Positions 1-55,954 of a stretch of DNA of 55,954 bases are shown here, piece by piece. The number at the start of each line of letters is the position of its first letter. Within the stretch, counting starts at the first letter, position 1. A program made the translations under genes and the position numbers. Under the pieces are notes generated by a model that was not told where the DNA came from, made no database searches, and saw only the letters and a list, made by a program, of their open reading frames with translations. The stretch comes from an uncultured Clostridia bacterium (GTDB lineage Bacteria; Bacillota; Clostridia; Oscillospirales; Oscillospiraceae): assembly GCA_946061515.1 (NCBI GenBank), contig CAMGRL010000011.1, positions 1-55,954 of the forward strand. Reading direction: 5' to 3'.

Positions 1-80
1 TACTTTGTGTATTGCAAGAAAAAGTGACGAAATCAGGGCGCAAATTTTCCGGGAGACGCCGAAGGCGGTTTATTCAGCGT
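1..80. repeat. Fragment of a MITE-like dispersed repeat at the window edge
   Basis: Bases 1-18 (TACTTTGTGTATTGCAAG) match, with one difference, a stretch in the reverse strand of the structured element at 20323-20483. Both continue into a TGACGA-containing segment after a 5-6 base indel. The fragment runs off the left edge, and its inner end abuts the premature stop of the HAD gene at 81-83. A GCCGAAGGC hairpin lies at 56-68. Its terminal sequence differs from the ends of the 20323 element, so it would be a related family member, not a copy. Seen: the shared core. Inferred: mobility. Confidence 0.45.
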
Positions 81-329
81 TTACTCAAGGACCTTCTCCC
101 CCATGAGCGCGCAGAATTTTTTCCAGAAGGCCTCTTCATTGGTGCAGGAGCCGTTGTTTTTCACCATGGCGGCGGTGCCGGCCCAGATGCCGCTGACCAG
201 CTGCTCCGCGTTATAGCCGTAAGGCGCAAGCTTTTTGGCCAGCAGGCCGAAATAATATTTGGTAAATTGGTCCTGATCCATGGGCAGCAGGGTGCCGTCC
301 AGGTCGAACATCACGGTTTTTATGCGCAT
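81..329 (-). pseudogene. HAD-superfamily hydrolase, N-terminal remnant
   Basis: The 82-residue product starts with the HAD motif I nucleophile segment DLDGTLLP (the first Asp takes the phosphoryl group in this family) followed by cap-domain-like sequence, then stops after MGEKVLE. Full HAD phosphatases of this type run about 220-250 residues and need motifs II-IV (Ser/Thr, Lys, acidic pair), all absent here. The stop coincides with the start of the repeat-like sequence at 1-80, so the gene was probably interrupted by a small element and its 3' half may lie beyond the window. It begins 10 bp after the DegV gene, so it was the second gene of that operon. Unlikely to be active. Confidence 0.7.
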
Positions 330-339
330 GGGCTTTTTC

Positions 340-1203
340 TCAGGTCCGGTAGATGATGCCGATCATATCCGGCCCGGTGTTGATGCCGATGACGCAGCCC
401 ACAGGGTATTCAAACTCAGGAGGCTGATCCATGACCTTGCTCAGAGCCTCCCGGAGCTTTTCCCGCTGGAGCTGGTTGCTGCCATAGACGATCTGATAGG
501 GGCTGCCGGGCTTGCGCTCTTTCAGGCAGGTCTCCACCAGGGCGTTGATGGCCTTGGCCTCGCCCCTGACCTTGGAGAGGATCTTCGCCTCGCCGTTTTC
601 AAAGGTGATCATGGGCTTGAGCCCCAGAGCATCGCCCACAAAAGCGGCTGCCGGGGTGATCCGACCGGACTTTTTCACGCAGCGCAGGTTCAGGGGGATG
701 AACATGGGCCGGGTGTGGGCCACCCACTCCTGAATGTATTCGGTGATCTCCTCCGCGCTCTTCCCCTCCTTCACCATGCGGGCGGCGGCGATGACGGGCC
801 AGCCGTAGCACATGCTGTAGGACAGAGAGTCGATCAGGGTGATGCTGAAGTCCTTCTCCGCCTCGGGGTGTTCCTCAAAGAAGAAGGTCCTTGCCTGCAT
901 CGCGCTCTGGAAGGTGGCGGAGCCCTTGGAATTGATGCTGGTGTGGATCAAGTGTGTGTAGCCCTGCTTCCAGGTCTCCTCGTAAAGGGCCATGAACTGG
1001 ACGGGCGTGGCCTGAGAGGAGCTGGGGAGAACGGCGGACTCGTCCAGAATTTTATAAAACTCCTGGGGCGTCAGGTCGTAGCCGTCTTTATACTGCTTGT
1101 CCCCGTTGACAATGGTGAGGGGGACGACGTTGATGTCCAGCTCTTCCCACATTTCCCGGGGGATATCTGCGGTGGAGTCGGTGCTGATTTTTATCTTCTG
1201 CAT
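340..1203 (-). CDS. DegV family fatty-acid-binding protein
   Basis: This is a 287-residue protein with the DegV N-terminal signature (STDSTADIP), a central SSSQATPVQF segment, the HTSINSKGS motif that contacts the carboxylate head group, and a C-terminal GPDMIG-type end. DegV/FakB proteins hold a single fatty acid; in Gram-positives the FakB group presents it to FakA kinase for phosphorylation and phospholipid synthesis. No FakA is nearby, so the ligand and partner cannot be assigned. The ATG at 1203 is preferred over an in-frame TTG five codons upstream because an AAAGGA ribosome site sits about 7 bases before it. The broken HAD gene lies immediately downstream. Confidence 0.88.
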   Translation of the reverse strand: MQKIKISTDSTADIPREMWEELDINVVPLTIVNGDKQYKDGYDLTPQEFYKILDESAVLPSSSQATPVQFMALYEETWKQGYTHLIHTSINSKGSATFQSAMQARTFFFEEHPEAEKDFSITLIDSLSYSMCYGWPVIAAARMVKEGKSAEEITEYIQEWVAHTRPMFIPLNLRCVKKSGRITPAAAFVGDALGLKPMITFENGEAKILSKVRGEAKAINALVETCLKERKPGSPYQIVYGSNQLQREKLREALSKVMDQPPEFEYPVGCVIGINTGPDMIGIIYRT

Positions 1204-1239
1204 AGTGTTTCCTTTCAAAAATGCGCAGTTCTGTCCGCC

Positions 1240-1268
1240 TTGACGGGAAAGCCGGGCGGAGATATAAT
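1240..1268 (+). promoter_or_regulatory. Sigma-70-type promoter for the aldo/keto reductase operon
   Basis: TTGACG (1240-1245), a 17-base spacer and TATAAT (1263-1268) form a near-consensus promoter pointing at the reductase, leaving an unusually long leader of about 250 bases. A weaker pair (TTGAAT 1453-1458, TATACA 1478-1483, 19-base spacer) lies closer to the gene. The rest of 1204-1524 is AT-rich and I see no riboswitch or small gene in it. Confidence 0.6.
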
Positions 1269-1524
1269 GATGATATTATGATACTATTCTCCAATAAAAC
1301 CATTTATTTTCTAGCGGTCAGAATTGCGCCAACCTTCGTTGCTTTCCTTGCAAATATATTTCCATTATTCGCTGCGGAAAGCGCCTCGTCTGACACAATT
1401 CTGCCTCGCTAAAATTCTAAAGCGTTTTATCGCAGAATAGTATGAAAAATACTTGAATAATTTGAAGCTTTTTTGAGTATACACACTTTTGTCTTTTATG
1501 TCAAGACAGTTGGAGGGTTTTGCT

Positions 1525-2649
1525 TTGCGCGTCTTTTTTCCGGAAATCAAGAAGAATTTTGGCTTTGGCTGCATGCGGCTGCCGATGCTGGAGGACAAAG
1601 TGGACCTGCCCCGGTTCACCCAAATGGTGGACATGTTTATGGCCCGGGGCTTTAATTATTTTGACACGGCCCGGCCCTACCTGGGCGGGCAGAGCGAGAC
1701 CGCGCTGCGGCAGTGCCTCACTTCCCGCTACCCCCGGGAGAGCTTTGTGCTGACGAACAAGCTGTCCTTCACCTTTTTTGAGAATGAGGAGGACATCCGC
1801 CTCCTCTTTGCCTCCCAAGTGGAGGCCTGCGGGGTGGAGTATTTTGACTTTTACCTGATGCACGCCATGAGCGGTGAACGGTATGAAAAATATCTCCGCT
1901 GCCGGGCCTTTGGGATCGCCCAGGAGCTGAAAGCGGAGGGAAAGATAAAGCACATCGGCATGTCCTTCCACGACACGCCCGAAGTACTGGATCGCATCCT
2001 CACGGAGCAGCCCTGCATTGAGGCAGTGCAGATCCAGTTTAACTATCTGGATGCATACAGCCCGGTGGTCCGGGGCATGGAGTGTCTTGAGGTCTGCCGC
2101 AAGCACAATAAGCCGGTCATCATCATGGAGCCGGTGAAGGGCGGGAACCTGATGAATCTGCCTGACGAGGCCAAAGCGGTGCTGGACGGCCTGAAAGGCG
2201 GCAGCTATGCCTCCTATGCCATCCGTTACGCCGCCTCCCAGGAGGGCGTGATGATGGTGCTCTCCGGCATGAGCAATGCAGAGCAGATGGCGGACAATCT
2301 CAGCTTTATGGAAGATTTCCGTCCCCTGGACGAAAAGGAATACGCCGCCATCGGGCAGGTGCGGGGCGTGTTTGACCGCATGGATCTGGTGCCCTGCACC
2401 GCCTGCCGCTACTGCACCGACGGCTGCCCCATGAAGATCAACATCCCCTCCCTGTTCTCCGCCCTGAACGCCAACACCATGTTCGGTGGGGAGAACGGCC
2501 GGGCAAGCTATAAAAACAATGTGGAAAAGGGCGGCAGCCCCGCCGATTGTGTGGGCTGCGGCCAGTGCGAGGCCGCCTGCCCCCAGCATTTGCAGATCCG
2601 GGCGCTGCTGAAACGGGTCTCCGCCCGCTTTGAAGAAAGGGAGGGCTGA
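1525..2649 (+). CDS. Aldo/keto reductase with C-terminal 4Fe-4S ferredoxin-like domain
   Basis: The 374-residue protein has the TIM-barrel AKR fold: GFGCMRLP near the N terminus, FDTARPY (with the catalytic-region Asp/Tyr), the NKL and HIGMSFH segments, and a C-terminal half-ferredoxin with two cysteine clusters, CTACRYCTDGCP and CVGCGQCEAACP. The iron-sulfur tail identifies the clostridial AKR subgroup that probably couples NAD(P)H and ferredoxin-type electrons; the substrate is unknown. I place the start at the TTG at 1525 because GGAGGG (1512-1517) is 7 bases upstream and the barrel begins directly after it. An ATG at 1498 in the same frame has no ribosome site. The MoaE-like gene follows after 3 bp, so the two are co-transcribed. 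Confidence 0.85.
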   Translation: MRVFFPEIKKNFGFGCMRLPMLEDKVDLPRFTQMVDMFMARGFNYFDTARPYLGGQSETALRQCLTSRYPRESFVLTNKLSFTFFENEEDIRLLFASQVEACGVEYFDFYLMHAMSGERYEKYLRCRAFGIAQELKAEGKIKHIGMSFHDTPEVLDRILTEQPCIEAVQIQFNYLDAYSPVVRGMECLEVCRKHNKPVIIMEPVKGGNLMNLPDEAKAVLDGLKGGSYASYAIRYAASQEGVMMVLSGMSNAEQMADNLSFMEDFRPLDEKEYAAIGQVRGVFDRMDLVPCTACRYCTDGCPMKINIPSLFSALNANTMFGGENGRASYKNNVEKGGSPADCVGCGQCEAACPQHLQIRALLKRVSARFEEREG

Positions 2650-2652
2650 GCC

Positions 2653-3045
2653 ATGAAAAAAGAAGCCCCTTCCATAGACCAGTGGCTGAAAGAGGCCAAA
2701 GCCGACCCCGCCGCCAAAAACTGCGGCATGTTCCTGGTCCATAACGGCACCGTCCGCCAGACGGCCAAGGCCCTGGTGCGGCAGGGCGCGGCGGACACCC
2801 TGCCCGTAACGGGCATGGACTTTTCCTATGACGAGGAGAAGCTTTCCGCCGCCATCGACCGGGCCTACACCCTGCCCGGCATCTATTATATCCGGGTCTG
2901 GCTGAACGAGGGCCAGCTCGATCTGGGGGACGACATCATGCTCGTCCTCATCGGCGGCGACATCCGCCCCCATGTGGTGGACGCCCTCCAGTTTCTTGTG
3001 GGAGAGATCAAAAACCACTGCGTTGTGGAAACGGAATTGCATTAA
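2653..3045 (+). CDS. MoaE-like small protein (molybdopterin synthase large-subunit family)
   Basis: This 130-residue protein resembles the clostridial group annotated as molybdenum cofactor MoaE: a central VWLNEGQLDLGDDIM strand pair and an IRPHVVDALQFLVGEIKN helix where MoaE has its His-Arg and first Lys. The second MoaE active-site region (consensus PIWKKE) is replaced by CVVETE, so the sulfur-transfer chemistry of true MoaE is doubtful. No other moa or moe gene is in the window. It is translationally adjacent to the aldo/keto reductase, which suggests a role linked to that redox enzyme. The family assignment is reasonable; the function is open. Confidence 0.7.
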   Translation: MKKEAPSIDQWLKEAKADPAAKNCGMFLVHNGTVRQTAKALVRQGAADTLPVTGMDFSYDEEKLSAAIDRAYTLPGIYYIRVWLNEGQLDLGDDIMLVLIGGDIRPHVVDALQFLVGEIKNHCVVETELH

Positions 3046-3077
3046 AGAAAACACCTCCAGGCGGAGGTGTTTTCTTT
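3044..3077. terminator. Bidirectional intrinsic terminator
   Basis: A perfect 15-bp stem (arms 3044-3058 and 3063-3077) with a 4-base AGGC loop and A/T-rich bases on both sides lies between the convergent MoaE-like and DUF389 genes. It can stop transcription from both. Confidence 0.9.
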
Positions 3078-4422
3078 ATCCGATATATACTTTCACCCGG
3101 TCCAGGCCGGTTTCGGTCCGGAGCCAGTTTTCCAGGGTTTCGATCTCTCCCTCGCTCATGGGCTCCGCGGCAGAGGCGGTGAGGAGAATGTATTCCCCTT
3201 CGCTGTCGCTCATATAGCCCACGCTGCACTCTTTCAGCTTGGTAAAGATCTGCGGCGCGGTTTCGCATAGAGTCTGGAGCTGGTCCGCCGGGTCCGGGCT
3301 GCTCAACACATCCTCAAGCTGCCGGTTCACTGTGTCCAGCTCCCGCTCCTTTTCCTCCAGCTTCTCCTGCAGGGCGGAAATGGCGTTTTCCTGCAGAGCG
3401 ATGGTCACCCGGTCGGAGCTCTCCAGATCGGCGCTGACGGAATTTTGGGTCACATGGAGGGTGTAGCCCTCCAGACCGTAGTTGGCCAGCTCCTTTTGCA
3501 GCATGGCAACGGCCTCCTCCGACACAGGCTGGCCCACAAGGGAGACGGAGAGCTTCTTTTCCATTTTGTCGACGCTGCTCTGGACCAGCTGGGTGTCGGA
3601 AAAGACAAACTCGCTTTTCAGGTAACGCTCTATGTTGCTGTCCAGAACGGAATTATACACCGTCATGCCGCCGATGAGGATGCTGGGGATCACCGTGATG
3701 ATGGTGATGGCCAGAATGATGCGGTTGATTTTTTTCTGCCGCTGGGGGCTGATCTCCCGGTGTGCCGGTACTCTCAGCAGCACCGTCACCAGCGCGGCGG
3801 ACAGGGCGATAAACAGGGTGTTGATGGCGAAGAGGTAGAAGGCACCCAGCAGGAAGCGGGGCTGCAAAGTGGCAAGGCCGTAGCCCGCGGTGCAGAGAGG
3901 GGGCATCAGCGCCGTGGCGATGGCCACGCCGGGGATCACATTCCCCTTTTTCTGCCGGGTGTTGCCGATCATGCCGGCAAGGCCGCCGAAGAGGGCGATG
4001 AGCACGTCCCAGATGGTGGGGCTTGTGCGGGCGATCATCTCCGCCGTGGGCTCCTGCAAGGGCGTCAGCAGAAAATAGAGGGTGGAGGCGATCAGGCTGA
4101 TGGCCACCTGGGTGCCGAAGCTGGCCAGAGACCGGCGCATGAGGGCCAGGTCCTTCACCGCCAGGGAGTAGCCCAGGGTGAGTATGCCGCTCATCAGCGG
4201 CGAAATGAGCATGGCGCCGATAATGACGGCGGTGGAGTTTACGTTCAGGCCGATGGAGGCGATGAAAATGGCCAGCATCAGAATCCACATGTTGGAGCCG
4301 TGAATGGCGGTGTTCTCCAGCATCATGGCGTCGATCTCCTCATAGCTCATCATGTCGCCCCGGATATCCAGCAGCTCACGGAAATAGGCCTTGGCCCGGC
4401 CTGTCTTTTTCTTTTCTTCCAT
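3076..4422 (-). CDS. DUF389 (TIGR00341-like) membrane protein
   Basis: The 448-residue protein has an N-terminal cytoplasmic helix, then a membrane core typical of DUF389: IGLNVNSTAVIIGAMLISPLM, a conserved GNTRQKKGNVIPGVAIATAL segment and several further helices up to about residue 265. The soluble C-terminal half contains a coiled coil (about residues 345-375, rich in E/K/L heptads) and a small alpha/beta domain. The function of the family is not established; transport has been suggested. An AGGAGG site is just upstream of the ATG. It is a single-gene unit with its own promoter and shares a terminator with the MoaE-like gene. Confidence 0.85.
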   Translation of the reverse strand: MEEKKKTGRAKAYFRELLDIRGDMMSYEEIDAMMLENTAIHGSNMWILMLAIFIASIGLNVNSTAVIIGAMLISPLMSGILTLGYSLAVKDLALMRRSLASFGTQVAISLIASTLYFLLTPLQEPTAEMIARTSPTIWDVLIALFGGLAGMIGNTRQKKGNVIPGVAIATALMPPLCTAGYGLATLQPRFLLGAFYLFAINTLFIALSAALVTVLLRVPAHREISPQRQKKINRIILAITIITVIPSILIGGMTVYNSVLDSNIERYLKSEFVFSDTQLVQSSVDKMEKKLSVSLVGQPVSEEAVAMLQKELANYGLEGYTLHVTQNSVSADLESSDRVTIALQENAISALQEKLEEKERELDTVNRQLEDVLSSPDPADQLQTLCETAPQIFTKLKECSVGYMSDSEGEYILLTASAAEPMSEGEIETLENWLRTETGLDRVKVYIG

Positions 4423-4445
4423 CCGTGCATCCCTCCTGATTTTCC

Positions 4446-4474
4446 ATCATAGCACTTTCGTATTGCACAGTCAA
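4446..4474 (-). promoter_or_regulatory. Promoter of the DUF389 gene
   Basis: On the minus strand TTGACT (4469-4474), a 17-base spacer and TATGAT (4446-4451) lie about 25 bases before the start codon. It is divergent from the promoter at 4499-4527. Confidence 0.6.
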
Positions 4475-4498
4475 AGAAAAATACACCCCAATGCGCGG

Positions 4499-4527
4499 TT
4501 GACAGACGGGGCGGGGTAAAATATAAT
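4499..4527 (+). promoter_or_regulatory. Perfect consensus promoter of the LOG-family gene
   Basis: TTGACA (4499-4504), 17 bases and TATAAT (4522-4527) match the sigma-70/sigma-A consensus exactly and predict a leader of roughly 20 bases. Confidence 0.8.
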
Positions 4528-4556
4528 GAGGAAAAATTTTATGTGGGAGATAAAGC

Positions 4557-5138
4557 ATGAATATCTGCGTATACGGCGCCTCCGGCGACAGGCTGGCCCG
4601 GGAATATTTTGACGCGGCGGAGAGGCTGGGCGAGCTCATCGGCCAAGGCGGGCACAGTCTGATCTTCGGCGGCGGCCAAAACGGCCTGATGGGGGCCTGC
4701 GCCCGGGGCGTTTCCCGGGAAAAGGGCAAAATCACCGGCATCGCCCCCCGCTTTTTTGACGAGCCGGGGATCCTCTACCCCCACTGCACCGAGTTCATTT
4801 TCACCGAGACCATGGGCCAGCGCAAGGCCGCCATGGAGGACGCGGCCCAGGCCTTCATCGTTCTGCCCGGCGGCATCGGCACCTATGAGGAATTTTTCGA
4901 GACCCTGACCTTGAAGCAGCTGGGCCGCCACGCTAAGCCCATCGCCGTGCTGAACACCGCCGGCTATTACGACGCCATGGCCCATATGCTCCGGCAGACG
5001 GCGGAGCAGGGCTTTATGAGCAAGAGCTGTCTTCAGCTTTTTGCCCTGTGCGATACCCCGGAGCAGGCCCTGGACCATGTGCTGCACGACAAGCCCCTGT
5101 CCGGCAGCATCAAAAGGCTTTCCGACTATAATGCCTGA
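4557..5138 (+). CDS. LOG family nucleotide phosphoribohydrolase (TIGR00730-like)
   Basis: The 193-residue Rossmann-type protein carries the LOG fingerprint: GGGQNGLMGACARGV near the N terminus, the M(G)QRK segment and the catalytic PGGIGTYEE motif. The family hydrolyses the N-glycosidic bond of nucleoside 5'-monophosphates (cytokinin-type or AMP), releasing base and ribose 5-phosphate; the physiological substrate in clostridia is uncertain. GGGAGA precedes the ATG. It is monocistronic: strong promoter upstream, terminator hairpin downstream, converging on fbp. Confidence 0.85.
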   Translation: MNICVYGASGDRLAREYFDAAERLGELIGQGGHSLIFGGGQNGLMGACARGVSREKGKITGIAPRFFDEPGILYPHCTEFIFTETMGQRKAAMEDAAQAFIVLPGGIGTYEEFFETLTLKQLGRHAKPIAVLNTAGYYDAMAHMLRQTAEQGFMSKSCLQLFALCDTPEQALDHVLHDKPLSGSIKRLSDYNA

Positions 5139-5153
5139 CAAGGCAAAAAAACG

Positions 5154-5182
5154 CAGACCCATCGAATGGATCGGTGGGTCTG
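5154..5182 (-). terminator. Intrinsic terminator for fbp
   Basis: An 11-bp stem (arms 5154-5164 and 5172-5182, one G-T pair) is followed, in minus-strand reading, by CG and seven T. Confidence 0.75.
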
Positions 5183-5201
5183 ATAAACCGCTGTTTTTCA
5201 T

Positions 5202-5223
5202 CCTTCCGGCGAAAGCCGGAAGG
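5202..5223 (+). terminator. Intrinsic terminator for the LOG gene
   Basis: A 9-bp GC-rich stem with a GAAA tetraloop (arms 5202-5210 and 5215-5223) is followed by six T (5226-5231). Confidence 0.8.
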
Positions 5224-5275
5224 AATTTTTTCTTTCAATATAATATATCCTGCGCGCTGCAATTGCCCGGATGAA

Positions 5276-7156
5276 CTATCTCTCCTGTATGTCTCCTCTG
5301 CGGAAAGCGGCCAGCAGGGCCTCCAGCGCCTCAATGCGTCGGCAGAGCACCGCGCCGCTGTCGGTGTCCGCGATGTAGCGGCGGCGGGCAAAGCTCTCCA
5401 CCTGCACGGAGTCGGACTCCATGTCCTCATTGTTGCTCAAAACCCTCGCCACGCCGTTGAAGGGCCGGTGGGATTTGAGCCGCAGGCCGTGGGAATTATA
5501 GATCAGCGTGTAGCCCGCGATGCCGGTGGTGGCCTGGTAGGCTTTGCAGAAGCCGCCGTCGATGACGAAGAGCTTGCCATTGGCCTTTACCGGGCTTTCG
5601 CCCTTTTTGGCCTTCACTGGGGTGTGGCCGTTGATGATGTGGCCGCTGTCCGGGTCCAGGCCGAACTCCCGCAGGATCATCCGGGCGGCATTCTCGTCGT
5701 CCCAGAAGCGGAAATAGGGGTTTTTCGGCTCCTCCCAGGTGCTCTTGTCGTCCACCACGGCCCGCTCGAAGGTGTGGAACACCCTGCCGGAGAAGGGGCT
5801 GTCGTTGCCGCACCAGAGATACCACATCATGTCCAGCGCCGACTCATCATGCTTTGCCCAGGCGCTTTTTACCACAATGTCCGCGTAGTCCAGCAGGGAC
5901 TTGCCGGAGTACCACTTGCCGCCGTGGCGGACCCGGGCAAACTGCCCGTCCTCGGTCATGGGGATGCAGCCGTGGTAGAGCAGATTGCCGTTGCAGCAGA
6001 GATAAGTGCCGCCGTTTTTATAAATGAAGTCGATATGGCGGCGCAGGGCCTGGCTTTCCCGGAAGGCGGACACATATTCCTCCACCAGGGCCTCTTCCTC
6101 CGCCGTCAGCCTATAGGGGTCACCGGGGTCGATGGTGGGCCAGAGAGAGGTGTTCAGCGGGTACACCCCGTCGTCCAGGCGGACGGTGTTGTGTTCAAAG
6201 TCGATGCGCTCCAGCATCAGCCGGGAGTCCATGCCGTAGCCCGGGTGGCGCTTAATGATCTGCCCCTCTAACTTAAAGCCCAGGGTGTTCAGGGCGTGGT
6301 GCAGTATCTTGCCCGAGGCGCTGCCGTACACCTTCCGGGAAAACTCCGTCAGCGGGCGAAGGGATATGCCGTAGCGCCGCTCCAACAGGTTGGTGTTGCC
6401 GTAGTCCACGGAGATGCGCAGCACCGTAAAGATGCAGGCGGGGCTGCCCGCCGCCGCGCCCAACCACAGGATGTCGTGGTTGCCCCACTGGATGTCGATG
6501 TTGGGGTGCTCCATCAGCGCGTCCAGCAGGCGGGCCGGTTCGCTGCCCCTGTCGAAAATGTCGCCCACGATGTGCAGCCGCTCCACGGCCAGGCGCTTTA
6601 TAAGCTCCGACATGGCCACAATGACCTCTTCCGCCGATCCGGTCTCCACAATGGCGTCCAGCAGGGTGTCGTGGTAGCGGAGCTGGTTTTCCTCCTCGTC
6701 CCGCTGGACATGCAGCAGCTCGTCCAGCACAAAGCTCCACTCCGCCGGCATCTGTTTGCGCACATAGCTGCGGGTGTATTTGCCGGACAGCATCTCCGCC
6801 AGGGTGCGCAGCCGCTCCAGCACGTCCCGAAGCACCCCATCGCTGAGCTTGTCCTGCTCCCGCAGGCAGTTCAGCTCCTCCCTGGGGTAGTAGATCAGCG
6901 AGCAGAGGGCGCGGCAGCGCTCCTCCCCGATCTCCTGCTCATACAGGCGGCGCACCTTTTCCAGAATCACGCCGGAGCAGTTGTTCAGAATGTGCCGCAC
7001 CGCGCCGTATTCGCCGTGCAGGTCGCTGATAAAATGTTCCGTGCCCTTGGGCAGGGAGAGGATGGCCCTGAGATTGACGATCTCGGAGCACGCAGCCGCC
7101 CTGTTGGGGTATTTTTCCGCCAGAAGTTCAAGATATTCCTGGGAGTAGTCTGCCAT
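5276..7156 (-). CDS. fbp: Fructose-1,6-bisphosphatase class III
   Basis: The 626-residue protein belongs to the Firmicutes-type Fbp (PF06874), which removes the 1-phosphate of fructose 1,6-bisphosphate in gluconeogenesis. Metallophosphatase motifs are visible: FISDLHGEYGAV (Asp45 and His47), VGDIFDRGSEPA, WGNHDILWLGAAAG and, near the C terminus, INGHTPVK. The length agrees with the family (about 640). The ATG at 7156 is chosen because AGGAGG lies 7 bases upstream; a GTG two codons earlier would overlap that site. It is a single-gene unit with its own promoter and terminator. Confidence 0.95.
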   Translation of the reverse strand: MADYSQEYLELLAEKYPNRAAACSEIVNLRAILSLPKGTEHFISDLHGEYGAVRHILNNCSGVILEKVRRLYEQEIGEERCRALCSLIYYPREELNCLREQDKLSDGVLRDVLERLRTLAEMLSGKYTRSYVRKQMPAEWSFVLDELLHVQRDEEENQLRYHDTLLDAIVETGSAEEVIVAMSELIKRLAVERLHIVGDIFDRGSEPARLLDALMEHPNIDIQWGNHDILWLGAAAGSPACIFTVLRISVDYGNTNLLERRYGISLRPLTEFSRKVYGSASGKILHHALNTLGFKLEGQIIKRHPGYGMDSRLMLERIDFEHNTVRLDDGVYPLNTSLWPTIDPGDPYRLTAEEEALVEEYVSAFRESQALRRHIDFIYKNGGTYLCCNGNLLYHGCIPMTEDGQFARVRHGGKWYSGKSLLDYADIVVKSAWAKHDESALDMMWYLWCGNDSPFSGRVFHTFERAVVDDKSTWEEPKNPYFRFWDDENAARMILREFGLDPDSGHIINGHTPVKAKKGESPVKANGKLFVIDGGFCKAYQATTGIAGYTLIYNSHGLRLKSHRPFNGVARVLSNNEDMESDSVQVESFARRRYIADTDSGAVLCRRIEALEALLAAFRRGDIQER

Positions 7157-7192
7157 GTTCACGCCTCCTGTGCATTGATTTTTCTATTGTTT

Positions 7193-7221
7193 ATTATATC
7201 ATTTCTTTTTTCCGCTTACAA
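7193..7221 (-). promoter_or_regulatory. Promoter of fbp
   Basis: On the minus strand TTGTAA (7216-7221), a 17-base spacer and TATAAT (7193-7198) lie about 35 bases before the fbp start. Confidence 0.6.
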
Positions 7222-7315
7222 TCAAATCCATATCATATCCTGTGAAAGTTTTTTCCCGGAAACTTTCCGGCCGGAAAAACGTCTTTACCAACGCAGCTGA
7301 TCTTTTCCCGTTCAT

Positions 7316-7377
7316 TTCTTAAACGTTCTTAACCTTTTAAGAATCCTCTTCCTTTTTGCCTTTATCCGTCGTATAAT
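7316..7377 (+). promoter_or_regulatory. srtB promoter with upstream 10-bp-spaced TTCTTAA repeats
   Basis: A TATAAT (7372-7377) lies 29 bases before the sortase start, with only a poor -35 (TTCCTT, 7349-7354). Just upstream, TTCTTAA occurs at 7316-7322 and 7326-7332 (exactly one helical turn apart), followed by its inverse TTAAGAA at 7337-7343. This arrangement, beside a weak -35, fits an activator site for an OmpR/PhoB-type regulator; none is encoded nearby. Confidence 0.45.
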
Positions 7378-7406
7378 ATGCTCAAGCCTTTCATAAGGAG
7401 GACAAG

Positions 7407-8189
7407 ATGAAAAAACAAACCAGAATACTTTTAACTGTACTGTGTGTGGTGTTTCTGTGCGTGTTCGCTTTCAGCGGATACAAGCTCTACTCCATCATTC
7501 ATGAATACAGAGTTGACCAGCAGATGTACAACGGACTCAGCGGGAACGTTGTGACCCAGAACGACAAGGATAAAGCTCCTTCCCAGAGCGCCAGTCCGGA
7601 GGTCGAAGGCCCCCGGGAGGTCTCCCCCATCGCCGTTGACTTTGACGCCCTCATGAGCCAGAGCCAGTATGTGGTAGGCTGGCTTTACAGCGCGGACACC
7701 GTGATCAACTATCCGGTGGCTCAGGGCGAAGATAACTTTTATTTTCTTGAACGCTATATTGACGGCCGGTACAACGGCTGCGGTTCCCTGTTTATCGACT
7801 GCGCCTGCTTCAGCGACTTTTCCGGAAAGAACACCGTGATCTACGGCCACCACATGAACGACGGCTCCATGTTCGCCTCCATCTGCAATTACGGCAAGCA
7901 GGAATATTATGACGCCCACCCGGTCATGTACCTGAACACCCCCACCCAGAATTACCGCGTGGAACTTTTCACCGGCTTCATCACCTCCGCGGACTCCTCG
8001 GTCTACACCTTCTTCTTTAACAGCGACGAGGAATACGGCGCATTTCTGGAGAAGATGAAGGGCTTTTCCGATTTTGACTGTGATGTGGAGGTCGGCCCGG
8101 AGGACAGGATCATCACCCTCTCCACCTGCACCTATGAATACGACAACGCCAGATATGTGGTGATGGGCAAGCTGGTGCCCATCGACTGA
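7407..8189 (+). CDS. srtB: Class B sortase
   Basis: This 260-residue membrane-anchored transpeptidase has an uncleaved N-terminal signal anchor (residues 8-25), a low-complexity linker to about 75, then a sortase barrel. The catalytic triad is His148 (IYGHHM), Cys241 (LSTCTYE) and Arg249 (NARYVVMGKL), in the SrtB arrangement. Sortases cleave a C-terminal sorting signal and attach the protein to peptidoglycan or pili. The next gene encodes a repeat-rich surface protein with a C-terminal membrane segment, its probable substrate. An AAGGAGG site precedes the ATG. Confidence 0.93.
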   Translation: MKKQTRILLTVLCVVFLCVFAFSGYKLYSIIHEYRVDQQMYNGLSGNVVTQNDKDKAPSQSASPEVEGPREVSPIAVDFDALMSQSQYVVGWLYSADTVINYPVAQGEDNFYFLERYIDGRYNGCGSLFIDCACFSDFSGKNTVIYGHHMNDGSMFASICNYGKQEYYDAHPVMYLNTPTQNYRVELFTGFITSADSSVYTFFFNSDEEYGAFLEKMKGFSDFDCDVEVGPEDRIITLSTCTYEYDNARYVVMGKLVPID

Positions 8190-8264
8190 GCACCGGAGCC
8201 TGTCGAAAATTGTTACAGCCTGAAAATATTATGTAATCTTAATAAATTATTTTTCAATTCTCTC

Positions 8265-8293
8265 TTGCATTTTACCGGGGCATTCGTTATAAT
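8265..8293 (+). promoter_or_regulatory. Promoter of the YDG surface protein gene
   Basis: TTGCAT (8265-8270), 17 bases and TATAAT (8288-8293) give the surface protein its own promoter and an approximately 105-base leader. I see no terminator between srtB and this promoter. Confidence 0.6.
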
Positions 8294-8405
8294 GCAGTTG
8301 AAGAAAGTTACAATACGGTAAAAAAATATGACAAGCTTCAACTTGTGTCTTCCGTAAGTGACATTAACATATATTTGTATATCTATTACTCTTGAGGTGA
8401 TTACC

Positions 8406-11156
8406 ATGAAAAGAACAGCAAGAATACTCTTCAGCGCCATGCTGGTTCTGATGTTCGTGTTCTCCTTTGCCGGTGCGACGCCTGCGGCACGGGCCGAGTA
8501 CATCGCTACCGGTTCCATTGAGGCCGCCTTCTACCTGCGGCAGGAGAATACAGGCACAGAGCCCGTGAACTATCAGCCTTATGCCGATACGGAAAACCCC
8601 GCCTCCGCTGATTTCGGAAACGACGAAGGCCTTGCGCCTTCTCTGGCCGACCTTCAGAAAAACGGCGTCTCTGTTGCTGTTCCCAAAGACCTTTATGTCG
8701 AGTCTGTCGTGCTCAGTGTTGAAGAGCCCGATGACGACAGCAATGTCCTGAAGCTGAACGAATATGCCGTTTTGCACCTTGATGCGGAAAACGGCGATAC
8801 GCTCACGATTTCCCCGGAAGTTTTTGCTGACGACGAAAACGGCGGCTGCATCCTGAACGATCTGGGTGAAAGTTCTGCATACGTCCTCTCTGTTTATTTC
8901 GCGAAGATTGTTCCCGAAGCAGAGATCGAGGTCATCTGCACCGACGGCGTGCTTAATGGTGAGCTGTTCGCTGATAAAACCCTCACCCCCGGTGAAAGCG
9001 GTTATGCAGTGGAGCCTCTCAGCAAAGAGCTGGAGGAGACCGCCATTAAGAGCTTCTACAAGGAATTTGCCGGCTGGAAGCTGGTCTTTGACAGCGGGAT
9101 CAGTGTGAACGTAAACAGCGGCGACACGGTTTCTCCCCTTCTCAGCTGCAAGCTGGTCGCCCAGTGGAAGGATGTTATCGTCGTCTCTGTAAATGACTTC
9201 AGCCGGGCCTATAACGGCACTCCCCTTGCGGCTGCGGATCATTACTCTGTCAACTACGCCGACGGCCTTCTTGCTGAGGACGAACGCGTTTCCGTTTCCT
9301 TCGACAACGAAAGCATCACCAACGCCGGCAGCATAACCTGCACCCCCAGCGCGGTCGTTATGAAAGGCGAAAAACAGGTCGACGGCTATACCATTTATAG
9401 ATTCCCCGGCACCCTGACCGTGACCCCGGCGGCGCTTGAGATCATCTCTGCCACTGCCTCCAAGCCCTATGACGGCACGCCCCTGACCACCAACAACGAT
9501 GATTATGAGCTCAAGGGCAGCGTCATGGAGGGGGACGTGTTGTCCGTGAATTACACTGCTTCCTGCATTGAGCCCGGCGATGCCGACAACACCTTCACCT
9601 ACACCATTACAAACGGCAATGGCCAGGATGTCAGCAGCAGCTACCAGGTCACCCAGACTTTGGGCAAGCTGAGCGTTACCAAGATCCCCCTGACCGTCAC
9701 CGTTGACGACTGCACGAAGCCCTATGACGGCACCGCTCTCACGGCCAGCAGTGCCAAGATCACCGAAGGTTCTCTGCTTGAAGGACATGAGATTTCCTAT
9801 ACCTTCAGCGGCTCCCAGACTGTCCCCGGCTACAATACTAAAAGCACCGTCACGGCCGTGATCAAGAGCGGCGACAAGGATTTCAGCGGATACTACGACA
9901 TCAAGGTTATCTCCGGCAAGCTCACTGTTACTTCTCTTTCCGGCGACAGCCGCATTCCGCTGACCATCGCCCCCAAGGCGGCAACAGCCGAATATGACGG
10001 CACCGCTCACGGTGCATCCGAGTATGAGATCGTCTCCGGCAAGCTGCCCGAGGGTGTGACCCTCACAGTCACCTACAGCGGCGAGCGCACCGATGCCGGC
10101 GAAGGCGAAACTTCCATCGGTCTCGTCACGTTTATCCAGGATGGCACTGACGTCACCGCTAACTTTAATCTCAGCACCAAGACCGGAAAGATCACCATCT
10201 CTCCGCGCCCCATCACCATCACGGCCGAATCCGCCAAAAAGGAATATGACACCAAGGCCCTGACCCAGAACACCGCCAAGATCACTGAGGGCTCCCTGGC
10301 CAGCGGCCACAAGGTATCCGCCATTGAGATCAACGGCTCTCAGACCGAGGTTGGCACTTCCAAAAACGTCATCAAGGCTGGCTCCGTGAAGATCAGCGAC
10401 GCCAGCGGCAAGGACGTGACCGCCAATTACACCATCACCCTGAAGGAAGGCACTCTGGAAGTCACCGGCAAAGCGATTACCGACATCACCATCACCGTCA
10501 ATGAATCCAAGGTATACGACGGCACTCCCCTGACCCTCACGGCCGACAAAATCAAGGTCACGCCCGCACTCCCCTCCGGCTATACCATCAGCGCCACCTT
10601 CTCTGCCAGCGAAAGAACCGATGCCGGCAAGGATGAAATCACCCTGACCAACATTGCGATCAAGGACGCCTCCGGCAACGATGTTACCGCCAAGTTCAAC
10701 ACCAAGGTGGAAAAGGGCAGCCTGGAAGTCACCAAGCGTCCCCTCACCGTCACCACCGGCGACAAGACCAAGGTGTACGACGGCAAGGCCCTCACTGACA
10801 GAACCGTTCCCACAATTGACGGAAAGCTGGAAAACCACAGTATTGAGCTGAAGTTCACCGGTACGCAGACCAATGTCGGCAGCTCCGACAACAGCGTACA
10901 GATCCTCTCCATCAAGGATTCGGCGACCAAAGCTGAAGTCACCGGAAACTATGAGATCACCTATAAGTTTGGCAAGCTCACCGTTACTTCCGCCACCGGC
11001 ACCAACAGCAATTCCAATACCGTTGGTACCGGCGACAGCAACAACATCTGGATCTGGGTGGTTCTGATGGTCGTGGCCGCCGCAGCAGTTGTGGCCGTTG
11101 TCATCATCGTCATCCGCAAGAAGAACGGCGATGATCCCACAGACTTCAAGCAGTAA
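8406..11156 (+). CDS. YDG/MBG-repeat cell-surface protein, probable sortase substrate
   Basis: The 916-residue secreted protein has a signal peptide (residues 1 to about 31, ending ARA), a unique N-terminal region to about 260, then seven tandem Ig-like units of about 80-95 residues. Each is marked by a Y(D/N)G-type motif (PYDGTPLT, PYDGTALT, EYDGTAHG, EYDTKALT, VYDGTPLT, VYDGKALT and AYNGTPLA), as in YDG/MBG adhesin-type domains. The end is NTVGTGDSNN, a hydrophobic helix and RKK, i.e. a cell-wall sorting layout in which VGTGD takes the place of LPxTG. Such repeats usually form a stalk. GAGGTGA precedes the ATG. The gene lies directly after the class B sortase. Confidence 0.88.
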   Translation: MKRTARILFSAMLVLMFVFSFAGATPAARAEYIATGSIEAAFYLRQENTGTEPVNYQPYADTENPASADFGNDEGLAPSLADLQKNGVSVAVPKDLYVESVVLSVEEPDDDSNVLKLNEYAVLHLDAENGDTLTISPEVFADDENGGCILNDLGESSAYVLSVYFAKIVPEAEIEVICTDGVLNGELFADKTLTPGESGYAVEPLSKELEETAIKSFYKEFAGWKLVFDSGISVNVNSGDTVSPLLSCKLVAQWKDVIVVSVNDFSRAYNGTPLAAADHYSVNYADGLLAEDERVSVSFDNESITNAGSITCTPSAVVMKGEKQVDGYTIYRFPGTLTVTPAALEIISATASKPYDGTPLTTNNDDYELKGSVMEGDVLSVNYTASCIEPGDADNTFTYTITNGNGQDVSSSYQVTQTLGKLSVTKIPLTVTVDDCTKPYDGTALTASSAKITEGSLLEGHEISYTFSGSQTVPGYNTKSTVTAVIKSGDKDFSGYYDIKVISGKLTVTSLSGDSRIPLTIAPKAATAEYDGTAHGASEYEIVSGKLPEGVTLTVTYSGERTDAGEGETSIGLVTFIQDGTDVTANFNLSTKTGKITISPRPITITAESAKKEYDTKALTQNTAKITEGSLASGHKVSAIEINGSQTEVGTSKNVIKAGSVKISDASGKDVTANYTITLKEGTLEVTGKAITDITITVNESKVYDGTPLTLTADKIKVTPALPSGYTISATFSASERTDAGKDEITLTNIAIKDASGNDVTAKFNTKVEKGSLEVTKRPLTVTTGDKTKVYDGKALTDRTVPTIDGKLENHSIELKFTGTQTNVGSSDNSVQILSIKDSATKAEVTGNYEITYKFGKLTVTSATGTNSNSNTVGTGDSNNIWIWVVLMVVAAAAVVAVVIIVIRKKNGDDPTDFKQ

Positions 11157-11195
11157 AGTCAGAACAGGTGATCCTTCTTGAATCACACGATTTAT

Positions 11196-11232
11196 AAAAA
11201 AGACAGTGCAGATTTTCTGCACTGTCTTTTTT
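11196..11232 (+). terminator. Terminator of the surface protein gene, with duplicated arm
   Basis: A perfect 17-bp stem (11196-11212 and 11216-11232) has a TTT loop and ends in six T. The 3' arm is then repeated in tandem (CTGCACTGTCTTTTT, 11233-11247), which could form an alternative hairpin with the same 5' arm. Confidence 0.85.
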
Positions 11233-11252
11233 CTGCACTGTCTTTTTGAGAC

Positions 11253-11450
11253 TGTCAAAATACTATGCTTAAATCGGCAACAACAGAGTCGCGGGGGAGC
11301 GCGAGGGGGTTAAGACCCGCCTCGCGTTACAATAACCCGCCGCAAAAAAGCTTGAAATTTCAAGCTTTTTGGGCGAAGCAGCGTTTTGAAGTATTCAAAA
11401 CGCTCGGCGGTTGAAGCGGTCAAAAAAGTCCTGACAGGACTTTTTTGACA
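11253..11450. repeat. Structured intergenic element, possible MITE
   Basis: About 200 bp bounded by TGTCAAAA (11253-11260) and its inverse TTTTGACA (11443-11450) contain several stacked inverted repeats: CGCGAGG/CCTCGCG near 11300-11326, a perfect 26-bp palindrome at 11345-11370, and GCGTTTTGAA/TTCAAAACGC (11381-11403). No open frame lies inside. The layout fits a non-autonomous transposable element or a compound terminator region; no target duplication is evident. Confidence 0.4.
11420..11448 (-). terminator. Terminator downstream of the PAP2 gene
   Basis: A 14-bp perfect stem (11420-11433 and 11435-11448) around a single base contains A6/T6 tracts in its arms, so it can act for the minus-strand PAP2 gene ending at 11463. 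Confidence 0.65.
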
Positions 11451-11462
11451 AGCTGAATAAGT

Positions 11463-12380
11463 TCAGCCTTTTTCCCGGAAGAGCTTTCTCTCCAGACGGA
11501 AAGCCAGGGGGTAAACGCCCACCAGCAGGAACACCACCAGGCCGTAGCGGACCGAGCGCATCAGCAGATAGCCCATGCTGCCCGCCGGGAACAGATTTCC
11601 GATGAGCAGCTTGATGAGGCTGCTCAGAACAAAATACAGCGCGCCGCCCATCACCGTGCGCAAAAGGGCGAGCCAGAGATTCCCGGTGTTTTCAAAGCGG
11701 GTGAAGCGCTGCTCAAACAGCAGCCCGAACACAAAGCCGATGAGCATCCCGTAGGAATTAAAATAATCGTTGGTGGTGCAGTACAGCAGCCCCACGCTGC
11801 TCACCACGATGAGGATAAAATAGAAAATGTACTTATTGAAGCCGGAGCGCAGCACCGCTTCCACCATCAAAAAGATCAGAAGGCCCGTGGCCAGGCCCAC
11901 GATCACATCGGTAGGCCAGTGGGCCCCCACATAGCAGCGGCTGATGCCGCAGAGAAGGGGCACAAAGACGGCTACCCATCTGAGCCATTTCCGCTCTCTG
12001 AACTCATAGGCCGTTGTGGGATAGAGGGCTGTACAGTTGGCGCTGTGCCCGCTGGGGAAGGAAAAACCGTCCACATCCCGCAGCAGTTCAATGGAGCCGC
12101 TGGCCGCCCAGGGACGGACCCGGGAAAAGATGTTTTTCAGCAGGCCGATGGACACATTGGTCAGCATGATGGCCGCGCCGATCCGCTCCCCCCGCTTCTT
12201 GTCCAGACCCCAATAGACAAAGCCCATGACCGCAATACAGATCATTTCTTCCCCCAGGAAGGAGAAAAAGTTATTCAGGTAGAATAGGATCGTCTGCAAT
12301 ACGGTACCCTCTCCCAGATGCTGGAGCCAAACGATCAGCTGCTCCTCAAAGGGCAAAAACCAGATCACGCCTTGATTCAT
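11463..12380 (-). CDS. PAP2-superfamily membrane phosphatase
   Basis: The 305-residue polytopic protein has the three PAP2 motifs in order: KNIFSRVRP, FPSGHS and SRCYVGAHWPTD, i.e. the acid phosphatase/lipid phosphatase active site with two His and an Arg facing the outer side of the membrane. Several helices precede and follow. Members dephosphorylate undecaprenyl pyrophosphate or phosphatidic/phosphatidylglycerol phosphate; the substrate cannot be told from sequence. Of two ATGs six bases apart I take the second (12380), 7 bases after AAGGAGG. It lies 25 bp downstream of the GntR gene, so the two probably share a transcript. Confidence 0.9.
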   Translation of the reverse strand: MNQGVIWFLPFEEQLIVWLQHLGEGTVLQTILFYLNNFFSFLGEEMICIAVMGFVYWGLDKKRGERIGAAIMLTNVSIGLLKNIFSRVRPWAASGSIELLRDVDGFSFPSGHSANCTALYPTTAYEFRERKWLRWVAVFVPLLCGISRCYVGAHWPTDVIVGLATGLLIFLMVEAVLRSGFNKYIFYFILIVVSSVGLLYCTTNDYFNSYGMLIGFVFGLLFEQRFTRFENTGNLWLALLRTVMGGALYFVLSSLIKLLIGNLFPAGSMGYLLMRSVRYGLVVFLLVGVYPLAFRLERKLFREKG

Positions 12381-12405
12381 CTTCATTCCTCCTTAAAAAT
12401 TCCCC

Positions 12406-13131
12406 TTATTCTTCCAGATGAAGATCGCTTCCCGATTTCAAATGTGTATTCAGATAGTCCGAGGCCTGGCTCAGGATGGAGAGAATACATCTGTCCGCCT
12501 CATAGGCGTCCCGGCGGGCGATGGCCGCCGTCAGCAGTTCAAATTTGGGCAGGCTTTTTGTCAGCTCGCTGCGGTCAGTGTAATGTTCCCGGACCAGATT
12601 GCGTATCATTTTCTCAAAGCTCTGAAACACCATGGCGTAGGCCGCGTTGCCGGATATCTCGGTAATGCACTTGTGATAGAGGTACACCGCCTCGGCCAGC
12701 TGTTCCTCCGGTGCCGCGTAGATGGCTCCGGTGCAGTCCTGGAGCCGGCGGAGACCGTCCCCGTTCAGATTGGCGCAGGCCAGGCGGGCGCACTCCCGCT
12801 CCACCAGGATGCGCAGCTCCATTAAATCCCGGAAAAGGGCCGGGTCAATGTAGGCGGAATTGTAGCTCATAATGGCCGCCAGGGTCTCCGGCGTGGCCTT
12901 GCGCACATACTCGGCCACAAAGGTCCCCTTCCGGGGCACAATGCGCAGAAAGCCCATCCGCTCCAGGTCCAGAATCCCCTGGTTGACCGAGCCGCGGCTG
13001 ATCCCCACCTGCAGCGCCAGCTCCCGTTCCGGCGGCAGCCGGTCCCCCGGTTTCAGTTCCCCGGACAGGATTTTGGCCTGCATCAGGTGGATGAACTCCG
13101 CTTTCAGATTTTTGCCTTCCCTTTCCTGCAT
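12406..13131 (-). CDS. GntR-family regulator, FadR (FCD) subfamily
   Basis: The 241-residue protein has an N-terminal winged helix (residues about 8-75, with GDRLPPERELALQVGISRGS and IVPRKGTFV) and an all-helical FCD ligand domain containing metal-binding-type residues (DLMELR, the YHKCITE helix and a late helix). FadR-type regulators release DNA on binding a small carboxylate. The start at 13131 is taken where the HTH reading begins; the ribosome site (AAAGGCGG) is modest. A perfect palindrome at 13320-13334 in the divergent promoter is its likely target, making it the regulator of the flavoprotein pair transcribed the other way. Confidence 0.88.
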   Translation of the reverse strand: MQEREGKNLKAEFIHLMQAKILSGELKPGDRLPPERELALQVGISRGSVNQGILDLERMGFLRIVPRKGTFVAEYVRKATPETLAAIMSYNSAYIDPALFRDLMELRILVERECARLACANLNGDGLRRLQDCTGAIYAAPEEQLAEAVYLYHKCITEISGNAAYAMVFQSFEKMIRNLVREHYTDRSELTKSLPKFELLTAAIARRDAYEADRCILSILSQASDYLNTHLKSGSDLHLEE

Positions 13132-13162
13132 CCTGTAACCGCCTTTCCTTCGGATCGGCTCC

Positions 13163-13191
13163 ATTCTATCGCACAGAAGCGGCAAAATCAA
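13163..13191 (-). promoter_or_regulatory. Promoter of the GntR gene
   Basis: On the minus strand TTGATT (13186-13191), 17 bases and TAGAAT (13163-13168) lie about 30 bases before the GntR start. Confidence 0.5.
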
Positions 13192-13285
13192 GACTGGTCG
13201 GAACAATCCGGCCACAAATCCCCTTTCTCCGCCACCTTGCACAAAAGAGAGGCAAATATTTCGTCACAGGATTAACAAGGTTTGT

Positions 13286-13314
13286 TTGCAGGGAGGGCGA
13301 AACTGTGATAAAAT
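13286..13314 (+). promoter_or_regulatory. Promoter of the flavoprotein operon
   Basis: TTGCAG (13286-13291), a 17-base spacer and TAAAAT (13309-13314) place the transcription start inside or next to the palindrome at 13320-13334. Confidence 0.6.
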
Positions 13315-13319
13315 AGGCT

Positions 13320-13334
13320 TGTGGTTATACCACA
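13320..13334. promoter_or_regulatory. Candidate FadR-type GntR operator
   Basis: TGTGGT-TAT-ACCACA is a perfect palindrome with 6-base arms. Its TGGT...ACCA core fits the FadR-subfamily consensus (yGTM...KACy). It sits 6 bases after the -10 of the flavoprotein promoter, where a bound repressor would block initiation. Confidence 0.65.
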
Positions 13335-13371
13335 CTGTCGGCAAAATCTACACGAAATGAGGGAAGTGTTT

Positions 13372-14919
13372 ATGCAAAAATACGATGTGATCGTTGTAGG
13401 CGCCGGAAACGGCGGCTTATCCGCCGCCACTGCTCTGGCGAAAGCCGGGAAAAAGGTGTTGGTGCTGGAAAAGCACAATCTTCCTGGTGGCTGTGCCACA
13501 AGTTTTGTGCGCGGCAATTATGAATTTGAGGCCACGCTCCATGAGCTGTGCCAGATGGGCACCGGCGAGGGTGAGGGCAAGCGGGGCGCCGTCCGCCAGC
13601 TGCTGGAGGATGAGTACGGTCTGGACGTGGAGTGGTGCAGCGCCAACGAGAGCTTTGCCTCCATCGCCACCGACCCGGACGGCTTCAACGTGGCCATGCC
13701 CGCCGGGGTGCAGAACTTCATTGACGAGATGGAGCGGCAGGTCCCCGGCAGCCGGGAGTCCATGACCACCGTCATGGAACTGGGCCGGATGCTGGTGGAC
13801 GGCGTAGAGTGGCTCTACCAGCGGCACAACGAGCCGGAGGGCGCCCAGAAAATCGAAATGATGCTGAAATACTACGATCTGATGTGCCTGGTGCCCCAGC
13901 CCTGCGATGAGGTCCTGCGGAAGATCGGCGTGCCCGACAAGGCCAGGCAGATCTTCGAGTCTTACTGGACCTATGTCTCCGCCGACTCCACGGAGATGAG
14001 CTTTGCCCCCTATACCTTTATGACCTATGTGTATCTGACCCAGCTGCCCTGGTTTGCCAAAAACCGCTCCCACGAGATCTCCCTGGCCTTCGATGCCAAG
14101 ATCCGTGAGCTGGGCGGGGATATCTGGTACAACACCCGGGTGGAAAAGATCGATATCCGCGACAAGCAGGTGCACGGTGTGCAGCTATCCAGCAGAGAGT
14201 ACATTCCCTGCTCCTATGTGATCTCCAACCTGATGCCCCATGTGGTGTTTGACCGGATGGTGGACCACAAGGAGGTCCCCGAGTACGACCGCAGGAAGAT
14301 GAACGCCCAGCGCCTGGCCCAGGCGGCCTTTACAGTGTATCTGGGTCTGGACGCCTCCGCCGAGGAGCTGGGGCTGAAAAACTACGACACCTTCATGCGC
14401 TACACGCCGGACAATCACAAGCAATTTTTGGCCTCCGATTCCATTGAAACCCACAAGGACATCACCTGCACGGTGCTGACCAACGCCCTGCCCGACGCCG
14501 CCGGCCAGGGCCGGGCCTTCATCCAGTTCAGCAAGTTCTACACCGGCGACCCCTTTAAGGACGTGACGGAGGCGGACTATTTCAAGATCAAAGACCGCAT
14601 TGCCCGGGAATGTGTGGAGCGCTATGAAGAAGTCACCGGCTGCGATCTGCAAAACCACATTGAGGAGATCGTGGTGGCTTCCCCCGTCACCTGGGCCCGC
14701 TACCTGGGCACCCCCAGAGGCGACGTGTACGGCTACATCCCCGCCGGCTGGGACGGCATGTTCCCCCGCGTCCAGTGCGGGCACAAAGAGGATTACACCA
14801 TAAAGGGCCTGCGCTTTGTGGGCGGCCACGGCACCCAGATGGACGGCTATTCCCAGGCCTATCTGTCCGGCGCCGAGCAGGCCAGATACATGCTTCTTGA
14901 CATGAAGGAGGGCAAGTAA
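13372..14919 (+). CDS. FAD-dependent oxidoreductase, phytoene desaturase (CrtI)-like
   Basis: This 515-residue flavoprotein has an N-terminal dinucleotide fold VGAGNGGLSAATALAKAG with the second-strand Glu (LVLEK), the LPGGCATSF segment typical of CrtI/amine-oxidase-like enzymes, and a C-terminal FAD-binding end (FVGGHGTQMDGYSQA). No carotenoid genes are present, so carotenoid work is unlikely; reduction or oxidation of an unsaturated carboxylate or ring substrate is more in keeping with its FadR-type regulator. The ATG at 13372 follows GAGGGA. The next gene begins 1 base after its stop and encodes a likely electron-transfer partner. Confidence 0.82.
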   Translation: MQKYDVIVVGAGNGGLSAATALAKAGKKVLVLEKHNLPGGCATSFVRGNYEFEATLHELCQMGTGEGEGKRGAVRQLLEDEYGLDVEWCSANESFASIATDPDGFNVAMPAGVQNFIDEMERQVPGSRESMTTVMELGRMLVDGVEWLYQRHNEPEGAQKIEMMLKYYDLMCLVPQPCDEVLRKIGVPDKARQIFESYWTYVSADSTEMSFAPYTFMTYVYLTQLPWFAKNRSHEISLAFDAKIRELGGDIWYNTRVEKIDIRDKQVHGVQLSSREYIPCSYVISNLMPHVVFDRMVDHKEVPEYDRRKMNAQRLAQAAFTVYLGLDASAEELGLKNYDTFMRYTPDNHKQFLASDSIETHKDITCTVLTNALPDAAGQGRAFIQFSKFYTGDPFKDVTEADYFKIKDRIARECVERYEEVTGCDLQNHIEEIVVASPVTWARYLGTPRGDVYGYIPAGWDGMFPRVQCGHKEDYTIKGLRFVGGHGTQMDGYSQAYLSGAEQARYMLLDMKEGK

Positions 14920-14920
14920 G

Positions 14921-16144
14921 ATGGGCAAATACAATTATTCCCGCAAGGGTCTCAAGGGTCTGACCCCCTTCCCCTTTCTGGGCGAGGTCAAAACCCGTGT
15001 AAAAGCGATCCAGGCCGCGCCGGACACCATTCCCCAGTCGGTCTATAACGCCAACATTCTGGCTAAAAGCCTGCACCCGGCGGTGCAGCATGTGAAGATC
15101 GCCAAAGTGGAAGATCACGGCGGGGCCAAGAGCTTCACCCTGGTTCCCGACAAGGCCAGAGGGACGGAGAAAATGGCCTATTTCCGGGCCAGCCAGTATG
15201 TGTCCGTTTCCCTGAACATCAACGGTGCGCCCGTCAACAAGCCCTACACCATTCGCTCCAATCCCAAGGACGCCCTGGGCAGCGGGGATACCAGCTACAC
15301 CCTGACCATCAAGCTGACCGATCCCGCCTATGCCTCCGCCCACATTCTCAGCACCTGGAAAGAGGGCGATCAGGTGGACATCAGCGGCCCGCTGGGGGAC
15401 TTCTATTATCAGGATCTGCGGGACGCAAAGCAGGTCGTGGCCATCGCCGGCGGCTCGGGCATCACGCCCTTTTACTCCATGGCCGCCGCCATTGCCGACG
15501 GGATCGAGGATTTTGACCTGACCATTCTGTACGGCAGCCGCACTGCCGGCGGTATCCTGCTCAAAGACGAGATCGAGGCTGTGGCCGCCCGGTCAAAGGG
15601 CAGGGTCAAGGTGATACACGTCCTGTCCCACGAGGAGAAGGAGGGCTTTGAGCACGGCTTTATCACGGCGGAGCTGATCCGAAAGTACGCGCCCCAGGGC
15701 GATTACTCTGTGTTCATGTGCGGCCCCAAGGCCATGTATACCTTTGAAGAGGGCGAGATGAAAAAGCTGGGCCTGCCCAAGCGCCGCTACCGCATGGAGA
15801 TGTCCGGCGACTATCTGGGCGCCGCCCAGAACGCCGACTTCCCCGGCAGCAAGAAGGGCAAGGAATATAGGCTCACCGTGGATATCCGGGGCGAGAAACA
15901 GACGATCCCCTGCAAGGCGGAGGAGTCCCTGCTCTGGGCCATGGAGCAGGCCGGGATCAAGGCTCCCTCCCACTGCCGCAGCGGCGAGTGCGGCTGGTGC
16001 CACTCCAGACTGGTCAGCGGCGATGTGTACATTCCCGAGGACGCCGACGGCCGCCGGATGGCGGATAAGAAGTTCGGTTGGATCCACCCCTGCTGCTCCT
16101 TCCCCCTCAGCGACATTGAGCTGGCCATCTATCCCACGGAGTAA
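14921..16144 (+). CDS. FAD/NAD(P)H-binding 2Fe-2S oxidoreductase
   Basis: The 407-residue protein has an FNR-type flavin domain (KPYTIRSNP, the RxYS-like FAD motif), an NAD(P) domain (IAGGSGITPFYSMA, ending FMCGPKAMY), and a C-terminal plant-type 2Fe-2S ferredoxin with CRSGECGWC plus a distal Cys (HPCCSFP). Such proteins move electrons from NAD(P)H through FAD to the iron-sulfur centre and on to a partner, here most likely the CrtI-like flavoprotein encoded just upstream. The ribosome site AAGGAGG lies inside the upstream gene, so the two are coupled. The extra 90-residue N-terminal extension is of unknown role. Confidence 0.88.
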   Translation: MGKYNYSRKGLKGLTPFPFLGEVKTRVKAIQAAPDTIPQSVYNANILAKSLHPAVQHVKIAKVEDHGGAKSFTLVPDKARGTEKMAYFRASQYVSVSLNINGAPVNKPYTIRSNPKDALGSGDTSYTLTIKLTDPAYASAHILSTWKEGDQVDISGPLGDFYYQDLRDAKQVVAIAGGSGITPFYSMAAAIADGIEDFDLTILYGSRTAGGILLKDEIEAVAARSKGRVKVIHVLSHEEKEGFEHGFITAELIRKYAPQGDYSVFMCGPKAMYTFEEGEMKKLGLPKRRYRMEMSGDYLGAAQNADFPGSKKGKEYRLTVDIRGEKQTIPCKAEESLLWAMEQAGIKAPSHCRSGECGWCHSRLVSGDVYIPEDADGRRMADKKFGWIHPCCSFPLSDIELAIYPTE

Positions 16145-16209
16145 TACCCTTCCGCAAACGAAACGGTTTTTCACTGCAGCACACAAAAAACAATGAAACA
16201 ACGAAAGCC

Positions 16210-16244
16210 AAGCCGCCGCAGGCGATTTACGCCTGCGGCGGCTT
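16210..16244. terminator. Hairpin between convergent operons
   Basis: A perfect 15-bp GC-rich stem (16210-16224 and 16230-16244) with an ATTTA loop lies between the flavoprotein pair and the response regulator. The T-run is poor on the plus side (TTGTTC). Confidence 0.65.
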
Positions 16245-16258
16245 GTTCGGCTCTCGTT

Positions 16259-17014
16259 TTAGCTCTCGTTCTTCTGCACGCGGAGGGAATTGCGGTATTC
16301 ATTGGCACTGACGCCCTCTGATTTCTTGAAGATGCGCGCGAAATGGGCCGTGTCCGCGTAGCCCACCCGCTCGCTGATCTCGCCGATTTTCAGACTGGGG
16401 TCGGCCAGAAGCTCCTTAGCCGCACGGATGCGCAGGGAATTGAGAATGTCATAAAAGCTCTTTTCCCCGTGACGGTTGAGCAGCTTCGACAGGTGCCACT
16501 GAGAAACATAGCAGACATCCGCAACGTTTTGCAGCGTCAGCTTTTCACTGTAGTGCTGCTCCATATAGGCGATGGCCTGGTTGACAATGAAGCTGCCTGC
16601 GTGGCGGCTCTCCTCCTGTTCTTCCGGCGCTTCCGGCAGCTTGTCCAGCCGGTGCACCATTTCGGTGAGAGCCTCGTCGATCTCATCCATACGGGAGGGC
16701 TTCAGCAGGAAGCGGGTAACGCCCAGGCGGATAGCCTCCTGGGCATAGCTGAAATCCCGGTACCCGGTGAGCACAGCCACCTGCATGTCGGGAAACTCGC
16801 TGCGAAGGCCCGCCAGCATGGTCAGTCCGTCCTGGTCCGGCATACGGATGTCGGTAAAAAGGATATGGGGCCGAAACTGGCGGATCGCTGCCGCGCCTGA
16901 GGCGGCGTCGTCTGCGACTGCCACCACCTGGCAGTTATACTCCGCCCATTTCACCACCCGGCGAAGTCCTTCCACGATGATTTTTTCATCGTCGATCAGT
17001 ACGACCCGATACAT
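16259..17014 (-). CDS. AraC-type response regulator (YesN family)
   Basis: The 251-residue regulator has a receiver domain (DD at residues 8-9, phospho-acceptor Asp in FTDIRMPDQDG near 56, Lys in LLKPS near 106), a short linker, and a C-terminal AraC double helix-turn-helix (QNVADVCYVSQWHLSKLL and KIGEISERVGYADTAHFARIFKK). It ends the importer cluster and pairs with the YesM-type histidine kinase encoded at 20589-22271, from which it is separated by the three importer genes. It probably activates the importer and GH94 genes when sugar is sensed. GGGGAGG precedes the ATG by 6 bases. Confidence 0.92.
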   Translation of the reverse strand: MYRVVLIDDEKIIVEGLRRVVKWAEYNCQVVAVADDAASGAAAIRQFRPHILFTDIRMPDQDGLTMLAGLRSEFPDMQVAVLTGYRDFSYAQEAIRLGVTRFLLKPSRMDEIDEALTEMVHRLDKLPEAPEEQEESRHAGSFIVNQAIAYMEQHYSEKLTLQNVADVCYVSQWHLSKLLNRHGEKSFYDILNSLRIRAAKELLADPSLKIGEISERVGYADTAHFARIFKKSEGVSANEYRNSLRVQKNES

Positions 17015-17072
17015 GTTCTGCCTCCCCCTTTCTCCTGTATGCCTGTATCATACACCATTTTTCCCGGGGAAA

Positions 17073-17930
17073 TCAACCCTTGACCGCACCTGCGGTCAGG
17101 CCCTTGATAATGTGCTTTTGCAGGCAGATATAGACCACCAGCACCGGAATCACTACCAGCACCACCGAGGCCGCCATCAGGCCGTAGTTCACGCCGGCCT
17201 GAGAGCTGATCTCGTTGAGCAGGCCCGTAATGGCTCTCTCCTGGGGATAGCGCAGGAAGAAGGACTGGGTGAACAGATCATTATAGCTCCACAGGAAGGT
17301 GAAGATCGCCACCGTGGCAAAGGAGGACTTGGCCGCAGGGATAATGATGTGAAAATAGATTTGGAACACATTGCAGCCGTCCAGATAGGCGCTTTCCTCC
17401 AGGTCGATGGGTACCGACTGGATAAAGCCCATCAGCACAATAATGGCAAAACACAGGTTGCCCGCGATCTGGGGCAGAATGACGGCCAGCAGACTGAGCC
17501 AGCGGCTGCCGGTGCCCGCGATCCCCATCACCGCCTCCATGCGGAAAACCGGAATGATGGTGGAAAACACAGGGAACATCATGCCCGCCATCACCAGACT
17601 GTACAGGAAGTTTCTGCCCTTAAAGCGGTAGCGCACCAGCCCGTAGGCGGCAAGCCCGGCCAGAATGACCACCACGATGGTCACGGTACCGGAGATAATG
17701 AAGCTGTTCAGGTAGGCGTTTTTAAAGTCTGAACGCTCCCAGGCGGTGATGTAGTTTTCCCAGGTAAAGGCGCTGCCCATGGGGATGGAGAAAGAGTCGC
17801 TGATGATCAGCCCCTTCTGCCGGAAGGAGTTGAGAATGACCCAGATAAAGGGGTAAATGGTGGTCAGCGCCCAGAAGCAGAGCACCGCGTAAGTCAGGAT
17901 TTTGGAAACGGAAATTTTCTTTTTTATCAT
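17073..17930 (-). CDS. Sugar ABC transporter permease (MalG/CUT1 type)
   Basis: The 285-residue protein has six membrane helices and the EAA signature (EESAYLDGCNVFQIYFHIIIP), which docks the ATPase. The IYPFIWVILNSFR start is typical of MalG-like inner subunits. The ATG at 17930 follows GGAGGG; longer readings of the frame lack a start. It lies 13 bp after the MalF-like gene. No ATP-binding subunit is encoded in this locus, so a shared MsmK/UgpC-type ATPase elsewhere must serve it. Confidence 0.9.
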   Translation of the reverse strand: MIKKKISVSKILTYAVLCFWALTTIYPFIWVILNSFRQKGLIISDSFSIPMGSAFTWENYITAWERSDFKNAYLNSFIISGTVTIVVVILAGLAAYGLVRYRFKGRNFLYSLVMAGMMFPVFSTIIPVFRMEAVMGIAGTGSRWLSLLAVILPQIAGNLCFAIIVLMGFIQSVPIDLEESAYLDGCNVFQIYFHIIIPAAKSSFATVAIFTFLWSYNDLFTQSFFLRYPQERAITGLLNEISSQAGVNYGLMAASVVLVVIPVLVVYICLQKHIIKGLTAGAVKG

Positions 17931-17943
17931 GGTTTTCCCTCCC

Positions 17944-18870
17944 TCAGATGTCCTCGGAGGGCTTGAACACCCTGTTTGCCACATTGGACAGCACCACGCC
18001 CAGCACCACAATGACCACCGCGATGGTGGAGCCGTAGTCCACGTTCATCTTATTGAAGGTCTGGTCGTACATGTATGTACCGGTGAGCCAGCCCTGGTTT
18101 TCCGGCATACCCGCGCCAAACATGACCCAGGGCAGGTCAAAGACCTTCAGTGCGCCGGTGATGGCCAGCACAAGGCAGGTGCAGAGCACATTCCGCAGCA
18201 GCGGCAGGCTGATATACCGGGTACGTCTCCAGCCATCGGCCCCGTCCAGCGCCGCCGCCTCATAGATGTCCTGGGGGATGTTATTCAGCCCGGTGACAAT
18301 AATGACGAAGTAAAAGCCCACATTCTGCCACAGCACCGGCATGAACATGGTGAAGAGGAAATGGGCCTGATCCTTCCAATCCAGCCATTCCACAATGACC
18401 TTGCCGTTGGATTTCACCTCATAGGGGAGCTGATTCAGCGCAAGCAGAAGCTGGTTGACCATGCCGCCCTTATAGAGGAAGATCAGGTTGAACATCAGGC
18501 CCAGCGCTGTGGCGGAGATCACGATGGGAAAGAAGTAGACTACCCGGAAAAACTTCGCGCCCACCCGGATGGTATCCACCAGCAGGGCCAGAATCAGGGC
18601 GATGCCCACCTGAAAGACCACCGTGCACACAATGAGCAGCAGCGTGTTTTTCATGGCCGTGCGCATATAGGGGTCGGTGAAGAGCCGCTGATAGTTTTCA
18701 TACCAGGGGTCGTTCCAGCCCTCTGCCGCCCGTCCCAGGCCGCCGATGCTCATAAAGGTGTTCAGCACGTTCTGAAAGAAGGGGTAGTACAGATACACCG
18801 CAAGAAAGAGAAACGCCGGGATCAGGAAAAGTAGAAGGGGCGTCTTCTTTTTATAAATCATTGAATTCAT
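17944..18870 (-). CDS. Sugar ABC transporter permease (MalF/CUT1 type)
   Basis: This 308-residue permease has six predicted helices and the EAA loop (YEAAALDGADGWRRTRYISLP). The N-terminal LLFLIPAFLFLAVYLYYPFF segment is typical of CUT1 oligosaccharide importers. It forms the heterodimer with the protein encoded next. A terminator-like hairpin lies between the binding-protein gene and this one, which would give more binding protein than permease, a usual stoichiometry. Confidence 0.9.
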   Translation of the reverse strand: MNSMIYKKKTPLLLFLIPAFLFLAVYLYYPFFQNVLNTFMSIGGLGRAAEGWNDPWYENYQRLFTDPYMRTAMKNTLLLIVCTVVFQVGIALILALLVDTIRVGAKFFRVVYFFPIVISATALGLMFNLIFLYKGGMVNQLLLALNQLPYEVKSNGKVIVEWLDWKDQAHFLFTMFMPVLWQNVGFYFVIIVTGLNNIPQDIYEAAALDGADGWRRTRYISLPLLRNVLCTCLVLAITGALKVFDLPWVMFGAGMPENQGWLTGTYMYDQTFNKMNVDYGSTIAVVIVVLGVVLSNVANRVFKPSEDI

Positions 18871-18887
18871 TACACAACCCCCAAATT

Positions 18888-18921
18888 AAAAAAAGGGGCT
18901 GCTGCCAAAACGCAGCAGCCC
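18888..18921 (-). terminator. Internal attenuator/terminator after the binding-protein gene
   Basis: A 10-bp GC-rich stem (18896-18905 and 18912-18921) is followed in minus-strand reading by CTTTTTTT. It sits between the solute-binding protein gene and the permeases and probably lowers read-through instead of ending the operon. Confidence 0.8.
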
Positions 18922-18944
18922 TTGTTCGTTGCCAGTGTATCAAC

Positions 18945-20279
18945 TCAGTTGAGCTTAATAGCGGATTCCACGGCCTCCTCGGCAGTCATCTTGCCGGTGA
19001 CCACATTCTGGATGTTGGCGAACAGATCGCCCTTGGCCTCGCCGGTGATGGTGTCCTGCACCGCGCCCACAACGCCGGTGATGCTGGCGTTAGCGTCTGC
19101 GGCGGACTGCTGCAGAGCATTCAGTCCGGAGGGCTTTGCACCGTTGACCAGCGCAGTGACTTCCGTGGTGACGAAGGTGCTCAGCACCTCGTCGGAGGTC
19201 AGGTGGGAGACAAAGGCCACAGCGGCTTCCCGCTTTGCGGGGTCATCCCAGGCCTTGCGGGTGATGAAATAGCCCATGGAGATACCGCCGATGGCTTCGC
19301 TGGCGGAACGGTCGCCCTTGCCGGGGACATAGGAGACCACATAGTCATCCAGCGTGTCGGCATAGTTCTCTACAAAGTGGCCCACTTTCCAGGAGCCGTC
19401 GATCAGGAAGGCAGCCTCGCCGTCACCGAACATGGCCACGGTCTCAGCGTCGGTAGCGGTCAGGGTGTTCTTGGGGAAGTAGCCCAGTTCATACAGCTCC
19501 TTCAGATCGTTGAGGGCAGCGATCCACTTCTGGGCCGCGGCGTCGTCCACCAGCTTGCCGTCAGCGTCCACAGTGGGGACCTCCAGCTGGTTGTCCAGAG
19601 CGCCGTTGTTCATCACGGCGAACTCAAACCAGTAGTGGGGCACTTCCACCAGAGAGCAGGCGATGGGGGTATAGCCGTTGTCCAGGATGGTCTGGCAATC
19701 GGCCAGGAACTGATCCCAGGTGTAGTCCGGGCCGGGAACTTCAATGCCGCAGGCGTCCAGGACGGACTTGTTGACAAACATGTTCTCCCAATAACCGGAA
19801 GAGGGGACGGCGTACTGCTTGCCGTCAGAGGCCACAGCCATCATGCTGTCTTTCATGTTTGTTGCGTAATCGGGATACTCGGCGCGGATCTCGTCAATGG
19901 AGACCACCTTGCCGGCAGAGATGAAGGGTTCCGCGTCGGCGTTGGTGAAGAAGAACAGCACGTCAGGCTCGGAGCCGGTCTCGAAGTCGGTGAGAACCTT
20001 GGCCTTCCACTCCTCGTTGGAGGTGGCGGAGCCGTCGTTGACCTTGTTGCCGGTTTCCTCTTCGTAGGACTTCACCGCCGCTTCAAAGTTCTTTCTGTTG
20101 CCGTCGTCGCCGCCGTAGGAGGTGACAACGTTCAGCGTGACCGGTTCTTTTGCCGGCTCGGTGTTTTCCGTCCCGGCGCTGGGGGCTGCGCTCTCCTCCG
20201 CGGGAGCGGCGCTCTGGCCGCAGGCCACCAGGGACAGGGCCATTACCAGTACGAGCAGCAGGGCAAGTAATCTTTTCAT
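18945..20279 (-). CDS. Carbohydrate ABC transporter solute-binding lipoprotein
   Basis: The 444-residue protein has a lipoprotein signal (lipobox LVAC, Cys20), a short Ala/Glu/Pro-rich tether, and a CUT1 binding-protein fold: VTSYGGDDGNRKNFE, PDVLFFFTNADAEPF, a hinge region and ITRKAWDDPAKREAAVAFVS near the C terminus. It captures the sugar outside the membrane and delivers it to the two permeases that follow. Neighbours (GH94 phosphorylase, hexose-phosphate mutase) suggest a beta-linked glucose or N-acetylglucosamine disaccharide or short oligosaccharide. AGAGGAGAG precedes the ATG. Confidence 0.93.
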   Translation of the reverse strand: MKRLLALLLVLVMALSLVACGQSAAPAEESAAPSAGTENTEPAKEPVTLNVVTSYGGDDGNRKNFEAAVKSYEEETGNKVNDGSATSNEEWKAKVLTDFETGSEPDVLFFFTNADAEPFISAGKVVSIDEIRAEYPDYATNMKDSMMAVASDGKQYAVPSSGYWENMFVNKSVLDACGIEVPGPDYTWDQFLADCQTILDNGYTPIACSLVEVPHYWFEFAVMNNGALDNQLEVPTVDADGKLVDDAAAQKWIAALNDLKELYELGYFPKNTLTATDAETVAMFGDGEAAFLIDGSWKVGHFVENYADTLDDYVVSYVPGKGDRSASEAIGGISMGYFITRKAWDDPAKREAAVAFVSHLTSDEVLSTFVTTEVTALVNGAKPSGLNALQQSAADANASITGVVGAVQDTITGEAKGDLFANIQNVVTGKMTAEEAVESAIKLN

Positions 20280-20322
20280 GGTATTCTCTCCTCTGAAAAA
20301 TTATTTTTTCGCGGCATCTCTC

Positions 20323-20483
20323 ATACTAATTCTCGATTTCAATCTTTAATATCGGCTTGGTCTATTGGTGCAAACCTGCGTTATCGTCACTTGCCATACA
20401 CAAAGTATGGCTGCGTTCCTCTGCCTTGTCTTGCACCAATATCCCTGCGCCGCTGATTAAATCTTTTAATCAAGAATTAGTAT
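20323..20483. repeat. 161-bp MITE-like structured element
   Basis: The ends are inverted repeats, ATACTAATTCT(C)GATT at 20323 and AATC(A)AGAATTAGTAT ending at 20483. Inside, ATTGGTGCAA and TTGCACCAAT form a perfect second pair, with an innermost CCATAC/GTATGG-type hairpin. No open frame is inside. The core resembles the sequence at 1-18 of the window. It lies between the kinase and binding-protein genes, filling most of the 309-base gap 20280-20588. A clear target-site duplication is not visible. Confidence 0.65.
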
Positions 20484-20501
20484 CATGCCTTAACTGTCTG
20501 T

Positions 20502-20507
20502 ATTATA
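20502..20507 (-). promoter_or_regulatory. Possible -10 of a promoter for the binding-protein operon
   Basis: A minus-strand TATAAT (ATTATA on the plus strand) lies between the kinase gene and the repeat element. The -35 region (TATTCT at 17 bases) is poor, as expected for an activator-dependent promoter. Transcription would have to cross the repeat element to reach the binding-protein gene. Confidence 0.35.
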
Positions 20508-20588
20508 GTCTATTTTCCCTTTTCAGAATAAGAGCCAGAATTGGTTTTTCTTGTTTCTTGTTGGCTGCTTGGAATAAGGAGGGACAAT

Positions 20589-22271
20589 TTATGCCGCCGG
20601 GAAGCTGACTCTGGCCAGGATGATGCCCGGCTTCACCTCGTCGATGGTCAGTTCTCCCTCATCGCCGTAGATCAGGCGCAGCCGCTCCTTTACATTGCGC
20701 AGGCCAAGCTGGCTGCCCTGGCCGGCACTGTCGCTGAGGAGTGAGCGGATGCGCTCCCGGTCCTCCGGGCTCATGCTGCCGTCGTGTTCCATCTCCAGGA
20801 CGGTGCGTCCGCCCTCCCGGTAGGCGCGCAGCACAATGCGCCCGCCCCGGCGGTTGCTGATGTCGTGCTCCACGGCATTTTCCACGATGGGCTGGAGGAT
20901 GAGCCGGGGGATCAGCTCGTCCAGCATGGTCTGGTCGATCTGACGTTCCACAACAAGCCGTTCCCCCAGCCGTTCCTTGATAATATACAGGTAGGCGTCC
21001 ACATAGCTCAGCTCCTCGCGCAGATGGATCTGTCCCCGCCCGTCCCGGTCCAGGGCCGCGTCCAGCATGGTGGAGAGCGCCTCGATCATGGCCGAGACCC
21101 GCTGATTATCGGCGATCCGGGCCTCCCAGTTGATGATCTCCAGGGTGTTATTGAGAAAATGGGGGTTGATCTGGCTCTGCAGGGCCTTGATCTTTGCCTG
21201 CTGCAGGGCTTGCTGCTCCTGATAGGAGCGCTCAAACTGATTTTTCAGCTCGGTGGACATGGCATTGAAGTGGCTGTATACCTTTTCAAATTCCGTGCTG
21301 CGGGGCGGATCCTTGATCACATAGCCCCGTTCCCCTTCCTGGATCTTTGCGGACGCCTCGGCCAGCACGTCCATGGGGTGGGTCACGTTGCGGTAAAACA
21401 GCAGGATCATCACCAGCAGCATGGGCACCGCCAGCAGAAACACCATTGCCACAGCCAGTTTCAGCTCCGGCATGTCCCGCCACAGGTTGATGGTATAGGC
21501 GTTGGCATAGAGGGCGACCTGATGGCTGTCCACAGAGATGCGCTTTTCCACATCACAGTGAGGGGCGGTAAAGTCTTCATCCAGCGTCTGCACACTGCCG
21601 TCATGCAGGATCTCCAGCGCTCCGTCCACCACCAGACGGTAGTCTCCATCTGAAGCCACAGGCAGCACCGACTGAAACAGTTCCTGGGTATCGCAGAGCA
21701 TCACCACCGTGGCATAGGGTACAAAATGGCTGTCCAGCAGATTGCGGGCCATATACAGCTCCCCGCCGTATTCCAACAAGTAAATTCCCGTATTCACCCC
21801 GCTCATGTATTGGAGCAGCTGCTTTTCCGTATCCGACTGGTACTTGCGGATCATGGCATAGCCGGAGGTTCCCTGGCTTGTGGCGTAGGGCTTTACATAC
21901 TCGTTTTCCGGAAAGCTGACAAAGACCGCCTTGAACGCCGAGTCCCGGGAAAAGCTCTGATTCAGATACTCAGAAACAGAGGAATAGAGATCGGCGCTGC
22001 TGCCGTTGTCCTGGTATTTCCGCCAGGCGCTGCGCACCACGCCGTCATAGGATACCGCCTTGGAGGACTCAAAGGCTTTCGAAATGCGGATCTCCACCTG
22101 TTCCATGGAGCTTTCTGCACTGGAGACCAGCGCCTGCATGGCGGAGCGCTCGAAATTGGTATTCATCAGAAATCCCGCCAGGCTGACGATCAGCAGGATG
22201 GGCGCCAGCCAGCAAATCAGAAGGGCCGCTGAAAACTTGCTTCTCAGGGAGTACCGCGCTGTTTTTTTCAT
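20589..22271 (-). CDS. Sensor histidine kinase, YesM family
   Basis: The 560-residue kinase has two membrane helices (about residues 14-33 and 270-295) flanking an extracellular sensor domain of about 235 residues, a HAMP-like linker, the His_kinase domain with the phospho-acceptor in QINPHFLNNTLEII, and an ATPase domain with the N-box (LILQPIVENAVEHDI) and a G-box (GSQLGLRNVKERL). YesM-type kinases work with AraC-type response regulators such as the one at 16259-17014. It probably senses the imported sugar or its liganded binding protein. GGAGG lies 7 bases before the ATG. Confidence 0.93.
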   Translation of the reverse strand: MKKTARYSLRSKFSAALLICWLAPILLIVSLAGFLMNTNFERSAMQALVSSAESSMEQVEIRISKAFESSKAVSYDGVVRSAWRKYQDNGSSADLYSSVSEYLNQSFSRDSAFKAVFVSFPENEYVKPYATSQGTSGYAMIRKYQSDTEKQLLQYMSGVNTGIYLLEYGGELYMARNLLDSHFVPYATVVMLCDTQELFQSVLPVASDGDYRLVVDGALEILHDGSVQTLDEDFTAPHCDVEKRISVDSHQVALYANAYTINLWRDMPELKLAVAMVFLLAVPMLLVMILLFYRNVTHPMDVLAEASAKIQEGERGYVIKDPPRSTEFEKVYSHFNAMSTELKNQFERSYQEQQALQQAKIKALQSQINPHFLNNTLEIINWEARIADNQRVSAMIEALSTMLDAALDRDGRGQIHLREELSYVDAYLYIIKERLGERLVVERQIDQTMLDELIPRLILQPIVENAVEHDISNRRGGRIVLRAYREGGRTVLEMEHDGSMSPEDRERIRSLLSDSAGQGSQLGLRNVKERLRLIYGDEGELTIDEVKPGIILARVSFPAA

Positions 22272-22295
22272 GGTCTTGCTCCTCCGTTTTACCGA

Positions 22296-22327
22296 AAAGA
22301 GGCTCCTGTATAATCAAGAGCCTCTTT
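22296..22327 (-). terminator. Terminator-like hairpin between mutase and kinase genes
   Basis: AAAGAGGCTC/GAGCCTCTTT arms (22296-22305 and 22318-22327) enclose a 12-base loop, with TTTT at the end in minus-strand reading. It may partly separate the enzyme genes from the sensor and transport genes. Confidence 0.6.
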
Positions 22328-22334
22328 ATCTGTC

Positions 22335-23744
22335 TTATAGTTTTAAAAGTCTTTTCCAGGCGTTGATATAGCTTTCCGCCGTTGCGCCGGTTTCCGCCTC
22401 GCCCGCCATGCGCAGCAGCGGCTCCGTGCCGGAGAAGCGGCAGATGACCCAGCTGCCGTCTTTAAAATAGACCTTGCAGCCGTCCTCCCGGCTGACGTGG
22501 TCTACGTTTTCAAATTCCGGGCAGAGCAGATCTTCAAACAGCAGCTTCTGCAGCTCCGCCTTCCGGGCAGGCGTCATCCGGAAATCCGCCTCCCGATAGA
22601 CCAGCTGTCCATACTGGTCGGTGATTTCCCGGAAAAGCTGAGAGATGGATTTTCCCGTAACCGCCAGCATTTCCACCAGCAGCGCGGCGGCATAGATACC
22701 GTCTTTTCCCGAGATATGGCCCCGGACTGCCAGTCCGCCGGAGCTTTCGCCGCCGATAATGGCGTCGGTCTCCGTCATTTTGGCAGAGATGTACTTAAAG
22801 CCCACGGGCACCTCATAGGCCCGCTGCCCCAGCCCCGCCGCCACCCGGTCCAGCAGATGGGTGGTGGAATTGTTGCGCACGCATGGGCCCTGCCAGCCCC
22901 GGTATTTCACCAGATAGTAATAGAGCAGCACCAGCAGCGTGTTGGGGTGGACAAATTCCCCCTTTTCGTCGATGACGCCCAGCCGGTCCGCGTCGCCGTC
23001 GGTAGCGATACCCAGATTGCAGTTTTGATCCACCACGAAATTGGACAGAGGGATCAGCGTCACCGCGTTGGGAGCCGGCAGCTTGCCGCCAAACAGGGTG
23101 TCGTGCCGGTCGTGGATGACCTCCAGGTCACAGCGGCAGGTCATCAAAATGGTGCGAAGACTGGTCTGGCTCACGCCGTACATGGGGTCCAGAGCGATCT
23201 TCAGATGGGCCTTTTTGATGCTCTCTGTGTCGATCATGGAGAGGATGGAGTCGATATACTCGTTGGTGGTCAGCTCCTCGTGGATGATCCCCCGGGAGAG
23301 GGCCTCCTCATAGTCGATACTTTTGATCTCCGCCTCATTGACCTGGGCGATCTGCTCCTCGATCTTTGCGGTGACGGTCTGGTCCGCGTCCCGGCCGCCG
23401 GCAGTGAAGATCTTGATACCGTTATAGATGGCCGGATTGTGGCTGGCGGTGACGGCCATGCCGTAGGGCATGTTCCGCATCTTGACCGTGTACATGATCA
23501 GCGGCGTGGGAGAGGAGCGGTTTATCACAAAGGGCCGGAAGCCGTAGCCCGCCAGCACCTCCGCCGCCCAGTGAGCGGACTCCTTGGACAAGAAGCGCCG
23601 GTCATAGCCCACACAGACCTGAGCGCCGCTGAGGCCCTCCTGCTGCATCAGGCGGCAAAGCCCCGCCGTCAGCAGCCGGATATTGGCCTTGGTAAACTCA
23701 TCGGCGATAATGGCGCGCCAGCCGCCGGTACCGAATTTGATCAT
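22335..23744 (-). CDS. Phosphoglucomutase/phosphomannomutase family enzyme
   Basis: The 469-residue alpha-D-phosphohexomutase shows all four family motifs: the phosphoserine loop VTASHNPAIYNGIK, the metal site DGDADRLGV, the sugar-binding loop GGESSGG and the phosphate-binding loop FSGTEP. It interconverts hexose 1-phosphate and 6-phosphate. Placed 13 bp after the GH94 phosphorylase gene, its role would be to pass the glucose 1-phosphate (or GlcNAc 1-phosphate) released by phosphorolysis into glycolysis. AAGGAGAG precedes the ATG. Confidence 0.93.
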   Translation of the reverse strand: MIKFGTGGWRAIIADEFTKANIRLLTAGLCRLMQQEGLSGAQVCVGYDRRFLSKESAHWAAEVLAGYGFRPFVINRSSPTPLIMYTVKMRNMPYGMAVTASHNPAIYNGIKIFTAGGRDADQTVTAKIEEQIAQVNEAEIKSIDYEEALSRGIIHEELTTNEYIDSILSMIDTESIKKAHLKIALDPMYGVSQTSLRTILMTCRCDLEVIHDRHDTLFGGKLPAPNAVTLIPLSNFVVDQNCNLGIATDGDADRLGVIDEKGEFVHPNTLLVLLYYYLVKYRGWQGPCVRNNSTTHLLDRVAAGLGQRAYEVPVGFKYISAKMTETDAIIGGESSGGLAVRGHISGKDGIYAAALLVEMLAVTGKSISQLFREITDQYGQLVYREADFRMTPARKAELQKLLFEDLLCPEFENVDHVSREDGCKVYFKDGSWVICRFSGTEPLLRMAGEAETGATAESYINAWKRLLKL

Positions 23745-23757
23745 CTGTATTCTCTCC

Positions 23758-26139
23758 TTATCCCATTATCACTTCCGCGCGGCACACACTGCCCGCAGGC
23801 AGTACCGGCAGCAGCTCCACCGGTTTTCCGTCGGCCGTGAGGGAGGCCACGCCCTTTTCCACACCCTTGGGGTTTGTCACATGGATGATATACTCCGCGC
23901 CCCGCCATTTTCTGCTTACGCTGAACTCCTTCCAGTCCGCCGGGACACAGGGGTCCACCCGCAGCCCGTCGAAATCCGGCCGGATGCCCAGCAGATATTG
24001 GGTGGCGGCATAATAAGCCCAGCCGGAGGAGCCGGTCATAAAGGGGTGCCGGGCCCGGCCGAAGGCGCTGTGGTCTTTGCCCACCACAAACTGGCAGTAG
24101 GAATAGGGCTCGGACTGCCGTATTTCTATTTTATCATTCTGGAGCGCGGGACACAAGGCATTATAGAATTTCATTGCCCGGCTGCCCCGGCCCAGCACTG
24201 CCTCCGCGCACCAGGCCCAGGGGTTGGGGTGGCTGAAGATCGCGCCGTTTTCCTTCAGTCCCGGGTACACCCGGGTGACAAAGCCGATGCCATCGTCGGG
24301 CCTGGTATAACAGGGAGCGTTGAGCATCAGACCGTATTCGGTGAAGAGATATTCATCCACACTGTCCATGGCGGAAATGCCCCGCTCAGGGCTGGCCACG
24401 CCCGACAGCACCGCCCAGGTGTTGCTCTCCATGTGGACCCGGCCCTCTGCATCGGTCTGGGTGCCGATCTTCCGGTTGTCGGCGGTGATGCCCCGGATAT
24501 ACCATTTTCCATCCCAGAGCACTTTTTCGCAGGTCTCCTTCACCTTTTCAGCAAGACCTTCATATTTCTCCGCGTCCTCCGTCCTGCCCAAACGGCGGGC
24601 CAGTGAGACGAAGTGCCCCAGCGCCCAGTAGTGCAGGAAGCTGACCATGGCGCTCTCACCGCCGCCCAGGTTCAGACAGTCGTTCCAGTCGGCGCGAAGG
24701 CCCTTGCAGATGCCGTTTTGCCCCACTTCTCTGGCGGAGAAGTCCAAAATCCGCTTCAAATGCTCATATACCGTGCCCTCTCCCCCGTTGGCGTATGTGA
24801 CGCTCATGTCCGCGAAATCCAGCTCTCCGGTCTCCCGGATGTATTGGACAACAGAGGCCACCAGCCACAGCGCGTCGTCGGCGCAGGCGTCCTTGATACC
24901 GTGGACGATCTGGCTTTTGTCCGGCGTGGGGATCACCGTGGGAGACTTGAAGGACTGCTGCTCCTGCTCCGGTTCAAACCAGCGGGGCTCAAACAGATGC
25001 AGACCGTAGCCCTCCCATGTCAGCGCCCGCAGCAGCTCTACAAGGCGGCTGCGGCATTTTTCCGGGTTGGAATGGGGTACCATCATGGCGTCCTGGGCCG
25101 TATCCCGGTAGCCCAGACCTGTGCGTCCGCCCACCTCGATGAAGGAGGTGAAGCGGGAAAACATCACATTGATCTCGCTCTGGTACAGATTCCACAGGTT
25201 GATCTCCGTGTTCATGCCCTCGTTGGGAGTGTCGATCTGCAGGGCGGAGAGCTTCCCGTCCCAGAAACGGGCCAGGCGGGCAAAATCCCCGTCCACTCTC
25301 TCCGGCGTATATTTTTCCCGCATGGCCTTGCCGGTATCGACGCTGCCTTCGCCCAGTAGGAAAATGAGCCGGGCTTCCTCTCCGGGGTTCAAAACCAGGG
25401 TCTTTTTCAGGCAGCCGCAGTGATTCCCGCCTTTTTCAAAGGAGGAGCGGCACTCCCCGCTCTCCACCACCAGCGGATTTCGCTCAGTGCGGTAGGAGCC
25501 GATGAAGCTGTCCCGCAGGCAGTCAAAGCCGTCAGGCTCAAAATCTGCGGTAAAGAACTGGTACCCGTTCTCTTCATAGAACAGGTCGTGCTCGATCACG
25601 CCGTCCTCGAACCTGCTCCCGGCGGCGTACAGGCTCATCTGGAAGTTCCGGTTGTCCATGTCGATCTGGTGGAAGCTGAATTCCAGATAGGAAAACACGG
25701 AAATTTTCCTCTGCCGTCCGCTGACGTTGCGCAGCTTCACATCCCAGATCTCCACCGGGTCATCCATGGCCACAAACAGGGTCTGGGCGGCCTCAATGCC
25801 GCTGTAATCGCTGCAATATTTCACATAGCTCAGCCCGTGGCGGCAGGAAAAATGCTCCTTTGGCTTGCCCACCGGCTGCCAGGATACGGACCAGTAGTCC
25901 CCGTCCTCTTCATCCCGCAGATATACATAGTGCCCCGGTCCGTCCATGGGCACGCCGTTGGGGCGAAAGCGGGTGATGCGGTGGTATTCGGGGCTTTTGT
26001 ACAGCAGATAGCCCCCGGCGGTGTGGTTGAACACGCCGTACATATCGCCTATGCCGATATAGTTTGTCCAGGAGACCGGAAGGTCCACCCGGTCGATCAC
26101 ATATTCCCTGTTTTTGTTGTCAAAATGTCCGTACTGCAT
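23758..26139 (-). CDS. GH94 family glycoside phosphorylase
   Basis: The 793-residue cytoplasmic enzyme opens with the GH94 signature YGHFDNKNREYVI, continues with NYIG and the TAGGYL loop, an N-terminal beta-sandwich, then an alpha/alpha barrel with GRTGLGYRDTAQD and the catalytic acid Asp in GLRADWNDCLNLG. The length fits cellobiose or diacetylchitobiose phosphorylases (about 800). The enzymes use inorganic phosphate to split a beta-glycosidic bond, giving an alpha-sugar 1-phosphate plus free sugar and saving an ATP. The sequence does not let me choose between cellobiose, laminaribiose and chitobiose. It is the first gene of the enzyme-importer locus; GGGAGG precedes the ATG. Confidence 0.9.
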   Translation of the reverse strand: MQYGHFDNKNREYVIDRVDLPVSWTNYIGIGDMYGVFNHTAGGYLLYKSPEYHRITRFRPNGVPMDGPGHYVYLRDEEDGDYWSVSWQPVGKPKEHFSCRHGLSYVKYCSDYSGIEAAQTLFVAMDDPVEIWDVKLRNVSGRQRKISVFSYLEFSFHQIDMDNRNFQMSLYAAGSRFEDGVIEHDLFYEENGYQFFTADFEPDGFDCLRDSFIGSYRTERNPLVVESGECRSSFEKGGNHCGCLKKTLVLNPGEEARLIFLLGEGSVDTGKAMREKYTPERVDGDFARLARFWDGKLSALQIDTPNEGMNTEINLWNLYQSEINVMFSRFTSFIEVGGRTGLGYRDTAQDAMMVPHSNPEKCRSRLVELLRALTWEGYGLHLFEPRWFEPEQEQQSFKSPTVIPTPDKSQIVHGIKDACADDALWLVASVVQYIRETGELDFADMSVTYANGGEGTVYEHLKRILDFSAREVGQNGICKGLRADWNDCLNLGGGESAMVSFLHYWALGHFVSLARRLGRTEDAEKYEGLAEKVKETCEKVLWDGKWYIRGITADNRKIGTQTDAEGRVHMESNTWAVLSGVASPERGISAMDSVDEYLFTEYGLMLNAPCYTRPDDGIGFVTRVYPGLKENGAIFSHPNPWAWCAEAVLGRGSRAMKFYNALCPALQNDKIEIRQSEPYSYCQFVVGKDHSAFGRARHPFMTGSSGWAYYAATQYLLGIRPDFDGLRVDPCVPADWKEFSVSRKWRGAEYIIHVTNPKGVEKGVASLTADGKPVELLPVLPAGSVCRAEVIMG

Positions 26140-26181
26140 GGCTTATCCTCCCGGCAGTTTTATACATTGAACAGTATAACG

Positions 26182-26222
26182 AAGAAGATGCACTTTGAAC
26201 ATTGCCAAAAATGCATCTTCTT
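26182..26222. repeat. Inverted repeat upstream of GH94
   Basis: AAGAAGATGCA (26182-26192) and TGCATCTTCTT (26212-26222) are perfect 11-base inverse arms with a 19-base loop. They lie about 45-85 bases before the GH94 start and also downstream of the ArsC-like gene. There is no T-run on the minus strand after the stem, so an operator is as likely as a terminator. Confidence 0.5.
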
Positions 26223-26270
26223 GATTTTGCTTGTCTTTCTTTTTCCGGAAGTCCGTCCCTGTTTTCTTTT

Positions 26271-26627
26271 TTACCTGCCCAGAACGGCGGCCCACTCGGC
26301 TTCCTTAAAGCCCACCAGCACGAAGCCGTCGCCGATCAGCAGGGGGCGCTTTACCAGCATGCCATCCGTGGCCAGCAGGGTAATCTGCTCCTCCTCGCTC
26401 ATGGCGGGCAGCTTTTCTTTCAGCTGCAATTCCTTGTACAGCAGCCCGCTGGTATTGAAAAATTTCTTCAGGGGCAGCCCGCTCTCTTTGTACCAGGCCC
26501 GCAGCTCTTGGGCACTGGGTTTATTGTCCTTGATGTGCCTTTCCTCAAAGGCAACGCCCTTCTCCTCCAGCCACTTTTTCGCCTTCAGGCAGGTGCTGCA
26601 TTTGGGATAACAGATAAATTGCATCAT
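26271..26627 (-). CDS. ArsC/Spx-family thioredoxin-fold protein
   Basis: The 118-residue protein has the ArsC/Spx layout: N-terminal redox CSTC motif in CYPKCSTCLKAKKWLEE, HIKDNKPSAQEL, the FNTSG segment, and the RPLLIGDGFVLVGF end carrying the conserved Arg. In Spx the CxxC acts as a redox switch for RNA polymerase binding; in ArsC the Cys reduces arsenate. No ars genes are nearby, so I lean to an Spx/YffB-like role. The first of two consecutive ATGs is used, 5-6 bases after AGGAG. It follows the rhodanese lipoprotein gene by 22 bp. Confidence 0.85.
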   Translation of the reverse strand: MMQFICYPKCSTCLKAKKWLEEKGVAFEERHIKDNKPSAQELRAWYKESGLPLKKFFNTSGLLYKELQLKEKLPAMSEEEQITLLATDGMLVKRPLLIGDGFVLVGFKEAEWAAVLGR

Positions 26628-26649
26628 ACCTTCTCCTTTTTCGTTTCTG

Positions 26650-27051
26650 TCATTCTCCGCCGGAGACGGTGTCTCCCGGCCAGTCCATAATGCCGCCGAA
26701 CTCCACAACATGGGTATAACCCAGGGCAGCCAGCTTTTCTGATGCCTGCTTGCTGCGGTTTCCGCTGCGGCAGTAGACCAGGATCAGCTGGTCCTTATCC
26801 GGAAGGGCCGGGATCTCCTCCGTTCCGATGGTCTCGTTGGGGATGCAGATGGCCCCGGGGATATGGGCATTTTCATACTCCTCCCGGGTGCGTACGTCCA
26901 GAAGGATATAGTTTTCCTCCCCGTCCATGATGGCGATGGCTTCCTCGGCCGTGACCTGCCGGTAGCCGTTTTTCGTCCCGCTCTCCTCCGGCGCGGCGGA
27001 ACAGCCGGAGAGGATGACCGCCAAAATGAGAAACAAAAGCAGTTTTTTCAC
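26650..27051 (-). CDS. Rhodanese-domain lipoprotein
   Basis: The 133-residue secreted lipoprotein has a signal peptide with lipobox LSGC, a short tether, then a single rhodanese domain (LLDVRTREEYENAHIPGAI) with active-site Cys in VYCRSGNRSKQA. It probably carries out sulfur transfer or thiol chemistry at the outer face of the membrane. The start is a GTG at 27051 because AAGGAGG lies 5 bases before it and the signal peptide begins there; an upstream in-frame extension would destroy the signal. It is in one transcript with the ArsC/Spx-like gene. Confidence 0.85.
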   Translation of the reverse strand: MKKLLLFLILAVILSGCSAAPEESGTKNGYRQVTAEEAIAIMDGEENYILLDVRTREEYENAHIPGAICIPNETIGTEEIPALPDKDQLILVYCRSGNRSKQASEKLAALGYTHVVEFGGIMDWPGDTVSGGE

Positions 27052-27079
27052 GTTTTCCTCCTTATATTCAATGAAGCGC

Positions 27080-27331
27080 TTACGATTTTTCCCGGGCCGG
27101 CCCCTTAAACCCCAGATCACCCAGGTATGTGCCGTTGTTTCTCAGCGTCATCTTCCAGGGAGCGTACCAGATCCTGTTTTCCGGGTCAGTCTTACAGCCG
27201 GACAGCATTTCACCGTAAGCACTGCGAAGCTCCTCCCCATCGGTTTTTTCTATCAGCGCTTCGATCTCTTCGTCTGACATGGGCGCGATCAGCATTCTCT
27301 TTGTTTTGATTATCGTCTCTCTCTTTTTCAT
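27080..27331 (-). pseudogene. GNAT acetyltransferase, N-terminal remnant
   Basis: The 83-residue frame reads as the start of a GNAT-family acetyltransferase of the type with TKRMLIAPMSDEEIEALIEK and NGTYLGDLGFKGPA, but ends just where the central strand and the acetyl-CoA-binding motif (Q/RxxGxG/A) should follow. Normal length is about 170-180 residues. No continuation is found in other frames before the rhodanese gene begins 28 bp later, so the 3' half was deleted. AAGGTGA lies before the ATG and it still heads the small operon. Confidence 0.65.
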
Positions 27332-27379
27332 TCTGATCACCTTATACTATTCTTCTGTTTTTCTCACCATTTATCAATC

Positions 27380-27388
27380 AGTATACCA
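27380..27388 (-). promoter_or_regulatory. Extended -10 promoter of the rhodanese/ArsC operon
   Basis: On the minus strand TGG-TATACT (27380-27388) is an extended -10 element about 50 bases before the acetyltransferase remnant; no good -35 is seen. Confidence 0.4.
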
Positions 27389-27447
27389 TGGATTATGAAA
27401 AAAGAAAGCTGCCGGGAAAAATTCTCTTTGGCATTTTTCCGCTGAAA

Positions 27448-27472
27448 AATGCCGTCCTCTCGGGACGGCATT
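27448..27472 (-). terminator. Terminator of the BY-kinase operon
   Basis: A 10-bp stem (27448-27457 and 27463-27472) is followed by a run of T in minus-strand reading, 3 bases past the stop codon of the last kinase gene. Confidence 0.8.
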
Positions 27473-27475
27473 CAG

Positions 27476-28891
27476 TCATTTCTTGGCGTAATTCTTATAG
27501 CTGCGGTAATACTCCCCGTAGCCGTAGTACCCGTAGGCCTTGCCCATGGCGCCGTGGCTGACGCAGTTGAGCACACAGCCGATCAGAGGCAGATCGTCGT
27601 CGGAAAGAAGCTGGATGCCTTCCAGGATCTGGCTCTTCGACGCATAGTCCTGCCGGATGGTGAGCAGGGCGCAGTCGGCCAGAACGGACAGCTCCGCCGC
27701 GTCCGCCAGCAGGGAGCAGGGCGGTGTGTCCAGAATGATGTAGTCAAAGACATTCCGGGCCTCGCTGATAAATTCCCGGGCCTTTTCCGTGGCCAGAAGC
27801 TCCGCCGCATTGGACACCGGCCTGCCGCCGTATACCGCGAAAAAGTTTTCCGTCTTCGTGGGGCGGATAAAGTCGCTGACAGAATGATTCCCCCGCAGAT
27901 AGTCGGACAGGCCCCGGGTGCCTTTTTCCCCCAGGACGCCGGCTATGGAGGGATTGCGCAGGTCGCAGTCCACCAGAAGGGTCTTGCTGCCCTTCTGGGC
28001 CAGGGCCAGAGCCAGATTGGCCGCCACCGTGGTCTTGCCTTCACCGGGGACAGCGCTGGACACCAGCAGCACCTTTTTTTCGTTCTTCTGCATTTCTTTT
28101 TCGACCCGGAGGCGCAGCAGACGCATGGCCTCAACAAAGCCGTACTGGTCCCCCTGTCCGGCCAGCCCGGGGTAGGTTTTGCTTTTCTGATAGGCCTTGA
28201 CCAGGGGCAGCATACCCAGGCAGCTCAGATTGACCAGACGCCGCAGCTCCTCTTCATTGTGGATCGTTGAACGGGCAAAGCTCAAAAACAGCACCGCGCA
28301 GATCCAAATGGCCAGGCCGAGGGCAAGCCCTTTTTTCACCGCGGCGCTATAGTCCCGGCTGTTGATGGGGGCTGTGGGCAGGCCGCTCTCATCCAGCAGA
28401 TACATGTCGGTAGGCCCCACCACAAATTCCGCAATGCTGGGATAATAGGTGATGACGGCGTTGAGCACATCGTAAGCCAGCTGCGGATCGCCGGAGGTCA
28501 CGGTCAAGGTGAAGATGTTGGTATTGTTCAGCACGCTGGCCGTCACCCGGGGCATGGAGGATATTCCCAGTTCCTTCATCACCTTGCTGCTCAGCGCGCC
28601 GCTGGTGAGAATATAGGGAAAGGTTTTCTGCATCTGTTCTGCTGTGGCTGTGTTATAGGTCCGGACTTCCGCCTGAAGAGGGTTGGTCACATAGACGGTA
28701 AAGGAGGCGCTGGCCTGATACTGTGGGGAATAAGAACGGTAGGTCCTCCAGCAGAAAAACGCGGCGAACAGGATGACCAGCAAAACGCCCGGGAGCAGAA
28801 GGCGCTTCGCGCCCCGGCGGAAATCCGAGATCAGTATGCCCAGGTCAATTTTGTTCCCGGCCATCTTTTTATCTGTGTAATCATTGCTCAT
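27476..28891 (-). CDS. Wzz/BY-kinase fusion (tyrosine autokinase), copy 1
   Basis: The 471-residue protein has a Wzz chain-length domain between two membrane helices (about residues 31-50 and 188-207) and a cytoplasmic BY-kinase domain. That domain holds Walker A VPGEGKTT (281-288), Walker A' LLVDCD (305-310), Walker B DYIILDTPP, and a Tyr-rich C-terminal tail with seven or more Tyr that is the usual autophosphorylation cluster. In polysaccharide loci such kinases set chain length and control polymerases. It is a fused protein, unlike the split CpsC/CpsD of streptococci. The nearest ribosome site (GGAGG) is 13 bases from the ATG, longer than usual. It is the last of three genes in the operon. 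Confidence 0.9.
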   Translation of the reverse strand: MSNDYTDKKMAGNKIDLGILISDFRRGAKRLLLPGVLLVILFAAFFCWRTYRSYSPQYQASASFTVYVTNPLQAEVRTYNTATAEQMQKTFPYILTSGALSSKVMKELGISSMPRVTASVLNNTNIFTLTVTSGDPQLAYDVLNAVITYYPSIAEFVVGPTDMYLLDESGLPTAPINSRDYSAAVKKGLALGLAIWICAVLFLSFARSTIHNEEELRRLVNLSCLGMLPLVKAYQKSKTYPGLAGQGDQYGFVEAMRLLRLRVEKEMQKNEKKVLLVSSAVPGEGKTTVAANLALALAQKGSKTLLVDCDLRNPSIAGVLGEKGTRGLSDYLRGNHSVSDFIRPTKTENFFAVYGGRPVSNAAELLATEKAREFISEARNVFDYIILDTPPCSLLADAAELSVLADCALLTIRQDYASKSQILEGIQLLSDDDLPLIGCVLNCVSHGAMGKAYGYYGYGEYYRSYKNYAKK

Positions 28892-28923
28892 GGTATGCTC
28901 TGTTCCTCCGGTTGTTCATCGGT

Positions 28924-30360
28924 TCACTGCTCACTGTATTTTCCATACTTTCCGTAACGGCCGTAGTGTCCGTATCCGTAGCCATATCCATAGCCCTCTC
29001 CCTGGGGCAGTGAATAGACGTTATTCACCACGCAGCCCAGCAGCTTGGACCTGGCGTTGTCCAGCGCCGTGGCCGCCCGGTTCAGGCCCTCCGACGTCAC
29101 ATAATTCTGCCGCACTACCAGCAGTGAAGCGTCCGCCAGTTCCATAATGAACTCCGCGTCCGACGCCACCGACATGGGCGGCGTGTCCACGATCACATAG
29201 TCGAAGTACTTGCGCGCCTCTTCCATCAGTCTGGCCATGCCCGGGGACCCGGCAAGCTCCGTATTGCTGCGCATGCCTTTGCGCTCCAGCAGCAGATACA
29301 GCTCCGTATCCTTCATGCGGACAATGGTGTCCTTCATTTCCGCCCGGCCGGCCACCACATCCACAGTGCCCACGCCTCTCCAGGGACACTCCAGGATCTT
29401 ATAGCAGGCAGGCTTCCGGAAATCGCAGTCCATCAGCAGCACGCGCTTGGATTTTTTGGCCATGGCCAGGGCCAGATTCACCGCGATGGTGGACTTGCCC
29501 TCGTTTTCCATCACACTGGTGATCATGAGGATCTGGCCGTCCTTCGGCATCTGCATCTCCACCCTGCGGCGCAGCTTCCGCATGGTTTCCGTAAACAGGA
29601 AGCTGGTGGTGGGTTTGGTGATCAGAATGCCGGTTTTCCGCCGTCTGAGCAAAGCGCCCAGAGTCTTGTACTTCTTTTCGTGATGAATTTCCCCCAGCAC
29701 CTGGCAGTTCAGCTTCTTTTCCGCCTCCTGTCTGCTGCGCACCGTATCCCGCCGGTAGGAGAGCAGGCCCAGCAGAACACACGTGGCCGCCGCGGCCAGG
29801 ACTGCCGCCTTTTTTAAATAAGAAAAGGAGGCGGCGGCGCTGACCGGCGCCACAGGCACCACCGGGTCCTGCAGGACCTCCAGAATGGTGTCGCCCAGCA
29901 CCTGGTAGGAGACAACGGAATGATTTTCAATGATCGCCCTGGTCACCAGAAAGGCGGTGCGCGGGTCGGAGGCCGTGACGCGTAAAGTGAGCAGGTTGGT
30001 CTCGGCAATGGCTGTGGCACTGATGGTTCCGTCAAAGGTGTTCATGCCCAAAGTCTGCAAAATGGTCTTGCGCAGAATGGAGCTGTTGAGCACCTCCGAA
30101 AACACGCTGGCCAGGTTGGTAGTGGCGGACAGGTTCTGATAAACCGTGGAAGAGCTGCCTTTTGCCGATACCACAAAGGTGGTAGTCGTAGCATAGGCCG
30201 GGGTATAAAGAAGGTCCGACAGCACATAGGCAGCCATCCCCGCAAGCAGGGCGGCAGCCAGAATGAGGTACCAGCGCCTCAGCACATCCTGCACAATGGT
30301 CAGCGGGCTGAAGGACAGCAGAGAGATCTGCTCGTTCTGATTTTCTGTCTTTTCCTGCAT
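28924..30360 (-). CDS. Wzz/BY-kinase fusion (tyrosine autokinase), copy 2
   Basis: This 478-residue paralogue of the downstream gene has membrane helices at about 31-50 and 183-202, Walker A ENEGKST (285-291) with Glu-Asn where copy 1 has Pro-Gly, Walker A' LLMDCD (308-313) and DYVIVDTPP. The tail is a GYGYGYG-type Gly/Tyr run ending GKYGKYSEQ. Two adjacent complete kinases may act as a pair of unlike subunits. Its ribosome site lies in the last codons of the upstream gene, so the two are translationally linked. No glycosyltransferase, flippase or polymerase gene accompanies them in the window. Confidence 0.9.
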   Translation of the reverse strand: MQEKTENQNEQISLLSFSPLTIVQDVLRRWYLILAAALLAGMAAYVLSDLLYTPAYATTTTFVVSAKGSSSTVYQNLSATTNLASVFSEVLNSSILRKTILQTLGMNTFDGTISATAIAETNLLTLRVTASDPRTAFLVTRAIIENHSVVSYQVLGDTILEVLQDPVVPVAPVSAAASFSYLKKAAVLAAAATCVLLGLLSYRRDTVRSRQEAEKKLNCQVLGEIHHEKKYKTLGALLRRRKTGILITKPTTSFLFTETMRKLRRRVEMQMPKDGQILMITSVMENEGKSTIAVNLALAMAKKSKRVLLMDCDFRKPACYKILECPWRGVGTVDVVAGRAEMKDTIVRMKDTELYLLLERKGMRSNTELAGSPGMARLMEEARKYFDYVIVDTPPMSVASDAEFIMELADASLLVVRQNYVTSEGLNRAATALDNARSKLLGCVVNNVYSLPQGEGYGYGYGYGHYGRYGKYGKYSEQ

Positions 30361-30366
30361 AAGCGC

Positions 30367-31209
30367 TTACTCCTCCACCACCACGATCAGCCGTGTATAG
30401 CCGGTATAATTGCCGTATTTCACCGTATAGGCCACGCTGTAAGTCCCCGGCGTGCCGGTGCTGACATCAGAACTGTAGGTGACGGAGACCCGGTCTCCGT
30501 AGTTTTTCAAATCGATCAGCTCCCCGCTGACGCGCAGCGCGCTCAGATATGAATTGGGGTCAAAGCGGGCGCCTTTTTCCAGATAGACCAGGTTTTCGCT
30601 GAGCTCCACGGCGGCATTGTACGCGTTGGAAGCGTAGACCTCCACCGGGACTGTCAGATAGACGGTGTCGTCCATGCTGTTCGTCACGCGAAATTCCACC
30701 AGATGCATGCCCTCCGCCGTAATGGAGCTGTCCCGGCTGACCAGCGTGGCCTTGATCCGGTCATCCAGCGCCCCGTCGATCGCATCCACGGCCCCAATAT
30801 AGTTAAGGACGTTGAAAGAGGTCCCGCTACGGAACACCAGCGGCGCGGACAGGGTGAAGCGGGGGCTTTCATAATCAATATAACGCAGTGTGCGCTTTGC
30901 TTTTGCCACATTCCCGGCCTTGTCGAAGGCGGCGTAGGTCACCTCAGCGGTATGATCCGGTTCCAGATCGGAGATGCCCTCTACCACAAGGCTGCCCGTC
31001 ACATCTCCGTCCCGGCTGTCCCTGGCGGTGACCCCGCTGAGCAGCTCAGCCTCCGTCACGCCGACGGAGACTTCGATCTCCTCATTCAGAAAAGAAATCT
31101 CAGGGGCGGTATGATCGACCGCCTGCCTGGAGAGGACAAAATAAGCCGCGAAAGCAATGCAGCACAGCGCCGTAAAAAACAAAACGCTCTTTTTTCCCTT
31201 TACCCTCAC
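30367..31209 (-). CDS. Membrane-anchored protein with DUF5011-type Ig-like domains
   Basis: The 280-residue protein has an N-terminal membrane anchor (residues 8-26) and an extracellular part with one clear DUF5011-like Ig domain (DHTAPEISF...VGVTEAELLSG...ARDSRDGDVTG...FDKAGNVAK) and two further beta-rich units. Such domains bind or present surface polymers. It starts the operon with the two BY-kinases, so it may be an outer partner of their Wzz domains. The start is GTG at 31209, 8 bases after GAGGAG. Confidence 0.8.
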   Translation of the reverse strand: MRVKGKKSVLFFTALCCIAFAAYFVLSRQAVDHTAPEISFLNEEIEVSVGVTEAELLSGVTARDSRDGDVTGSLVVEGISDLEPDHTAEVTYAAFDKAGNVAKAKRTLRYIDYESPRFTLSAPLVFRSGTSFNVLNYIGAVDAIDGALDDRIKATLVSRDSSITAEGMHLVEFRVTNSMDDTVYLTVPVEVYASNAYNAAVELSENLVYLEKGARFDPNSYLSALRVSGELIDLKNYGDRVSVTYSSDVSTGTPGTYSVAYTVKYGNYTGYTRLIVVVEE

Positions 31210-31316
31210 CGATCATTCTCCTCAGGCGCCGCGCGGAAACCGGCTTGTTTTCCGGGCGCGGCGCAGTATATTCTCTGTCCGGGAGGGCTTTTGACATACC
31301 ATCCCATAATAAAAGT

Positions 31317-31345
31317 ATTTTATATCCAGCTTCTGTATAAATCAA
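31317..31345 (-). promoter_or_regulatory. Promoter of the BY-kinase operon
   Basis: On the minus strand TTGATT (31340-31345), 17 bases and TAAAAT (31317-31322) precede a leader of about 100 bases. Confidence 0.45.
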
Positions 31346-31474
31346 GGGAAAATTTTGCAAAACGGCGCAAAGTTCGTCGCCAAGCCCATGCAGGATGTTC
31401 CTCAACCGGCAGTATTCCCTGTTGGCTGACCGGTTTGGTTCCCCGCCCCCATGTTTTCCTTTTCATTTCCGGTT

Positions 31475-31491
31475 TATGTAAACTTAACATA
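31475..31491. promoter_or_regulatory. Palindrome in the divergent control region
   Basis: TATGT-AAACTTA-ACATA is a 17-bp inverted repeat roughly midway between the two divergent promoters of the 31210-31741 region. It may be an operator. Apart from this, the promoters and the leader hairpin, I see no gene in that 532-base gap. Confidence 0.35.
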
Positions 31492-31572
31492 GATATTGTG
31501 TATGTATCTATTTTTGAACACAATATATTGAAAATTGTTAAAATTATCACCGGAAAAATTTGTTTTTTCTTA

Positions 31573-31601
31573 TTGACAAAACCGTCCTCAATAACTATAA
31601 T
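31573..31601 (+). promoter_or_regulatory. Perfect consensus promoter of the peptide-modification operon
   Basis: TTGACA (31573-31578), a 17-base spacer and TATAAT (31596-31601) match consensus at every position. Transcription would start near 31608, leaving a leader of about 134 bases before the PqqD-like gene. Confidence 0.8.
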
Positions 31602-31640
31602 TTTCTGATAGATACTGGGAAACTGGGCGTAGTATTTTTT

Positions 31641-31660
31641 CATAGGGGCATACCCCTATG
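31641..31660 (+). other. Leader hairpin before the PqqD-like gene
   Basis: CATAGGGG and CCCCTATG are perfect 8-base inverse arms around CATA, in the 5' leader of the operon. There is no T-run, so it may be a leader structure affecting stability or translation, or an operator. Confidence 0.4.
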
Positions 31661-31741
31661 ACTTTCCCGCAGGGAACGTCCCGCATCCCGGCACAGGGCG
31701 CTTTTCCTGGCAATTTTCCGCCGGACCGGAAGGATGGGTAT

Positions 31742-32008
31742 ATGAAGATCAAAGACAACTTTATTCTCCGTGAAATCGCCGGCGAGCATATTCTGATCCC
31801 CGTGGGGGAAGCGGCTCTCCGTGTCCACGGGATGGTCACTTTAAGTGAAAGCGCCGTTCTGCTCTATGAAAAGCTGCAGAACGAATGTGATGAAGAAGAT
31901 CTGGTGAATGTGCTCACCGCCGAATACGAGGTAGACCGGGACGAGGCTCTGCGGGATGCAAAGGCTTTCCTGGACCAGATGCGGCAGGTCGGCATATTGG
32001 AAGGATGA
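31742..32008 (+). CDS. PqqD-family peptide chaperone (RRE)
   Basis: The 88-residue winged-helix protein has the PqqD pattern: FILREIAGEHILIPVG, LSESAVLLYEKL and YEVDRDEALRDAKAFLDQM followed by a hydrophobic end. In peptide natural-product loci PqqD-type RRE domains bind the leader of the precursor and hand it to a radical SAM enzyme. Here both a candidate precursor (32801) and a radical SAM/SPASM protein (33924) are in the same operon, which supports that role. It is the first gene after a consensus promoter. Confidence 0.88.
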   Translation: MKIKDNFILREIAGEHILIPVGEAALRVHGMVTLSESAVLLYEKLQNECDEEDLVNVLTAEYEVDRDEALRDAKAFLDQMRQVGILEG

Positions 32009-32012
32009 TTCA

Positions 32013-32768
32013 ATGAGAGCGAAGAAACGTAAGCCGCAGAAGCTGGGCCTGGCGCTGCTGGTGCTGCTGTGTGTTCTGATGCTGCTTTTGCTGAGCTGGG
32101 GCGGATCCTCAGCCAGTCCGGGCAAGACGCCCGCAGAAGCAAGCCCCGAGCCGGTCAGCGCCGAGGAGACGCCCCCGCTTCCCACCCCAGCTGTTCAGCA
32201 GGACGAGCCCCGCTTTAATGTGGAGCTGCCTTACGACTTGGAGGGCGGCGAGCTGCGGATCATTTCCCTGTTTCAAACCGACGCGCTGAACCCGGACTGC
32301 GACAATGCGGAGGGAAGCGACCTGGCCTCGGTGGAGTTGGTGAATCTTTCGGACAGCTATCTGGAGGAAGCCCGGCTGACCATCCTTTTGACCGACGGAA
32401 CGACCCTGGAATTTCTTGTGCAGGATCTGCCTGCCGGAATGACCGTATGGGCCTTTGAAACCGGAAACCAGAGCATTTCAGACGACGCGAAATGCGAGAA
32501 GGTCGACTGCACGGCCCAGTTTCTGGACGCCCAGCCGCTGATGAGCGGCATAAGTACGGAGGCAAACGACGCCAATCTGACCGTGACGAACCAGACCGGC
32601 GCGGATATCGCTGTTTTGACCCTGCGGATCCACTGTCTCTTTGAAAACGTTTATTTCGGCGGAAAATCCGTTGAATATACTATTGATAATTTAGCAAACG
32701 GCGCTGCGGCGGAGATCTACGCTGCGGAATGTTACATGGGAACGGCCCAGGCCGTCTCCATCCGATGA
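32013..32768 (+). CDS. Membrane-anchored protein of unknown function in the RiPP-like operon
   Basis: I do not recognise this 251-residue protein. It has a basic N terminus (MRAKKRK), one hydrophobic helix (about residues 12-29), a Pro/Glu/Ser-rich linker to about 65 and a beta-rich extracellular domain of about 185 residues with three cysteines. It begins 4 bp after the PqqD-like gene with GGAAGG before the ATG and precedes the precursor gene by 32 bp, so it is probably a dedicated part of the system, for example an outer receptor, immunity or processing partner. No protease motif is visible. Confidence 0.7.
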   Translation: MRAKKRKPQKLGLALLVLLCVLMLLLLSWGGSSASPGKTPAEASPEPVSAEETPPLPTPAVQQDEPRFNVELPYDLEGGELRIISLFQTDALNPDCDNAEGSDLASVELVNLSDSYLEEARLTILLTDGTTLEFLVQDLPAGMTVWAFETGNQSISDDAKCEKVDCTAQFLDAQPLMSGISTEANDANLTVTNQTGADIAVLTLRIHCLFENVYFGGKSVEYTIDNLANGAAAEIYAAECYMGTAQAVSIR

Positions 32769-32800
32769 TGCCGTGTTCAGATACAGGAAGGAGAACGAGA

Positions 32801-33052
32801 ATGAAGAAATATGTGAAGCCTGAGCTCTTTTTCGAAAGCTTCGAGCTTAGCCAGAGCATCGCAGCCTGCGGGATTGATGTAAAAAATTTGACCAGTAAAG
32901 AAGATTGCGCAGCGCTTGACGAAGAATTCTGGCCGGGAATGGGCGGTACTCAAGTTTTCCAGGCAGATGCGTGTACTTTGGACTTTAATACCATTGAAGT
33001 CTACTGCTACACCTATGGCACCAGCGAGGCCGGAAGGGTGTTCAACTCCTGA
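32801..33052 (+). CDS. Candidate RiPP precursor peptide
   Basis: The 83-residue peptide has an N-terminal KKYVKPELFFESFELSQ segment, a clostridial-type leader with alternating hydrophobic and charged residues, then SIAACG and an acidic, aromatic-rich C-terminal region with Cys at 23, 36, 58 and 69, a GMGG turn at 46-49 and YCYTYG at 68-73. AGGAAGGAGA gives a strong ribosome site, and the stop overlaps the start of the kinase-like gene (TGATG), coupling their translation. Size, context and strong ribosome site support a precursor whose Cys or nearby residues would be modified by the radical SAM enzyme; the exact core and cleavage site are unknown. Confidence 0.75.
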   Translation: MKKYVKPELFFESFELSQSIAACGIDVKNLTSKEDCAALDEEFWPGMGGTQVFQADACTLDFNTIEVYCYTYGTSEAGRVFNS

Positions 33053-33921
33053 TGGCTGAGCGGCGGCTTTACCGCCTGAGCATTTCCGGTGTAGGGATCA
33101 CCATCGCTTCACCCCGGCCCTTGCCGGTGACGGAGCGCTTTGCCCCTTTCCTCACGGAGGAGCGCGGAACGGACTTTCTTGTGGAATGCCGCGAAGTCCC
33201 CGCCCTTGCTGTCCCCTGCGGCGAACCGGTGTATAAAGGAGAGCGCTTCTGGGTCTGGCCGGACGAATGCGGCGGTTTTTCCCGCTGGTACTTTGACGGG
33301 ATGCAGGACAATGCTTTCTTTGCCCGCGCCCGGCAGGCCGGGGCCGACCGCGTCCTGGTGGACTATTCCCCCATTGGGCGTGAGCTGGTCTCCGACATGG
33401 GCAACTGCTTTGCTTTCAGCGGCTGGGAAATGCTGCTCCTCCAAAAGGGGAGATTGCTGCTTCACGCCTCCTGTGTGGACACTCCACTGGGCGGCCTGCT
33501 GTTCTCCGGCCCCTCAGGCATTGGGAAAAGCACCCAGGCAGAGCTGTGGCGGCAGTACGCGGGCGCAGAGTTGATCAACGGCGACCGGCCCATCCTCAGC
33601 CGGGATGAACAGGGCTGGCGCGCCTGGGGTTCTCCTTACGCCGGTTCCTCCCGCCACTTTGTGAACGAGAGCTGTGTTCTCCGTGCCGTCGTCCTGCTGA
33701 AGCAGGCAAAAAGCTGCAGTCTTCGCCGTCTCAACGGTGCGGATGCTTTCCGCCGGGTGTTCGCCGGAACAACGGTGAACAGCTGGAATAAGTCCTCCGT
33801 TCTGCACGTCTGCGAGCTGACGGAACGGCTGGTCTCCGCGTTGCCGGTGTACGAACTGTCCTGCACGCCTGACCGGGCGGCGGTGGAGCTGCTCCGGGCC
33901 GAATTGGAGAGAAAGGCGTAA
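33052..33921 (+). CDS. HPr-kinase-like protein of peptide biosynthesis
   Basis: The 289-residue protein is related to the C-terminal catalytic domain of HPr kinase/phosphorylase: P-loop FSGPSGIGKST (residues 151-161), INGDRP with Asp178, and a later AGSSRHFVNE segment. The first 120 residues do not match HPrK. HPrK-like enzymes occur in several peptide natural-product loci (for example some lasso peptide clusters, where they phosphorylate the peptide). It overlaps the precursor stop by one base and is followed 2 bp later by the radical SAM gene, so a direct action on the peptide is a reasonable inference. It is not true HprK, which acts on Ser46 of HPr and is about 310 residues with a different N domain. 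Confidence 0.8.
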   Translation: MAERRLYRLSISGVGITIASPRPLPVTERFAPFLTEERGTDFLVECREVPALAVPCGEPVYKGERFWVWPDECGGFSRWYFDGMQDNAFFARARQAGADRVLVDYSPIGRELVSDMGNCFAFSGWEMLLLQKGRLLLHASCVDTPLGGLLFSGPSGIGKSTQAELWRQYAGAELINGDRPILSRDEQGWRAWGSPYAGSSRHFVNESCVLRAVVLLKQAKSCSLRRLNGADAFRRVFAGTTVNSWNKSSVLHVCELTERLVSALPVYELSCTPDRAAVELLRAELERKA

Positions 33922-33923
33922 AC

Positions 33924-35054
33924 ATGACTGAGAATCCTACCATCAGCCCCACCCGCCTGACGGAGTACATGTACACCAAGGCCGGAAGAATGGGCGTACC
34001 CATAGGGGGCACCTTTGAGCTGTCTCCGGTCTGCAACTTTGCCTGCCGCATGTGCTATGTGCGCAAGACGGCCAAAGAGGTTGCGGAGAGCCAGCGACCC
34101 ATCCTGACCCTGGACGATTGGCTGAGAATTGCCCAAGAGGCCCGGGAGCAGGGCATGCTGTATCTGCTTCTGACCGGCGGCGAGCCCTTCTTATGGCCCC
34201 ATTTCTGGGAGCTGTATGAAGAGCTGGTCAAAATGGGCTTTTTGGTGTCCATCAATACCAACGGCTCTCTGATTGACGATAAAGCGGTGGAGCGGCTGAA
34301 GCGCCTGCCGCCCCGCAGAGTCAATATCACGCTCTACGGCGCAAGCGATGAGACCTACGAGGCGCTGTGCCAGACCAAAGGCGTTTTTACCAGAGTTACC
34401 CACGCCATCGAGTCACTGCGAAAGGCCGGCATCCTGGTCAAGCTCAATGGCACCATGACGCCGGATAACATCTGTGATCTGGATTACCTGATCGACTACG
34501 CAAAGGACCGGGGTCTGATCCTTGAGACCACTACATATTTGTTTCCTCCTGTCCGGCGCGACCCCTCCATGACCGGCGTCAACCGCCGCTTCACCCCGGA
34601 GGAATCCGCCCGGTATCAGATGCATATATTCCGCCGCCAGAACGGCGAGGAGCGGTATCAGGCTTATCTTGAAGCCATTGCCAAAGGCTCCATTCCCCCG
34701 CCGGGACTGGACGAGTCCTGTATCGACCCTGTGGACGGCAAGGTCCGCTGCCGTGCGGGCCGGGCCGCTTTCTGGGTCACCTGGGACGGTCGGCTCACCC
34801 CCTGCGGCATGATGACCCAGCCCACAATTGAACTGAGAGGGCAGAGCTTTGGCGATGCCTGGCAGCAGCTCCGGGAGGAAATGGGCCGCGTGGCCCTGTC
34901 CGGTGTCTGTGCCAAATGTCCCGACCAGCAGCTCTGTCACGCCTGCGCCGCTATGGCCCAGACGGAGACCGGCGCCTTTCAGGGCGTCCCCCGCTACCTC
35001 TGTGAAATGGTTGCGGCCCTGCGCAAGCTGGCCGAAACCGGCCTTGACCCCTGA
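33924..35054 (+). CDS. Radical SAM/SPASM peptide-modifying enzyme
   Basis: The 376-residue enzyme has the radical SAM cluster CNFACRMC (Cys37, 41, 44), a GGEPF motif for SAM binding, a partial TIM barrel, and a C-terminal SPASM-type region with at least six Cys (CIDP, VRCRAG, TPCGMM, CAKCPDQQLCHAC) for auxiliary iron-sulfur clusters. PqqE-, AnSME- and sactisynthase-like members make carbon-carbon or carbon-sulfur bonds in peptides. With the PqqD-like protein and the Cys-containing peptide, a thioether or C-C crosslink is the likely product. It is the last gene of the tight operon. Confidence 0.9.
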   Translation: MTENPTISPTRLTEYMYTKAGRMGVPIGGTFELSPVCNFACRMCYVRKTAKEVAESQRPILTLDDWLRIAQEAREQGMLYLLLTGGEPFLWPHFWELYEELVKMGFLVSINTNGSLIDDKAVERLKRLPPRRVNITLYGASDETYEALCQTKGVFTRVTHAIESLRKAGILVKLNGTMTPDNICDLDYLIDYAKDRGLILETTTYLFPPVRRDPSMTGVNRRFTPEESARYQMHIFRRQNGEERYQAYLEAIAKGSIPPPGLDESCIDPVDGKVRCRAGRAAFWVTWDGRLTPCGMMTQPTIELRGQSFGDAWQQLREEMGRVALSGVCAKCPDQQLCHACAAMAQTETGAFQGVPRYLCEMVAALRKLAETGLDP

Positions 35055-35200
35055 AAGCGCCCCGCGTTAAATCCGCGCCGCACGGTCAAAGGCGCCCCCT
35101 TGGTGGGGAGGCAAAAGCACCCCCGGCAATCCTGCGAATAACAATTTCATTCGCATTATTTATAGATTGTATATCCTACTACGAAAAGAGGAGGAACATT

Positions 35201-38200
35201 ATGTTGAAGAAACTGACAAAAGTACTGTCTCTCCTGCTGATCCTCTGCATGATGGTCAGCATTTTCCCTGTGGTGGCTCTGGCCGACGAAGGAGCAGTGG
35301 AGCCCGCCGTCACGGAGACGCCGGAAGAAACAACGCCCGTGGTCACTCCCGTTCCCGAGGAGAGCCCTGTCCCCTCAGAGACGCCCGCAGTGGAAGAGTC
35401 TCCTGTCCCCTCAGAGACGCCTGCTGACAGCACTCCCGTTGAGGACGTGCCCGCCGCAGACGGTTCTGCCGACTTTGCACTCCCCAAAGATAATGCTGCG
35501 GATGAGGAAGAAGAGAAAGAACTCACTCCCGAGGATATCTATGCTCTCATTCCTGCCCTTTACACCGGCAGCCCCTCCGGCGATGCTTTCTATAAGATCG
35601 TCCATGTTGACTGCGGCAGAAAGTACTTCAGCCCGGAAAACATTAAAGAGATCATCGACAATGCTGCCGCCGCCGGTTTCAACCAGGTGGAGCTGTATCT
35701 GTCTGATAACCAGGGATTCCGCTTCGCTCTGGATGATATGAACGTCACCACCAGCACCGGAAACACCTATGATCTGACTCCCGCGCTGGGCGATGGCTAT
35801 TCAGACGGCAGCAAGTACCCTGACGGCTCCGGCAAGTATCTGACCCAGAGTGAGATGACCGATATTATCTCCTATGCTGCCGGGAAGGGCATCGACATTG
35901 TTCCCTGCATCAATGTCCCCGGCCACATGGGCGCTATTCTGGAGGTGTTTACTCAGTTTAAATACTCCGGCTCCAACAGCTCTATCAACCTGGAGAATGC
36001 CGAGGCTGTGGCTTTCGCTCTTGCCATTACGGAAAAGTATGCTACCTATTTTGAGAGCCAGGGTGTGAAGTACTATAACCTGGGCGCTGACGAGTACGCT
36101 AACGACCTGTCCACCATGGGCTTCCAGGGTCTGTACACCTCCGGTAAGTATCAGAAGTTCGTCGATTTTCTGAACAGCGCGGCTCAGATCGTCATGAACC
36201 ATGGCATGACGCCCCGCGCTTTCAACGATGGCATTTACTACAACGAAGATAATACATACTCCATTGATTCTGCCATTCAGGTCTGCTACTGGTCCTGCGG
36301 CTGGAACGGCTACAATCTGGCCTCTGCCCAGTACATTGTGAACCAGGGCATGGATGTGATCAACACCCACGGCGATTACTACTGGGTTCTGGGCAACACC
36401 AGCTGGCAGTGCAGTGCAGATAAGGCTTCGAAGTTTGATTACACCTCCTTCCAGTACCGTACCGGCACTACCGGCAACGGCACCATCTCCGACCCTGCCG
36501 GTGCAATGTTCTGCATCTGGTGTGATGTAGGCAATGCCAACGGAACCGACGGCGGCACCGCTGTTGTCTCCGCCACCGCAGACGTGATCGCCGCGTTCGG
36601 CGCGGCTCTGCCCGCTTCCGAATCCGGCGGCGGCAGCGAAACTGAGATAACCATCCAGAAGGACGGCAATGACGTTACCACCTTCTCTGTGAAAATGGAT
36701 GGGACCGCCACATTGAGTCTTTCCGACAGTGAAGCCACCGCCACATGGTCCTCCAGCAATGAGAGCGTGGCCACTGTGACTGCGGTGACCGCCGCACGTT
36801 CCACTGAAGTAGTAGCAAACTCCGTCACCGTCAATCCGGTGGGCGAAGGTACTGCCACCATCACTGCGACACTCTCCGACGGAACTGCACTGACGACGGA
36901 AGTCACTGTCGCCGCCGCCGGTACCTCCGTTGATCCGGCGTGGAATAAAGAGATCGTACTCGAAGTGGGCGATACGACGCACGAAAACCAGGAGAACGTC
37001 AACAACAAAGGAAACGTTGACCGGACAAACTTGGATACCAACATTGCTACTGTTGATGTGGACGGTGTTGATCCCGTTGAAGCTTCCACGAAATATGACA
37101 AGGCTTCCGTCAGCTGCAATAATCTGATTTCCGGCGACAAAAGCGACTGGACTGCGGTCAGCGGCTATTACTACAAGGCTGACGATGTCAATTACTATCC
37201 TGTATACGCAAAGAGAAGTAGTGAAGGATTTTTATTTTGGTATACTTATACCTACACTTGGGGCTACTCCACTACCAGCAGCACCAGCAACGTGACCCAA
37301 ATCGGCACTCAGAAAACAGACTCTACTTCCGATACCCCCAACATCACAGTTTACACTAAATCAACATCTGCTGGTTCCCCCGCCTCCACGACGATCACTT
37401 TCACAGGCGTCAACCCCGGCACGACCTATGTAAAAGTCGGCGAAACTACTTATAAGATCATTGTTAATTATAAGCAGAAAACCATCAACGCTACCGTCGA
37501 TCAGGAGACTGAGGTAACTGTCAGCGGTGAACTTGATGCCACAAAGCTGGATACCTCTATTGCCCAGGTCAGTGTAGATAACGGTATTATGACTGTAACC
37601 GGCGTTGCCGAAGGCGAGACGCAGGTTACTGTTGGAAACACCATCTATACCATTAAAGTTGCCAAAGAGGATCTGAGCAAGGTCACCCCGCTGACGGTTG
37701 AGTTCTGGATCACCAACCAGCAAGTCACGGCAAATGAAGCCACCTCAATGACCATTGCGGCCAGCACTGCCGGCGTGTACAGTGAGAACGGTGTGGACAT
37801 TTCCACTCTTGTTCCTTCTTCCGGCAAACAGGGTGGCAACACTATGGTTTTCTGGAAAGGCACTCGTCTTGCCAGCGACAATAAGCAGACTACCGATTCT
37901 GGCGTTGACAAGACGACCTCCGGCACGGATTTCACCTACATCCGTTACTGGAACGGCTCTTGGGCCTACTCCTCTGACGGTAAGACCTGGACCAATGTGG
38001 AATCCGGCGATCAGATCGTGGCCTATTATCTTCAGCGGACGGATGTTACCGAAGAGATTACCACACAGGTGGTTGACTGGGGCCCCAAGAAGGATAACTG
38101 GAGCGAATTGAATTATCTGGGAACAAGGTACGTTCTGGTTGACTACACTGTGAAATATGAATCTGGCGAGGAGACGCCGTCTTCTTTCCCGACAGAAAAT

Positions 38201-40504
38201 TCCCTCGGCTTCCACTGTGATACCCAGAACATGAAAGACAACTACTATTATCGTACGCTGGGCATGATCCGCGGTGTGGAAACGGCGGACTATGAAGTTT
38301 ACATGATCACAGTGACGCCCACCAGCGATAGTCCCTCTACAGTTCTTGCAAGTACCGCAGCGGGCAATACCAGTTATTCATATAATGGTACTGAGGTTGT
38401 CGCATGGGTTGCGACTCAGGAGGACTTGGATAACAGCGGCCTTGGTACTTACACCAGTATTTCCGGAGCATTTACCTGTAGCATCGGTGGTGAGCCGATT
38501 GTAAGCGGATTGGAAATTTACCGTCAGCAAGGCATGAAAGTGACGTTCTACGTCCGCGCCAAGGTTACCGAGGACTCCCTGGCTGTCCACTACATTGACC
38601 AGACCGCCAACCAGGAGTTCTACAGCTATAACATCGCCGTGAAATCCGGCACCCTGTTCAACGAGGACATCGGCTTGGCTGACTCCTGGAAGGGCAACTT
38701 GGTCAACGGCTCCGTGACCAACCTTAAGGGCAAGACCCAGACCGTTTCCGCGGACCTGTCCACCATGCCCGCCATTGGCGCACAGTACCGTTACAGCGAT
38801 TATACTTGTGTAGAGGTTGTACGCAGTGAAGATGGCAAGGAAGTAACGCTGTACTATACTTTCAACAATGCTCATTCCTTTGTTGTCGACTTCGGCTTGC
38901 CGCTGACGATCACCAAAACCGATCTGGGTATCAGCGGTGACTGGACTTCCGCAAGCGTTTCCGGCGCTCAGTACGGCACTGCCGCTGCCACTGTAGGAGA
39001 TGGCGTGACCTATACGCCCACCCAGACACTGAAGGGAGTTGAGACGCTCCAGTTGACCCTGACGGATTCCACCGGCTCTGTTACTCACCAGATTTACATC
39101 TACCCCGCCACCACCGTGTACTACGAGGAAGGCTTCGCCGTTTCCGGCGAAAGTAAGGGAAGCGGCAATCAGGCTCTCTATGCCGGCGGCGAGAGCAAGG
39201 ATGAGTACGGCTATGACGCAAAGTACTTTAATGAGCAAAACGGCCCCTCCAACGGTACGCAGGTCAGCCTTACCAAGGACAGCGGAACACCAAGCTTCAG
39301 CTTCACCGGCACCGGTGTGGACATCTACACCAACAACACATCTGCTTCCGGTACGCTGGCTGTTATGATTACCACAGAAAGCGGCAGCCTGGTCAAACTG
39401 GCCCGTGTGGTCACCGCCATGCAGAATGGCAGCACCGGTGCCACCACCGGGCAGGAAGTCACCGCATACAACGTCCCTGTGTTCAGCGTGGATAACCTGG
39501 CACATGGAAACTACGTTGTCAAACTTTCCGTTGTGGACGGCACAGTAAACCTTGACGGCTTCCGCGTCTATGGCACGCTGGCAACCGAGCCCGCTTTCTA
39601 TACGACCGATAAGGAAGACAATCCCACATTCATCGAGCTGCGTGACCAGGTTCTTTGCGGCTTGAGCGTAACACCTGACGGCTCCGGTCAGGTCAATGCA
39701 GCCCTTCCGACTGATACAACGGTTGCTGTCGTTGCATCCTCCGATAAGTACACGCAGGAAAATGTGAACGACCTTTTGACCAACGGCCCGAAGAACGAGA
39801 TTTATCTCCAGCCCAATCAGGCCCTTGTTCTGAAGATCACCACGGCCCGTGAGGTTCAGATCGGCCTGAAGGCCCTCAATGCGGCAACCACTTACACCAT
39901 CAACAATGAGTCTAAGTCCATCAGCACCAGCACCGATATGTTCTACACAGTGCTGAATAAGGGAACTTCCGATGAGCAGACCATCACCATCACCAACACC
40001 GGCAGCGGCATCCTGTCCATCACCAAGCTGAAGATCTGCGACGATCCCGGCGCTGCGCTGGGTGAGCTGACCGAAGAGGATCTGATCCCCGCTCTGGTCA
40101 GCCTGGGTTATGAGCTTGAGCCCGAAGAGCCTGAAATCCAGTACGCCGACGCCACCCTGACTGTTGAGGTCAACGGCCAGACCGCCACCCTCACCAAAAA
40201 CGGTGTTGTGGGCGAGTCCGCCACCTTCACCGCAGCGGAGATCGAAGCCGCTGCCCAGAATCTGGTTCCCGATGGCTATGAGCTGAAGGATCAGGCAGCG
40301 GACGTGACCGTGGCCTACGGTGATTCCTCCACCGTCAGCCTCAGCGCGGAAGCGATTCCCACCGAGCCTGAACAGCCCGAGGAGCCTGAGAAGCCCGCCG
40401 AGCCCCAGCAGCCCGAACAGCCCGACAAGCCCGCAAACATCATTTCCGCCGTGATCCGCCTGATCGACAGGATATTCGGCTCCCTCAAGGGCTTGTTCCG
40501 TTAA
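35201..40504 (+). CDS. Large secreted GH20-type surface protein
   Basis: The 1767-residue protein starts with a signal peptide (cleavage after about residue 28), a Pro/Glu/Thr linker with a PVPSETPA duplication, and a GH20 beta-N-acetylhexosaminidase-like barrel (about residues 115-465). The barrel has IDIVPCINVPGHMGAIL and an Asp297-Glu298 pair (YYNLGADEYAN), the place of the GH20 catalytic Asp-Glu. After this come Ig-like Big2 modules, a beta-rich middle part with several repeats of about 100-150 residues, and a PEPEKPAEP linker before a short amphipathic end (IISAVIRLIDRIFGSLKGLF). No LPxTG or SLH motif is present. GAGGAGG precedes the ATG. It lies 146 bp after the radical SAM gene, whose relation to it is unknown. 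The likely role is host or microbial glycan (N-acetylhexosamine) breakdown at the cell surface. Confidence 0.85.
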   Translation: MLKKLTKVLSLLLILCMMVSIFPVVALADEGAVEPAVTETPEETTPVVTPVPEESPVPSETPAVEESPVPSETPADSTPVEDVPAADGSADFALPKDNAADEEEEKELTPEDIYALIPALYTGSPSGDAFYKIVHVDCGRKYFSPENIKEIIDNAAAAGFNQVELYLSDNQGFRFALDDMNVTTSTGNTYDLTPALGDGYSDGSKYPDGSGKYLTQSEMTDIISYAAGKGIDIVPCINVPGHMGAILEVFTQFKYSGSNSSINLENAEAVAFALAITEKYATYFESQGVKYYNLGADEYANDLSTMGFQGLYTSGKYQKFVDFLNSAAQIVMNHGMTPRAFNDGIYYNEDNTYSIDSAIQVCYWSCGWNGYNLASAQYIVNQGMDVINTHGDYYWVLGNTSWQCSADKASKFDYTSFQYRTGTTGNGTISDPAGAMFCIWCDVGNANGTDGGTAVVSATADVIAAFGAALPASESGGGSETEITIQKDGNDVTTFSVKMDGTATLSLSDSEATATWSSSNESVATVTAVTAARSTEVVANSVTVNPVGEGTATITATLSDGTALTTEVTVAAAGTSVDPAWNKEIVLEVGDTTHENQENVNNKGNVDRTNLDTNIATVDVDGVDPVEASTKYDKASVSCNNLISGDKSDWTAVSGYYYKADDVNYYPVYAKRSSEGFLFWYTYTYTWGYSTTSSTSNVTQIGTQKTDSTSDTPNITVYTKSTSAGSPASTTITFTGVNPGTTYVKVGETTYKIIVNYKQKTINATVDQETEVTVSGELDATKLDTSIAQVSVDNGIMTVTGVAEGETQVTVGNTIYTIKVAKEDLSKVTPLTVEFWITNQQVTANEATSMTIAASTAGVYSENGVDISTLVPSSGKQGGNTMVFWKGTRLASDNKQTTDSGVDKTTSGTDFTYIRYWNGSWAYSSDGKTWTNVESGDQIVAYYLQRTDVTEEITTQVVDWGPKKDNWSELNYLGTRYVLVDYTVKYESGEETPSSFPTENSLGFHCDTQNMKDNYYYRTLGMIRGVETADYEVYMITVTPTSDSPSTVLASTAAGNTSYSYNGTEVVAWVATQEDLDNSGLGTYTSISGAFTCSIGGEPIVSGLEIYRQQGMKVTFYVRAKVTEDSLAVHYIDQTANQEFYSYNIAVKSGTLFNEDIGLADSWKGNLVNGSVTNLKGKTQTVSADLSTMPAIGAQYRYSDYTCVEVVRSEDGKEVTLYYTFNNAHSFVVDFGLPLTITKTDLGISGDWTSASVSGAQYGTAAATVGDGVTYTPTQTLKGVETLQLTLTDSTGSVTHQIYIYPATTVYYEEGFAVSGESKGSGNQALYAGGESKDEYGYDAKYFNEQNGPSNGTQVSLTKDSGTPSFSFTGTGVDIYTNNTSASGTLAVMITTESGSLVKLARVVTAMQNGSTGATTGQEVTAYNVPVFSVDNLAHGNYVVKLSVVDGTVNLDGFRVYGTLATEPAFYTTDKEDNPTFIELRDQVLCGLSVTPDGSGQVNAALPTDTTVAVVASSDKYTQENVNDLLTNGPKNEIYLQPNQALVLKITTAREVQIGLKALNAATTYTINNESKSISTSTDMFYTVLNKGTSDEQTITITNTGSGILSITKLKICDDPGAALGELTEEDLIPALVSLGYELEPEEPEIQYADATLTVEVNGQTATLTKNGVVGESATFTAAEIEAAAQNLVPDGYELKDQAADVTVAYGDSSTVSLSAEAIPTEPEQPEEPEKPAEPQQPEQPDKPANIISAVIRLIDRIFGSLKGLFR

Positions 40505-40512
40505 AACCTCAG

Positions 40513-40547
40513 ACATGACCACCCCACCCGGGTGGTCATGTTTTTTT
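40513..40547 (+). terminator. Terminator of the GH20-type gene
   Basis: A 12-bp perfect stem (40513-40524 and 40530-40541) is followed by seven T in the tail. Confidence 0.9.
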
Positions 40548-40582
40548 GCCTTCAAGCCTCCCCCTAATGGGGAGCCTTCGTG

Positions 40583-40657
40583 CGGGCCGCCACACAGGGC
40601 GGCCCCTACAACACCTTTTTTAGTGGGGCCGTAGGGGCGGCCCTGCGTGGCCGCCCG
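40583..40657. repeat. Imperfect inverted repeat, dispersed-element type
   Basis: Arms of about 27 bp (40583-40609 and 40631-40657), both built from GGGCGGCC/GCCGCC and GTAGGGGC motifs, flank a short AT-rich loop. Paired with the next entry it fills much of 40548-40901, where I find no gene. Such GC-rich extragenic repeats are common in clostridial genomes. Confidence 0.5.
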
Positions 40658-40691
40658 CCTGCCGTGCAAAAAATTGCTGTCATCCTGATCG

Positions 40692-40747
40692 AAGCGAAGG
40701 ATCCCGTATGGTTACGCTTGGCGTTCTGTTCACGGGATTCTTCGCTT
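40692..40747. repeat. Inverted repeat with GAAGCGAAGGATCCC-type arms
   Basis: AAGCGAAGGATCCCGT (40692-40707) and its near-perfect inverse (40732-40747, one mismatch) enclose 24 bases. It looks like a decayed short mobile repeat of the kind found at many sites in Firmicutes. The remaining bases up to 40901 hold nothing I can name. Confidence 0.5.
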
Positions 40748-40901
40748 ACACCTTGCCGCAATTGCCGTTTGCGTGCATGCATCACGACAGGCCCACAAAG
40801 CGGCGCAGCTGCGGAAATTGCGGGCCGCCTTTCTCTGGCAACGACAGCCCGCTCGCCGGGGAGGACAGTGGATTGCCCTCCCCGCTCCCGGAAGAGACTT
40901 T

Positions 40902-41450
40902 TCAGCCCGGGACCCGGTTGCCCTCCGGGTCGGTGTAAATGGCGGGCGCCATACCGGAAACCAGCAGGATCATGTCGTCATAACCGGCCTCCGCCCCGGC
41001 CCGGGTGTACACCCTCCGGACCGACAGCTCCTCCGAGAATGTGCCGCTGACCGCCGATGTGGGCATGGTGTAAAGCAGGTAGCCCCGCAGCTTTGCCATC
41101 AGCCGCTCTCCATCCTCCACCTTGCCCAGGGGCACGCTGTTGACATACACCGCGTCCAGCAGCTCAATGCCCCTTGTCGAATCCAGCACCGCGCCGCTGA
41201 GCTCCGCCGCACTGCCCTCCGCCGGGCGCAGAGACAATCCGTAACTCGTCCTGACCACAGGAAGCGCAGGCTCCCCCGCCGTGATCTCGTCCGCCGCCTT
41301 CACCGCCGCCAGCAGCCCCCGGTCGTGGGCCCAGGGGGAGTAGCTGCCCTCCGCCGTCCGACCGTTGATGCTGACCCGGCAGACCATGTGCGTGTTGGCC
41401 AGCAGCCCCAGCAGCAGGGCAAAGGCCCCTAACGTAAACTTCTTCCACAT
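40902..41450 (-). CDS. Small secreted protein resembling the N-terminal domain of M23/LysM envelope proteins
   Basis: The 182-residue protein has a signal peptide or anchor (residues 1-20) and two repeated beta-alpha modules (CRVSINGRTAEGSY... and DAVYVNSVPLGKVEDGE...). These resemble the module that comes before LysM and M23 peptidase domains in clostridial envelope or spore proteins. It ends with VSGMAPAIYTDPEG, without LysM or peptidase. It may be a natural short form or the N-terminal remnant of a longer gene; the stop is clean and no peptidase remnant lies downstream. GGAGGTGG precedes the ATG. Confidence 0.6.
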   Translation of the reverse strand: MWKKFTLGAFALLLGLLANTHMVCRVSINGRTAEGSYSPWAHDRGLLAAVKAADEITAGEPALPVVRTSYGLSLRPAEGSAAELSGAVLDSTRGIELLDAVYVNSVPLGKVEDGERLMAKLRGYLLYTMPTSAVSGTFSEELSVRRVYTRAGAEAGYDDMILLVSGMAPAIYTDPEGNRVPG

Positions 41451-41471
41451 TGTGTCACCACCTCCACGGTT

Positions 41472-41500
41472 AACATAATACATTAAAAAGCCCCGGTCAA
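41472..41500 (-). promoter_or_regulatory. Promoter of the small secreted protein gene
   Basis: On the minus strand TTGACC (41495-41500), 17 bases and TATGTT (41472-41477) lie about 22 bases before the start codon. Confidence 0.5.
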
Positions 41501-41557
41501 GGGCTTCGACAAAAGAAGTCAGAACAAAGCTTTTTTCAAAAAAACGCTGTCCGCCCA

Positions 41558-41586
41558 TTGACAAAGTATACTATGCATTGTATAGT
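41558..41586 (+). promoter_or_regulatory. Promoter of the PadR-DUF1700-DUF4097 operon
   Basis: TTGACA (41558-41563), a 17-base spacer and TATAGT (41581-41586) lie just before the PadR gene and overlap the palindrome at 41568-41588. Confidence 0.75.
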
Positions 41587-41588
41587 AT
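41568..41588. promoter_or_regulatory. Candidate PadR operator
   Basis: ATACTAT-GCATTGT-ATAGTAT is a 21-bp inverted repeat with perfect 7-base arms covering the spacer and -10 of the promoter. The position and arm type fit autorepression by the PadR protein encoded directly downstream. Confidence 0.7.
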
Positions 41589-41610
41589 TATGCGAAAGGT
41601 GGTATGTGAA

Positions 41611-41922
41611 ATGCTGGACGCCCAGATGCGGCGGGGCTTTTTGGAGATCTGCGTTCTGGCGGCACTGGCCCGGGAGGATTCCTACGGCTACAAGATCGTC
41701 AAGGACATGTCCGCCTGCGTCAGCGTGACAGAGTCCACCCTTTACCCCATCCTGCGCCGCCTGGAGAGCGCGGGGAGCCTGAGCGTGTATTCGGTGGAGC
41801 ACAACGGGCGGCTGCGGAAAATTTACCACATCACGCCCAAGGGCCGGCAGCAGCTCCGGGATTTTGTGGCCGATTGGGGAGAGATCGCCGCCATGTATGA
41901 ATTTATCAAAGGGGGGACTTGA
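41611..41922 (+). CDS. PadR-family transcriptional regulator
   Basis: This 103-residue winged-helix repressor has the PadR core: SYGYKIVKDM, VTESTLYPILRRLESAG and a wing with RKIYHITPKG, then a short C-terminal helix for dimerization. In Firmicutes this class is typically placed before DUF1700 and DUF4097 genes and responds to envelope stress or peptide antibiotics. The ATG at 41611 lies 8 bases after AAAGGTGG; earlier in-frame ATGs fall in the promoter. The next gene starts after only 2 bases. Confidence 0.92.
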   Translation: MLDAQMRRGFLEICVLAALAREDSYGYKIVKDMSACVSVTESTLYPILRRLESAGSLSVYSVEHNGRLRKIYHITPKGRQQLRDFVADWGEIAAMYEFIKGGT

Positions 41923-41924
41923 AC

Positions 41925-42512
41925 ATGAGCAAGTCTGGGTTTCTGCGCATCCTGCGCAGTCGTCTGGACCTGCTGCCACCGGAGGAGCGGGAACGGAACA
42001 TTGGCTATTATGAGGAGCTTTTCAGCGACATGATGGAGGAGGGCATGAGCGAGGAGGAGGTCTCCGCTCATCTGGGGGACCCGGAGCAGATCGCCCGGGA
42101 GATCCTGGCCGAGCAGCCCCTGCCCAAGCTGGTGAAAAGCCGCGTGCGCCCATCCGGGGGCTGGACGGCCCTGAGCATCACGCTGATCGTGCTGGGCTCC
42201 CCGGTGTGGCTGCCGCTGCTGATCGCTGCGGCTGCCGTAGTTCTCAGCGTTTTTGTGGTGATCTGGGCGCTGATCCTGTCAGTGTTGGCTGTGGCCGTGG
42301 CCGTGGGGGTCTCCGCGGTGGCGATGGTCCTGGGGGCCATCTTCGGATACTTAAAAATATCCAGTCTCCTGATGCTGGGCCTTGTGCTGATCTGCATCGG
42401 CCTATGCCTGCTTACCGGGCTGCTGGCGGTGGCCCTGGGCCGGGCTGCGGTCAAAGGCGGAAAGTGGCTCTGGCGGCAGATCAAGAAGCTGTTCATCAAA
42501 AAGGAGGGCTGA
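41925..42512 (+). CDS. DUF1700 membrane protein
   Basis: The 195-residue protein has the DUF1700 N-terminal domain (FLRILRSRL, ERERNIGYYEELFSDMMEEGMSEEEVSAHLGDPEQIAREIL) that forms a small helical unit, then three or four membrane helices and a basic end (KLFIKKEG). It is regularly encoded between PadR and DUF4097 genes. It may transmit a membrane signal to PadR or work as an envelope-stress module; the molecular function is not known. Confidence 0.88.
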   Translation: MSKSGFLRILRSRLDLLPPEERERNIGYYEELFSDMMEEGMSEEEVSAHLGDPEQIAREILAEQPLPKLVKSRVRPSGGWTALSITLIVLGSPVWLPLLIAAAAVVLSVFVVIWALILSVLAVAVAVGVSAVAMVLGAIFGYLKISSLLMLGLVLICIGLCLLTGLLAVALGRAAVKGGKWLWRQIKKLFIKKEG

Positions 42513-42515
42513 AAC

Positions 42516-43478
42516 ATGAAAAAAAGCACGCGTATTATTGTCCTTACAGCCTGCGCGCTGGTTCTGGCCGGCCTTGTCCTCTGCGGCCTTGCCATAGCCA
42601 ACGGCGCGGATATCCGGCAGATGATCCGGAACGGGGACTTTTCCATAGACGCCGGAGATTTGAATTTTGGTTCTGGCCTCAGCGTTGCCGATGGTACGTT
42701 CGGCGGCAGCAGCGGCTATACCGTCTGCGCTGAGGGCGAGGCAAGCTTTTCCGCGGCGGCCGTTGAGCGGCTGGACATCGGCTGGATCGCGGGCAGCGTG
42801 GAGCTCTCCGCTTATGACGGGGATGAGATAAAGGTTTCGGAAAACGCCTCCCGTGCCCTTGATGAAAACGAAAAGCTGCGCTGGAAGCTGGATAAGGGCG
42901 TGCTCCGCCTGCGCTACTGCGCGCCGGGAACCTGCAATATGCAGTCAAAGTCCCTGACGGTGCTGATCCCGGAAAGCCTCTGTCTGGAAGGGCTGGAAGT
43001 GGACGTGACCTCCTCGGAGCTTACGCTGAACGCCCTGACGGTCAGCGGAGAAGTCAATTTCGACAGCGTGTCCGGCGGCGTACAGGCCCGTGGGCTGAAC
43101 TGTGAGCAGCTGTATATCAGCACCGTGTCCGGCGAGGCCGAAATTGAAGGCCGCATGGAAAAGCTCTGCTATTCCTCCACCAGCGGCGGTATGCGGGCGG
43201 ACGGGCTGCCGGAGGGCTGCGCGGTGGAGACGGACACCGTCTCCGGAAACATGGAGCTGCGCTTTACCGGCTGCCCCGGGGACATTGAGGCAGACAGTAC
43301 CTCGGGAAACGTCACGGTGTACCTCCCCGGAGATGTGGGCTTTGAACTGGATTATGACAGCGTTTCCGGCGGTCTGGACAGCGATTTTCCCGGCCTGAGA
43401 GGGGTCTACGGCGACCACGCCATGTTCAGCATCAACGTGGACACCACCAGCGGCGATCTGGATATACGAAAGAAATAA
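42516..43478 (+). CDS. DUF4097 beta-helix envelope protein (LiaG-like)
   Basis: The 320-residue protein has an N-terminal membrane helix (residues 7-29) and an extracellular region with repeated SG-containing strands (FDSVSGGV, ISTVSGEA, SSTSGGM, TDTVSGNM, DSTSGNV, YDSVSGGL, DTTSGDL), spaced about 20 residues apart, as expected of a right-handed beta-helix of the DUF4097/LiaG type. It completes the three-gene PadR operon (3 bp after the DUF1700 gene). A surface-stress or adhesin-like role is likely; no enzymatic motif is seen. Confidence 0.9.
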   Translation: MKKSTRIIVLTACALVLAGLVLCGLAIANGADIRQMIRNGDFSIDAGDLNFGSGLSVADGTFGGSSGYTVCAEGEASFSAAAVERLDIGWIAGSVELSAYDGDEIKVSENASRALDENEKLRWKLDKGVLRLRYCAPGTCNMQSKSLTVLIPESLCLEGLEVDVTSSELTLNALTVSGEVNFDSVSGGVQARGLNCEQLYISTVSGEAEIEGRMEKLCYSSTSGGMRADGLPEGCAVETDTVSGNMELRFTGCPGDIEADSTSGNVTVYLPGDVGFELDYDSVSGGLDSDFPGLRGVYGDHAMFSINVDTTSGDLDIRKK

Positions 43479-43492
43479 TACTATTTTCCCAC

Positions 43493-43533
43493 AAAAAGCA
43501 GAACTTCCGCACAGGCCGGAAGTTCTGCTTTTT
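43493..43533 (+). terminator. Terminator of the PadR operon
   Basis: A 17-bp stem (43493-43509 and 43517-43533) with A and T runs ends in at least seven T; it can also act from the other strand. Confidence 0.9.
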
Positions 43534-43536
43534 TTG

Positions 43537-43565
43537 TTGACCACTGGTGCTTTTAGTGATAAAAT
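43537..43565 (+). promoter_or_regulatory. Promoter of the methyltransferase-ECF-truA operon
   Basis: TTGACC (43537-43542), 17 bases and TAAAAT (43560-43565) lie about 45 bases before the methyltransferase start. Confidence 0.6.
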
Positions 43566-43611
43566 ATCATGTCTTAATATGTTAACATGGAGAAATTGTA
43601 GAGGTCAGCTT

Positions 43612-44472
43612 ATGTGGATTGCAGATAAATGGCAGGATTTTGAGCTTCTGGACTGTTCCGGGGGTGAAAAGCTGGAACGCTGGGGAAAATACTATCTGGT
43701 GCGCCCGGATCCCCAGGCGATATGGGACACGCCCAGGAAAAATCCCCACTGGAACGACAGGGACGCCCGATACCGCCGCAGCGAGAGCGGCGGAGGCAGC
43801 TGGGACAAGGGTCGGCTGCCCGCCAACTGGCAGATCCGCTACGGGGAGCTCACCTTTAACGTAAAGCCCATGAACTTCAAGCACACCGGGCTTTTCCCCG
43901 AGCAGGCCGCCAACTGGGACTGGGCCATGGGGAAGATCCGCGCCGCGGGCCGGCCCATCAATGTGCTGAACCTTTTTGCCTACACCGGCGCCGCCACCGT
44001 GGCCTGCGCCAAGGCCGGGGCCCAGGTCTGCCATGTGGACGCGGCCAAGGGCATGGTGGCCTGGGGCAAGGAAAACGCCGCCTCCTCCGGCCTCTCTGAC
44101 GCGCCCATCCGCTGGATCGTGGACGACTGCGCCAAATTTGTGGAGCGGGAGATCCGCCGGGGCCGCCGCTATGACGCCATCATCATGGACCCTCCCTCCT
44201 ACGGGCGGGGCCCGGGGGGCGAGGTGTGGAAGCTGGAGCAGAATCTCTGGCCCTTTGTGTCCCTCTGCGCCGGGGTGCTGTCGGACGATCCCCTTTTCGT
44301 GCTGATTAACTCCTACACCACCGGTCTTTCCGCCTCGGTGCTCAGCTATGTGACGGAGAGCATATTCACGAAAAAATTCGGCGGCCGCTCCGAGAGCCGG
44401 GAGCTGGGCCTGCCGGTGACAGACAGCGGGCTGGTTCTGCCCTGCGGAGCATCGTGCAGGTGGGAAAGCTGA
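43612..44472 (+). CDS. Class I SAM-dependent methyltransferase (rRNA cytosine-C5 type, COG1092-like)
   Basis: The 286-residue Rossmann methyltransferase has the SAM motif LNLFAYTGAATVACAKAGA, the acidic strand CHVDAAKG and the catalytic-side motif IMDPPSYGRG. The family methylates rRNA bases (RlmI/RlmK-like), but the usual N-terminal PUA domain is absent, so the target is uncertain. The ATG at 43612 is used because AGAGG lies 7-8 bases before it and the WIADKWQDFELL start is typical of the family. It precedes the ECF transporter genes by 16 bp and may be co-transcribed with them. Confidence 0.85.
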   Translation: MWIADKWQDFELLDCSGGEKLERWGKYYLVRPDPQAIWDTPRKNPHWNDRDARYRRSESGGGSWDKGRLPANWQIRYGELTFNVKPMNFKHTGLFPEQAANWDWAMGKIRAAGRPINVLNLFAYTGAATVACAKAGAQVCHVDAAKGMVAWGKENAASSGLSDAPIRWIVDDCAKFVEREIRRGRRYDAIIMDPPSYGRGPGGEVWKLEQNLWPFVSLCAGVLSDDPLFVLINSYTTGLSASVLSYVTESIFTKKFGGRSESRELGLPVTDSGLVLPCGASCRWES

Positions 44473-44488
44473 GAAAGGAAACACAAAA

Positions 44489-45325
44489 TTGAGTGCAGTA
44501 ATCCGCTTTGAAAACGTACATTTCACCTATCCCGGCGATGAGACGGAGAGTCTCTGCGGGATCGATTTGGAGATAGAAGAGGGCAGCTTTGTGGCGGTGC
44601 TGGGGCATAACGGCTCCGGCAAATCCACCCTGGCCAAGCACATGAACGCCATTTTGGTGCCCAGCGAGGGCAAGGTCACCGTAAACGGCATCGACACCGC
44701 CGACGAGGAGCGGCTTATCGACATCCGCCGCAGCGTGGGCATGGTGTTTCAGAACCCGGACAACCAGATCGTTGCCAATGTGGTGGAGGACGACGTGGCC
44801 TTCGCCCCGGAGAATCTGGGCGTCCCCCCTACGGAGATCCGGCAGCGGGTGGACGCGGCCTTGAAGCAGGTGGGCATGTACGAATATCGGGAGCACGCCC
44901 CTCACCTGCTCTCCGGCGGGCAGAAGCAGCGCGTGGCCATTGCCGGCGTCATCGCCATGGAGCCGAAGATCATCGTGCTGGACGAGCCCACCGCCATGCT
45001 GGACCCCATGGGGCGCAGGGAGGTCATCAGCACTATCTCCCGGCTGTGCCGGGAAAAGGGCATGACCGTGGTGCTCATCACCCACCATATGGACGAGTGC
45101 GTGGGGGCGGACCGGCTGGTGGTCATGTCCAACGGCCATATCGTCTCCGACGGCAGCCCCGCCCGGGTGTTCTCTCAGGTGGAACTGATGGAGAGCGAGG
45201 GTCTGACCGTTCCGGAGACCACAAGACTTCTGTTTGACCTGAACCGGGAGGGCTTCGATCTGCCCCTGGATATATTGGATACGGAGCTCTGCGCCGACGC
45301 AGTGGCCGCCGCCATCCGGGCATGA
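44489..45325 (+). CDS. ecfA1: ECF transporter ATPase A1 (CbiO-like)
   Basis: The 278-residue ABC ATPase has Walker A GHNGSGKST, Q-loop FQNPDNQI, the signature LLSGGQKQR, Walker B IIVLDEPT and a switch His (VLITHHMD), with the ECF-type C-terminal end. It forms the cytoplasmic heterodimer with A2 for vitamin import. The start is a TTG at 44489, about 8 bases after AAAGGA, a weak codon that may lower its level. No substrate-binding S component is encoded nearby, as in group II ECF systems where A1-A2-T serve many S subunits. Confidence 0.95.
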   Translation: MSAVIRFENVHFTYPGDETESLCGIDLEIEEGSFVAVLGHNGSGKSTLAKHMNAILVPSEGKVTVNGIDTADEERLIDIRRSVGMVFQNPDNQIVANVVEDDVAFAPENLGVPPTEIRQRVDAALKQVGMYEYREHAPHLLSGGQKQRVAIAGVIAMEPKIIVLDEPTAMLDPMGRREVISTISRLCREKGMTVVLITHHMDECVGADRLVVMSNGHIVSDGSPARVFSQVELMESEGLTVPETTRLLFDLNREGFDLPLDILDTELCADAVAAAIRA

Positions 45326-45360
45326 GCCGGAAATACGCTGATTTATCGGAGAGAAATAGC

Positions 45361-46221
45361 ATGTCAGAGATACGGGTGGAGGATCTGAGCCACGTTTACA
45401 GCGCAGGCACTCCTTTTGAAAAAGCCGCCATTGAGCATATCAACATCACCATTCCCCAGGGCCAGCTGGTGGGCCTGATCGGCCACACCGGTTCGGGCAA
45501 GTCCACCTTTATCCAGCACCTGAACGGGCTGCTGGCACCCTCTTCGGGCAAGATCTTTGTGGACGGGAAGGACATCAACACCGACAAGTATACCCGCCGG
45601 GACGTAAAGTGGCAGGTGGGTCTGGTGTTTCAGTACCCGGAGTACCAGCTCTTTGAGGAGACGGTATACAAGGACATCGCCTTTGGCCCCAAGAACATGA
45701 AGCTCAGCGAAGCGGAAGTGGACGAGCGGGTCCGGGAGGCCGCGGGCTTTGTGGGCGTGGACGAGGAGCTGTTTGAAAAGTCCCCGCTGGAGCTGTCCGG
45801 CGGACAGAAGCGCCGCATCGCCATCGCCGGCGTCATCGCCATGCGCCCCGGGGTGCTGATCCTGGACGAGCCCACCGCCGGCCTTGACCCCGCCGGCTGC
45901 CGGCAGATTCTGGACAATATCTGCGCCTACCGGGAAAAAACCGGATCCACAGTCATCATCGTCAGCCACAATATGGACGACGCGGCCCGCCTGGCCGACC
46001 GCATCGTGGTCTTTGACCACGGCAGCATCGTCATGGACGGCACGCCGGAGCAGGTGTTTTCAAAGCCTGAGGAGCTGAGCGCCATCGGGCTGAGCATCCC
46101 CCACGCCGCCGCCATCGCCGTAGCGCTGCGGAAACGGGGCGTCCAACTGGAGGGCTCCATCTACACCCACGAGCAGCTGAAAGCCGCCGTAATTCGGGCA
46201 AAGGAGGCGGGCAAATGCTGA
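45361..46221 (+). CDS. ecfA2: ECF transporter ATPase A2
   Basis: The 286-residue ATPase has Walker A GHTGSGKST, Q-loop FQYPEYQLFEETV, signature LSGGQKRR, Walker B LILDEPT and switch His in IVSHNMDD. An ATG at 45322 overlaps the A1 stop but has no ribosome site; the ATG at 45361 follows GGAGAG by 7 bases and fits the family start (SEIRVEDLSHVY), so I use it. It overlaps the EcfT start by 7 bases. Confidence 0.95.
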   Translation: MSEIRVEDLSHVYSAGTPFEKAAIEHINITIPQGQLVGLIGHTGSGKSTFIQHLNGLLAPSSGKIFVDGKDINTDKYTRRDVKWQVGLVFQYPEYQLFEETVYKDIAFGPKNMKLSEAEVDERVREAAGFVGVDEELFEKSPLELSGGQKRRIAIAGVIAMRPGVLILDEPTAGLDPAGCRQILDNICAYREKTGSTVIIVSHNMDDAARLADRIVVFDHGSIVMDGTPEQVFSKPEELSAIGLSIPHAAAIAVALRKRGVQLEGSIYTHEQLKAAVIRAKEAGKC

Positions 46222-47012
46222 AAGACATCACGCTGGGCCAATATTTCCCGGGAAACACCGTCATCCACCGGCTGGACCCCCGCACCAAGCTGATCGCGGT
46301 GCTGCTGTATATTGTCGCACTGTTCCAGGCCAAGGGCTGGGTGGGCTACGCCGCCGTGCTGCTGGCCTCTCTGGGCTGCATGGCCCTGTCCAAGCTGAAA
46401 CCCAAGGTGATTTTCAAGGGTTTAAAGCCCATGATCTTTATCATCGCCCTCACCGCCCTGCTGAACATTTTCTACACTGACGGCACCCCCATCATCCCCG
46501 GCTGGATCATCACCTGGGAGGGCATCGCCCGGGCGGTGCAGATGGTTCTGCGCATCGTTCTGCTGATCTGCGGCACCTTCCTGCTGACCTACACCACCAG
46601 CCCCATCGCCCTGACCGACGGGCTGGAGCTGCTGATGAGCCCCCTGAAAGTCATCAAGGTCCCGGTGCACGAGATGACCATCATGATGAGCATGGCCCTG
46701 CGCTTCATCCCTACGCTGATTGAGGAGACGGACAAAATCATGTCTGCCCAGAAGGCCAGAGGCGCGGATTTTGAGACCGGCAGTCTGGTCAGCCGGGCCA
46801 AGGCCCTGCTGCCCATTCTGGTGCCCCTTTTCGTCTCCGCTTTCCGCCGGGCCGACGAGCTGGCCATCGCCATGGAGAGCCGCTGCTACCACGGCGGCGA
46901 GGGCCGCACCCGCATGAAGCAGATGAAATTTGCGGGCATAGACTACGCGGCGCTGGCCGTCTCCGCCCTCTTCCTGGCGGGGATCATCGTACTGAGAAAA
47001 TTCGGATTATGA
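46215..47012 (+). CDS. ecfT: ECF transporter transmembrane protein T
   Basis: The 265-residue membrane protein has about six helices and the two coupling motifs that grip the ATPases: AQKARGADF and AMESRCYHGG (usually A-R-x/A-R-G type). It forms the scaffold that S components dock to. The gene overlaps both ecfA2 and truA by a few bases, so translation is coupled. The order ecfA1-ecfA2-ecfT-truA is the standard Firmicutes arrangement; rplM and rpsI, which often follow truA, are missing here. Confidence 0.95.
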   Translation: MLKDITLGQYFPGNTVIHRLDPRTKLIAVLLYIVALFQAKGWVGYAAVLLASLGCMALSKLKPKVIFKGLKPMIFIIALTALLNIFYTDGTPIIPGWIITWEGIARAVQMVLRIVLLICGTFLLTYTTSPIALTDGLELLMSPLKVIKVPVHEMTIMMSMALRFIPTLIEETDKIMSAQKARGADFETGSLVSRAKALLPILVPLFVSAFRRADELAIAMESRCYHGGEGRTRMKQMKFAGIDYAALAVSALFLAGIIVLRKFGL

Positions 47013-47773
47013 GAAATATCGCCCTGAGACTGAAATACGACGGCAGCCGCTACCACGGCTGGCAGGTGCAGAAAAACGACATCACCGTCTGTCAGACCAT
47101 GGAGGAAGCCCTGGAAAAGGTCTGCGGCCACCCGGTAAAGCTGGTGGGCTGCGGCCGTACCGACGCGGGGGTTCACGCCCTGCGCTATTGCGCCAACTTT
47201 AAAAGCGACTGCCGCATCCCCTTGGACCGGCTGCCCCTGGCCATCAACTCCCGGCTTCCGGGGGACATCGCCGTGGTGGCCGCGGCGGAGGCGCCCGAGG
47301 ATTTCAACGCCATCGGCTCCTGTATAAAAAAAGAATATATCTATAAAATACACAATAGTAATATCCGGGACCCTTTCCTGGAAAAGCGGGTCTGCTTTTA
47401 CCCACAGCATCTGGACATGGAGCTGATGCAGGCGGCGGCCAAAGCCTTTGAGGGCACCCACGATTTCAAGGCCGTCCGCAGCGAGGGTACCCAGACCAAG
47501 ACCACCGTGCGCACCGTGTACTGGTGCCGGGCGGAAAAAGAGGGGGACATCATCACCGTCTCCATCTGCGCCAACGGCTTTCTCTACAACATGTGCCGGG
47601 CCATGGTGGGCACCATGGTCTACGCCTCTTACGGCAAGCTCCTGCCGGAGGAGATCCCGCTGCTGCTGGAAAAAGGCGACCGGCGGCTTACCGGCCCCAC
47701 CATGCCGCCCCAGGGCCTGTACCTGAACCGGGTCTGGTATGAGGGCAGCGTGGGTGAGATGTTCCTAAATTAA
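47009..47773 (+). CDS. truA: tRNA pseudouridine synthase A
   Basis: The 254-residue enzyme has the catalytic Asp in GCGRTDAGVHAL, the N-terminal YDGSRYHGWQVQ strand and the C-terminal FLYNMCRAMVGTMV helix. TruA makes pseudouridine at positions 38-40 in the anticodon arm of tRNAs. It starts in a 4-base ATGA overlap with ecfT. The length agrees with family members (about 245-260). Confidence 0.96.
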   Translation: MRNIALRLKYDGSRYHGWQVQKNDITVCQTMEEALEKVCGHPVKLVGCGRTDAGVHALRYCANFKSDCRIPLDRLPLAINSRLPGDIAVVAAAEAPEDFNAIGSCIKKEYIYKIHNSNIRDPFLEKRVCFYPQHLDMELMQAAAKAFEGTHDFKAVRSEGTQTKTTVRTVYWCRAEKEGDIITVSICANGFLYNMCRAMVGTMVYASYGKLLPEEIPLLLEKGDRRLTGPTMPPQGLYLNRVWYEGSVGEMFLN

Positions 47774-47829
47774 TTAATTTAACTTCAGACTTTACCATTA
47801 ATTAAGATATATATTTGTTCACAAATTCG

Positions 47830-47838
47830 TGCTATAAT
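47830..47838 (+). promoter_or_regulatory. Extended -10 promoter of the CvpA-Clp operon
   Basis: TGC-TATAAT (TATAAT at 47833-47838) is an extended -10 motif without a good -35. A small CGCCGG/CCGGCG hairpin (47856-47871) lies in the leader. I find no CtsR-type repeat (GGTCAAANANGGTCAAA) or CIRCE element in front of the operon. Confidence 0.5.
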
Positions 47839-47896
47839 GACCCAAAAGATTGTTGCGCCGGGGTTCCGGCGAATACATACTAAGGAATGATCAGCT

Positions 47897-48613
47897 ATGA
47901 AATTGATTATTGATATCGTGCTTCTTGTCATCATCGCTCTTTGTACCTGGACCGGCTATAAGCGGGGTCTGGTAGGCGGCGTCGCGGGAATTTTGGCCAT
48001 CATCATCGCCCTGTTTGGCGGCAGTCTGCTGTCCTCGGCCTACGCCGGGGAGGTCATCCCGGCGCTGGAGCCTTTCGTCAGCGGCTATATCGACTCCCAG
48101 CAGACCCGGGAGGATGTGCTTGAGACCCTGGGCTATGGCGAAAGTGACCGGTCTCTGAACGACATTCTCACTGAGGACCCCTCCCTGCGCTACGACTATG
48201 CCTATGAGTGCATGGGCGTTGTAGGCTTTTCTGAGCGCCGGGCCGAGGAGCTGGCCGACAAGGCGGTGCAGGTGGCCGACGAAAACGGCGTTGACATGAC
48301 CGACGCGGTGGTGAGCGTCCTGTGCGACACCATCACCTATGTGGGCGGCCTGCTGCTGGCCTTTCTGCTGATTCTGATCTTCCTTGTGGCCGTGGCCAAC
48401 ATCGGCAACCTGTCCTTCCGATTGCCCAATATGGAAAATCTGGATGAGATCGGCGGCACGGTGCTGGGCTTCGTGCGCGGTTTTCTGTACTGTGTGCTTT
48501 TGAGCTGGCTGCTCAGCTTCCTGGGCCTGATCATCGGCAAGAACACCATCGAAAGCACCACACTGGCAAGATTTTTCCTGTCCTTTGATTTTATTACCAA
48601 GGGACTGATGTGA
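47897..48613 (+). CDS. CvpA-family membrane protein
   Basis: The 238-residue protein shows the CvpA layout: an N-terminal helix pair (IIDIVLLVIIALCTWTGYKRGLVGGV), a soluble middle section, then two more helices ending with FVRGFLYCVLL. CvpA-like proteins are linked to colicin production and to envelope homeostasis, with unclear biochemistry. It leads the ClpE-like gene by 23 bp. AAGGA lies about 10 bases before the ATG. Confidence 0.85.
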   Translation: MKLIIDIVLLVIIALCTWTGYKRGLVGGVAGILAIIIALFGGSLLSSAYAGEVIPALEPFVSGYIDSQQTREDVLETLGYGESDRSLNDILTEDPSLRYDYAYECMGVVGFSERRAEELADKAVQVADENGVDMTDAVVSVLCDTITYVGGLLLAFLLILIFLVAVANIGNLSFRLPNMENLDEIGGTVLGFVRGFLYCVLLSWLLSFLGLIIGKNTIESTTLARFFLSFDFITKGLM

Positions 48614-48636
48614 TACAGACACCTGAGGAGGGTTAA

Positions 48637-50979
48637 ATGCAGCCTACAATGTGTTCCCGCTGCGGAAAGAATGTAGCGGTAGTATTCATCACCAAGATTG
48701 AAGCGGGCCAGGCCAAGAACGAGGGTCTGTGCCTGAAGTGCGCCCGGGAGCTTCATATCAAGCCCGTGGACGACGTCATAGAGAAGATGGGCATCTCCGA
48801 CGAGGATCTGGAGGCCCTGTCCGGCGACATGATGAACGCCCTGAGCGGGGCGGAGGATCTGATGGCCGTGGACGGCGACGAGGACAGCGACGAGGACGAC
48901 GGCAAGACCGCCACCTTCCCCTTCCTGAACCGGCTCTTCGGCGGCCCCGCCGCGCCCAACAACAACCAAAACCAGAATAACGGCGGCAATGAGCGGCCCA
49001 GAAACGAGCAGAAGGAGCCCTCCAAGGGCGGCAAGCACAAGTTTCTGGACAATTACTGCATCGACCTGACCCAGCGGGCCCGGGAGGGCAAGCTGGACGC
49101 CATGATCGGCCGGGAGGAGGAGCTGGAGCGGGTGATCCAGATCCTGAACCGCCGCCAGAAGAATAACCCCTGCCTCATCGGCGAGCCCGGCGTGGGCAAA
49201 ACCGCCATCGCCGAGGGCCTGGCCCAGCGCATCGCCATGGGCAGCGTGCCCTACAAGCTCCAGGATAAGCAGGTCTTTCTGCTGGATCTGACCGCCCTTG
49301 TAGCCGGGACCCAGTTCCGCGGCCAGTTTGAAAGCCGCATGAAGGGTCTGATCGAGGAGATCCGCAAGCAGGGCAACATCATCCTTGTGATCGACGAGGT
49401 CCACAATATCGTTGGCGCGGGCGACGCCGAGGGCAGCATGAACGCCGCCAACATCCTGAAACCCGCCCTCTCCCGGGGCGAGATTCAGGTCATCGGCGCC
49501 ACCACCTTTACCGAGTACCGCAAGCACATCGAAAAGGACTCCGCCCTGGAGCGCCGTTTCCAGCCCGTGACGGTGACGGAGCCCTCCATTGAGGACAGCA
49601 TCAAGATCATCCGGGGCGTGTCCCACTATTATGAGGACTACCACGGCGTGGAGATCTCCGACGAGATGTGCCGCCAGGCCGTGCTGATGAGCGAGCGCTA
49701 CATTACCGACCGCTTCCTGCCCGACAAGGCCATTGACCTGATCGACGAGGCCTGCTCCGACGTGAATCTGAAGGACGAGGGCATCAACCGCCGTATGCTG
49801 GCCCAGCGGGATCTGGAAAACATCCGCTTTGAGCGGGAGGCCCTCATGTCCGCCGACGCGCCGGGGGGCCAGCCCCTCACCGACGAGATGCTGGACCAGC
49901 GCTACGCCCGCATTGCCCAGCTCCGCAGCAAGGAGATGCAGCTGGAGCAGGAGCTGGCAGAGCTGAAAAACGCCGGCCGGCCCAAGCTGACCGTGGACAA
50001 TATGGCCCGGATCATCGAGCTTTGGACCAAGATCCCCGCCTCCACCATCCGGGAGGATGAGTTCGAGCGGCTGGCAAAGCTGGATGCGCGGCTGAAGGAG
50101 CACATTGTGGGCCAGGATCAGGCCGTGGACGCGGTCTGCGCCGCCATCCGCCGCAGCCGTGTGGGCCTGCAGGTCAAGCGCAAGCCGGTAAGCTTCATCT
50201 TCGTGGGCGGCACCGGCGTGGGCAAGACGGAGCTGGTCAAGCGCCTGGCTGCCGACATGTTCGACAGCCCCGAGTCCCTGATCCGTCTGGATATGTCTGA
50301 ATTTATGGAGAAGTTCTCCGTCTCCCGCATCATCGGCTCTCCCCCGGGCTATGTGGGCTATGACGAGGCGGGCCAGCTCACCGAGAAGATCCGCCGCAAG
50401 CCCTACAGCGTGGTGCTCTTCGACGAGATCGAGAAGGCCCACCCGGACGTGATGAACATCCTGCTCCAGATTCTGGACGACGGGCGCATCACCGACGCCC
50501 AGGGCAGGACCGTCAACTTTGAAAACACCATCATTATCATGACCACCAACGCCGGCAGCAACAACAAGTCCGGCAGCGTGGGCTTCGGCGGCTCCCTCAG
50601 CGATATGAGCCGGGAGCGCACCATGAAGGCGCTGAACGAATTTCTCCGCCCTGAGTTTATCAACCGCGTGGATGAGGTCATCTGCTTCAACCAGCTGACG
50701 GAGGACAATTTCCGCGCCATCGCCGGGCTGATGCTGGGCGAGGTACGGGACGTTCTGGCCCAGCGGGGTATAGAACTGACCTGGCAGGGCAGCCTGATCG
50801 ACTATCTGGTGCAGAAGGCCTACTCCGTCACCTACGGGGCCAGAAATCTACGCAGGGTCATCCAGAAGGACATTGAGGACGTCCTGGCCGCCCGGATCAT
50901 CGAAAAGCGGGGCGAGAACGTCAGGCATATTGATCTGTCCGCAGCTGACGGACAGATTCAGATAGAAATGGAAGGCTGA
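48637..50979 (+). CDS. ClpE-like AAA+ unfoldase with McsA-type zinc finger
   Basis: The 780-residue ATPase lacks the double Clp-N domain of ClpC. It begins with a zinc finger (Cys6, 9, 32, 35) and a linker of Asp/Glu then Asn/Gln-rich sequence (about residues 75-130), then two AAA+ modules: D1 with Walker A GEPGVGKT (182-189) and IDEVH, a middle UVR-like coiled coil, and D2 with Walker A GGTGVGKT and [17 protein letters not shown] loop in D2 is in the place of the ClpP-docking (IG/VGF) loop, so it likely feeds ClpP. ClpE-type proteins handle damaged proteins in Firmicutes. GAGGAGG precedes the ATG. Confidence 0.93.
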
Positions 50980-50982
50980 ACC

Positions 50983-51507
50983 ATGGCGGGAAGGATCCAG
51001 ATCATCCGGGGCGACATCACCAAACAAAGCGTGGACGCCATTGTCAACGCGGCCAACTGCTCTCTTCTGGGTGGCGGCGGCGTGGACGGCGCCATCCACC
51101 GGGCCGCAGGGCCGGAGCTTCTGGCCGAGTGCCGGGGCCTGAACGGCTGCGAGACCGGCAAGGCCAAGATCACAAAGGGCTATAAGCTGCCCGCAAAATA
51201 TGTTATCCACACCCCCGGCCCCGTCTGGCACGGCGGCAGCCGGGGCGAGGCGGAGCTTCTGCGCTCCTGCTACCGCTCCTGTCTGGAGCTGGCGGCGGAG
51301 TACGGCTGCAAAACCGTGGATTTTCCCTCCATCAGCACCGGCGTGTACCATTTTCCGCTGGAGAAGGCCTCGGTCATCGCCATCGACGCCATCGCCGCCT
51401 TTTTAGCGGAGCACAAAGAAATCCAGCGTGTGCGCATGGTCTGCTTTGATGAGCGCACCGCCGGTTTTTACGAGACGGCCCTTGCCGGATGCGGGGTGGA
51501 GACATGA
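50983..51507 (+). CDS. Macro-domain protein (O-acetyl-ADP-ribose deacetylase type)
   Basis: The 174-residue macro domain has [37 protein letters not shown] (split here: the GDIT Asp, NAAN and the GGGGVDGAI loop all bind ADP-ribose) and [10 protein letters not shown]. YmdB-like members deacetylate O-acetyl-ADP-ribose or remove ADP-ribose from proteins. It starts 3 bp after the Clp gene, and its stop overlaps the next start (ATGA). Confidence 0.93.
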
Positions 51508-52067
51508 AGAAATTTGTGGTCAAGCTCCAGTACAATTCCCCGGTGGTGCTGACTTTTGCGCTGCTGTCCCTGGGGGCGCTGCTGCTGGGCTTTGCCACCG
51601 GCGGCTGGACCACCACGAAGTTTTTCAGCGTATACCGTTCGTCACTGGCGGACTTTTTTACCTACCCCCGCTTTTTCCTCCATGTGCTGGGACACAGCAG
51701 CTACGCCCACTACATCGGCAACATGATGATGATTCTGGTCATCGGCCCTCCCCTGGAGGAGAAGTACGGCAGCCGCAATCTTCTGTTTGCCATTCTCCTC
51801 ACCGCTCTGGTGTCCGGTCTGGTGCAGTGGCTGTTCTTCCCCGGCACGGCGCTGCTGGGGGCCTCGGGCATCGTGTTTATGATGATCGTCATGTCCTCTC
51901 TGGGCGGCATGAAAAACGGCTGCATCCCCATCACCCTGATATTGGTGCTGGTGCTGTACATCGGCGGCGAGATTGTGGACGGCGTGGTGCTGAGGGACAA
52001 CATCTCCCAGCTCACCCACATCATCGGCGGTATCTGCGGCGCCTTGCTTGGCATCAGTATGAGGTAG
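51504..52067 (+). CDS. Rhomboid-family intramembrane protease
   Basis: The 187-residue polytopic protein has the rhomboid active Ser in GASGIVFMM, an HxxxN-type [10 protein letters not shown] helix and the partner His in [14 protein letters not shown]. Six helices are expected. Rhomboids cut membrane proteins in the bilayer; no substrate is identifiable. The loops are short and no cytoplasmic domain is present. The start overlaps the stop of the macro-domain gene. Confidence 0.88.
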
Positions 52068-52071
52068 CGGC

Positions 52072-52512
52072 ATGGAGAGACTGCTGATCAGCGCCTGTTT
52101 TTTAGGCAAAAACTGCAAATACAGCGGCGGGAACAACGCCCTGCCGCCGGAGATTCTGGCCCGTCTGGGGGAAAAATATGCTCTGGTGCCCGTCTGTCCC
52201 GAGACGGCGGGCGGTCTGCCCATTCCCAGGGAGCCCAGCGAGCGGCTTCACGGCATCGTCATCGGCAAAAGCGGCCGGGACGTGACGGCGGAATTTGACA
52301 AGGGCGCGGAGACCGCCCTGGCCCTGGCCCGGCGCTTTGGCTGCAAAACCGCCCTGATGAAGGAGCGCAGCCCCTCCTGCGGCAGCGGGAGAATCTATGA
52401 CGGCAGCTTCACCGGCACAGTCATCCCCGGCGACGGCGTAGCCGCCGAAAAGCTCCGCGCCGCCGGAGTGACCCTTTACGGCGAGAGCGAAATTGAAAAG
52501 CTGCTCAAGTAA
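52072..52512 (+). CDS. DUF523 family protein
   Basis: The 146-residue protein has the DUF523 pattern: ISACFLGKNCKYSGGNN at the N terminus, PVCPETAGGLPIPR in the middle and LMKERSPSCGSGRIYDG near the C terminus. The Cys motifs suggest a metal or iron-sulfur site; the function of the family is not established. It follows the rhomboid gene by 4 bp and ends the operon before a terminator. Confidence 0.9.
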   Translation: MERLLISACFLGKNCKYSGGNNALPPEILARLGEKYALVPVCPETAGGLPIPREPSERLHGIVIGKSGRDVTAEFDKGAETALALARRFGCKTALMKERSPSCGSGRIYDGSFTGTVIPGDGVAAEKLRAAGVTLYGESEIEKLLK

Positions 52513-52558
52513 TCAGTTTTCCGCGCTGTGTGCTTTCGCAACTCAATTTTATAAGTAC

Positions 52559-52613
52559 AACGACCTATACTGTGCAGGAATGCTTTTTCATTCTGCCGGT
52601 ATGGGTCGTTTTT
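52559..52613 (+). terminator. Terminator after the DUF523 gene
   Basis: Arms 52559-52570 and 52599-52610 (one G-T pair) enclose an inner GCAGGAATG/CATTCTGC stem, followed by a T-run. It separates the operon from the RHH-TIR unit. Confidence 0.8.
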
Positions 52614-52661
52614 ACTCTGGGTGCTTTTCCCGTTTTTTATTTGCTTTTCTTCATTTTTTTC

Positions 52662-52689
52662 TTGACACAAAATACATTTGTAGTACAAT
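52662..52689 (+). promoter_or_regulatory. Promoter with palindrome for the RHH-TIR unit
   Basis: TTGACA (52662-52667), a 16-base spacer and TACAAT (52684-52689) drive the two-gene unit. The inverted repeat TTGTA-G-TACAA (52678-52688) overlaps the -10, a plausible autoregulatory site for the RHH protein. Confidence 0.6.
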
Positions 52690-52712
52690 GAAATAAATGG
52701 GAGTGAATGCCA

Positions 52713-52946
52713 ATGGAAAAACCGAAATTACAGATTACACCGAAAAAATACAGCGGAGAGTCCTCCGTGATCTCCATGCGTCTGCCGAAGGACATGCTGC
52801 GGGATATTGATGCCGTGGCGGAGGAGACAGGGCGGACCCGCAACGAGATTATGCAGCTGAGTATGGAGTTTGCTCTGGACAACATGGAGATCCGAAAGAC
52901 CGGTAAAAATACAGGGGAGTGGAGAGAGAAGATATGGCAGTTATAA
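52713..52946 (+). CDS. Ribbon-helix-helix protein
   Basis: The 77-residue protein contains a ribbon-helix-helix unit: a short strand (SVISMRLPKDMLRDIDAVAEETG) and second helix (TRNEIMQLSMEFALDNM), typical of CopG/Arc repressors. Those residues are followed by a basic tail. It probably binds the TTGTAGTACAA palindrome in its promoter. The ATG at 52713 is preferred over one at 52707, which would be too close to GGGAG. Its end overlaps the TIR gene by 13 bases, which couples the two. Confidence 0.8.
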   Translation: MEKPKLQITPKKYSGESSVISMRLPKDMLRDIDAVAEETGRTRNEIMQLSMEFALDNMEIRKTGKNTGEWREKIWQL

Positions 52947-55876
52947 AATGCAAGATGTGCGGCGGAGACTTGGAGATCAAAGAGGGGCTGACGGTTGCGG
53001 AGTGCGAATACTGCGGCAGCCGGCAGACCATCCCCACGGCGGACAACGAAAAGAAGCTGACCCTGTTCGGCAGGGCCGGGCGGCTGCTGCGCGGCTGCGA
53101 GTTTGACAAGGCGGCCGGTGTGTTCGAGAGCATTGTGGCGGACTTTCCGGAGGAGGCCGAGGCCTACTGGGGGCTGGTGCTGTGCAAATACGGCATCGAG
53201 TACGTGGACGATCCGGCCACCGGCAAGAAGATCCCCACCTGCCACCGTTCCTCCTTTGACAGCGTGCTGGACGACGAGAACTTTGAGCAGGCCTGCGAGA
53301 ACGCGGACGCCGTGGCCCGCAGCGTGTACCGGGCGGAGGCCAGAGTCATCGAGGAGCTGCGCAAGGGCATCATTCAGGTGTCCTCCCGCGAGGAGCCTTA
53401 CGACGTCTTTATCTGCTATAAGGAAACCGACGACAAGGGCGAGCGGACGCTGGACAGCGTCATCGCCCAGGATATCTACACGGCCCTGACGGAAAAGGGC
53501 TACCGGGTGTTCTTCTCCCGCATCAGCCTGGAGGACAAGCTGGGCGTGGAATACGAGCCATACATATTCGCGGCCCTGAACAGCGCCAAGCTCATGCTGG
53601 CGGTGGGCACGGACTACGAGCATTTTAACGCGGTCTGGGTGAAAAACGAGTGGAGCCGCTTTCTGGCGCTGATCGCCTCCGGCCAGAAAAAGACCCTGAT
53701 CCCCTGTTACAAGAATATTGACGCCTACGACATGCCGAGGGAGTTTGCCAAGCTCTCCGCTCAGGACATGGGCAAGGTGGGCGCCATGCAGGATCTGCTC
53801 CGGGGCGTGGAGAAGATTTTGGGCGGCAGGAAAGAGGAGAAGCAGGCGGAGCCGGTCACCGTCTCCCAGCCGGTCTCCGGCGGCCCCAATGTGCGGGCCA
53901 TGATCGACCGGGGCAATATGGCTCTGGAGGATAGCAAGTGGCAGGAGGCTGCGAAGTATTTTAACCGTGCGCTGGACATGGACGCCCGCTGCGCCGATGC
54001 CTATCTGGGTCAGCTTCTGGCAAAGAACCAGTGCGCGGACGACAGGGCATTTGTGGAAAAGCGCCTGGCGCAATATCCCCCAACAGATGGAGATAAAATA
54101 GCCGCCTGCCCGGAGGACACGGCGCGAATAAACGCCGCCGCTCAAAAATACGCGGTGAATTCCTTCCTTTCTCACGACGAAATCAAAGAAAAATTCCAGT
54201 TCGACCGATGCTATTACAGCACCCTCTCCCAGTTCCGGGAGCAGCTGAAAGCGGAGGAGACGTATCTCTCCCGCGAAAACGATTTTGTCCGGGCAGAGAG
54301 ATTTGCTTCCGGCCCTTCGGCGGAACGGGTCAAAAAGCTGAAGCAGGAGCTGCTGAGCACTTTGGAAAGCCGGATATCCGAGGCAGAGCGGCGGGATAAC
54401 GAAGCAATTGACCGGGTGAAGGAAAAATACGCCGCCTTTCTGGATGAGGCGGAGGAGCAGGTAAAAAAGCGGAACGAGGAAGCACTGGCAGAGCAGCCGG
54501 CGTGCGAGCAAAAGTATCAGGAGGCATGTGCCCTTCAGGCCGCCGCTGTCACCCAGGAGGAGTTTGAAAACGCGGAAAAGGCATTCAGTCCTTTGACATT
54601 TTATAAGGACGCCAACACGCGAAAGACCGTGTGCAGCGAAAAGGCCCATGAGTTTGACCTGGCCAGGGACTATCAAAAGGCCTGTGAACTGCAGGAGGCA
54701 GCGGTCAGCGCCTTCGATTTCAACAACGCGGCCAGGGCCTTTGACGTCCTGGACGGCTATCTGGATTCGGCGGAAAAAAGAGAGAGCTGCCGTGCGGCGG
54801 CAAATCAAATAATAGAAATCCAGAGAGAAGAACAGAGACGGAAGCGAAAGAAAACGATAACCTTCGCGTCAATCCTGACCGGCATCGTCGTTGTGGTTTC
54901 GCTGGTTTTCCTTTTTCTCCTGCTCCCAATGAGGCAATACAATAATGCAGAGGAACTGTATGCCTCCGGGGATTACGCTGCGGCGGCCTTATCCTATGCC
55001 AAAGCCGGGAATTATAAAGACGCCCGTGAAAAATGCTTTGAGGCCTGGGAAGAATCCGGAGTTTGGTCGACAATCAGCGCAGACTATTGTCAAACGGTAG
55101 GTCTGAAGGCCGACGGCACGGCGGTGGCTGTGGGCTCTAACGGGCATGGCCAGTGCGACGTATCCGGCTGGCGGGATATTGTGGCTGTCAGCGCAGGATG
55201 GATTCACACGGTAGGTCTGAAGGCCGACGGCACGGTGGTGGCTGTAGGCTATAACAAGTATGGCCAGTGTGAGGTATCCGACTGGCGGGATATTGTGGCC
55301 ATCAGCGCGAACGATGTTCACACGGTGGGTCTGAAGGCCGACGGCACGGTGGTGGCTGTGGGCGATAACAAGTACGGCCAGTGTGAGGTATCCGACTGGC
55401 GGGATATTGTGGCCATCAGCGCAGGCGGTAATCACACGGTGGGTCTGAAGGCCGACGGCACGGTGGTGGCTGTAGGCTATAACGGGTATGGCCAGTGCGA
55501 CGTATCCGGCTGGCGGGATATTGTGGCCATCAGCGCAGGCGGTAATCACACGGTAGGTCTGAAGGCCGACGGCACGGTGGTGGCTGTGGGCGATAACGAG
55601 TACGGCCAGTGCCAGGTATCCGACTGGCGGGATATTGTGGCCATCAGCGCAGGAGATTATCACACGGTAGGTCTGAAGGCCGACGGCACGGTGGTGGCTG
55701 TGGGCGCTAACTGGGACGGCCAGTGCGACGTATCCGACTGGCGGGATATTGTGGCAATCAGCGCAGGCAGTGGTTACACGGTGGGCCTGAAATCCGACGG
55801 CACGGTGGTGGCTGTGGGCGATAACTGGTGTGGCCAGTGCGACGTATCCGACTGGCGCGATATCAAGCTGCCGTGA
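52934..55876 (+). CDS. Zinc ribbon-TIR-TPR/coiled-coil-TM-RCC1 repeat protein
   Basis: The 980-residue protein has, in order, an N-terminal zinc ribbon (Cys6, 9, 24, 27), a TPR-like segment, a TIR domain (about residues 155-250: YDVFICYKETDD, FFSRISLEDKLGVEYEPYIF, WVKNEWSRF), a helical TPR/coiled-coil region (300-630), one membrane helix (about 642-665) and seven RCC1-like repeats of 38 residues. Glu208 lies where SARM1 and NADase-type TIRs have the catalytic Glu, so NAD+ cleavage is possible. The layout suggests a cytoplasmic TIR coupled to an outer propeller. GGAGAGAG precedes the ATG at 52934. Function unknown; a defence or signalling role is an inference. Confidence 0.85.
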   Translation: MAVIKCKMCGGDLEIKEGLTVAECEYCGSRQTIPTADNEKKLTLFGRAGRLLRGCEFDKAAGVFESIVADFPEEAEAYWGLVLCKYGIEYVDDPATGKKIPTCHRSSFDSVLDDENFEQACENADAVARSVYRAEARVIEELRKGIIQVSSREEPYDVFICYKETDDKGERTLDSVIAQDIYTALTEKGYRVFFSRISLEDKLGVEYEPYIFAALNSAKLMLAVGTDYEHFNAVWVKNEWSRFLALIASGQKKTLIPCYKNIDAYDMPREFAKLSAQDMGKVGAMQDLLRGVEKILGGRKEEKQAEPVTVSQPVSGGPNVRAMIDRGNMALEDSKWQEAAKYFNRALDMDARCADAYLGQLLAKNQCADDRAFVEKRLAQYPPTDGDKIAACPEDTARINAAAQKYAVNSFLSHDEIKEKFQFDRCYYSTLSQFREQLKAEETYLSRENDFVRAERFASGPSAERVKKLKQELLSTLESRISEAERRDNEAIDRVKEKYAAFLDEAEEQVKKRNEEALAEQPACEQKYQEACALQAAAVTQEEFENAEKAFSPLTFYKDANTRKTVCSEKAHEFDLARDYQKACELQEAAVSAFDFNNAARAFDVLDGYLDSAEKRESCRAAANQIIEIQREEQRRKRKKTITFASILTGIVVVVSLVFLFLLLPMRQYNNAEELYASGDYAAAALSYAKAGNYKDAREKCFEAWEESGVWSTISADYCQTVGLKADGTAVAVGSNGHGQCDVSGWRDIVAVSAGWIHTVGLKADGTVVAVGYNKYGQCEVSDWRDIVAISANDVHTVGLKADGTVVAVGDNKYGQCEVSDWRDIVAISAGGNHTVGLKADGTVVAVGYNGYGQCDVSGWRDIVAISAGGNHTVGLKADGTVVAVGDNEYGQCQVSDWRDIVAISAGDYHTVGLKADGTVVAVGANWDGQCDVSDWRDIVAISAGSGYTVGLKSDGTVVAVGDNWCGQCDVSDWRDIKLP
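55094..55873 (+). repeat. Tandem RCC1-like repeat array, 114-bp period
   Basis: Six full 114-bp units and a shorter seventh (starting 55778) encode (T)VGLKADGTVVAVG...GQC.VS.WRDIVAISAG. The units are nearly identical in DNA except for a variable pair of sites (positions about 15-18 and 33-37 of each unit), suggesting recent duplication and a possible basis for copy-number change. Seven units would make one closed beta-propeller. Confidence 0.9.
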
Positions 55877-55936
55877 GCACACGGCGCGAAAAGCAAAGGC
55901 AAAAGCAAGGAGTATCATTTGGGAGGGGTGCCAATT

Positions 55937-55954
55937 ATGGCCAAATTTGTGATT
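55937..55954 (+). CDS. Start of an unidentified gene cut by the window edge
   Basis: An ATG at 55937 opens MAKFVI before the sequence ends, with GGGAGGGG about 9 bases upstream. Only six codons are visible and no identity can be given. Confidence 0.45.

Follow-up and report, generated by a model that had tools for sequence, protein, structure and literature searches.

A compact operon in the genome of an uncultured Clostridia bacterium probably encodes a new RiPP family. In this family, a PqqD-type protein would deliver the leader of a short precursor, a SPASM-type radical SAM enzyme would modify its core, a kinase like those of paeninodin and the linear polyphosphorylated peptides (LPPs; Popov et al., 2026, PMC13381572) would phosphorylate the C-terminal Ser, and the product would act at the cell surface. 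The product is probably a small, fast-changing, Cys-rich peptide that the radical enzyme cross-links and whose last Ser the kinase tags. In the window, which is the whole stretch of 55,954 nucleotides that was analyzed, the ORF listing places five tightly packed + strand genes at 31742..35054, with gaps of 4, 32, -1, and 2 bp in order. These coordinates and gaps reproduce exactly those of a preliminary description of this DNA, and the consensus promoter that it had claimed is present, with all 12 positions matching.

31573..31601, + strand: sigma-70-type promoter, TTGACA-17-TATAAT (12/12 match); hexamers retained in the related loci L023 and L024
31640..31661, no strand: perfect 9-bp inverted repeat between promoter and PqqD gene (repeat search)
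31742..32008, + strand: PqqD-type RRE (leader-binding protein), 88 aa; Pfam PqqD 1.7e-15; solved matches TfuB1 and TbiB1
32013..32768, + strand: membrane-anchored protein, 251 aa; N-terminal helix and two predicted beta-sandwich domains (model mean pLDDT 88.9)
32801..33052, + strand: precursor, 83 aa; YxxP leader (Y4, P7), core with C23, C36, C58, and C69-Y70, C-terminal Ser83 (leader profile, alignments, DNA comparison)
33052..33921, + strand: HprK/PEPCK-fold kinase-like protein, 289 aa; P-loop GPSGIGKST, invariant H138, K159, and D178 (alignment, structure model)
33924..35054, + strand: radical SAM protein with SPASM-type Cys set, 376 aa; CxxxCxxC at 37-44, then C276, C294, C329, C332, C338, C341, and C360 (Pfam, alignment)

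The upstream region is 52-57% identical overall to those of the two aligned relatives, L023 and L024, while both promoter hexamers are unchanged. The inverted repeat is possibly an operator or a hairpin. In the alignment, both arms are altered yet still complementary in L024, and the second arm is absent from L023.

The gene set was compared in 81 loci, namely the window and 80 relatives fetched by radical SAM similarity. Because these 80 were the top-ranked among 321 confirmed relatives, all counts out of 81 lean towards the type of the window, and one record is present twice (L016 = L024). In the vicinity of the radical SAM gene, an HPrK-like gene is present in 73/81 loci, the anchored protein in 70/81, the precursor in 66/81, and PqqD in 49/81. 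Among the 52 loci flanked by 3.5 kb or more on each side, 45 contain the precursor and 17 have no PqqD, as compared to 32/81 without PqqD in the whole set. The order precursor-HPrK-radical SAM is found in 58/81. Precursors were counted per locus only if they ended in Ser or came from L057 or L074, and the three ORFs dropped by this rule belong to loci that each hold another precursor. The layouts were drawn with HMMs and an ORF caller that takes the longest ORF, so the gene starts and gaps in relatives are rough. Since most relatives keep the short peptide, the RiPP idea of the preliminary description passes the sequence half of the test attached to it, the presence of the peptide in homologous loci. 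That description had also viewed the HPrK-like and anchored proteins as unusual additions; they are in fact the most constant parts of the cassette.

The 80 relatives rule out a one-genome curiosity. Nevertheless, the family is patchy: any peptide match at E<=0.1 was obtained in 6/99 genomes (own included), convincing matches were restricted to G000 and G012, and a radical SAM match at 1e-90 was present in 9/391 genomes of the class (own included). The record titles of many relatives name gut sites, and some of these records come from isolates. The Ser end is absent from most of the more distant loci that combine radical SAM and HPrK genes. Of eight such loci from the class survey (L116-L123), three possess Ser-ending peptides (L116, L117, and L122) and only one an anchored-protein match.

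The window leader reads YVKPELFFESFELSQS. When precursors were picked by the leader profile alone (E<0.01), 76/80 ended in Ser (75/79 with the duplicate record counted once; L025|6501 and L028|10765 scored as misses), while the background was 21/443 neighboring proteins. A Ser-ending peptide was also found in 22/22 peptide-bearing radical SAM clusters at 60% identity and 45/46 at 70%. The motif [Y/W]xxP occurs in 74/77 leaders, a count that the selecting profile itself favors. With eight precursors of at least 105 aa excluded, four Cys are present in 53/69 short precursors and the last Cys in 69/69. The precursor alignment was made without L025|6501, L028|10765, and L029|144, the last of which has an E of 0.02. 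This pattern of leader, core, and C-terminus in dozens of relatives rules out a chance ORF. It is also very improbable that the ORF encodes a small structural or regulatory protein and no substrate. The precursors are long for RiPPs, at 71-99 aa with eight others up to 144 aa, but a conserved leader with an RRE motif, a variable core, a fixed C-terminus, and a fixed place beside the enzymes argue against that role.

The core evolves very differently from the rest of the operon. At the DNA level, the window and L023 share 97% identity in the leader, 97.5% in the HPrK gene, and 98.3% in the radical SAM gene, but only 51% in the precursor core. That the core is almost wholly replaced while the enzyme genes stay nearly identical suggests a strong pressure to diversify, and rivals, phages, or the host may be its source. 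The earlier account of the locus had overlooked this hypervariable core, the C-terminal Ser, the surface protein, and the capsule-gene neighbors.

The surroundings of the operon contain the following genes.

27476..28891, - strand: tyrosine-kinase-type protein of the polysaccharide set, context (AAA_31 6.4e-16)
28924..30360, - strand: Wzz/tyrosine-kinase-type chain-length protein, context (Wzz 8.4e-8, AAA_31 1.3e-13)
30367..31209, - strand: Ig-like surface protein of the divergent polysaccharide gene set, context (PF16403 1.1e-11)
35201..40504, + strand: large secreted surface protein with GH20 domain, 1767 aa (Pfam/ORF); any functional link would follow from neighborhood only

The chain-length and tyrosine-kinase-type polysaccharide genes thus lie divergently upstream, and the GH20 protein gene begins 146 bp past the radical SAM gene on the same strand, with no terminator-like site on the + strand between them. 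Within about 8 kb, a large surface protein on the same strand is present in 54/81 loci, where any ORF of at least 700 aa with a crude signal-like start was counted. Capsule genes are near 25/81 loci and 14/36 with 7.5 kb flanks, as raw counts without a random-region control. A role at the cell surface is suggested by these neighbors, among which are capsule genes and large secreted proteins that resemble glycosidases or adhesins. The anchored protein itself has no Pfam family above cut-off.

The radical SAM protein matches Pfam Radical_SAM at 5.1e-28. Its SPASM match in Pfam, at 0.0046, is under the cut-off, while the seven C-terminal Cys expected of SPASM-type auxiliary clusters are invariant in the 76 rows of alignment A5 (76/81 radical SAM proteins). 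The best solved match of the radical SAM profile is the sactisynthase SkfB (1.4e-19). It is possible, though less likely, that the enzyme forms ordinary sactipeptide or ranthipeptide thioethers and that the product is a secreted bacteriocin in which the phosphate is an accessory. The SkfB match, the four conserved Cys, and a hypervariable core that fits an arms race are consistent with this. However, no exporter or protease was recognized in the window operon, the only candidate for an immunity gene would be that of the anchored protein, and the precursors have no clear match to a bacteriocin family (StsA in 2/67, best 0.00085). The frequent large surface proteins and the adjacent capsule genes at some loci also fit a bacteriocin poorly. 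The sactipeptide/ranthipeptide label of the preliminary description is likewise not established. The window operon shares with these peptides the SPASM-type enzyme and the Cys-containing core but differs in its kinase, its anchored protein, and its free-standing PqqD. At E<=0.1, this PqqD has just two sequence matches of solved structure, TfuB1 and TbiB1, and both are lasso-peptide RREs. Overall, the preliminary interpretation is supported in part.

The likeness to lasso peptides extends to the kinase. In the window HPrK-like protein, Pfam Hpr_kinase_C reaches only 0.096 and NCBIfam HprK_rel_B 1.4e-6 (27.7 bits of 200). The structure model (mean pLDDT 96.2) matches the HprK/PEPCK fold, and this predicted fold, together with the P-loop, has the features of HprK-type kinases. 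The P-loop residues, H138, and D178 are invariant across the 75 rows of alignment A3, which holds 75/83 HPrK-like ORFs (A4 holds 65/75, and A6 67/81 leader hits). Profile A3 also detects HPrK-like genes in 11/12 lasso-type PqqD loci, where lasso-type denotes a match to the PqqD model alone (9/398 genomes above its cut-off); at L143 neither kinase nor precursor was found. In 8 of those 11 loci, 11/11 lasso-type precursors end in Ser, these having been chosen by hand, by motif and place, among mechanically listed ORFs. At PqqD loci that score lower and have HPrK-like hits (L146-L148 and part of L138), peptides with V, T, or D as the last residue also occur. In paeninodin and its relatives, the C-terminal Ser is the reported phosphorylation site (PMC9266682). 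It is improbable that the HPrK-like protein is instead another kind of ATP user, for example one that activates the C-terminal residue, with the Ser kept for recognition or linkage. Both the invariant P-loop residues, H138, and D178 and the detection of similar genes beside Ser-ending lasso-type precursors speak against it.

With paeninodin-type lasso peptides, the window thus shares a Ser-ending precursor (Ser83) beside an HprK-like gene, a discrete RRE, and a [Y/W]xxP leader. In contrast, the window core is about 60 aa long with four Cys, and a radical SAM enzyme is present. Lasso-peptide membership is ruled out because neither peptidase B2 nor macrolactam synthetase C has a match among the five operon proteins. 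The SynChlorMet cassette (NCBIfam models ScmA-F) also unites PqqD-type, HprK-like (ScmC), and radical SAM/SPASM proteins, with two radical SAM genes where the window operon has one. The NCBIfam ScmC model matched 47/75 HPrK-like rows (best 9.4e-11), but the window proteins lie far under the curated cut-offs, with ScmC at 12.0 bits of 125, ScmE at 70.9 of 400, and ScmF at 69.7 of 400, which rules out membership.

The LPP systems are another close parallel. They share with the window family a discrete RRE (here PqqD at 1.7e-15 with lasso RRE matches), an HprK-like kinase (here by predicted fold), a YxxP leader, and a variable core, and they sit in capsular polysaccharide loci of Bacillota, much like the window operon (PMC13381572). 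The [Y/W]xxP motif is bound by discrete RREs of both lasso peptides and LPPs (PMC13381572). One might therefore regard the operon as an LPP-kind cassette with an acquired radical SAM gene, in which phosphorylation is the main event and a signal-peptidase-like enzyme then cleaves the leader. This is possible but not the likelier course. In its favor, peptidase-, ABC-, and NTase-type genes adjoin some relatives. LPP clusters contain a signal-peptidase-like leader peptidase, an NTase, and an MsbA-like pump (PMC13381572), but none of these was recognized at 26000-42500 of the window, where genes were read by eye and in part scanned with Pfam. The LPP leader motif is YxxPxVLxHQxIxFETxxS (PMC13381572), and the window leader, compared by eye, shares only the YxxP part. 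Moreover, the LPP kinase targets core residue Ser3 (PMC13381572), while the conserved Ser of the window family is the last residue, and the window operon adds a radical SAM enzyme and an anchored protein. The word "radical" occurs 0 times in the main text of the LPP paper, which mentions no radical SAM enzyme (PMC13381572). LPP membership is ruled out by the leader motif and the peptidase/NTase/pump set. The preliminary description had seen no dedicated exporter or protease. This is true of the window operon but not of some relatives, which have neighboring genes for an ABC exporter, a nucleotidyltransferase, and a peptidase weakly resembling S24; the NTase family in the counts mixes NTP_transf_5 proteins with short S24-like ones. 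Contig C32 holds a lone relative (44%) of the L079 peptidase, with no Pfam family at 0.001.

For the new RiPP family favored here, gene content, conservation, motifs, core variability, and modeled folds suggest the following order of reactions. PqqD would bind the YxxP part of the leader and hand the 83-aa precursor over to the radical SAM enzyme for modification of its core of about 60 residues. Thioether cross-links would be the likeliest product, as the core has four conserved Cys and the enzyme is of the SPASM type, but radical cross-links of another kind are possible. The HPrK-like kinase would phosphorylate the side chain of the C-terminal Ser, perhaps repeatedly as the lasso and LPP kinases do. 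The leader may be cut off near ..IAA|C, with cleavage and export carried out by enzymes encoded elsewhere in the genome. Outside the membrane, the anchored two-sandwich protein may hold, receive, or help to export the product.

In conclusion, the cassette appears to unite radical SAM chemistry with phosphorylation of a terminal Ser, two forms of peptide modification whose combination on one peptide was not found described in the open-licence PMC literature. It also offers precursors, a conserved candidate substrate residue, and a gene number small enough for E. coli. In addition, it bears on the open question of Popov et al. about the role of phosphorylated RiPPs in capsule loci (PMC13381572). 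A speculative answer, to which we give little weight, is that the cross-linked, hypervariable peptide is displayed on the surface and tethered through its C-terminal Ser phosphate to capsule polysaccharide or to the two-sandwich receptor, forming a changeable coat. If true, this would explain why phosphopeptide cassettes, including those of paeninodins, LPPs, and some window relatives, reside in capsule loci.

The five genes of the cassette lie on the forward strand, and their places and gaps (4, 32, -1 and 2 bp) in the preliminary description were all confirmed in the window sequence. The exact consensus promoter proposed there is likewise borne out by a perfect sigma-70-type match at 31573-31601.

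31742-32008, forward strand, PqqD-type leader-binding protein (RRE)
32013-32768, forward strand, anchored protein
32801-33052, forward strand, precursor, an 83-aa Cys-containing peptide with a YxxP leader, core, tail and C-terminal Ser83
33052-33921, forward strand, HPrK-like protein
33924-35054, forward strand, radical SAM (rSAM) protein

Both promoter hexamers are retained in two aligned relatives, within an upstream region that is just 52-57% identical as a whole. Between the promoter and the first gene, the operon 5' leader contains a perfect 9-bp inverted repeat (31640-31661). In alignments with two related loci, both arms are altered together in L024, with pairing retained, and the second arm is gone in L023.

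The cassette is genuine, patchy but recurrent. When a seven-row radical SAM alignment was run as a profile against genome contigs, 321 relatives were confirmed, and the best 80 of these, apparently from Bacillota and largely Clostridia, were kept; PqqD, anchored, HPrK-like and capsule proteins were then identified by HMM iterations over the window, the paralogue loci and these relatives. Across the 81 loci (the window and the best 80 of 321), a gene lies about 5 kb or less from the rSAM gene in 73 cases for the HPrK-like protein, 70 for the anchored protein, 66 for the precursor and 49 for PqqD. For the 52 of these loci whose flanks each reach 3.5 kb or more, the corresponding counts are 46, 44, 45 and 35. 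The order precursor-HPrK-rSAM occurs in 58 of the 81, and there are two main layouts, PqqD-anchored-precursor-HPrK-rSAM (19/81) and precursor-HPrK-rSAM-anchored (30/81). Neighbouring genes are separated by median gaps of -11 to 33 bp, the gene starts being rough.

A C-terminal Ser is common to most precursors. Candidates were selected (E<0.01) with a profile built from the N-terminal ~30 residues alone, a choice that is blind to the C-terminus, and 76 of the 80 selected peptides end in Ser (75/79 once the duplicate record L016, identical to L024, is removed), against a background of 21/443 ORFs from eight neighbouring families. Two of the remaining four, with A and K as last residue, are probably chance matches; the final residue of the other two is T in one (..IFSST) and Y in the other (..IFGSY). 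Because a Ser-ending peptide is held by 22/22 peptide-bearing rSAM clusters at 60% identity and by 45/46 at 70%, the result is independent of near copies. Phe is the third residue from the C-terminus in 60/77 precursors, and [Y/W]xxP, a motif that the leader profile itself favours, falls inside the first 20 residues in 74/77. Among 69 short precursors, 53 contain four Cys, eight contain five, seven contain three and one contains six; the last Cys is present in all 69, with Tyr directly after it in 64.

Between these ends the core is hypervariable. Compared with L023, the window precursor DNA is 97.3% identical over the leader (residues 1-25), 51.2% over the core (26-68) and 81.2% over the tail (69-83), while HPrK and rSAM are 97.5 and 98.3% identical. 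At 88.0 and 87.0%, PqqD and the anchored gene come closer to the 85% of the adjoining capsule genes. L024 shows the same dip (leader 96.0%, core 57.4%, tail 91.7%, HPrK 86.3%, rSAM 88.2%). The core has thus either undergone replacement or evolved much faster than the sequence around it, with the Cys and both precursor ends preserved. No second copy of the window peptide was found at E<=0.1 in its own genome assembly, which is 81% complete.

A C-terminal Ser is the reported site of the paeninodin-type lasso kinase PadeK and its relatives, according to the review PMC9266682. In a phylum survey, the lasso-type PqqD model matched 12/398 genomes at 1e-10 and 9/398 above the model cut-off. With the cassette kinase profile, 11 of the 12 lasso-type PqqD loci taken from these genomes gave an HPrK-like gene, the exception being L143, and 11 of 11 hand-picked lasso-type precursors from eight HPrK-bearing loci (L137-L142, L144, L145) end in Ser. 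Counter to this pattern, the lower-scoring PqqD loci L146-L148 give HPrK-like matches but carry YxxP-type peptides ending in V, T or D, and in L138 one peptide ends in D and others in S. The class-survey rSAM loci L116-L123, two of them on short contigs, contain HPrK-like genes in 8/8, PqqD in 7/8 and the anchored gene in 1/8; L116, L117 and L122 have Ser-ending peptides and L119 a Thr-ending one, and those of L118, L120, L121 and L123 do not terminate in Ser. The C-terminal Ser is thus a mark of window-type cassettes and their close kin rather than of every locus with rSAM and HPrK.

In the window's own genome (GCA_946061515.1), the HPrK-like gene and a PqqD above the cut-off were found only at the window cassette. 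A second rSAM (38% identity; locus L021, contig C16, 7205-9036) adjoins a second capsule locus and lies near the gene for a 134-aa precursor ending in ..ATAKS. No PqqD or HPrK-like match was found by HMM within the 15 kb examined around L021, and this cassette may borrow the window's PqqD and HPrK-like proteins. Elsewhere the genome encodes a peptidase-like relative (44% to the peptidase of related locus L079), as well as several ABC exporters, none of them above 37% to that of L019. By eye, the window also encodes a class B sortase-like protein (7407-8189; TLSTC) followed by a large secreted repeat protein (8358-11156), and, at its right end (52919-55876), a protein that combines a zinc-ribbon-like start with a TIR-like part and RCC1-like repeats.

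Counted without a random-region control, 54/81 loci encode a large secreted surface protein in the same direction at ~8 kb or less, and capsule-type genes (chain-length/tyrosine kinase, CpsB-type phosphatase, Ig-like surface protein) occur in 25/81 loci and in 14 of the 36 with 7.5 kb flanks, all from the window and the best 80 of 321. Domains of the cassette-adjacent proteins include GH20 in the window, BNR/sialidase-like repeats in L024 and L045, and a weak, under-cut-off von Willebrand A match in L049. At the equivalent position behind related cassettes, the window protein (35201-40504) has GH20 and that of L024 (10659-16487) a BNR/sialidase-like domain; their C-terminal parts are alike (against surveyed genome G012, query residues 124-667 are 62% identical). 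Many such proteins possess an acidic or Pro-rich linker and then a short aromatic, amphipathic C-terminal tail (..IRNWFNGRR, ..DFFKSLFRW; L029, L041, L045, L053, L055, L059, L063, L067-L069 and others), possibly a surface-attachment tail. A crude rule flags 21/41, the window protein not among them; by eye, 40400-40504 is similar. Within the capsule loci of L061 (14036-16442) and L066 (13425-16228) is a second small gene group with its own PqqD and HPrK-like genes and a precursor of the form ..ANEYVAACWK.. with C-terminal NPNAS.

Among known systems, SynChlorMet (NCBIfam models) is nearest in content, with the ScmC model matching 47/75 HPrK-like rows (best 9.4e-11) and the ScmE model 37/76 radical SAM rows at 1e-20. 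Membership of the window cassette was rejected, its proteins lying far under the model cut-offs. Linear polyphosphorylated peptides, as described in sections of PMC13381572, have in common with the cassette a discrete RRE, an HprK-like kinase, a YxxP leader and capsule loci; 'radical' has no occurrence in that paper's main text. No open-licence PMC paper was found that unites HprK, radical SAM and precursor peptide, or PqqD, HPr kinase and radical SAM. Among the matches listed in one broader search there, only PMC4289311, which in excerpt puts HPr kinase in lasso clusters, has HPr kinase together with all three other terms; among those listed in another, no paper combines all four. Excerpts of PMC8326336, a review from 2021 on radical SAM RiPPs, contain no occurrence of 'kinase' or 'phosphorylat'. 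Overall, we read the cassette as a new RiPP family, for which we infer a chemistry and function in which the peptide would undergo radical SAM modification and phosphorylation of its C-terminal Ser.
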